Source: a virus. From it: DNA of 30,117 nt. Below are positions 1 through 30,117 of this stretch, one piece after another. The position numbers and the translations under genes were made by a program. Every line of letters begins with the position of its first letter. Positions within the stretch are counted from its first letter, which is position 1. The DNA lies in the IMG/VR virus record IMGVR_UViG_3300027970_001598, positions 1 through 30,117 of that record. One strand, written 5' to 3'. The notes beneath the pieces are model-generated. The model saw nothing but the letters and a program-made list of their open reading frames with translations, made no database searches and was not told where the DNA came from.

Positions 1-255
1 ATCCAGCAAAATTCCAAACTCTGGAAAGAAGAACGTTCAAAGCCTGAACTAGAAACGTCACAAGGTCAAGATCTACGCTCAGTGGGTATTACTCCTGCTG
101 GTTTAGAAAGCGATGTATCAATGGGTCAAGAGATGGCAAATATCACACCAGCAGGTCAAGAAGGTGCTCCTGGTGCAGCACCAGGTGGTACAATTGGAAA
201 TACTCCAGCAGCTCAGCCTCCAGGGGCAGGTGCACCAATTCCGGGTGCTGCATAA
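1..255 (+). CDS. 20: Portal vertex protein gp20, C-terminal end (partial)
   Basis: Only the last 84 codons are present, open at the left edge and ending in TAA. The portal is the dodecameric ring at one capsid vertex through which DNA is packaged and to which the tail attaches. The visible part is a hydrophilic segment (KLWKEERSKPELE) followed by a low-complexity Ala/Pro/Gly/Gln tail. That tail is not diagnostic, so the call rests mainly on position: in T4-like phages gene 20 directly precedes the 67-21-22-23 cluster, and that cluster follows here in order. The stop codon lies 7 bases before the next start. Another head protein is possible but less likely. Confidence 0.7.
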   Translation: MQQNSKLWKEERSKPELETSQGQDLRSVGITPAGLESDVSMGQEMANITPAGQEGAPGAAPGGTIGNTPAAQPPGAGAPIPGAA

Positions 256-262
256 ATATATC

Positions 263-481
263 ATGATCCTCAACGAGCTTTACGAACGTAGTCCCAGCGC
301 ATATCAAGATGTAGCAGCTGATAACACTCAGCCTCACCTTGGACAATTGCGCAAGACCAAGCTCACACTCATGCAATTGAATAAATTGCGAAGAATGAAT
401 GATACCAGAACTTTTGAGTATAATGAAAAGCTAAAAGACATTAGAACTCAATATGCACCGCCAGCAGCTCCAGCAGCGTAA
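263..481 (+). CDS. Small conserved protein between portal and gp67 genes, unknown function
   Basis: A 72-residue basic, helix-prone protein starting MILNELYERSPSAYQ. The middle is rich in Leu, Lys and Arg (LTLMQLNKLRRMN) and the end is Pro/Ala-rich (APPAAPAA). I chose the ATG at 263 because it follows the portal stop by 7 bases; the same frame is open further upstream, but that stretch overlaps the portal coding sequence. There is no strong Shine-Dalgarno, so it may be translationally coupled to the portal gene. Small ORFs occur at this place in T4-like phages of aquatic bacteria. A head-assembly role is guessed from position only. Confidence 0.7.
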   Translation: MILNELYERSPSAYQDVAADNTQPHLGQLRKTKLTLMQLNKLRRMNDTRTFEYNEKLKDIRTQYAPPAAPAA

Positions 482-544
482 TATTTTTGTCTTAATTGAC
501 AAAAAATCAGTCATAACTGGCATATTTTTCTCTTAAATTGTAAA

Positions 545-590
545 TATAGATATACATTTTGCCGGGTGGCAAAATTAACGAATATCTATA
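545..590 (+). promoter_or_regulatory. Nested inverted repeats in the leader of the gp67-like gene
   Basis: An outer perfect 9-base inverted repeat (TATAGATAT at 545-553, ATATCTATA at 582-590) encloses an inner perfect 8-base stem (ATTTTGCC at 556-563, GGCAAAAT at 568-575) with a GGGT loop. The outer right arm abuts the AGGAG ribosome-binding site (590-594) of the gene starting at 603. No U tract follows, so it does not look like a terminator. A late-promoter-like TAAATA lies at 541-546. If transcription started there, the outer left arm would be lost and only the inner hairpin would form. A translational control element is an inference. Confidence 0.45.
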
Positions 591-602
591 GGAGCCAGTT
601 AA

Positions 603-1451
603 ATGAGTAAAAATCAGTTTGAAAAGTTGATTGAATATGTGATCAACGATGAAGATGCAAAAGCCAAAGAACTTTTTCATCAAATTGTAGTCGCCAAGAG
701 TCGTCAGATCTATGAAAACATCATGCAGGATGAAGAATTAGAAGAAGACAATGCCATGGGTGAAGAGCCTGACGAAGTTGACATGGGCATGAGCGAAGGT
801 GACGAATTGGGTGGAAGTCAAAGCGGCGACATGATTGACGATGTAGAGACTGAAGAGTCTGGCATGATGGAGGCCGACGACGATGTAGAGTTTGATGATG
901 AAGCAGAAGACGACGGTGAAGACTTGACTCGCGACATGGAAGACGAGCACGACATGGGCGACGACGAAGCTGCTACAAAAAGCGATGTAATGGATCTAGC
1001 TGACAAGTTAGACGACCTCATGGCTGAATTTGAGCAAATGATGGACGGCGGCAATGACATGGGCGATGACGATATGGACGGCGGCATGGGCGATGACATG
1101 GACGACATTGAAATTGATGCTGACGAATTTGAAACCGAAGGCATGATGGAAAATGTTGATCTCAAAGCTGCTCCAAAACCAGTGACTTCTGAGCCAGCAG
1201 GCACTAACACCAAGTCTACAACTGCATTTAACAGCGGAGCAACCGGTATGGCAGCTCACCCTGTGCGAGCAGGCAAGAACGAAGGTGGTCACCACGACAC
1301 TGCTGCTTACAAGAACACTACTAAAGATCTAATTGGCAAAGTTGGTAACTCACCTGCACAAGCCAAACAAGATTTGAAGCCTGCAACCAAGCCACACTTG
1401 GGTCAAGCTGCTGGTGTGAACACACGCACACCATTTCCACATGGCAAGTAA
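603..1451 (+). CDS. 67: Prohead core protein, gp67-like, enlarged
   Basis: 282 residues. T4 gp67 is a small (80-residue) internal core protein needed for correct head shape and removed by the gp21 protease. The first ~45 residues (FEKLIEYVINDEDAKAKELF and on) match the T4 gp67 pattern of a short helix, a D/A-rich turn and a second helix. Residues ~45-180 are extremely acidic and Met/Gly-rich, like the acidic tail of T4 gp67 but much longer. Residues ~190-282 form a different, basic, Asn/Thr/Pro/Gly-rich segment ending NTRTPFPHGK. Position between portal and gp21 fits. The start has a good AGGAG 8 bases upstream. The length and basic C-terminus are unusual compared with T4. Confidence 0.75.
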   Translation: MSKNQFEKLIEYVINDEDAKAKELFHQIVVAKSRQIYENIMQDEELEEDNAMGEEPDEVDMGMSEGDELGGSQSGDMIDDVETEESGMMEADDDVEFDDEAEDDGEDLTRDMEDEHDMGDDEAATKSDVMDLADKLDDLMAEFEQMMDGGNDMGDDDMDGGMGDDMDDIEIDADEFETEGMMENVDLKAAPKPVTSEPAGTNTKSTTAFNSGATGMAAHPVRAGKNEGGHHDTAAYKNTTKDLIGKVGNSPAQAKQDLKPATKPHLGQAAGVNTRTPFPHGK

Positions 1452-1457
1452 TCTGCA

Positions 1458-2099
1458 ATGAAATACTTACAGGAACATCTAAACTTCAACCAAGCCAAGA
1501 TTCGCGTGTTGGTTGAAGATGGTCCTGACGGCGCAGGAAAAACATTGTATATGGAAGGTATATGTATTGAAGGCGGAGTAAAGAATGCCAACGAACGTGT
1601 ATATCCTGTAAATGAAATTGGCAAAGCTGTTCACAGTATTAATGAACAACTGCGCGAAGGTTATTCAGTGCTGGGTGAAGTAGATCACCCTGAAGATTTA
1701 AAAATCAACCTAGACAGAGTCAGTCACTGCATTGAAAAAATGTGGATGGATGGCCCTGCTGGTTACGGTAAATTAAAAATATTACCTACACCAATGGGAC
1801 AACTGGTCAAGACCATGTTGGATTCAGGTGTAAAACTCGGAGTTTCGAGCCGTGGTTCCGGTAACGTGAACGAAGGCAACGGACATGTCAGTGACTTTGA
1901 AATAGTCACTGTAGATATTGTTGCTCAGCCCAGTGCCCCGCATGCATATCCTCGTGCAATTTATGAAGGACTTCGTAATATGAAGTACGGTCATAAAGTG
2001 TTAGAGATTGCCAAGGACGCAGGACAGAACAGCAAGGTACAGAGATACTTGCGTGAGGAAGTAAAACGCCTTATTCAAGATCTCAAAATTAAGGAGTAA
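1458..2099 (+). CDS. 21: Prohead core protease gp21
   Basis: 213 residues, almost the same length as T4 gp21 (family S77). It is the serine protease inside the prohead that cleaves gp23, the scaffold and the core proteins after (I/L)-X-E sites, enabling head expansion. Visible features are the N-terminal strand block (YMEGICIEGGVKNANERVYP, residues ~31-50), the His motif GEVDHPED (His-77), the nucleophile motif LGVSSRGSG (Ser-130/131) and the VTVDIVAQPSAP stretch near residues 151-161. These match the order of the catalytic elements in the family. It sits 6 bases after the gp67-like stop and 3 bases before gp22, so the genes are probably co-transcribed. The ribosome site is weak. Confidence 0.93.
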   Translation: MKYLQEHLNFNQAKIRVLVEDGPDGAGKTLYMEGICIEGGVKNANERVYPVNEIGKAVHSINEQLREGYSVLGEVDHPEDLKINLDRVSHCIEKMWMDGPAGYGKLKILPTPMGQLVKTMLDSGVKLGVSSRGSGNVNEGNGHVSDFEIVTVDIVAQPSAPHAYPRAIYEGLRNMKYGHKVLEIAKDAGQNSKVQRYLREEVKRLIQDLKIKE

Positions 2100-2102
2100 A
2101 GC

Positions 2103-3200
2103 ATGCTAGATGCAATCAAACCATTGCTAGATAGCGGCCTGATCAATGAAGACGTCAGTCGAGAACTCAACGAAGCTTGGGAATCTAAACTAACAGAAGC
2201 ACGTGAACAGGTTAGAGTAGAACTACGTGAAGAGTTTGCTCAACGCTACGAGCACGATAAGACAGTGATGGTTGAAGCCTTAGACAAGATGATGACAGAA
2301 GGTCTCACTGGTGAACTTGTTGAGTTTGCCCAAGAGAAAGCTGCCCTGCGTGAAGATCGCGTGAAGTTTCAAACCAAGATGAAAGAAAGTGCTGTGAAAT
2401 TTAACAATTTCATGGTAACAAAATTATCTGAAGAAATCAGCGAACTTCGCCGGGACCGCAAGCAGCACAATGAAGGACTAGAAAAACTAGAACACTTCAT
2501 GGTGCATGCATTGGCTCGCGAGATCCAAGAATTTGCCCAAGACAAACGTGATGTAGTGGAAACTAAAGTACGTTTGGTGCGTGAAGCACGTGGCAAGTTG
2601 GAAAATCTCAAAGCACGTTTTGTAAAAGAAAGTGCTGAAAAAATGAGCCGAGCTGTTAGCCATCACTTGAAGGCTGAACTTAGTCAGTTACATGAAGACA
2701 TCCAAACTGCTCGCGAGAACAGCTTTGGTCGTCGTATCTTTGAAGCGTATGCTGCGGAATTTGGTGCAACTCATCTCAATGAGAAAGCCGAAGTTCGCAA
2801 GTTGCAAAACATCATTGCCAACAGAGAACATCAACTGTCCGAGGCCATTAAACTCAGCCACAAGGCGAAAGTCTTGGTTGAGTCCAAGGAACGTGAAATA
2901 CGTGTGATCCGTGAATCCAATGTGCGTCAAAACACATTAGACGATCTGCTGTCTCCTCTTAACGAAGAGAAGCGTGAAGTCATGCGTAATTTACTCGAAA
3001 GCGTTCAGACACCTCGTCTGAAAAATGCTTTTGAAAAGTATCTACCAGCAGTATTAGCTGAAGGCAAGTCTGTGAAAGCCCGCCAGGTGATTTCAGAACA
3101 TGTGTCAGAAGTAACTGGTAATAAAACTGCTCCACGTCACGATGAAGATAATGCTGACAACAGCAATGTTATCGAGATCAAGCGTCTGGCAGGGCTTTAA
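2103..3200 (+). CDS. 22: Scaffolding (major prohead core) protein gp22
   Basis: 365 residues, highly charged and Glu/Lys/Arg-rich with long heptad-like helices, as expected for the T4 gp22 internal scaffold around which gp23 assembles and which gp21 then degrades. T4 gp22 is 269 residues, so this one is longer. The start has GGAG just upstream (GGAGTAAAGCATG) and lies 3 bases after gp21, as in T4. The N-terminus (MLDAIKPLLDSGLINEDVSR) is followed by predicted coiled coil through about residue 300. The C-terminal end is less helical. Sequence conservation in this family is weak, so the name relies on gene order together with composition. Confidence 0.88.
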   Translation: MLDAIKPLLDSGLINEDVSRELNEAWESKLTEAREQVRVELREEFAQRYEHDKTVMVEALDKMMTEGLTGELVEFAQEKAALREDRVKFQTKMKESAVKFNNFMVTKLSEEISELRRDRKQHNEGLEKLEHFMVHALAREIQEFAQDKRDVVETKVRLVREARGKLENLKARFVKESAEKMSRAVSHHLKAELSQLHEDIQTARENSFGRRIFEAYAAEFGATHLNEKAEVRKLQNIIANREHQLSEAIKLSHKAKVLVESKEREIRVIRESNVRQNTLDDLLSPLNEEKREVMRNLLESVQTPRLKNAFEKYLPAVLAEGKSVKARQVISEHVSEVTGNKTAPRHDEDNADNSNVIEIKRLAGL

Positions 3201-3216
3201 TTTAAAGGAGACTTAA

Positions 3217-4428
3217 ATGTCACAACAACTATTAGAAGGCCGCTGGGATGAAACCAAAGAAGCCCTTCTTGAAGGCCTAAAAGGCAACAAGCGTACCAGC
3301 ATGAACGTGATCCTGGAGAACACACGCAAGTATTTGAAAGAAAATGCAAGCAGTGGTTCTACTGGTTCTGGCAACATTGCCACACTTAACCGTGTGATTC
3401 TGCCAGTTATCCGTCGTGTTATGCCAACCGTTATTGCTAACGAGTTGGTTGGCGTTCAGCCAATGACCGGTCCTGTTGGCCAGATCCACACCCTGCGTGT
3501 GCGTTATGCTAACACAATGAACGACACCAGCACTGCTCAAACCAGTACTGCTGCCGGCCAGGAAGCATTGAGCCCATTCTTGATCGCTCAAGCATATTCT
3601 TCAGCATCTAGCGTCACAGCTGGTGTTGTTGATCCAACACAAACTATCTACAGTGGCGCTAACACATCAGTGCTTGAAGGTTCCGGCGGTCGTCAGATCT
3701 CTGTGCAAATCTTGAAGCAAGCTGTTGAAGCTAAAACTCGTAAGTTGCAAGCTCGTTGGACATTTGAAGCTGCTCAAGACGCTCAAGCAATGCATGGTAT
3801 CGACGTAGAAGCCGAAATCATGGCTGCTTTGGCACAAGAGATCACAGCTGAGATTGACCAAGAGATCCTGTTGAGCCTGCGCTCATTGGCCACAACTGAG
3901 TACACATACAACCAAGCTACTGTATCTGGTACAGCTACATTTGTTGGTGACGAACACGCCGCTTTGGCAGTTCTGATCAACCGTGTTGCTAACTTGATCG
4001 CCCAACGTACACGTCGTGGCGCTGGTAACTATGCTGTGGTTAGCTCTGCTGCTCTTACAGTTCTGCAAAGTGCTACAACCAGCGCATTTGCACGTACTAC
4101 AGAAGGCACTTTTGAAGCACCTACAAACACCAAGTTTGTTGGTACTCTGAACGGCGCAATGCGTGTGTTTGTTGATAGCTATGCTAGCGATACTACACCT
4201 GTATTGGTTGGCTACAAAGGTAGTTCAGAAGCTGATGCTCCTGCATTCTACTGCCCTTACATCCCCTTGATGAGCTCAGGCGTTGTATTGGATCCAACTA
4301 CATTTGAACCAGTGGTCAGCTTTATGACAAGATATGGCTTCATTGAATTGACCAACACTGCATCATCTTTCGGTAATGCGGGCGATTATGTCGGGGAGAT
4401 AGCGGTGAGTAATTTGTCGTTCTCGTGA
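3217..4428 (+). CDS. 23: Major capsid protein gp23
   Basis: 403 residues; it forms the hexameric lattice of the head. A T4-family signature is visible at residues ~65-100 (VIRRVMPTVIANELVGVQPM, then GPVGQIHTLRVRY), matching the T4 gp23 region containing GVQPM and TGQ. A likely gp21 cleavage site is Leu-Lys-Glu at residues 40-42, followed by the flexible NASSGSTGSG stretch; further L-X-E sites lie at residues 5-7, 17-19 and 32-34. The C-terminal region (SFMTRYGFIELTN...) resembles the family's end. It has a strong AAGGAG and is followed by a terminator. It is shorter than T4 gp23 (521 residues), so peripheral insertions are probably missing. Confidence 0.95.
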   Translation: MSQQLLEGRWDETKEALLEGLKGNKRTSMNVILENTRKYLKENASSGSTGSGNIATLNRVILPVIRRVMPTVIANELVGVQPMTGPVGQIHTLRVRYANTMNDTSTAQTSTAAGQEALSPFLIAQAYSSASSVTAGVVDPTQTIYSGANTSVLEGSGGRQISVQILKQAVEAKTRKLQARWTFEAAQDAQAMHGIDVEAEIMAALAQEITAEIDQEILLSLRSLATTEYTYNQATVSGTATFVGDEHAALAVLINRVANLIAQRTRRGAGNYAVVSSAALTVLQSATTSAFARTTEGTFEAPTNTKFVGTLNGAMRVFVDSYASDTTPVLVGYKGSSEADAPAFYCPYIPLMSSGVVLDPTTFEPVVSFMTRYGFIELTNTASSFGNAGDYVGEIAVSNLSFS

Positions 4429-4452
4429 TCGACTTGTTGCTTTGCAACTCAT

Positions 4453-4478
4453 AAAAAACGCCCTTTGGGGCGTTTTTT
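4453..4478 (+). terminator. Rho-independent terminator after gp23
   Basis: A perfect 11-base stem (AAAAAACGCCC / GGGCGTTTTTT) with a TTTG loop and a U tract within the right arm. It lies 25 bases past the gp23 stop and ends the head operon. Symmetry of the A and T runs means it could also act on the other strand, but no minus-strand gene lies to its right. Confidence 0.9.
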
Positions 4479-4545
4479 GTTGACTAAAATATCTAAAAAT
4501 GTTACTATTATTAGGAGATATAATTGTATCAAACTAAATAACAAT

Positions 4546-5292
4546 ATGAAACCTTATACCTATCTAATCAAACATCGACCTTCTGGTAAAGTATACTATG
4601 GATATCGTTCTGCTAATAAGACAAAACCAGCTGACGATCTCTGGAAAATATATTTTACTAGCAGTCCTAAAGTTCAGCAGTTGATTGAAGAAACTGGCGC
4701 AGATAGTTTTGATGTAGAAATCCGTAGAGTGTTTGAAACTAAAGAACAAGCAAGCGCCTGGGAAACACAAGTTCTAAAACGTTGCAAAGTATTAGAAGAT
4801 GATCGCTGGATCAATCAAAATATTGCAGGATACATTGTGCCTACTGAGGAAAGCAGAAAGAAGATTAGCGACTATCACAAAGATAAGCCTAAGACGGACG
4901 AACATAAACAAAATTTAAGCAACTCACAAAAAGGAAGCAAGCGTCCGTGGTCTAAACAAAATCTTCCAACAGATACTAGTGGCGAAAACAACGGAATGTT
5001 TGGCAAGCATCATTCAGACGAAGCTAAGAAAAAAATTGGAGAGAAAAACAGAGTTCACATGCAAGGCGAAAACAATCCTATGCGTAGAGTGGAGTGGACT
5101 GACGAGCGACGAAAAGCAATGGGGGATCGTGCTCGAGGTACCAAATGGACCCAAGAAGCAATTGCTGCTCGATCAGAAAAACTGCGAGGTCAAACAAGAC
5201 CTAAACTCTACTGTGATCACTGTGACAGACACATAGCAGTAGGATGGTTTCACAGACACGGTGATAATTGTCAAAGTATAAATACTGCATGA
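4546..5292 (+). CDS. GIY-YIG homing endonuclease with NUMOD3 repeats and C-terminal zinc finger
   Basis: 248 residues. The N-terminal GIY-YIG nuclease fold shows Y4-T-Y-L, Y17-Y-G-Y-R21 (GIY and YIG elements with the following Arg), the phage-type block DDLWKIYFTSS (30-40) and the helix Glu at E73 in AWETQVLKRC, the usual metal ligand. The middle carries NUMOD3-like DNA-binding motifs (GENNGMFGKHHSDEAKKKIG, and GENNPM...DERRKAMG). The end has a Cys2-His-Cys finger (C223, C226, H236/H238, C242). Such free-standing enzymes spread by cutting cognate phage DNA. I chose ATG 4546; an AGGAGA lies about 28 bases upstream, too far for normal use, and no closer in-frame start follows it. Flanked by terminators on both sides. 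Confidence 0.85.
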   Translation: MKPYTYLIKHRPSGKVYYGYRSANKTKPADDLWKIYFTSSPKVQQLIEETGADSFDVEIRRVFETKEQASAWETQVLKRCKVLEDDRWINQNIAGYIVPTEESRKKISDYHKDKPKTDEHKQNLSNSQKGSKRPWSKQNLPTDTSGENNGMFGKHHSDEAKKKIGEKNRVHMQGENNPMRRVEWTDERRKAMGDRARGTKWTQEAIAARSEKLRGQTRPKLYCDHCDRHIAVGWFHRHGDNCQSINTA

Positions 5293-5313
5293 CAACCCCG
5301 GGATGGGAAGTTC

Positions 5314-5339
5314 AAAAAAGCACCCGAAGGTGCTTTTTT
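5314..5339 (+). terminator. Rho-independent terminator after the homing endonuclease
   Basis: A perfect 11-base stem (AAAAAAGCACC / GGTGCTTTTTT) with a CGAA tetraloop and terminal T run, 22 bases after the endonuclease stop. Its right flank (TTTTTTGTTG) is the same as that of the terminator after gp23. Confidence 0.9.
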
Positions 5340-5369
5340 GTTGGCCGAGAATTATTGTACCCAAGCTGG

Positions 5370-5375
5370 TAAATA
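5370..5375 (+). promoter_or_regulatory. Candidate T4-type late promoter element of fiber gene A
   Basis: TAAATA, the core of the T4 late -10 element (TATAAATA), begins exactly 26 bases before the ATG of the first fiber gene and is followed by AAGGAAA. The second fiber gene has the same element at the same distance, which is the main support. AT-rich DNA makes chance matches common. Confidence 0.4.
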
Positions 5376-5395
5376 CATCAAAGGAAACTGTAACC

Positions 5396-8300
5396 ATGGC
5401 CATTATCAAAACCCCCGGCGCAGGCGTTAGCCCGTACGAAACAACACCAGAAACACCCACAGTGCTTCGTGCAGCGGCTGATGGCTCTACAGTATCTACT
5501 GTTGCGGCTACCGCAGACGCTGCAACTGTTGCAGCAACTGCGGCAATTGGTGCCAACACATCAGTTTATGTGAGTGGGCAAGAAGCATTAAACAGTTTGA
5601 TCACAAGTAATCAACCAGGTGTGTTTGAAGGTGCCAATGTCACAATCAACCTTGAAGAACAAAACTTCAACACTACCAATCAAGTTGTGTCTACCACAAA
5701 CTATCCTGCAGGTAATACAGGAGAGATTCAATACAATTCAGGTAACAATAGTTTTGCCAGCGATGCTTTTTTAACATATACCAACAGCAATATTATAACA
5801 CCAGGTATTCGTACCAACAGGTACTTGTATGCCAACGGAGCACCATTCACAGCTGGTGGTAATGCTGCAATTGGTAATTTTGTGTTTGTTGGCGATGACA
5901 TGACCATCAGTCATGCCAACAGCGCATTAAACATAAACAGCAACGGAACTGGTAATATAAATGTCACTGCAAATAGTAAAACATGGACCTTTGCCGCAGA
6001 TGGTAATCTAACATTGCCCAACGCTGACGCTAGTGGTTTTGGTAAAATTTATTTTGAAGAAAATAGTAGTACCATAACCTTTGGGCTGGATGATAACGGT
6101 AGCGGTCGAACTTACGGATTTGCCTGGACTGGTATAACCATGCCCAATGGTGCTTCACTGAAAGACACCGAGAGCAATGCAGTGGCATTTGGTCTAAATA
6201 CTGGCCAGTCTGGACAAGGCAATAGCGCAGTGGCTATTGGTGACTCAGCCGGTAATGTTGATCAAGGTCAGTTTGCAGTGGCCATGGGCTTTGAGGCTGG
6301 TAATAGTATCCAAGGTGAATTTGCAGTGGCCATGGGATATTCGGCCGCGAGCGCCGACCAAGGCAATAACGCAGTGGCTATTGGCAGTTTTGCCGGTTCC
6401 ACCTTTCAAGGTTTGGTTGCAGTGGCCATTGGTAGCACAGCTGGTTTAACCTCACAAGGTGAGTATGCAGTGGCCATTGGCGCACAAGCGGCCTCAAATG
6501 TCCAAGGTAACAACTCAGTGGCCATTGGTACGCAGGCCGGATTTGATACACAAGGTGCTAATTCAATAGCCATTGGTGCCCTTGCAGGTGAAAGTGCTCA
6601 AGGCAATAATTCAATCATATTGAATGCTACTGGTAATGCACTGAATCAAACCACAGCCAATTCATTCACAGTCAAACCAGTGAGACAAGGTAATACAGCG
6701 AATGCCTTATATTATGATGCATCTAGCGGGGAGATCACATACGCAGCCATTGGCAATGGATTACCCTTGGCCAACGGGACTTCAAACATCAACATTGCCA
6801 CAGCCAATGGATCACCAACATGGACCTTTAGATCAGATGGTAATTTAACATTGCCCACAGCAGGTAATATTGTGGGTGCTGTCAACATCATTGGCAACGG
6901 AACAGGTAATTTAGATATTGTTTCCAACACTAGAAACTGGAGTTTCAAGTCGGATGGTAACCTTGTGTTGCCATTGGCCGGCAATATTGTCAACAATGGC
7001 AATGTATGGACCTTTGGCTATGATGGTAATCTAACATTGCCCGGCAATATCATTGGCAATGATACCATATATATTGACAACCGTGATTCGGGCAATACCG
7101 CAGACATACAACTCTACTCAGCCGATGACATTACGTTACAGGCCCGTGATCGTGCTATAGGATCTACCAGTGAAGGTGGCGACATTAATATCTTTGCTGG
7201 TGATAGTGCTGAAGATAGTGATACTAGCGCCGGTGATGTTATCATTGAAGCCGGTAATGGCGGAGCATCTAATATTGACTTTGGTGGGTCAGGTGGACTT
7301 GTTCGTGTAGAGGCTGGACAGGGCGGTGCTGCCTCTGCTAGTTTTTCTGCATTAAATGGTGGTAATCTTACACTTCGTGCAGGCGATGCTGGTAATAACG
7401 GTGGCAATATTGATCTAGGTGCGAGCGGCGGTGATGTAATCATAAATGCCGGTGATAGTACGGGCAACGGTAGTCTCGGTGGCACTATCTATCTAACTTC
7501 AGGTGCCGCTGATGCAAGCGGATTGGCAGGTAATGTTGTGATTGAAGCCGGTGGCACTTGGACATTTGAGGGTAATGGAAATCTAACATTCCCGGGATAC
7601 GCACGAATTTCCGCTGATGCTAATGTATTTGAAGTTCAAAACGCTAACGCAATTAGCCTTGAAGCAAACACAGTATTCAATATCTACACTGATACATCTA
7701 ACGCCGCTTATCAATGGCAGTTTGACAGTACCGGTAACTTAATATTACCAAATACTGCAAATGTAAGTATCAACTACGCTAATGGTAGCCCATATAGTGC
7801 AGGCGGTGGTGCTAATACAGGCAATGTCACATTCAATGATGTCAACATCATTGGCACAGGTAACTTAAAACTACAACCAGACTCTGCTAACGCTAATGCT
7901 TATTTGGATATCTTTCTAACCGCAGGCCCAGACATTCATATTGCTGGTAACGGTGAAACTGTTATTCTCGGGACCGATGACTTTGCTAATGTCGCCATCA
8001 ACATTGATGGTAATGTGTCTATACAAGCCAACGCAGGAACACCACATACTTGGAACTTTGGCACAGATGGTAACTTAACATTTCCAACAGGTAATTTAGT
8101 TATCACACCTGACTATGCTGCTGAGGCTAATGCAGCTATTATTTTATCAACAGATCATGTGTTAGGCCTGGTATCTAACGGAGTCGATGGTGGAGTTCAA
8201 TCAGTTTGGACACAAGATATTGCAAACATCGGCACCAGTAACATAGCGGCCGTGCGTGTGAGTCCTGTATCACAAACAGGAAATGTTCAAATACAGACAG

Positions 8301-11300
8301 GAAACAACAGCGGTATAAACACCTGGAACTTTGGCTATGATGGTAATCTCGTATTACCTGGCAATACATTTGCTGTGAAATATGCTAATGGTACACAAGT
8401 ATCAATTGGTGGCGCTGGCAACACTGGCAATGTGACCTTTAGCGATCAAGCAGTTATAGGCACCGGCGACCAAGTTGGCAGCAGTGGATTGTATTTGGCC
8501 CCAGGTACTGAAAGTGTAGGTAATTCTCAATATCTTAGAGTGCGTGGTGGAGACGTTGCCACACATATACACCTTGACACTGGCAACAATCAATATTTTG
8601 ATCAATATTTTGGTGACGATAACAAGTATGTAAAACTAGCCAACACCGGCAATATTGTAATCAACTCCGACAACAACATAGGCAACTCGGCACAATGGAC
8701 TTTTGCAACAGACGGTAATTTAACATTGCCTGGTGATTTAGTTGCGGCAACTGCAAGCCCTGCACCAGTCATTAGAGGATTCAGTAGTGTAAGTGCATTA
8801 CAATTTACTAACGGTAATTCAAATGTCACAATTGTAGCCAATGTAGCCAATGCCTCATCTACGTGGACCTTTGGCACAGATGGTAGTTTAACATTACCTA
8901 TTGGTGTATCACTTGATTATAACGGAAACGTTCAGTATCCTAAGATCATTGCTGACTCTGGAAAGCTATTCAGCGTTCAAGGACAAGGTAATAGTGGTTC
9001 TGCAGCACTAGCATGGACTGTAGATCCTAATGCGGCATCTCAGTATGCGTCTGTCTCTGTTAGCAGAGCTGTTGACAATCTTGCCAAAGTAATATTAATG
9101 GCACAATCTGACTCAGGCAATGTTGCGACTGCAAAGATTTGGCAATTTAATGAAACTGGCAACTTGACATTACCGGGCAATACCTTTGCTGTAAACTATG
9201 CCAATGGTACACCGGTATCAATAGGTACACAAGGCACAACTGGCGCTCAGGGTGTTGAAGGTTTACAAGGCATAACTGGTGCTCAAGGTACAACTGGTGC
9301 TCAAGGTACAACTGGTGCTCAAGGCGTACAAGGTGTGCAAGGTGTTGAAGGTTTACAAGGCATAACTGGTGCTCAAGGTACAACTGGTGCTCAGGGTACA
9401 ACTGGCGCTCAAGGCGTACAAGGTGTGCAAGGTGTTGAAGGTTTACAAGGCATAACTGGTGCTCAAGGTACAACTGGCGCTCAAGGCGTACAAGGTGTGC
9501 AAGGTGTGCAAGGTGTTGAAGGTTTACAAGGCATAACTGGTGCTCAAGGTACAACTGGTGCTCAAGGTACAACTGGCGCTCAAGGCGTACAAGGTGTGCA
9601 AGGTGTTGAAGGTCTGCAGGGTACGCAAGGTATTATTGGCGCACAAGGCACAACCAGTGCTCAGGGCACAACTGGTGCTCAAGGTACTCAAGGTGTACAA
9701 GGTGCAACTCCTGCAGTCTCCAGCGCATTTAATGTATGTAACACAACAAACATAGTGAGCTGTATTAGTGGCACAGGCAGCACTGGTACTAATAACTTCT
9801 TTGCTGGTCAGTGTGCTGGTTACTGCAACACCACTGGCAGCAACAACACGTTCATTGGTGCCTATGCTGGTGCTTGCAATACCTTTGGTTGTCACAACTT
9901 CTTTGCTGGTGTCTGTGCTGGTCGTTGCAACACCACTGGCAGCAACAACAACTTCTTTGGTCAGTGTGCTGGCCAATACAACACTACTGGCAACAACAAC
10001 ACCTTCATTGGTGCAAGTGCTGGTACATCTAATAGCACTGGCAGCAACAATACGTTCTTTGGTAATCAAACTGGTTTCTTTAACACCACTGGCGAAAACA
10101 ACTTCTTTACTGGTTTCTGTGCTGGTCGCTCCAACAACATTGGCAGTGACAACTTCTTTGCTGGTTTTTGTGCTGGTCTCTGCAACACTACTGGTTATCA
10201 GAATATTTTCTTAGGAAGATATGCTGGGAGATGCCACACAACAAGTCAAAATAATATTTTTCTTGGGACTAATGCAGGCCGCGGAAACGCATCCACTGGC
10301 TCTTATAATATTTTCTTAGGAACATATGCTGGCGGCGCCAATACAACAGGTTGTAGAAATGTATTTGTAGGAAACCAGGCCGGTGTTACTAATACAACAG
10401 GAATTAGTAACGTTTTCTTAGGAGACTGTGCAGGTGGCAAAAACACTACTGGAAGCAATAATAATTATTTTGGCCTGTTCACCGGTGGTTTATCAATTGC
10501 CACTACTGGAAGCGATAACAACTTTTTTGGCCAATGTGCTGGAGCATACAACACTACTGGCTGTAACAACAACTTCTTTGGAAACAATGCAGGTCGCTGC
10601 AACACCACTGGCGCCTTCAACAATTTCTTTGGTTTACAAGCTGGACGCAACAACACCACTGGCAGCAATAACTTCTTTACTGGACAGTGTGCTGGTCGCA
10701 ACAATACCACTGGCAGCAATAATATTTTCATTGGTCAATGTGCTGGTCTTTGCAACACCACTGGCAGCCGCAACTTCTTTGCCGGTCTTTGTGCTGGCTC
10801 TCGTGGTGCAGGATCGTTCAACAACGTCTTCATTGGTGCATATGCCGGTCTAAACAACAGTGGTTGTAACAACATTTTCCTTGGTCTATATGCTGGTGCT
10901 TGCAACACTGGCGCTAGCAACAACATTTTCCTTGGAAATAGTGCCGGTTGCCGCAACACCGGCGCTTATAATATCTTCTTTGGTCCCCGTGCTGGCGGTT
11001 GCAACACCACTGGTAATAACAACATTTTCATTGGCCGCGACACTGGTGCCAGCAACAGTTTTGGCAGTGACAACTTCTTTGCTGGTAGTTGTGCTGGTTT
11101 TAAGAACACCGGCGGCTACAACAACTTCTTTGTTGGTAATAGTGCTGGTCGTTGCAACACCGTTGGCACTGATAACTTCTTTGTTGGTAATAGTGCTGGT
11201 CTCAGCAACACTGATGGCCAGTTCAACAACTTCCTTGGTTGTTTAGCTGGTTGCAGCAATACCAGTGGCAGCAACAACAACTTCCTTGGTTTCTTGGCTG

Positions 11301-12244
11301 GTTGCAGCAATACTACTGGTATCTACAACAACTTTTTTGGTAACAATGCTGGCCGTTTCAACACCACCGGCTGCCACAACAACTTCTTTGGTCTTAATGC
11401 TGGTCAAAGCAACACCACTGGCTGTTACAACACTTTCATTGGTCGTTCTGCTGGTTTGAGGAACACTAGCGGCAGCTTCAACAACTTCTTCAGCAACCAA
11501 GCTGGTAGTCGTAACACCACCGGCTGCAACAACAACTTCATTGGACAATATGCTGGTGCCTGCAACACCTTTGGAAACCACGTCAATGCCATGGGTTGGC
11601 AAGCTGGTGTCTGCAACACCACCGGATGTAACAATTTGTTTTTTGGTTGCGATTCTGGCACAAGCAATGGCCTAGCGTGTATTACCACACAAAGTAATAG
11701 AATCCTCATGGGCAACAACGCACATGCCTGTGCTCAGATTCAAGTTGCTTGGACAGTGGTATCGGATGAGCGTGACAAGTGCATATTTGGTAGTGTTCCA
11801 CATGGTCGTGGATTCCTGCAAAAAATCAATCCAGTTAAGTTTGCATTCAAAGACCGAAACACTGGCTGTTTGTCTGATATAGTTGGCAAATATCGTTACG
11901 GTTTCTCTGCACAGGAAATCCTCACTGCTGAAGGTGATAAACCGGTTATAACCAGTGCTGACAATCCAGATAAACTACAAGTAACAAGCGATTATCTCGT
12001 ACCAGTTTTGGTAAATGCCATCAAAGAACTAAGTGCAGAATTGGATGCACTGGTTGATTCTTATGCTGGTCCGTTTATAACACCACCGGTTCCATTAGCC
12101 AACTTGACTGCTGTGGCAGGTGCTAGAGCATTTGTCAATGATAGCAACTTGGCAGCCACAGGTAACTTTGGATCACAGATAGGTGGGGGTGGTTCAAATG
12201 TAGTGCCAGTCTGGAGTGATGGTACCAACTGGTATATAGGATAA
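5396..12244 (+). CDS. Giant tail fiber / adhesin A with collagen-like stalk, repeat arrays and S74 chaperone
   Basis: 2282 residues; start [17 protein letters not shown] has AAGGAAA upstream and matches fiber B. Order: N-terminal virion-side region (~1-150); WxFxxDGNLxLP motif, then nine 16-residue AVAIGxxAGxxxQG repeats (residues ~262-405, YadA-head-like); about ten further WxFxxDGNLxLP motifs to residue ~1260; Gly-X-X collagen-like stalk 1277-1438; about 37 repeats of ~17 residues (NTTGSNNxFFGxxAGxx) to ~2091; S74 intramolecular chaperone beginning SDERDK with predicted self-cleavage before Ser-2123; coiled coil; then an unusual extra ~60-residue tip ending WSDGTNWYIG. Trimeric host-receptor fiber is the expected role. 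About 40 Cys lie in the NTTG region. Which virion structure it attaches to cannot be told. Confidence 0.9.
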   Translation: MAIIKTPGAGVSPYETTPETPTVLRAAADGSTVSTVAATADAATVAATAAIGANTSVYVSGQEALNSLITSNQPGVFEGANVTINLEEQNFNTTNQVVSTTNYPAGNTGEIQYNSGNNSFASDAFLTYTNSNIITPGIRTNRYLYANGAPFTAGGNAAIGNFVFVGDDMTISHANSALNINSNGTGNINVTANSKTWTFAADGNLTLPNADASGFGKIYFEENSSTITFGLDDNGSGRTYGFAWTGITMPNGASLKDTESNAVAFGLNTGQSGQGNSAVAIGDSAGNVDQGQFAVAMGFEAGNSIQGEFAVAMGYSAASADQGNNAVAIGSFAGSTFQGLVAVAIGSTAGLTSQGEYAVAIGAQAASNVQGNNSVAIGTQAGFDTQGANSIAIGALAGESAQGNNSIILNATGNALNQTTANSFTVKPVRQGNTANALYYDASSGEITYAAIGNGLPLANGTSNINIATANGSPTWTFRSDGNLTLPTAGNIVGAVNIIGNGTGNLDIVSNTRNWSFKSDGNLVLPLAGNIVNNGNVWTFGYDGNLTLPGNIIGNDTIYIDNRDSGNTADIQLYSADDITLQARDRAIGSTSEGGDINIFAGDSAEDSDTSAGDVIIEAGNGGASNIDFGGSGGLVRVEAGQGGAASASFSALNGGNLTLRAGDAGNNGGNIDLGASGGDVIINAGDSTGNGSLGGTIYLTSGAADASGLAGNVVIEAGGTWTFEGNGNLTFPGYARISADANVFEVQNANAISLEANTVFNIYTDTSNAAYQWQFDSTGNLILPNTANVSINYANGSPYSAGGGANTGNVTFNDVNIIGTGNLKLQPDSANANAYLDIFLTAGPDIHIAGNGETVILGTDDFANVAINIDGNVSIQANAGTPHTWNFGTDGNLTFPTGNLVITPDYAAEANAAIILSTDHVLGLVSNGVDGGVQSVWTQDIANIGTSNIAAVRVSPVSQTGNVQIQTGNNSGINTWNFGYDGNLVLPGNTFAVKYANGTQVSIGGAGNTGNVTFSDQAVIGTGDQVGSSGLYLAPGTESVGNSQYLRVRGGDVATHIHLDTGNNQYFDQYFGDDNKYVKLANTGNIVINSDNNIGNSAQWTFATDGNLTLPGDLVAATASPAPVIRGFSSVSALQFTNGNSNVTIVANVANASSTWTFGTDGSLTLPIGVSLDYNGNVQYPKIIADSGKLFSVQGQGNSGSAALAWTVDPNAASQYASVSVSRAVDNLAKVILMAQSDSGNVATAKIWQFNETGNLTLPGNTFAVNYANGTPVSIGTQGTTGAQGVEGLQGITGAQGTTGAQGTTGAQGVQGVQGVEGLQGITGAQGTTGAQGTTGAQGVQGVQGVEGLQGITGAQGTTGAQGVQGVQGVQGVEGLQGITGAQGTTGAQGTTGAQGVQGVQGVEGLQGTQGIIGAQGTTSAQGTTGAQGTQGVQGATPAVSSAFNVCNTTNIVSCISGTGSTGTNNFFAGQCAGYCNTTGSNNTFIGAYAGACNTFGCHNFFAGVCAGRCNTTGSNNNFFGQCAGQYNTTGNNNTFIGASAGTSNSTGSNNTFFGNQTGFFNTTGENNFFTGFCAGRSNNIGSDNFFAGFCAGLCNTTGYQNIFLGRYAGRCHTTSQNNIFLGTNAGRGNASTGSYNIFLGTYAGGANTTGCRNVFVGNQAGVTNTTGISNVFLGDCAGGKNTTGSNNNYFGLFTGGLSIATTGSDNNFFGQCAGAYNTTGCNNNFFGNNAGRCNTTGAFNNFFGLQAGRNNTTGSNNFFTGQCAGRNNTTGSNNIFIGQCAGLCNTTGSRNFFAGLCAGSRGAGSFNNVFIGAYAGLNNSGCNNIFLGLYAGACNTGASNNIFLGNSAGCRNTGAYNIFFGPRAGGCNTTGNNNIFIGRDTGASNSFGSDNFFAGSCAGFKNTGGYNNFFVGNSAGRCNTVGTDNFFVGNSAGLSNTDGQFNNFLGCLAGCSNTSGSNNNFLGFLAGCSNTTGIYNNFFGNNAGRFNTTGCHNNFFGLNAGQSNTTGCYNTFIGRSAGLRNTSGSFNNFFSNQAGSRNTTGCNNNFIGQYAGACNTFGNHVNAMGWQAGVCNTTGCNNLFFGCDSGTSNGLACITTQSNRILMGNNAHACAQIQVAWTVVSDERDKCIFGSVPHGRGFLQKINPVKFAFKDRNTGCLSDIVGKYRYGFSAQEILTAEGDKPVITSADNPDKLQVTSDYLVPVLVNAIKELSAELDALVDSYAGPFITPPVPLANLTAVAGARAFVNDSNLAATGNFGSQIGGGGSNVVPVWSDGTNWYIG
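6179..6610 (+). repeat. Nine tandem 48-base units coding YadA-head-like 16-residue repeats
   Basis: In-frame units AVAFGLNTGQSGQGNS, AVAIGDSAGNVDQGQF, AVAMGFEAGNSIQGEF and so on, each exactly 16 residues. The pattern [AS]-V-A-[IM]-G-x-x-A-G-x-x-x-Q-G resembles the left-handed beta-roll of YadA-type trimeric adhesin heads. The last units drift into SIILNATGNALN. Confidence 0.85.
9224..9709 (+). repeat. Collagen-like Gly-X-X repeat of fiber A (54 triplets)
   Basis: 162 residues of uninterrupted G-X-Y register built from [15 protein letters not shown] and GIT triplets, arranged in a near-identical higher-order block of roughly 30 residues repeated about five times in the DNA. The only break in Gly is a Ser at 9656-9658 (GTT-SAQ-GTT). 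No proline occurs inside the stretch, unlike animal collagen; Gln and Thr take its place, as in many bacterial and phage collagen-like stalks. Confidence 0.93.
9785..11670 (+). repeat. NTTG/FFG/AG 51-base repeat array of fiber A
   Basis: About 37 in-frame units near 17 residues long, consensus [17 protein letters not shown], with some 14-16 residue variants. Most units contain an N-T-T tripeptide and many carry Cys at one or both of two fixed places. The block at about 10198-10500 uses clearly different codons from its neighbours. The repeat type is known from S74-bearing phage fibers and bacterial adhesin-like proteins. Confidence 0.9.
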
Positions 12245-12247
12245 CAA

Positions 12248-12360
12248 ATGATATTAAAAATTGGCACTGGAATCACCTATGGTGATTCTGGAGTCATATA
12301 AAACTTCAACGATAATCGAGCAAGGTTTAGTTACTGATAATTTAGATCTTAAAAAAACCT
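12248..12360 (+). pseudogene. Possible relic of a virion structural gene start
   Basis: An ATG at 12248 opens MILKIGTGITYGDSGVI and stops after 17 codons. In another frame the following bases read TSTIIEQGLVTDNLDL before a stop near 12360. Many phage structural proteins begin with a K-I-G-x-G-I-T phrase and soon have a G-L-V-x-N-L-D phrase before a lectin-like domain, so this may be the decayed beginning of such a gene, cut by a frameshift. It also holds a perfect 8-base hairpin (GAATCACC-TAT-GGTGATTC, 12270-12288) without a U tract. The end overlaps the minus-strand gene's 3' end. Evidence is thin. Confidence 0.3.
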
Positions 12361-13493
12361 AAGAATTTGTGCATCCGGTTGATTACTGAGTCCCAATCAC
12401 CCATAACAGGTTGACGGAACAGTCTAGCACTGGGATACCAAGGTGAATCTTCACGTTTTAACAACCAACGCCAGCAGTTACCATAAGCATTCAACGGAAT
12501 CCATACAGTACGACCCATTGCACCGGCCAAATGTGCATTGGCAGTATCTACTGATATCACAAGATCCAAATGATGCATAAGTCCAGCTGTGTCTGAGAAG
12601 TCTTGGATAGTTCCAGGATAACATTCACCACCAGCATCAATTATGATCTGTGATTCTTCTTCTGTAGAGTCAACATTTAAATTGATCCATTGATGTTCAG
12701 GATTACGTCGAATTAACTCAGCCATCTTTTCTACAGGCATGGCTTTGTGGTTGTGTATCCATGAATCTTTACGACCACTCCAACACACACCAATTCTCAT
12801 ACGTTTTTTAATACCCAATCTATCTGCCCACTCTTGTACTTTAGCAGGAGTAGCAGCTACATATTGCAATTGATGTGCAATGGTTTCTAATCGTAATCCA
12901 ATCACTCTGGGTATACTCATCATGGGAATCCAGTAATCGTAATCACCAAGATCTTCACCGGGTTCGTAAATGCCAATGATATTCCCAGCTGGGCCAGGAA
13001 ACAATGCCTTGACGCCAGGACTCAAAACCAATTTTATTTTGGTACCGGCTGATTGTAAATTGGCAGAGAATCTCAAAAACTGAATTTGATCACCTAGACC
13101 TTGTTCGCCTACTATCAATATAGTTTTATCTTTGAGATCTTCGCCGGCCCATTCAGGTTTTGGCAACTGTGGTTTAACACCAGCCATGTGTTCATAGCGC
13201 CAACGTGATTCGTAATATGCCCAACCAAGTTCGTAATCACCCTTGAGCAAGTGTGCCACAGCCAGATTGAATTCAGCAGTGACATCGGACGGATTGATGT
13301 CGCGAGCAGCATGTAAAAACGGTATAGCACGAGCAGGATATCCCATTTCTCGCAGTACATTTCCATAATTGTTAAATGCAGCACTGTGGTTGAAATCTTC
13401 ACCCAGTATTGCAGCATAGCATTTTAACGCTAGTTCAGGTTGATGGTCAGACCGGTGTTGATTGCCTTGTTCAAGCAGTTGATTGATGTTCAT
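12342..13493 (-). CDS. TPR protein with GT9-like glycosyltransferase domain
   Basis: 383 residues, the only confident minus-strand gene. Residues ~5-104 form about three tetratricopeptide repeats (ALKCYAAILGEDFNHSAAFN; ARAIPFLHAARDINPSD; GDYELGWAYYESRWRY). Residues ~123-383 form a GT-B fold related to heptosyltransferase-like GT9 proteins: ILIVGEQGLGDQIQFLRF, GVCWSGRKDSWIHNHKAMP, VISVDTANAHLAGAMGRTVW and the late RWLLKREDSPWYPSARLFRQ, the standard signature of TPR-GT9 proteins. TPRs usually bind protein partners, so it may glycosylate proteins. It lies between two fiber genes. I chose ATG 13493; an upstream TTG adds 11 residues. No clear Shine-Dalgarno. Confidence 0.85.
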   Translation of the reverse strand: MNINQLLEQGNQHRSDHQPELALKCYAAILGEDFNHSAAFNNYGNVLREMGYPARAIPFLHAARDINPSDVTAEFNLAVAHLLKGDYELGWAYYESRWRYEHMAGVKPQLPKPEWAGEDLKDKTILIVGEQGLGDQIQFLRFSANLQSAGTKIKLVLSPGVKALFPGPAGNIIGIYEPGEDLGDYDYWIPMMSIPRVIGLRLETIAHQLQYVAATPAKVQEWADRLGIKKRMRIGVCWSGRKDSWIHNHKAMPVEKMAELIRRNPEHQWINLNVDSTEEESQIIIDAGGECYPGTIQDFSDTAGLMHHLDLVISVDTANAHLAGAMGRTVWIPLNAYGNCWRWLLKREDSPWYPSARLFRQPVMGDWDSVINRMHKFLGFFKI

Positions 13494-13541
13494 GTGAATA
13501 TTTAAGAAGTTTCTCACTGGACTCAAAATATCTCATTATCC

Positions 13542-13548
13542 ATAAATA
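13542..13548 (+). promoter_or_regulatory. Candidate T4-type late promoter (ATAAATA)
   Basis: CATAAATA differs by one base from the T4 late -10 consensus TATAAATA. It lies 96 bases upstream of the structural gene at 13638, inside the gap between divergent genes, the place a promoter is needed. Confidence 0.55.
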
Positions 13549-13556
13549 AGTGCTGT

Positions 13557-13593
13557 ACGCAATTCTGCGTCTTATGCGGTTTCCCTGCCGCGT
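13557..13593 (+). promoter_or_regulatory. Two small hairpins in the leader of the structural gene
   Basis: ACGCA-ATTC-TGCGT (13557-13570) is followed by a second stem, ATGCGG with CCGCGT (13574-13579 and 13588-13593, one G-U pair). They are GC-rich compared with the surroundings and sit just downstream of the candidate late promoter and upstream of the strong TTAAGGAGA ribosome site near 13620-13628. They may stabilise the transcript; no known riboswitch or RNA family is recognised. Confidence 0.4.
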
Positions 13594-13637
13594 AGAAGCT
13601 AGAACCTTCATCGGACTTCTTTAAGGAGAAAAAAATC

Positions 13638-14453
13638 ATGGGACGTCCTCTAAAAATTCAAAAATTCAGTTTAAATACTGGTGTTGGTAGCCCTGGCGCC
13701 AACACCCCAGTGGATCTTGCTTATCCACCTTTCAGCGCTCTGGATGTTCCAGTTTACAATGCACCTACACAGACACTAAATGCAGCACAGTTCTTGGGAG
13801 TTGTTGGCGGATCACCTGCCACAAGTCAACCTACTGCTACCTATCCAGAAGTGCTGGCCACTGTGAATATTCTATATCCTGATGGCAATACCACCGGTGC
13901 AGGCGCAGGCCGTATTATTCGCCAGAAAGGCAATCACAAATATTTGGTAGCTTATACCGCAAGTACAGTAGCCGATGGGAGCTTTACTGTGGGTCAAGCA
14001 TATCAAATTGCTGCATTAGGTACTACTAATTGGCAAACAGTTGGTGCAGGAACTGGCAACGTGGCAGTTGGTGATATTTTCACCGCCACTGAGGTTGACG
14101 GCAGTGGAAATGGTACTGCATATCCAGTAGGCGTGTGCATATTGTCCAACACCGGATCGCCGGCAGCTGGTTTCATGAGCATTGGTTACGAATCTGGCGA
14201 CAGTTCAGTTGCTTATGCTAGTAACCTCAGCAACAAGTGGGTACGTGATTGGACTGGAACTACTAACGACTACAGCGATACTAACTTGGGCGAAGTCAGT
14301 TATACCAGTGAAAATTACTATGTGGCCAACTTCTTCACAGACGAAGGTGGTGTTTCACAATCTGGTCTAGAAGTGGATACTGCTACAGAATCTGTTGCAG
14401 GTGCACCAGATGGTTACATTCCATTGGCAGTTATCGACAACGTTACTTCCTAA
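13638..14453 (+). CDS. Probable virion structural protein (MGRPLK family)
   Basis: 271 residues. The N-terminus MGRPLKIQKFSLNTGVGSPG resembles virion proteins of T4-like aquatic phages that begin MGRPL. Residues ~110-160 contain the widespread phage module seen here as VGQAYQIAALGTTNWQTVGA followed by GDIFTATEVDGSGNGTAY. The protein is Gly/Thr/Ser/Ala-rich with few charged residues, as in beta-rich virion components. A strong AAGGAG precedes it, together with a candidate late promoter and a structured leader, so strong late expression is likely. It ends 16 bases before a terminator. A tail, fiber-associated or capsid-decoration role cannot be separated from sequence alone. Confidence 0.7.
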   Translation: MGRPLKIQKFSLNTGVGSPGANTPVDLAYPPFSALDVPVYNAPTQTLNAAQFLGVVGGSPATSQPTATYPEVLATVNILYPDGNTTGAGAGRIIRQKGNHKYLVAYTASTVADGSFTVGQAYQIAALGTTNWQTVGAGTGNVAVGDIFTATEVDGSGNGTAYPVGVCILSNTGSPAAGFMSIGYESGDSSVAYASNLSNKWVRDWTGTTNDYSDTNLGEVSYTSENYYVANFFTDEGGVSQSGLEVDTATESVAGAPDGYIPLAVIDNVTS

Positions 14454-14468
14454 TATTTAGGAACTCAT

Positions 14469-14502
14469 AATCCTCTCAGCTACATACTGGGGGGATTTTT
14501 TT
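14469..14502 (+). terminator. Terminator that doubles as the leader of the next gene
   Basis: Stem AATCCTCTCAG (14469-14479) pairs with CTGGGGGGATT (14487-14497) including two G-U pairs, loop CTACATA, then a run of T directly before the ATG at 14503. The G-rich right arm is also the only possible ribosome-binding site of the next gene, so termination and translation start use the same bases. Confidence 0.75.
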
Positions 14503-15090
14503 ATGACCGTGGCATTTGTGTTGGGAAATGGGCAGAGTCGATCTGTATTGGATTTAACAAGATTTAAACCATTGGGATCCGTCTATGGCTGTAATGGCTT
14601 ATACAGGGATTACAAGCCCGACTGTCTTGTGGCAACTGATCGTCCAATTGCAGAAGAAATACAAAGATCTGGGTACAGCAAGAATCATAGATTTTACACA
14701 AGAAAACCACTGACAGATTTAGGAGCGCAGGTTGTTCCTAGAAAATATCATGGTAATAGTTCTGGCCCTATTGCATGTGCAATTGCTGCAATGGATGGAC
14801 ATGATCGTATCTATATGTTGGGATTTGACATGGGGCCCAGCGTATCAATGAGATTTAACAATGTGTATGCTGGTACAGCATTCTATAAAAGTGCAGATGC
14901 TGCACCAACGTACACAGGCAATTGGATACGTCAAGTTGTTACATTAGTTACGGATTTTTCCAACACTAAATTTATTCGTGTATGCGGAACTACCACAGCT
15001 GATATAAAAGAATTTAAAAATATTAAAAATTTTGAACATATAGATATCAAAACATTCATTTATCGTTTAGATACTTTGGGAGAGCTATAG
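14503..15090 (+). CDS. LGNG-motif phage protein, possible DUF115/Maf-like sugar-related enzyme
   Basis: 195 residues, beginning MTVAFVLGNGQSRSVLDLTRF, then VYGCNGLYRDYKPDCLVATD and DRIYMLGFDMG. The pattern of a start L-G-N-G-x-S-R strand-turn, G-C-N-xx-Y-R-D and a later L-G-F-D is seen in small proteins of T4-like phages and vaguely resembles the Maf/DUF115 group tied to nonulosonic acid transfer. I do not assign a reaction. The ATG follows a terminator stem by a few bases, and the G-rich stem arm is the only Shine-Dalgarno-like sequence. It stands 46 bases before fiber B, among glycan genes, which makes a glycan role plausible. Confidence 0.65.
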   Translation: MTVAFVLGNGQSRSVLDLTRFKPLGSVYGCNGLYRDYKPDCLVATDRPIAEEIQRSGYSKNHRFYTRKPLTDLGAQVVPRKYHGNSSGPIACAIAAMDGHDRIYMLGFDMGPSVSMRFNNVYAGTAFYKSADAAPTYTGNWIRQVVTLVTDFSNTKFIRVCGTTTADIKEFKNIKNFEHIDIKTFIYRLDTLGEL

Positions 15091-15110
15091 TATTTCTTCA
15101 CCAACTCTGC

Positions 15111-15116
15111 TAAATA
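15111..15116 (+). promoter_or_regulatory. Candidate T4-type late promoter element of fiber gene B
   Basis: TAAATA starts exactly 26 bases before the ATG at 15137 and is followed by GAAGGAAATTTGAAC, closely matching the layout in front of fiber A (TAAATA, then AAAGGAAACTGTAAC). The start of transcription would fall next to the ribosome site, giving a very short leader. Confidence 0.4.
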
Positions 15117-15136
15117 GATTGAAGGAAATTTGAACT

Positions 15137-18100
15137 ATGGCTATAATTAAAACACCTGGCGCTGGCGTTTCGCCTTATGAAACAACCGCTGATGTACCTA
15201 CTACACCTACTACAGGTGCTAATACAGCGGTGTTTGTGTCTGGGCAAGCAGCATTAAATAGTTTGATTACAAGCGGTCAACCCGGGGTGTTTGAAGGAGC
15301 CAATGTTACTATTAACCTTGAAGAACAAAGTTTCAGCACTACCAATCAAGTCACTGCCACTACCAACTATCCGTCAGGTAATACAGGAGAGATACAATAT
15401 AATTCAGGTTTTGAAAGTTTTGCCAGCGATGCTTTTTTTACCTACGCCAACGGCAATGTTATAACACCAGGTATACGCACCAACAATTACTTATATGCTA
15501 ATGGAGCACCATTTTTAGCTGGAGGCAATGCTGCTATTGGCAATTTTGTGTTCACTGGCGATAACATGACCATTAGTCATGCCAATAGTGCATTAAGCAT
15601 AATTGGTAATGGAACTGGTGATATAAATATTTCTGCTAATAGTAACACTTGGGTATTTGCCGCAGATGGTAATCTAACATTCCCTGGTGCAATCACAGGC
15701 GCAGGTAATGTACAGGCCAATTATTTCTTTGGCAATGGTTCACAACTTACAGGTATTGATTCTGCGGCCATATCAAACGGCACCAGCAATGTGCAAGTAT
15801 TCAATAATGGTAATGTCACGGTCAGTGTGGCGTCAAATAATATAGCAACATTTGCAACAACTGGATTGTTAACAACAGGATTAATTTCTAGTACAGGAAA
15901 TGTACAAGCAGCTGGATTTACTTACGCAAATGGTCAACCGGTAGCAGGATCTGGTGCACAAGGCACAACTGGTGCTCAGGGCACAACTGGCGCTCAAGGC
16001 ACAACTGGCGCTCAGGGCGTACAAGGTGTTGAAGGCTTACAAGGTATAACTGGTGCTCAAGGCACAACTGGCGCTCAAGGCACAACTGGTGCTCAAGGTA
16101 CAACTGGTGCTCAGGGCGTACAAGGTGTTGAAGGCTTACAAGGTATAACTGGCGCTCAGGGCACAACTGGCGCTCAGGGCGTACAAGGTGTTGAAGGCTT
16201 ACAAGGTATAACTGGCGCTCAAGGCACAACTGGCGCTCAGGGCACAACTGGCGCTCAGGGCGTACAAGGTGTTGAAGGCTTACAAGGTATAACTGGCGCT
16301 CAAGGCACAACTGGTGCCCAAGGTACAACTGGCGCTCAGGGCGTACAAGGTGTTGAAGGCTTACAAGGTATAACTGGCGCTCAAGGCACAACTGGTGCCC
16401 AAGGTACAACTGGCGCTCAGGGCGTACAAGGTGTTCAGGGTGTTCAGGGTGTTGAAGGCCTTCAGGGTGTGCAAGGTGTACAGGGTGTGCAAGGTATACA
16501 AGGTGTACAAGGTATTCAGGGCGTACAAGGTGTTGAAGGCCTTCAGGGTGTGCAAGGTGTACAGGGTGTGCAAGGTATACAAGGTGTAACTGGCGCTCAA
16601 GGTGTGCAAGGCGTACAGGGTATTCAGGGAGTACAAGGCGTTGAAGGCCTTCAAGGCGTGCAAGGTGTACAAGGAGTTGAAGGCCTCCAGGGTGTGCAAG
16701 GTGTACAAGGTACACAAGGTGTACAAGGTGTACAAGGTGTACAAGCTGCGCAAGGTACACAAGGTGTACAGGGTGTGCAAGGTGTGCAAGGTACACAAGG
16801 TGTAACTAGTGCTCAGGGCACAACTGGCGCACAAGGCACAACCGGTGCTCAAGGTACACAAGGTGTACAAGGGCCAACGCCTGCTGTTGCAGCAGCATTC
16901 AATGTGTGCGGAACCAATAACATTGTAAGTTGTCTTGGTGGTGCAGGTGGTACTGGCACCAATAATTTCTTTGCTGGTGAATGTGCTGGCAGTTGCAATA
17001 CCACCGGCAACCACAACACGTTTATTGGTACCTATGCTGGTTTCTGTAATATCACTGGCAGCAACAACTTCTTTGCTGGTCAGTGTGCCGGTCGTCTCAA
17101 CACTACCGGATCAACAAATATCTTTGTTGGATGTAATTCAGGTTGTGCAGTAAACACAGGTTGTAGTAACACAATCATTGGTTCAATAGTTGGTACAGCT
17201 GGGTTATGCAACACAGTCGTACTGGCAGCAGGTAGCACAGAACGATTGCGAGTAGATTCAACTGGTTTATCTATCAATGGATCACCATTCCCTGCTGTAG
17301 ATTTGTCGGCTATCATGCAAGATGTAATACCTGCGATTAATGGTGTCTATGATATTGGTACAGAGGCATTTGCATGGTATAACGGATATTTTACCAACAG
17401 TTTAGTGATTAATAGCACTTCACTAACCGGCACTGAAGATGGAATGATTTTGGTAGATGCAGATACCATTGTCACCAGTGCTGATATTATAGCAGAGTCT
17501 ATACTGTTTACAGACTTATTCATTACAGACAACATGATCAGACCCTTGGCTACTCCATTGTATGGACTAAGAGAAGTCATAGTGGACGGTGGTTTGCACA
17601 TTATGAGTGAAGATCCAGCGTATTTGAGACTAAGTCAAGAAATTTCACCTATCACAAATGATTATTCCGTACTAGATACATACGGAAGTGAAGGAATGTT
17701 GCGCTTTAATCCTGTAACTAAACAGTTTGAAGGGTACAGCAGCACAGCCTGGGAGCCATTTGCAACAGCTGGTTCAGTTTCTGTGTTTGTGAAAGATACT
17801 AATGTCTTAACTTCCATATCTGGTAACAATTCAAGCACTGGCACCAACAACGTCTTCTTTGGTGCCTGTGCTGGGTTTTGCAACACTACAGGCAGCAATA
17901 ATTTCTTTGCTGGTAAATGTGCTGGATTTTTTAATACCACCGGTAGCTGTAACATTTTCATTGGTCTCTATGCTGGTTACTGTAATAGTGGCCGTTACAA
18001 CAACTTCTTTGGTGCAGGTGCTGGCGCACTCAATAGTGGCTGGTTCAACAACTTCTTTGGTTTAAATGCTGGCCTTTTAAATAGTGGTTGTGACAACAAC

Positions 18101-19825
18101 TTCTTTGGTTTAAATGCTGGCCTTTACAATAGTGGTTGTGACAACAATTTCTTTAGTCGCAATGCTGGTTGCAGCAATACCACTGGCTGTAACAACAACT
18201 TCTTTGGTTCAGGTGCTGGGTTAAGTAACACCACTGGCACCAGCAATAACTTCTTTGGTCTGAGTGCTGGTGCCTGCAACACCACCGGTGTCTTCAACAA
18301 CTTCTTTGGTTCAGAGGCCGGTCTTTGCAACACTATTGGCAACTACAACAACTTCTTTGGCACAGCGTCTGGCCGATTCAATACTACCGGCTGTAGAAAC
18401 AATTTCTTTGGCCCAAGTGCTGGCCTCTGCAACACTACTGGCAGCTATAACAACTTCTTTGGTAGCTGTGCTGGTTGCAATAACATAACAGGATCCAGCA
18501 ACAATTTCATTGGTCAGGATGCTGGACTTTGTGCTACCGGCGGCAACTGGAACAACTTTATTGGTTCAGGTGCTGGTTTATGCAACACCACCGGCAGCCT
18601 CAACAATTTCTTTGGTCTGAGTGCTGGTTCTCGCAACACCACTGGCAGCAACAACAACTTCTTTGGAAACAGTGCTGGTTCCAATAATACCACTGGCAGC
18701 TATAACACCTTTATTGGTGCTTATGCTGGTAGTTCAAATACCACTGGCAGCTATAATACCTTTATTGGTCTCCGCGCAGGTCTCTGTAATACTACCGGTA
18801 GCAACAACTTCTTTGCTGGTCGGTGTGCTGGTTACAACAACACTACTGGCAACTACAACTTCTTTGCTGGCGCATGTGCTGGATTCTACAACACTACTGG
18901 AAGCCACAACACGTTTATTGGTGCCTGTGCTGGATACAAAAACACCACCGGCAGCAATAACTTCTTTGTTGGGTGCTATGCTGGTGCCTGCAACACCACT
19001 GGCAGTCACAACAACTTCTTTGGTTTAGGTGCTGGTTCGTGTAATACAACTGGCAGCAACAACACGTTCATTGGTTCAAATGCTGGTCGCAATAACACCA
19101 TTGGTATTGCCAACAACTTCATTGGTGCCTATGCTGGTTTTTGCAACACCAGTGGCAGCAACAACAACTTCTTTGGTCCTAGTGCTGGGACATACAATAC
19201 CACTGGCAGCAATAACTTCTTTGCTGGGTTCTGTGCTGGTGCCTGTAATACCACCGGCTGCCATAACACGTTCATTGGTTTCTGTGCTGGTTACAGAAAC
19301 ACCATTGGCAGCAATAACTTCTTTGCTGGGTTCTGTGCTGGTTTTTGCAACACCACTGGTACTAACAACTTGTTTTTTGGTTGTAATTCTGGTGTTGGTA
19401 CATTTGGTCTTGCAAACATTACCACAGAAAGCAATAGAATCATCATGGGCAATTGTTTACATGCCTGTGCTCAGATTCAAGTTGCCTGGACAGCAGTGTC
19501 TGATATTCGTGACAAGTGCATATTTGGTAGTGTTCCACATGGTCGTGGATTTTTACAAAAAATCAATCCAGTTAAGTTTGCATTCAAAGACCGAAACACT
19601 GGCTGTTTAACTGACATAGTTGGCAAATATCGTTATGGATTCTCTGCACAAGAAATCCTAGCAGTTGAAGGTGACAAACCAGTCATAGCCAGCAATGAAG
19701 ACCCAGACAAACTACAGCTGACTAGCGATTATCTAGTACCAGTTTTGGTAAATGCTATCAAAGAACTAAGTGCTGAATTGGATGCACTGAAAGAAAGAGT
19801 AGCATCGCTGGAATTAAAATCTTGA
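15137..19825 (+). CDS. Giant tail fiber / adhesin B, paralog of fiber A, with S74 chaperone
   Basis: 1562 residues. The N-terminus [17 protein letters not shown] and residues up to ~190 match fiber A, so both probably dock to the same virion site. Order: shared N-terminal part including one WxFxxDGNLxFP motif (~residue 171-183); collagen-like stalk 273-581; three or four NTTG repeats; a distinct middle domain (~675-895) containing [17 protein letters not shown], a phrase like those between repeats in phage fibers; about 30 NTTG repeats (~905-1420); S74 chaperone beginning SDIRDK with predicted self-cleavage before Ser-1455; coiled-coil end [10 protein letters not shown]. Unlike fiber A there is no added tip after the coiled coil. 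Good AAGGAAA upstream of the chosen ATG. Confidence 0.9.
15953..16879 (+). repeat. Collagen-like Gly-X-X repeat of fiber B (103 triplets)
   Basis: 309 residues in G-X-Y register, nearly twice as long as in fiber A. The first half alternates [12 protein letters not shown] with GVQGVEGLQ blocks. The second half is mostly GVQ, GIQ, GTQ and GLQ, with many exact short DNA repeats. Two Gly positions are replaced: Ala near 16744 (GVQ-AAQ-GTQ) and Ser at 16808-16810 (GVT-SAQ-GTT), the latter at the same place as in fiber A. Confidence 0.93.
17845..19395 (+). repeat. NTTG/FFG/AG 51-base repeat array of fiber B
   Basis: About 30 in-frame units near 17 residues, consensus [17 protein letters not shown], following a short first set of three to four units at about 16960-17130. 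Codon use is uniform (AACAACTTCTTTGGT recurring). Cys is again frequent at the two fixed places. The array ends at the beta-rich linker before the S74 domain. Confidence 0.9.
19784..19825 (+). repeat. Left member of a direct repeat flanking the AT-rich glycan cassette (fiber 3' end)
   Basis: The last 14 codons of fiber B ([13 protein letters not shown] and stop) recur, slightly decayed and one codon shorter, at 25222-25260. In between lie the six genes from 19854 to 25218. Confidence 0.75.
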
Positions 19826-19853
19826 ACAAAAATAATTCTGATAAAAAAGTATA

Positions 19854-20543
19854 ATGAAAAAAAATGATTTTGATCAACTTAAAAATTCTTGGAATACATA
19901 TGGAAAAACTGAACCATTTTGGGCAGTTCTAACAAGCGAAAATTTCAAACAACATAATCTAAATGAAAGTGAATTATCTAAATTTTATCAATCAGGTAAA
20001 CATACGATTGACAGACTTGAAAAAATATTAAATCAACATCAATCTACATTCGAGGATAAATTAGTTTTGGATTTTGGATGCGGGGTAGGCAGACTTACCA
20101 AACCCTGCTTGGAAATTTGTAAGAAAATTTATGGTTTGGACATTGGCCAATCTTATTTAGATATTGCAAAAAAAACAGTTCCCACCGGAGAGTTTTTTTT
20201 AGTAGACAATTTTAACAAATTACCAGATCTTCCATCCAATCCTGATATTATTTACAGCATAATAACACTTCAACACAATAGACCAATGTTGATGAAATTA
20301 TATGTATTTTTATTGCTTAAATCTTTGAATAAATATGGAATAGCACTATTGCATATCCCATACAAAGTTAATAATTATATTTCTCATAATGACAACCACC
20401 ATAGAATGGAAATGCATTTTTTAGAAAAATCTGAAGTTAGAAAAATAGTTAATACTGTTGGCTGTCAAATATTAGACACAGTTGAAACAAAGTATTGTGG
20501 AGAAAGCATTTTTGACTGCATTTATGTGATTAGAAAAATATGA
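19854..20543 (+). CDS. Class I SAM-dependent methyltransferase
   Basis: 229 residues. Motif I is VLDFGCGVGRLT (residues 71-82), the glycine-rich loop that binds S-adenosylmethionine; the acidic end of the next strand is Asp-96 in YGLDIGQS; IIYSIITLQHN (132-142) fits the post-III region of the Methyltransf_11/25 type. The substrate cannot be read from sequence. It is the first gene of an AT-rich cassette and overlaps the next glycosyltransferase by 4 bases (ATGA), indicating translational coupling, so a sugar O-methyltransferase is a reasonable guess. The ribosome site is weak. It starts 28 bases after the fiber B stop with no terminator seen, so it may be read through from the fiber gene. Confidence 0.82.
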   Translation: MKKNDFDQLKNSWNTYGKTEPFWAVLTSENFKQHNLNESELSKFYQSGKHTIDRLEKILNQHQSTFEDKLVLDFGCGVGRLTKPCLEICKKIYGLDIGQSYLDIAKKTVPTGEFFLVDNFNKLPDLPSNPDIIYSIITLQHNRPMLMKLYVFLLLKSLNKYGIALLHIPYKVNNYISHNDNHHRMEMHFLEKSEVRKIVNTVGCQILDTVETKYCGESIFDCIYVIRKI

Positions 20544-22084
20544 TTCCAAATACATTATGGCAAACCTGGAAAACAAAAGAAATACCAGTTTCTTTAAAAC
20601 AACAGTGTGATTCCTGGAGTTTTAGTAATCCACAATTATCCAGGAATTTGTTTAACGACAGTGATTGTGACAAGTTTATCCTAGATAATTTTGGTGAGGA
20701 AGTGCATATGTTATATGTTTCGCTTCCTCAACCAATTATGCGAGCTGATTTTTGGCGGTTAGCTGTGGTTTACATAAATGGTGGTTATTACTCAGACTTA
20801 GATATCACATGCACTAAACAACTTTCATCATTTTCAAATTCATCAGCTGAGATTGTGTTGATGAAAGAGCTTGATAACATTGCCAATTTCTTTTTTGGTG
20901 CAACGCCAAAACATCCAGTTTTAAAATTGGCACTGGATTATATGATCGAAGAAGCAAGGTCAATCACTGATAAAGAAACACAGTCGTATGGCATGCATAG
21001 CCTTCACCGTGCTGTTCGAGAGCACTACTCAGTGATAGGAACTGACTTTCCTAACAATCAACATGTTCAGATTTTAAACAATGAACAACTCAAAGCTGAC
21101 CGCATTCTTATTCACAGCGCAGCAAGTATTATGAATACTTCAGCCGACTATACTTCTTGGCGAGCCACTGATAAAGTCATGCAAGATAAAAGATCACATG
21201 CATGCAACGTTTTATTTTTTACTACTTTCAACGATAACGGGTATGATTTATATGGTAAGACGTGGATTGAAACTTTCGTAAAAATTGCCAATTACTATCC
21301 ATCAATAAAGGCCAAGATCTATTACGAAGGCCGCCGGCCGCCAATTATGCATCCTAATATTACCTATGTTAGTTTCACCAAAGAGATTCCTTATCATAAG
21401 GTGTGGAAAGATCAATTGCACAAAAGGTCAAATCACGACGACTACGTGAAGACTATGATTGAACGATTCAGTTACAAATCATTTGTTATTCAAGATGTTT
21501 TAAACAAACACACCGATGATTATCTAATTTGGCTCGATGGTGACTGTGTATTCAAGGCAGCAGACTACAGCAACTTTCCTAAGAATTTATTGGGTGATAA
21601 GTTCTTGGCATGTCAGGTTGAAGAGAATCACGATTTGAACCACGTTGAAAGTGGTATCTTAATTTTCAACGGTAAACATCCTGATACCCAAAGATTCAAC
21701 GAAAGATTCATTAAAAACTATACATTTGAAGAGCTTCTTCCTATGGGTCAACCCTACGATGGATTTGTTGTGTTTAGATCACTATTAATGTCTGGTCTAA
21801 AATATGTAAATCTCAATGATGGTTATGGTCGCGGCGGCATTCAATCTGATCCAAATTGCACATTCCAACATCCAGATATCAAGGTCAAGTTCATTCATAA
21901 CATTGGATGGACAGGAAAACATCAATACGAAAACTGGGAAAAAGTTTTTGATAACGACGATATATTCAAAAAGGTAAAAGGATTTTTATTTGGTCAATCA
22001 ACAGTGACTATTGCTCATCGCAAAAAAGTCAACAACGAGAAGTTAAAAAACCTATTACAAAAAAGAGCTAGTATTAAAAGATGA
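20540..22084 (+). CDS. Two-domain glycosyltransferase (GT32-like plus second GT-A-like domain)
   Basis: 514 residues. The N-terminal half is a Gly_transf_sug (GT32-like) domain: IPNTLWQTWKTKEIP, the RADFWRLAVVYINGGYY block and the metal-binding DXD as SDLDITC (Asp-86, Asp-88). The second half (~residue 220-514) begins ACNVLFFTTFNDNGYDLYGK and holds its own acidic motif, IWLDGDCVF (331-338), followed by VESGILIFNG and a long C-terminal part, consistent with another GT-A transferase. Two active domains in one chain would allow two successive sugar additions, which is inference. The start overlaps the methyltransferase stop by 4 bases. The gap after it to 22173 is 88 bases with nothing recognisable. 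Confidence 0.83.
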   Translation: MIPNTLWQTWKTKEIPVSLKQQCDSWSFSNPQLSRNLFNDSDCDKFILDNFGEEVHMLYVSLPQPIMRADFWRLAVVYINGGYYSDLDITCTKQLSSFSNSSAEIVLMKELDNIANFFFGATPKHPVLKLALDYMIEEARSITDKETQSYGMHSLHRAVREHYSVIGTDFPNNQHVQILNNEQLKADRILIHSAASIMNTSADYTSWRATDKVMQDKRSHACNVLFFTTFNDNGYDLYGKTWIETFVKIANYYPSIKAKIYYEGRRPPIMHPNITYVSFTKEIPYHKVWKDQLHKRSNHDDYVKTMIERFSYKSFVIQDVLNKHTDDYLIWLDGDCVFKAADYSNFPKNLLGDKFLACQVEENHDLNHVESGILIFNGKHPDTQRFNERFIKNYTFEELLPMGQPYDGFVVFRSLLMSGLKYVNLNDGYGRGGIQSDPNCTFQHPDIKVKFIHNIGWTGKHQYENWEKVFDNDDIFKKVKGFLFGQSTVTIAHRKKVNNEKLKNLLQKRASIKR

Positions 22085-22172
22085 ATCCAACATATATAAG
22101 ATTTAAAAAACTTGGGTAAGTCATTGGGATGAAAAATAACACGAAGCATTTTAAAATAGACAGAATCAAATT

Positions 22173-22955
22173 ATGAAAATTTTACCAACATCTCTAGAAC
22201 CAGTGGACACACCTACCCGTAGTCATTTAATTCCAAAGGTCATATACCAGACATGGAAATCTAATAATCTGACAGATTACTTGCACGATTGTGCTTATAC
22301 GTGGATAAGTAAAAACCCTGATTATAGATATGAGTTTTTTGATGATGCTAGGTTAGAAAAATTCGTGCATGACTTTGATTGTAGCAATTTTACGTTTACT
22401 CGTGACGATATGTTAAGAGCATTCAATAGCTATGCTCACCCAGTAGGCAAGGCTGATATATGGCGGTATTTTGTAATATATGCCAATGGTGGAGTGTATA
22501 TGGACATTGATACAAAGTGTGCTACACCTTTAAGTAAATACGTGGATGACACAGACACGTATGTTACTGGTATTGATCCAGCGAGAGGCATACATCAATG
22601 GGGTATTATCATGAGCGCAAAGCACCCATTTATGAAACACACAATTGAAAACGCCATAAAGTGTACGCTTACTCGCACAAGAGTACCGGGCACCGAGAAG
22701 GAAAATGATAATTTAGAAGTATACACCGGCCCTTGGGTTATGAATTATAGTATTAAGAAACTTTTAAATATACGACCAGAAAGACACTTTGGTGCTGGCA
22801 CCTCTACTGTAATGATTGAAGGAAGCAAATATAGGATAAAGATACTTCCAAAACCTCTCATGAATGGTCATGTTGGCTTTGACCATGCAAGATATCTGCA
22901 AAATTTAAGAGATCATAATATACCTTATTGGTCAAATACTCGGCTATGGAAGTAA
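22173..22955 (+). CDS. GT32-like glycosyltransferase (DXD sugar transferase)
   Basis: 260 residues. Clear Gly_transf_sug features: IPKVIYQTWKSNNL (20-33), the acceptor-side helix, GKADIWRYFVIYANGGVY (92-109) and the DXD motif MDIDTKC (Asp-111, Asp-113), which binds the metal and nucleotide sugar. The C-terminal part contains IMSAKHPF and GPWVMNYS, typical of the family. The family includes mannosyl- and galactosyl-type enzymes, and donor specificity cannot be inferred. It is closely similar in layout to the gene at 23631. Its stop overlaps the next start by 10 bases. The DNA is AT-rich with few GC-ending codons compared with the head genes. Confidence 0.87.
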   Translation: MKILPTSLEPVDTPTRSHLIPKVIYQTWKSNNLTDYLHDCAYTWISKNPDYRYEFFDDARLEKFVHDFDCSNFTFTRDDMLRAFNSYAHPVGKADIWRYFVIYANGGVYMDIDTKCATPLSKYVDDTDTYVTGIDPARGIHQWGIIMSAKHPFMKHTIENAIKCTLTRTRVPGTEKENDNLEVYTGPWVMNYSIKKLLNIRPERHFGAGTSTVMIEGSKYRIKILPKPLMNGHVGFDHARYLQNLRDHNIPYWSNTRLWK

Positions 22956-23647
22956 CTAAAAATATATTTCAGATATTCATCTCAGAGAATGATAAGTTGT
23001 CTAACTTATCAAATGAATTAATTGAGAAAACAAATAAAGTTAAATCTGTGTATAGCGATTATAATTATACACTGTATGATAACTCAATGCTTTTAAACTT
23101 CTTATCAAGTTTTGATAAAGAGACTTTAAACAGTTACAACACGATTAAGCCATACGCATTTAAAGCGGACTTAGCCAGGTATTGTTTACTGTACGAATAT
23201 GGAGGATGGTACTTTGATATTAGTTTAGCCCCCGAACACAAACTGGAGTTTGACAATTCTGTAGATGCTTTAATAATTAAAAATCATCAAATAAACACTA
23301 TTGAAAACTGCGTCATGTACTTTAAACCAAAAAGTCAATTTTTGCTTGATGCAATCAACCAAATAAACTTTCATGTGTTGAGAAGATACTATGGATATAT
23401 ACCGCTACACGTGACTGGTCCTGGATTACTTACAAGAATTTATAATAGATATAATACTGATTATTTTAGTAACTATAGATTTGGATCATTTGTTGACCTT
23501 TCAATTCAACAGTTTGTGTGTAAGTACGATGATAAGATATTTGCTAGATTTAAGTTTCCTGAAATAAGAGGGCTGAGTCATTTAGGTGCCACGGGTACTA
23601 ATAACTATGAAACAATGTGGAGGAATAAAGATGTTTACAAGCACTAA
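22946..23647 (+). CDS. GT32-like glycosyltransferase with altered DXD (DIS)
   Basis: 233 residues from ATG 22946 (a TTG at 22928 would add six). It keeps the family plan: NIFQIFISEN at the start, a Y-x-Y-x-L-Y-D strand, the conserved FKADLARYCLLYEYGG (72-87) and WYFDIS (88-93). The second Asp of the DXD motif is Ser (Asp-91, Ile, Ser-93), whereas the paralogs on both sides have DID. The later NCVMYFKPKSQFLLDAI and HVTGPGLLTRIY stretches fit the family. It may be a diverged active enzyme, as some GT-A proteins tolerate variation here, or a non-catalytic partner. It overlaps both neighbours, so the three genes form a coupled set. Confidence 0.78.
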   Translation: MEVTKNIFQIFISENDKLSNLSNELIEKTNKVKSVYSDYNYTLYDNSMLLNFLSSFDKETLNSYNTIKPYAFKADLARYCLLYEYGGWYFDISLAPEHKLEFDNSVDALIIKNHQINTIENCVMYFKPKSQFLLDAINQINFHVLRRYYGYIPLHVTGPGLLTRIYNRYNTDYFSNYRFGSFVDLSIQQFVCKYDDKIFARFKFPEIRGLSHLGATGTNNYETMWRNKDVYKH

Positions 23648-24539
23648 TACAATACCAACATCTATACCTCCTAGGATCTCTAACGTTAGTTACCAAAAGA
23701 TTCCAAGAATAATACACCAGACGTTTAAAAAAAACACGGTGACTGATATTTTTTATCATAACGTCAGATCCTTTATAGACTTAAACCCCGAGTATCAATA
23801 TGAGTTTTACGATGACGAACGGGTGAAACAATTTATTGAAAATTTTGATTGCACTGAGTTTGCTTTTGATAGAAACACACTTATAAAAGCATATAATGAT
23901 ATAAAGCCGGGAGCAGGTAAAGCTGATATCTTTAGGTATCTTGTGATATACGAATTAGGTGGAGTCTATATAGACATTGACTCACGATGTGTTAAGCCTT
24001 TATCAAATTCAATAGATAGTGATTCAGACATAGTAACTTGTGTGCAAGGCGTTGCATACAATCACGACAATCACGAAGATAGATGGTATCACCTTTTTCC
24101 ACAGTGGATATTAATGTATTCTCCTAAATCAATCATAATGAAGGATATAATTGAAGTGTGCATAAACGCCGTGTCAACTAGAACTCCGGTTCCAAATTCA
24201 GAGAGTTGCAAGAATACGCTGGAAAAATATACTGGTATATGTTGCAGTAACTACGTATATAGATCAATCTTCAAATTTCGAAGCGTGGAACAAGAGGCCC
24301 GGCTAACACCAAGAAAATTTAATATAAAATACAAGGGTAGGCAATATAATATTTCTATCTTACCGTGTGTACCACACTTGTTTAACGATAGCATTATAAG
24401 CAAGTATATAGGAAACGTCAGCATAAATCAAGCTACATACACAAAAGAAGAAGCAATGATTCACATTGATACTTACCAATGTGAATTAATTAAAAATGAT
24501 TCCGTACACTGGCTGAATCAGTCTGTTTTTAATGATTAA
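23631..24539 (+). CDS. GT32-like glycosyltransferase (DXD sugar transferase)
   Basis: 302 residues starting MFTSTNTIPTSIPPR; GGAGG 8 bases upstream supports this ATG over upstream in-frame starts. IPRIIHQTFKKNTV (24-37), YEFYDDERVKQFI (57-69), GKADIFRYLVIYELGGVY (96-113) and the DXD motif IDIDSRC (Asp-115, Asp-117) define the Gly_transf_sug fold. It closely parallels the gene at 22173, so the two arose by duplication; the DIS variant lies between them. The ~40 residues past the usual C-terminus (KEEAMIHIDTYQCELIK...) are extra. It overlaps the previous gene by 17 bases and the following sulfotransferase start by 8 bases. Confidence 0.87.
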   Translation: MFTSTNTIPTSIPPRISNVSYQKIPRIIHQTFKKNTVTDIFYHNVRSFIDLNPEYQYEFYDDERVKQFIENFDCTEFAFDRNTLIKAYNDIKPGAGKADIFRYLVIYELGGVYIDIDSRCVKPLSNSIDSDSDIVTCVQGVAYNHDNHEDRWYHLFPQWILMYSPKSIIMKDIIEVCINAVSTRTPVPNSESCKNTLEKYTGICCSNYVYRSIFKFRSVEQEARLTPRKFNIKYKGRQYNISILPCVPHLFNDSIISKYIGNVSINQATYTKEEAMIHIDTYQCELIKNDSVHWLNQSVFND

Positions 24540-25218
24540 TTTAATGAAAAAAGTATATGAGTTTTGGGGAATGCAGCGTAGTGGAAATCACGCTATTTTA
24601 AACTGGCAACTGGAAAATTTTTGTGACGACTCACAAAAACAGCCTATACTGGATGACTTTTGCTTTCATACCAGCAATACTCTTTTCTTAAATGCAATTA
24701 TGTTGAATGATAAAAAAAATATCACTGATAGCGATCTAAGAAAATGCTTAAAATTAAAATTTAATAACATAATACTTTCTTACTAAGATTCAAATTTTGA
24801 TAAAAGTTTGGGTCTACCATGTAAGCAGTTTGTTATCATGCGAAATCTTGAAAATTTAGTTGCAAGTAGAATGTATGGAGTGGATCAAGAGTGGCCAGTA
24901 GACGATAATTTTTTTGAAATGTGGGAAACATATGCAAGAAGCAACATACCCAAGATTCATTACGATAAATGGTTAGTTGATAAGTCATATAGAGATTCCA
25001 TTGCGCAAATGTTTAACACTGATAATAAAGACATTACTAGTATAATGAGCGTAGCAGGAGGTGGATCATCCTTCATTGGCATCAAATTAGATAAACCAGA
25101 AAATTTATTAACAAGATACCAACAGATAGATATACCACCAGATATAAAAAAGAAAATTATGTATTATGGTGAACGCAATCCAGAATTTTGTAATCTTGCA
25201 CAACTGAAGGACATTTGA
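24532..25218 (+). pseudogene. Sulfotransferase-like gene interrupted by one in-frame stop
   Basis: One frame encodes a complete small P-loop sulfotransferase-like protein of about 228 residues except for TAA at 24784-24786 (codon 85). Before it: YEFWGMQRSGNHAILNW (9-25), the phosphosulfate-binding loop of PAPS sulfotransferases. After it: FVIMRNLENLVASRMYG (the 3'-phosphate-binding R and S), IHYDKWLVDKSYRD and AGGGSSFIGIK, all typical of this family. The stop lies in LSY-stop-DSN where relatives commonly have SYED, so a single G-to-T change of a Glu codon explains it. Options are a recent pseudogene, readthrough, two separate chains, or a sequence error. It overlaps the glycosyltransferase before it and ends next to the fiber relic. 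Confidence 0.75.
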
Positions 25219-25221
25219 TAT

Positions 25222-25260
25222 GCGCTGAAAAAAGTGGCATCGCTGGAATTTAAATCTTGA
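25222..25260 (+). repeat. Relic of a tail fiber 3' end
   Basis: Thirteen codons read ALKKVASLEFKS and stop, against [13 protein letters not shown] and stop at the end of fiber B (19784-19825). The bases GCATCGCTGGAATT are identical, and TAAATCTTGA differs from the fiber copy in one base. No longer open frame leads into it: upstream the match is lost within a few bases. It lies directly after the broken sulfotransferase and marks the right border of the AT-rich cassette. Confidence 0.75.
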
Positions 25261-25309
25261 CATTACATGACCAAGGCTATATAGTTGTATTAGTTCCCAG
25301 GGAAATCTG

Positions 25310-25954
25310 ATGAAAAAAATATTGATTGCTACTCCGTGCCTTGATCAAAAGGTTGATGCTTACTTTGTACATAGCCTATGCGAATCTATCAAGCTGGGCA
25401 TTAAACACAATCTGGACATTCGGTGTGTGTTTCTAGCAAACGAAAGCATTTTGCCAATGGCCAGAAATGAACTTTTTGCCCTGGCATACAAAGAAAATTA
25501 CGACACAATGGTGTTCATTGACGACGACGAGAGTTGGGATGAAACTGCACTGATTGAAATCATACAATCTGAAAAAGATGTAGTCGCGTTACCAGTTGTT
25601 AACAAAGGTGATAAAGATATTACTTTCAATGTTTGGTTAACCAAAGACACTAAAAAAGATGAATCTGACGGATACATAAAGATCAACAAATGCGGTACAG
25701 GTTTTTTAAAACTCTCAAGAAAAGTAATTGAGGACCTGTGGAACTCAAACACAGAGCTGGTTTTTAGAAATAAAAAAATAAAAAACATCTGCGAGTACAC
25801 ACATGTCAACGGTGATTTTGTTGGCGAAGACATAACACTTGCTGGCAAAATCAAAGATCTTGGATACGATATCTGGCTTAACCCAAACCATACTGTGTCG
25901 CATATAGGTAACAAAATGTATCGAGGCGACTTCAAGCTCAAGAACAATTTATGA
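25310..25954 (+). CDS. GT2/Anp1-like glycosyltransferase
   Basis: 214 residues, a compact GT-A enzyme. It begins MKKILIATPCLDQKVDAYFV, has NESILPMARNELF (44-56) and the acidic motif VFIDDDESWDE (68-78), where the DDD would bind metal and nucleotide sugar. FNVWLTKDT, then GTGFLKLSRKVIEDLW and the late VGEDITLAGKIKDLGYDIW are the acceptor and GED-like motifs of phage and bacterial GT2 proteins. Base composition is less AT-rich than the cassette to its left, so it probably belongs to the older resident set. It overlaps the next gene by 4 bases (ATGA). A GGGAAA before the ATG may serve as ribosome site. Confidence 0.8.
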   Translation: MKKILIATPCLDQKVDAYFVHSLCESIKLGIKHNLDIRCVFLANESILPMARNELFALAYKENYDTMVFIDDDESWDETALIEIIQSEKDVVALPVVNKGDKDITFNVWLTKDTKKDESDGYIKINKCGTGFLKLSRKVIEDLWNSNTELVFRNKKIKNICEYTHVNGDFVGEDITLAGKIKDLGYDIWLNPNHTVSHIGNKMYRGDFKLKNNL

Positions 25955-27249
25955 TTGACATCATCATCCCCACAATGTGGATGGCAAAAACTACCACTGC
26001 TGCAATACAAAAATATTGCAAAAATCCAAAAGTCAACAAAATCATCTTGGTGGACAATAACAGCAAGATGCGTCCCTCTGAATTTTCTAAAATCATATCC
26101 GATCCCAAGATTGAATATGTGTGTTACAATAAGAACATATATGTTAATCCGGCCTGGAATGAAGGTTACTTTAGAAGCACTTCGGAAATTATTGCAATCA
26201 TCAATGATGATATTGTGGTCGAGGACGACGTGTTTGACCTAGTGTTAAATCACAATTTAAAATCAGGAGACTTGGTTGGAGTTAATCTCCGCGGATACCA
26301 AGATAATTATAAAATTGATGATCACATAGAAACCAAAGAAGAGATCATCAAGTTAAACTACGATCGAACATCACCTATCGGTGGTCAGTTGTGGGCATTT
26401 GGCATATGTATGTTCATGCATAGAAGCACATACAAAATTATTCCTAGTTTGTATCAGATTTGGTATGGAGATGATTATCTTGCACAGAATGCAAAAAACG
26501 TGTACGGGATCAATAGCAATCGGATAAAGGGTAACATTTCTGAGACTCTTAAAACATTTAATAATCCCAACGATGATGTTTCTAAACGAATAGAATTGGA
26601 TTCAAAAAACTTTTTGATGTTTAGTCATTTTTATAATGAAAAAAAGTGGGATCTACCCAACAACATGATTAAAATGTATGAGAGTCAACGGAAATCCGCA
26701 ACACAGAACAAACAAGATGTATTTGAAGTTGAGTATCAACGTGCAAAAAAAACATCAAGCGATATCAATCAAAACTTGCCTGTACTTTATGAATTGGCCA
26801 AAGAGTGCGACACTATAGTTGAGATGGGAGTTAGAACTGGAGTGAGCACTCGTGCTTTTCTAAACACAGATGCTTCACTGATATCAATTGATATTCAAAA
26901 GAATGCAAAAGTTGAAAAACTGTTTGCATTGGCTGATGCCAGTGGAAAATCCTGCCAATACATGATTGGTGATACGTTGAAGATTGAAATTCCAGAAACA
27001 GACCTACTGTTCATTGATACGCTACATACATACGAACAATTAACACAAGAGTTAAAACTGCACGGAAACAAAGCAAAAAAGTATTTGATTTTTCATGACA
27101 CACACACGTTTGGAGTGACGGGTGAGATTGGTATTGATAAAAAAGGTCTCATGCCTGCTGTTATTGAATTTGTAATTGCAAACCCACATTGGGGATTTTA
27201 TATCCATAAGACAAATAACAATGGGTTAACTGTTTTAAAACGTTCGTAA
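25951..27249 (+). CDS. Fusion of GT2-like glycosyltransferase and SAM methyltransferase
   Basis: 432 residues. Residues 1-~225 are GT2-like: MIDIIIPTMWMAKTTT, IILVDNNSKM (31-40), PAWNEGYFRS, IIAIINDDIVVEDDVF (80-95) and GGQLWAFGICMFMHRSTY. Residues ~270-432 are a Methyltransf_24-type or cephalosporin-hydroxylase-like methyltransferase: IVEMGVRTGVSTRAFL (from ~289), ISIDIQKN, LLFIDTLHTYEQL (~352-364) and YLIFHDTHTFG (~378-388). A single chain that adds and methylates a sugar is plausible but inferred. The central FYNEKKWDLPNNMIKMYESQ region is a linker. Translationally coupled to the preceding gene through a 4-base overlap. Confidence 0.85.
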   Translation: MIDIIIPTMWMAKTTTAAIQKYCKNPKVNKIILVDNNSKMRPSEFSKIISDPKIEYVCYNKNIYVNPAWNEGYFRSTSEIIAIINDDIVVEDDVFDLVLNHNLKSGDLVGVNLRGYQDNYKIDDHIETKEEIIKLNYDRTSPIGGQLWAFGICMFMHRSTYKIIPSLYQIWYGDDYLAQNAKNVYGINSNRIKGNISETLKTFNNPNDDVSKRIELDSKNFLMFSHFYNEKKWDLPNNMIKMYESQRKSATQNKQDVFEVEYQRAKKTSSDINQNLPVLYELAKECDTIVEMGVRTGVSTRAFLNTDASLISIDIQKNAKVEKLFALADASGKSCQYMIGDTLKIEIPETDLLFIDTLHTYEQLTQELKLHGNKAKKYLIFHDTHTFGVTGEIGIDKKGLMPAVIEFVIANPHWGFYIHKTNNNGLTVLKRS

Positions 27250-27277
27250 ATTACTAGATAAATATATTGAGGAAAAC

Positions 27278-28174
27278 ATGAAGTATAGCATTTTTCACCT
27301 GCAAGGTGGTATTGGAAAACATGTCGCTGCCACGGCGGTAGCAAGAGTGATCAAAAATAATCATCCGGATAGAAAGCTCATTGTGGTATGTGCATATCCA
27401 GATATTTTTATCAACTTACCTTTTGTTGATAGAGTATTTACACTGGGCAATACCAGTTATTTCTATCAAGAGTTTGTGCAAGACAAAGATTCTATCTTGT
27501 TCCATCACGAACCGTATTATACCACTAATCACATACACAAGAGAAAAAAGTTAATTGAAAATTGGTGTGATATGTATGGGTTGAAATACAGTGGCGAACA
27601 ACCAGAATTGAAGTTCAACAAGTTACAATATGATATTTCTAAAGGTTTCTGGGGCAGGAAAAAACCCATAATGTTTTTACACACCAATGGTGGCATGATG
27701 ACAAATGATGCCAAACCATACGCCTGGACACGAGACATGCCTGTTGATGTTGCACAGGAACTGGTTGATCACTATAAAAAAGACTATCATATATATCAGG
27801 TTACCAAACTCAACTCACCAAAATTACAAGGTGCTGAACACATTTTTGCCACACAACAACAGTCGCTGTCTTTGATGGAGTTGTTCAGTATTTTGCTGCA
27901 CAGTAAAAAACGTATTTTGATTGATTCTTGCCTACAACATGCCGCAGCAGCAATGAAACGCAAATCTACAGTGTTGTGGAATGGCACAAGCCCCAAGGTA
28001 TTTGGATACGATTTGCATGAGAATATCTGTACAGATATCCCTTATGACTTTAAACTTCCAGGCAGTTACTTATTTGACTTTGATTTCAACGGAAACGAAG
28101 TTGAATACCCCTTTACTGACGAGGTCAAACTGTTCGACATAAATAAGATTATCGAGTCAGTTGATAAACAATAA
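27278..28174 (+). CDS. GT9-like glycosyltransferase (ADP-heptose transferase-like)
   Basis: 298 residues. The N-terminus FHLQGGIGKHVAATAVARVI (6-25) with the following KLIVVCAYPDIFINLPFVDRVF matches the first Rossmann half of GT9 heptosyltransferase-like proteins. In the second half, LMELFSILLHSKKRILIDSCLQHAAAAM corresponds to the family's D-(S/T)-x-x-x-H-x-A-A motif, with Cys-Leu-Gln in the middle. It is smaller than typical heptosyltransferases (about 340 residues). The final ~50 residues (DFDFNGNEVEYPFTDEVKLFDI) are unlike the family. The start has a good TTGAGGAAAAC. Substrate unknown. A single TAAATA lies 19 bases upstream of the ATG, probably too close to be a promoter for this gene. 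Confidence 0.75.
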   Translation: MKYSIFHLQGGIGKHVAATAVARVIKNNHPDRKLIVVCAYPDIFINLPFVDRVFTLGNTSYFYQEFVQDKDSILFHHEPYYTTNHIHKRKKLIENWCDMYGLKYSGEQPELKFNKLQYDISKGFWGRKKPIMFLHTNGGMMTNDAKPYAWTRDMPVDVAQELVDHYKKDYHIYQVTKLNSPKLQGAEHIFATQQQSLSLMELFSILLHSKKRILIDSCLQHAAAAMKRKSTVLWNGTSPKVFGYDLHENICTDIPYDFKLPGSYLFDFDFNGNEVEYPFTDEVKLFDINKIIESVDKQ

Positions 28175-28186
28175 AGTGAGAAACAC

Positions 28187-29152
28187 ATGAAAGACATGAT
28201 CAAAGAAATTATACGTGAAGAAATGATGAAGACTATGATGAAGAAATACTACTTCATGTCCGGGTTACCTCGGTCTGGTAGCACTTTGCTTTCTGCAATC
28301 TTGAATCAAAATCCCAGAATGCACTCAGGTCCAAGTTCACCTGTGGTGGGGATCATGCTCACCCTTGAGAATGCAATTGCCAATGATGAATTATTTTTAG
28401 CTTACCCAAAACCAGAACAGGCAGGCAAAATAATTAGCAATGTGATTGAAAACTATTACTCAGACGTGGATAAACCAGTTATCATTGATAAAAATCGTTC
28501 TTGGGTGAATCGCATGCATTACATTCCTGGATACTTTGGCGTTGAACCAAAAATTCTTTGCCCAGTCAGAAACATTGATGAAATTTTGACATCATTCATT
28601 ACTATGTATCGTAGAAATCCATTTGATGGAAACAGCAAAGTTAACTTCATGGATGAGATGTTGATCAAAAGTAACATACCACTCAATGATGAAAATAGAT
28701 GTGAACTCTTGGCCAGCCCCAATGGTATACTTGGACAAAGTTACAATGGCATTCGTCAAGCAATCATGGAAGGCAGGGGAAAACAAATTCATTTCATTGA
28801 GTATGATGATTTGACAAATAATCCCAACGAGACCATGCGTAAGATTTATGAGTTTCTGGAAGAAGAATATTTTGAACATGATTTTTCAAACATACAGAAC
28901 ATTCATAAAGAACACGATGCAGAAGTGTATGGTCTTGCAGACATGCACCATGTGCGTGAAACTTTAGAAAAAGTTTCTGCAGACCCAGTGGAAATTTTAC
29001 CTGAAACAACAATTAAAAAATGTGAAGGTGCAGAGTTCTGGAGAACTCTGAATGAAGTTTATGATGAAACGCAGGAGTTGGATCTTGATGAAACATCAGC
29101 AGATGTAGATGAATTGTCAGATCAAAATGATACAAAACTAATAGGAGAATAA
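28187..29152 (+). CDS. PAPS-dependent sulfotransferase (Sulfotransfer_3-like)
   Basis: 321 residues. Such enzymes transfer sulfate from PAPS to a hydroxyl or amine, here probably of a glycan. The 5'-phosphosulfate loop is FMSGLPRSGSTLLSAIL (23-39); the 3'-phosphate motif is CPVRNIDEILTSF (125-137) with R128 and S136; FIEYDDLTNNPNETMRKIYEFL is the usual third block. Family resemblance is strong and the length usual, with an 18-residue Met/Glu/Lys-rich N-terminal extension before KKYYF. The acidic C-terminus (~residue 290-321, DETQELDLDETSADVDE) is extra. It belongs to a different sulfotransferase group from the broken gene at 24532. It lies 12 bases after the GT9-like gene and 1 base before the next ORF. 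Confidence 0.88.
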   Translation: MKDMIKEIIREEMMKTMMKKYYFMSGLPRSGSTLLSAILNQNPRMHSGPSSPVVGIMLTLENAIANDELFLAYPKPEQAGKIISNVIENYYSDVDKPVIIDKNRSWVNRMHYIPGYFGVEPKILCPVRNIDEILTSFITMYRRNPFDGNSKVNFMDEMLIKSNIPLNDENRCELLASPNGILGQSYNGIRQAIMEGRGKQIHFIEYDDLTNNPNETMRKIYEFLEEEYFEHDFSNIQNIHKEHDAEVYGLADMHHVRETLEKVSADPVEILPETTIKKCEGAEFWRTLNEVYDETQELDLDETSADVDELSDQNDTKLIGE

Positions 29153-29153
29153 A

Positions 29154-29420
29154 ATGGGAAACACACCAAGAACACTTGAACAAATTCAAGGAACAATTCG
29201 TGCAGCACGAGACAGCGTTTGGGTTATCTCTGATGAGATTGAAAAACTAACCACAAGAGGTGAATTGACCAATGAAGGTCGTGGAAATCTTGAACGAAAT
29301 GTTGGTCATTTAAAACTAGTTGTTGCGGACACAGAACTTGTGGCATCTGGTGAAGATATTGCTGATCTACATAGTGCTATTGTAGCAGGCGAACAAGCAT
29401 TGGAAAATAATCCAGCTTAA
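29154..29420 (+). CDS. Small helical protein of unknown function
   Basis: 88 residues, entirely helix-prone: RTLEQIQGTIRAARDSVWVI, then ERNVGHLKLVVADTELVA and HSAIVAGEQALENN. There is no signal peptide, membrane segment or Cys. It has a good AGGAG ribosome site and begins one base after the sulfotransferase stop, so it is co-expressed with it. I do not recognise the family. A short two- or three-helix bundle could be an adaptor or small virion component, but nothing in the sequence decides. Confidence 0.6.
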   Translation: MGNTPRTLEQIQGTIRAARDSVWVISDEIEKLTTRGELTNEGRGNLERNVGHLKLVVADTELVASGEDIADLHSAIVAGEQALENNPA

Positions 29421-29480
29421 ACGCTACTCGAATCACAACAGATTTAATTCTGTGTAATTTGTGTCTGCATAAATGTATGT

Positions 29481-30117
29481 GTGACTACATCATTATCTCA
29501 ACAAATATATAAAAACGGGCTAGCCAAGCCCGTGATCGCTGCCGGCGGCAGTGTACATCCGCTGATCATCCCAGCTGATTCATCAGGCACCGGCCTAATG
29601 AATCCGTCTATCTATATAGACGGACAAACAATTTTGGTAAATCTACGCCATGTGAATTATACACTATGGCATAGTGAACACAAAAAGTTTGAACACAGAT
29701 ACGGACCGCTGCAATATCTACATCCAGAAAACGATATTCATCTTCGCACATGGAACTACATGTGCATATTAAACCCTGATCTCACAATCAGACAAGTGAC
29801 AAAAGTGGACACATCTGAATGTGATAAAGAACCAATCTGGGAATTTGTGGGGTTAGAAGATGCAAGATTGGTAAGATGGGATCACAAATTGTGGTTAACT
29901 GGAGTACGTAGAGATACTACCACTCACGGTGAAGGACGTATGGAACTGTCAGAGATTGATATGTTCCTGGATCAAGTTAAAGAAACCACACGCAAGCGTA
30001 TTCCTGCACTGGGAGATAACACTAGCTATTGTGAGAAAAACTGGATGCCGGTACTGGATCAACCGTTTACCTATGTCAAGTGGACCAATCCTACAGAAGT
30101 AGTAAAATACGATATCA
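29481..30117 (+). CDS. GH130-like glycoside phosphorylase/hydrolase-like protein (partial, runs off the right edge)
   Basis: At least 212 residues, open to the end of the window. The frame is open from 29448; GTG at 29481 (MTTSLSQQIYKNGLAKPV...) is the first plausible start, with no good ribosome site. Features suggest a five-bladed propeller of the GH130/DUF377 type: GLMNPSIYIDGQTILVNLRH near the N-terminus, WEFVGLEDARLVRWDHKLWL (about 118-137, the E-D-x-R-L motif that family members use around the active site), GVRRD, then CEKNWMPV (the E-K-N motif). Members cleave or phosphorolyse mannosides; whether this one is active cannot be judged. The last ~60 bases before it hold no other feature. 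Confidence 0.6.
   Translation, partial: MTTSLSQQIYKNGLAKPVIAAGGSVHPLIIPADSSGTGLMNPSIYIDGQTILVNLRHVNYTLWHSEHKKFEHRYGPLQYLHPENDIHLRTWNYMCILNPDLTIRQVTKVDTSECDKEPIWEFVGLEDARLVRWDHKLWLTGVRRDTTTHGEGRMELSEIDMFLDQVKETTRKRIPALGDNTSYCEKNWMPVLDQPFTYVKWTNPTEVVKYDI

Follow-up and report, generated by a model that had tools for sequence, protein, structure and literature searches.

Phage fibre regions are mosaic, and what fixes the edges of a swapped piece is usually unclear. The DNA analysed here, a window of 30,117 nucleotides (the whole stretch under study), raises this question in a legible form: a short copy of the 3' end of a tail fibre gene stands by itself behind a set of glycan genes, and it must be asked which fibre it came from and why it is still there. 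Our data suggest that one swap edge can be read in the DNA, and that it stops just short of a putative promoter overlapping a fibre stop codon.

The phage appears to be T4-like and of a lake type. The ORF at 3217-4428 shares 64% identity with proteins annotated as the major capsid protein in T4-like phages, and the lake label is taken from the kind of relatives found. An independent 7.8-kb contig (L050) is 99.99% identical to positions 1-7181 of the window and reaches about 630 nt further upstream. Between the capsid gene and the first fibre lies a GIY-YIG endonuclease of the SegE type with NUMOD3 (4465-5292), possibly a homing enzyme beside the fibre array. The fibres, the glycan genes, the relic and the promoter discussed below are all on the + strand. 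Fibre A (5303-12244, 2313 aa) has collagen-like repeats and an S74-like domain, behind which lies an additional C-terminal extension. Fibre B (15137-19825, 1562 aa) has collagen repeats (PF01391, E 5.5e-46), matches PHROG tail fibre families and ends in an S74-like C-terminal chaperone domain (19430-19822; PF13884, E 2.8e-4), which scores 21.5 bits against a gathering cutoff of 22. The likeness to S74-type (endosialidase) chaperone domains extends to all 11 of the 11 fibre C-termini aligned, which match PF13884 with E up to 0.1; in contrast to such domains, the scores here lie around or below the Pfam cutoff. The terminal stretch is predicted to be helical, in a structure model whose mean pLDDT of 45 was too poor for a fold search.

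Fibre B is followed by a cassette of six genes (19854-25218): a methyltransferase (19854-20543; PF13649, E 1.3e-8), four DXD-type glycosyltransferases matching PF04488 (20540-22084, E 3.8e-10; 22173-22955, E 3.7e-15; 22946-23647, E 6.8e-11; 23631-24539, E 4.4e-13) and a sixth gene (24544-25218) in which an in-frame TAA at 24784-24786 is the sole interruption, pointing to a recent pseudogene or to an error in sequencing. This last gene, which had no Pfam, PHROG or PDB match, we presume to be sulfotransferase-like from a motif alone. Among the cassette genes searched for relatives, only the one at 20540 had any (L045-L047, 62-73% identity), in other contexts and without the operon that begins at 25310. 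Searches of viral collections found no relatives of the genes at 22173 and 24808, no reference phage was related to the 20540 gene or to the read-through of the sixth gene, and a cassette donor was searched for and not found. In one of the three loci carrying a relative of the 20540 gene, the last 44 codons of a methyltransferase like that at 19854-20543 are flanked by a 242-aa gene and by the 20540 homologue (L047:3741-3872); judging from its sequence, this is apparently a further 3' remnant of a replaced gene, in a region of similar kind.

Immediately behind the cassette lies the fibre 3'-end relic (25219-25260, about 41 bases), which reads YALKKVASLEFKS followed by a stop and is the counterpart of the 14 C-terminal residues of fibre B. 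Its first base directly follows the stop codon (25216-25218) of the last cassette ORF, and it shares the reading frame of that gene (24544-25218). By BLASTN with 25100-25330 as query against the window, 25220-25260 matches the intact fibre B 3' end at 19782-19825, with 37 of 44 positions identical and a single 3-nt gap that keeps the frame (E 9e-7); a second search returned this match with E 4.5e-8. There are exactly two occurrences of the pattern GCATCGCTGGAATTNAAATCTTGA in the window, at 19802-19825 and at 25237-25260, against 0 expected from shuffles. An earlier note on this DNA had described a decayed copy of the last 14 codons of fibre B at 25222-25260, directly 3' of the last cassette gene, and both the copy and its position are borne out. 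The same note had named, as a reading that would speak against its own, that this 39-base segment might be a common unrelated motif. Coiled-coil fibre ends do have composition in common, but the zero shuffle expectation, the BLASTN E value of 9e-7 and the significance of the relic against shuffles rule out a chance motif as its origin, and the exact degenerate pattern has no match in IMG/VR, so that chance resemblance is exceedingly improbable. The same pattern search found no intact fibre in IMG/VR that ends in the relic's version, which the note had proposed to look for.

What the relic once belonged to is indicated by the relatives of its right-hand neighbour, the glycosyltransferase-like gene at 25310-25954 (phrog_1574, E 1.5e-18; weak PF00535 match, E 0.015). 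This gene opens an operon whose remainder (25951-29420) comprises a glycosyltransferase 2 plus methyltransferase, a GT9-like gene, a sulfotransferase and an 88-aa gene. A search with the 25310 gene yielded 41 viral loci carrying a homologue, and most of these have, directly before it, the end of a fibre whose C-terminus is of the same S74-like kind. For the closest relative, L010, whose downstream DNA and operon are about 93% identical to the window and whose contig begins inside its last fibre, the alignment with the relic region takes in the end of the fibre, the spacer and the start of the gene (145 nt, 80.7%). The relic therefore occupies the position orthologous to an intact fibre end and is probably what remains of a fibre gene formerly next to the glycan operon downstream. 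L005 likewise has an intact fibre ending at the relic's place, ahead of the same gene. The view that the relic is a true fibre remnant is thus upheld, and its place is the one where relatives keep an intact fibre end.

Other relatives have lost that end. In L006, a second relic follows an unrelated 119-aa ORF and matches the L005 fibre end with 78% identity along 89 nt; none of 1000 shuffles did as well. The position before the promoter is held in L004 by an ORF with a weak tail-assembly-chaperone match and in L007/L008 by a fibre-length ORF with a different C-terminus; here the alignments span the promoter, but the DNA upstream of it is not clearly above shuffles (p about 0.01-0.13) and so not clearly fibre-derived, which leaves two firm relics, those of the window and L006. 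In L012, a GNAT-like gene plus a desaturase occupy the exchange site. Altogether, the DNA between the fibre end and the next operon differs strongly among relatives. On the gene tree, the loci with a TATAnT promoter form one group, although its deepest joins have low support; the intact L010 and L005 are placed among the loci with a replaced fibre end and split them, so replacement occurred more than once (the position of L004 is weakly supported). The proposal that fibre 3' ends are exchange points for glycan genes survives in part: relatives' DNA varies there and fibre 3' domains recombine, but the exchange is not specific to glycan genes, as the contents of L006, L004, L007/L008 and L012 make clear.

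The operon itself also comes and goes. Phages of the window's own lineage, with capsid proteins 97-98% identical, have a fibre directly before the homologue of the next gene (29481-30116, open at the window end) and no glycan operon, which makes the operon a variable block. L064 and L071, the latter with two further small fibre-type ORFs, are examples; the junction between fibre and 29481 homologue is found in L134-L154, and where relatives are without the operon, it is usually the 29481 gene that adjoins the last fibre on the right. Base composition agrees only partly with the idea of an AT-rich cassette bounded by the relic. The cassette genes are indeed at 29-37.5% GC versus about 45% for the fibres, but low GC persists to the right of the relic as far as about 29150 (36-38% for the four genes spanning 25310-29152), so the glycan region extends beyond the relic. 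The 25310 homologue is even richer in AT (27-33% GC) in most of the other phages in which the operon occurs.

The constant element at this site is a candidate sigma70-type promoter, TTGACA-N17-TATAGT (25257-25285), matching 11 of 12 consensus positions. Its -35 box (TTGACA, 25257-25262) contains the stop codon of the relic, and its -10 box (TATAGT) lies at 25280-25285; it thus has both hexamers of a sigma70-type promoter, a spacing within 16-18 nt and a conserved place. From its sequence, it would be a near-perfect promoter for the downstream operon. TTGACA-N17-TATA(A/C/G)T is intact upstream of the operon in the window and in L004, L005, L006, L007, L008 and L010, including loci with a replaced fibre end, and the fibre TGA stop falls inside the TTGACA box in L005 and L010 (intact fibre) as in the window (relic). 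Since intact promoters stand behind varying upstream DNA, it is the promoter that stays constant, with a fibre stub still legible beside it in some loci. More distant relatives are mostly without this promoter. Promoter-like sites overall are as frequent in 11500-30117 as in shuffles (57 versus 57.4), and 25257-25285 is the sole 11/12 site with 17-nt spacing in that interval. Over all fetched loci (2.92 Mb, both strands), TTGACA-N16-18-TATANT is rare, with 78 matches, and shows a strong strand bias, 66 in gene sense versus 12 opposite; 19 of 43 distinct sense-strand sites sit 5-120 nt before an ORF start. The T4 late promoter TATAAATA gave 2 matches, not above chance and none at the cassette. 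The end of fibre B reads TTGAACA and carries no TTGACA-N17-TATAGT-like promoter, so the cassette starts without a strong promoter of that type. Strong hairpins (z -4.2 to -5.4) lie between the fibre stop and the glycan operon in four relatives (L009:4717-4772, L010:1661-1708, L011:9937-10000 and L015:9961-10000), with a -10-like TATAAT or TATACT at the tip in L009, L010 and L011; the corresponding hairpin is lost in the window (z +1.65).

An explanation has to account for the homology and position of the relic, the promoter-like sequence common to relatives, the second relic in L006 and the mosaic fibre 3' domains. We consider it rather probable that a fibre directly preceding the 25310 operon left its 3' end as the relic, which was kept by way of the promoter after a mosaic replacement. 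Recombination within the fibre array would have delivered the 3' portion of a fibre together with its trailing cassette (19854-25218), the left junction most likely running through shared fibre sequence and the right one falling within the last codons of the resident fibre, just upstream of 25257-25285. The product would be an intact fibre end of donor type, then the cassette, then the stub of the resident fibre, retained as promoter-proximal DNA because the right junction fell where it did. Between the window and L010, the C-terminal domains of the fibres are 75-95% identical at the DNA level in 60-nt blocks, and the fibre A C-terminal domain in L048 (665-1216) is a mosaic, with about 170 nt of L010-type sequence inside fibre A-type sequence. 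Read as a direct recombination tract, this mosaic demonstrates exchange between fibre ends in the lineage, and recombination through fibre sequence is favoured for that reason. Retention of the relic is best explained by its position, since it supplies part of the -35 box and adjoining upstream DNA; selection for the promoter and its upstream flank may have preserved it. We infer that the promoter is active, in what order the events took place and that selection caused the retention. Points against this explanation are that the promoter is a prediction from sequence and promoter-like sites overall are no more frequent than in shuffles, that most of the more distant relatives are without it, that the DNA upstream of it in L004 and L007/L008 is not clearly fibre-derived, and that the search for a cassette donor was negative.

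A single mosaic recombination of this kind yields the same picture without a true duplication or a third fibre, the two origins that the earlier note had proposed. Under the latter, a third fibre (fibre C) once ended at 25260 and lost its body, the relic being its stub and the cassette the trailing genes of fibre B. We regard this as a serious possibility, though a doubtful one. Several fibre-like ORFs do occur between the 14503 and 29481 homologues in L067, L071 and L142, glycan genes follow fibre A too, and fibre A, fibre B and the last fibre of L010 are mutually about equidistant (75-78% DNA identity), as if that of L010 were another paralogue. However, no relative was found with fibre B, the cassette and an intact third fibre, and the slot of the last L010 fibre is not readable in a contig that starts inside it. 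Insertion of the cassette after fibre B by a process that duplicated its last 14 codons is unlikely: the 3' side of the relic is orthologous to the L010 spacer and the DNA downstream of fibre B is unrelated; under a duplication, the relic would have to be the older copy and the fibre B end the new one; and no mobile element or integrase is among the window genes examined. That the coding part of the relic is slightly nearer to fibre B than to L010 (5 versus 7 substitutions, counted by eye on alignments) speaks for it.

An artefact would dispense with both events. The window is a single 30,117-base virus record and no independent contig was found that spans the junction near 25219, as would fit a metagenome assembly chimera. 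The relic and fibre B are, however, not a collapsed exact repeat, because the copies differ by several substitutions and the 3-nt gap; moreover, L006, another record, has the same arrangement, and synteny with L010 is intact downstream. We therefore rate a chimera as very improbable and retain mosaic replacement ending at the promoter as the preferred origin of the relic.

On this basis we tentatively propose, as a general model that may well not hold, that swapping is anchored at the promoter: an early-type promoter of the glycan operon would incorporate the stop codon of the fibre before it, so that fibres and cassettes to its left could be exchanged while expression is kept, each swap leaving a stub as its footprint. 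If true, a change in receptor binding would be tied to a change in sugar genes without breaking their expression, and the model would predict where relics occur in other phages. No description of promoter-anchored fibre-end stubs was found in the literature covered, which was mostly open-access.

Tail fibres intermixed with glycosyltransferases and variable between relatives recall the host recognition cluster (HRC) of pelagimyophages and the hyperplastic or tail-fibre island of T4-like cyanophages, which, in the available portions of PMC7029224, are likewise variable islands of T4-like aquatic phages with fibres and glycosyltransferases. The likeness includes the L006 operon, which lies between fibres and neck-type genes (neck assignment by reading translations). 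The window's island, in contrast, directly follows the major capsid gene; as it does not lie between VrlC and the neck gene gp14, it is a comparable island and not a strict HRC. Those portions of the paper describe gene content, whereas fibre-end relics and a promoter overlapping the fibre stop are the feature here. Glycan-type genes of the pelagimyophage HRC are thought to alter the host surface and prevent coinfection (PMC7029224, same portions), and by this analogy, and from the gene families present, the products of the cassette and operon probably modify sugars of the host surface, or virion proteins, in the course of infection. Alteromonas phages A5 and V22 have tail-fibre modules common to unrelated phages (PMC10579305), a similar horizontal exchange of host-recognition modules; unlike there, the right limit of exchange coincides here with a candidate promoter, and glycan genes are carried along.

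A similar layout recurs within the lineage at fibre A, where the end of the fibre or of a neighbouring gene is followed by a perfect promoter and a likely glycan gene. In L054/L056, L058, L060 and L064, a perfect TTGACA-N17-TATAAT lies 4-82 nt past the gene end (fibre A or the gene after it), directly before the likely glycan gene. In L144, the closing codons of a fibre-like ORF that precedes the 29481 homologue contain the -35 box.

Follow-up and report, generated by a model that had tools for sequence, protein, structure and literature searches.

A 30,117-base linear virus record, from a marine-type phage that encodes a T4-like major head protein (phrog_138), here called the window because it is the whole stretch of DNA that was analysed, contains a candidate sulfotransferase gene that is cut in two by an in-frame TAA. 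The question raised by this locus is whether the stop marks damage to the gene, a codon that is read through or recoded, a boundary between two working halves, or simply a wrong base in the contig. The original prediction, made from the letters of the window, left a nonsense mutation, readthrough and stop reassignment or suppression side by side.

One stop codon in an otherwise open frame

Translation of positions 24532-25218 on the plus strand gives 84 codons, the TAA as codon 85, and a further 143 codons that run to a TGA (Table 1). The TAA is the sole interruption. A 143-codon stretch 3' of it would stay open by chance with a probability of about 3e-6 at the window's base composition, and the remaining five frames of that stretch carry 4-19 stops, so the TAA is a single break in one coding sequence. 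The start position of the closest homologue makes ATG 24544 (MKKVYEFWGM..) a likelier start than ATG 24532. Family columns are matched on both sides of the break, with GMQRSGNHAILNW and N54 before it and R104..N108..AS112, W147, Y153-R154, the G/S-rich segment 176-181 and R195 after it. The window protein keeps 12 of the 13 strongly conserved residues before the TAA and all 14 after it, which equals the record of intact members. Homologues and predicted fold strongly support the claim that sulfotransferase motifs continue in one frame across codon 85.

Table 1 Positions of the interrupted gene and of neighbouring features in the window
Feature	Positions	Strand	Remarks
Tail-fibre gene, 3' end	19782..19825	+	End of intact gene 15137-19825; left partner of direct repeat
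Rest of cassette	19854..24539	+	Methyltransferase and four Gly_transf_sug (DXD) glycosyltransferase genes; all frames uninterrupted
Sulfotransferase, N-terminal part	24544..24783	+	PSB / P-loop-like segment GMQRSGNHAILNW; alternative start ATG 24532
In-frame TAA, codon 85	24784..24786	+	Aligned column is Glu in 29/29 homologues
Sulfotransferase, C-terminal part	24787..25218	+	PB segment R104..N108..AS112, G/S-rich segment, R195; terminated by its own TGA
Orphan relic of fibre-gene 3' end	25220..25262	+	About 43-45 bp, 84% identical to 19782-19825; right edge of cassette
Promoter-like TTGACA-17-TATAGT	25257..25285	+	-35 box includes the relic fibre stop TGA; good -10 element

A sulfotransferase family with an invariant glutamate

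The TAA was read as Glu for folding purposes only, and the AlphaFold2 model of this read-through protein reaches a pLDDT of 86.2 and a pTM of 0.85. Its best PDB matches in Foldseek are sulfotransferases, and VIA-align returns Z 13.7 over 201 residues to the ST domain of a Synechococcus olefin synthase (4gox) and Z 13.6 to 4gbm, with SULTs and TPSTs ranking next in the VIA-align and Foldseek searches; a sequence profile search of the PDB finds mouse SULT7A1 (5x2b, E 0.0018). These results predict a PAPS-dependent sulfotransferase fold for the read-through product. Membership in this superfamily is recognized by a catalytic Lys or Arg in the PSB loop and a Ser in the PB helix, which follows a beta-strand (PMC11625862). 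The window protein carries GMQRSGNHA near the N terminus, where R16 is invariant in 30 members, and R104, N108 and S112 are invariant or near-invariant, with a strand at 98-103 and a helix at 106-115 in the model. The predicted fold, R16 and S112 all bear out the name sulfotransferase given by the original prediction. Cytosolic SULTs, TPSTs and the CurM and olefin-synthase ST domains (4gbm, 4gox) share about 200 residues of the predicted fold with the window protein (Z 13-13.7), and the superfamily has in common an N-terminal PSB loop and a PB segment with an invariant Arg and a near-invariant Ser; the window family differs in that identity in structural alignments is only 8-12% and its loop carries an arginine (RSGNHA).

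The family was first recovered with the pattern RSGNHAI.NW and later by profile searches, which brought together several viral contigs and 27 bacterial contigs; intact homologues encoded by a single ORF come from 25 bacterial and several viral contigs. Family members occur in cyanobacteria, in roseobacters and other bacteria, and in viruses. The top bacterial match, from the single-cell genome of Prochlorococcus sp. AG-442-B03 (L052; 1e-22), is the best-scoring homologue overall, with 37% identity over 184 columns, and forms the sister row to the window protein in a tree with moderate support (89/81). Unlike the window gene, it is uninterrupted, encodes 235 aa and lies on a bacterial contig, where it adjoins transporter and sugar-nucleotide genes. 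The split gene's nearest known homologue is picocyanobacterial, its tree placement being tentative because of long branches. The viral homologues L003/L050, L004, L005/L048, L006, L049 and L051 belong to the same family by sequence, and a Hokovirus HKV1 protein (A0A1V0SH11) does so by fold and 28% identity; the fetched ones are only about 22-27% identical to the window protein and are uninterrupted wherever they can be read.

No model in Pfam (PF00685 and PF13469 included, at their curated cut-offs) or NCBIfam matches any of 30 family members, so that this sulfotransferase family, with its RSGNHAI.NW motif and invariant Glu, is missed by all current models of both collections. Matches of the window protein in PHROGs are at chance level, as are those of the split gene in the GenBank phage collection, where no relatives were found, and literature searches returned no paper on the gene or its family. 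Scans of IMG/VR with peptide patterns, with profiles and with a degenerate pattern that bridges the stop recovered no relatives beyond the members that are 22-27% identical. An intact version in close relatives, for which the original prediction recommended a search, was not found; the intact homologues are distant, the best at about 37% identity.

The column occupied by the stop is Glu in every one of the 29 homologues that cover it, typically within the motif S-[YFL]-E-D, and is one of ten invariant positions in an alignment of window 24532-25218 with 29 homologous loci (A4). This count, which upholds the expectation of Glu at codon 85, rests on the larger alignments and leaves out an initial five-sequence alignment in which some rows are shifted by one residue at this site. 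Glu likewise occupies this column in four additional members, which come from 400 sampled genomes of the Prochlorococcus family. The catalytic base in the superfamily is a His or Glu. In the model, Glu85 lies at the end of strand 79-85; its invariance, and its location ending the strand before the PB segment, suggest that it may be the catalytic base.

A gene of the same sulfotransferase family in a picocyanobacterial-family genome (L085:1350-2420) is broken twice in frame, by a TAG and by a TAA, and is otherwise open, while its relative L086 is intact. The stops in L085 indicate that members of this family decay elsewhere too.

A cargo cassette behind the tail-fibre gene

The split gene is the final gene of a block (19854-25218) that sits in a 5.4-kb cassette (19826-25262) between the tail-fibre gene and the conserved gene 25310. 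In the nearest syntenic relative (L013), which is 91% identical to the window downstream, the cassette is missing and the fibre gene terminates 51 bases ahead of the gene-25310 homologue. A homologue of the split sulfotransferase occurs in none of 41 syntenic loci (contigs with a gene-25310 homologue) and in none of 11 syntenic records searched whole. This absence from syntenic loci, together with the lack of the cassette in L013, shows that the block is an inserted, dispensable cassette. Relatives have either no insert at the cassette site or other cargo, and a similar relic lies behind different cargo in L009. In this group of T4-like phages, cargo cassettes insert behind the tail-fibre gene and leave a short fibre-gene relic. 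In L008, L009, L013 and L039 the homologous gene is preceded by a layout matching that of the promoter-like element, with the fibre or relic stop inside a TTGACA box, and this -35 box may explain why the relic is retained after insertions.

Among the neighbouring cassette genes, 23586 yielded no relatives, and the glycosyltransferase gene 20540 has three (L093-L095), none with a sulfotransferase beside it. One of these, L095, contains a methyltransferase remnant just ahead of the gene-20540 homologue (3741-3872; 54% identity, residues 185-228), which suggests that the cassette methyltransferase and this glycosyltransferase move together and decay.

A second sulfotransferase gene (28187-29152; PF13469, PF00685, phrog_27463) is intact, unrelated by sequence to the split one, and belongs to a block conserved in syntenic relatives. 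A GIY-YIG / NUMOD3 homing-endonuclease-like gene of the SegE type (4549-5292) lies directly behind the major head gene.

Origin of the stop codon

We consider it likely, with room left for other readings, that the TAA is a nonsense substitution at the invariant Glu of an accessory cargo sulfotransferase gene, that the product is inactive and that the lesion is young. A PAPS-dependent sulfotransferase gene, accessory to the phage and carried in a glycan-modification cassette inserted beside the tail-fibre gene, would have been struck by a single nonsense substitution at the invariant glutamate codon; the intact enzyme would have sulfated a glycan. The product would now be an 84-residue fragment (80 residues from ATG 24544) that retains only the N-terminal PAPS-binding loop, and it is probably inactive, since the 3'-phosphate-binding half is missing; full-length sulfotransferase would not be made. 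The change appears recent when set against the pace at which phage genes decay, a judgement drawn from the lack of other damage in the gene and not from a dated comparison with a close intact relative.

A sequencing, assembly or consensus error, with a single false base in the contig and an unbroken gene in the actual phage population, would leave exactly one substitution at an invariant residue in a gene that is otherwise perfectly kept, and the window comes, as a fragment, from a collection of viruses derived from metagenomes. We regard this as unlikely, although it is the alternative that deserves most attention: 20 other genes of the window were counted and all are uninterrupted, nothing in the rest of the contig points to a high error rate, and its alignment with the 91% identical L013 contains no frame-breaking indels in genes, gaps that are not a multiple of three falling only at alignment ends or between genes. 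The same 20 genes leave next to no room for a reassigned code in which TAA specifies an amino acid, a reading for which the one in-frame TAA is the sole indication. Thirteen of them terminate with TAA, six with TGA and one with TAG, and none contains an internal TAA; this ordinary stop usage contradicts reassignment and sustains the original view that general recoding is unlikely. The accompanying statement that other genes end in TAA or TGA holds for 19 of the 20 and fails for the one that ends in TAG.

Some full-length enzyme could be made if the TAA is read through, in a programmed or leaky manner, or is suppressed by a tRNA; this would fit the retention of every strongly conserved downstream residue, as well as a hairpin predicted to start directly 3' of the stop. 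That hairpin is weak (z -1.98, with 10 of 200 shuffles folding equally well), and a stop at the codon-85 site occurs in no homologue. Suppressor tRNA genes, which the original prediction proposed seeking, are unsupported: no tRNA of any kind was found in the 30-kb window, a partial phage genome, or in 20 syntenic loci, barring one marginal tmRNA call. TAA suppression would moreover be costly, as more of the counted genes end in TAA than in any other stop. We therefore hold readthrough or suppression to be improbable, and somewhat more doubtful still the idea that the TAA is tolerated through low-level, hairpin-aided host readthrough, with traces of full-length enzyme keeping the downstream half under selection.

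Two separately translated halves might instead form a working split enzyme, with reinitiation at TTG 24808, from which a 136-aa ORF extends, or at a later in-frame ATG. This seems very improbable. The matched region is free of stops in all 30 homologues examined, each being uninterrupted between the two halves, and no family member with the halves as two genes was found among the homologues matched, the opposite of the pattern that the original prediction had named in advance as evidence against it, namely relatives in which the halves are always separate genes. The stop also deletes the invariant Glu, a restart at 24808 drops adjacent residues too, and each half would hold one of the two PAPS-binding segments. 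Among the mechanisms listed at the outset, a nonsense mutation fits best, reassignment conflicts with the data, and readthrough finds no support beyond the weak hairpin.

A nonsense-mutated gene is also what the family comparison describes, with homologues that are one uninterrupted ORF and a window gene that has an in-frame stop. The parts of this locus worth keeping are a sulfotransferase family that Pfam and NCBIfam models miss and the site behind the fibre gene where cassettes insert; the split gene itself is ordinary, as loss of phage accessory genes by point mutation is common. Phage pseudogenes that arise through point nonsense mutations in accessory genes are a known kind, and they likewise carry a single in-frame stop and are preserved in other respects; set against them, the sole distinctive feature of the window gene is that the codon struck is that of an invariant Glu.
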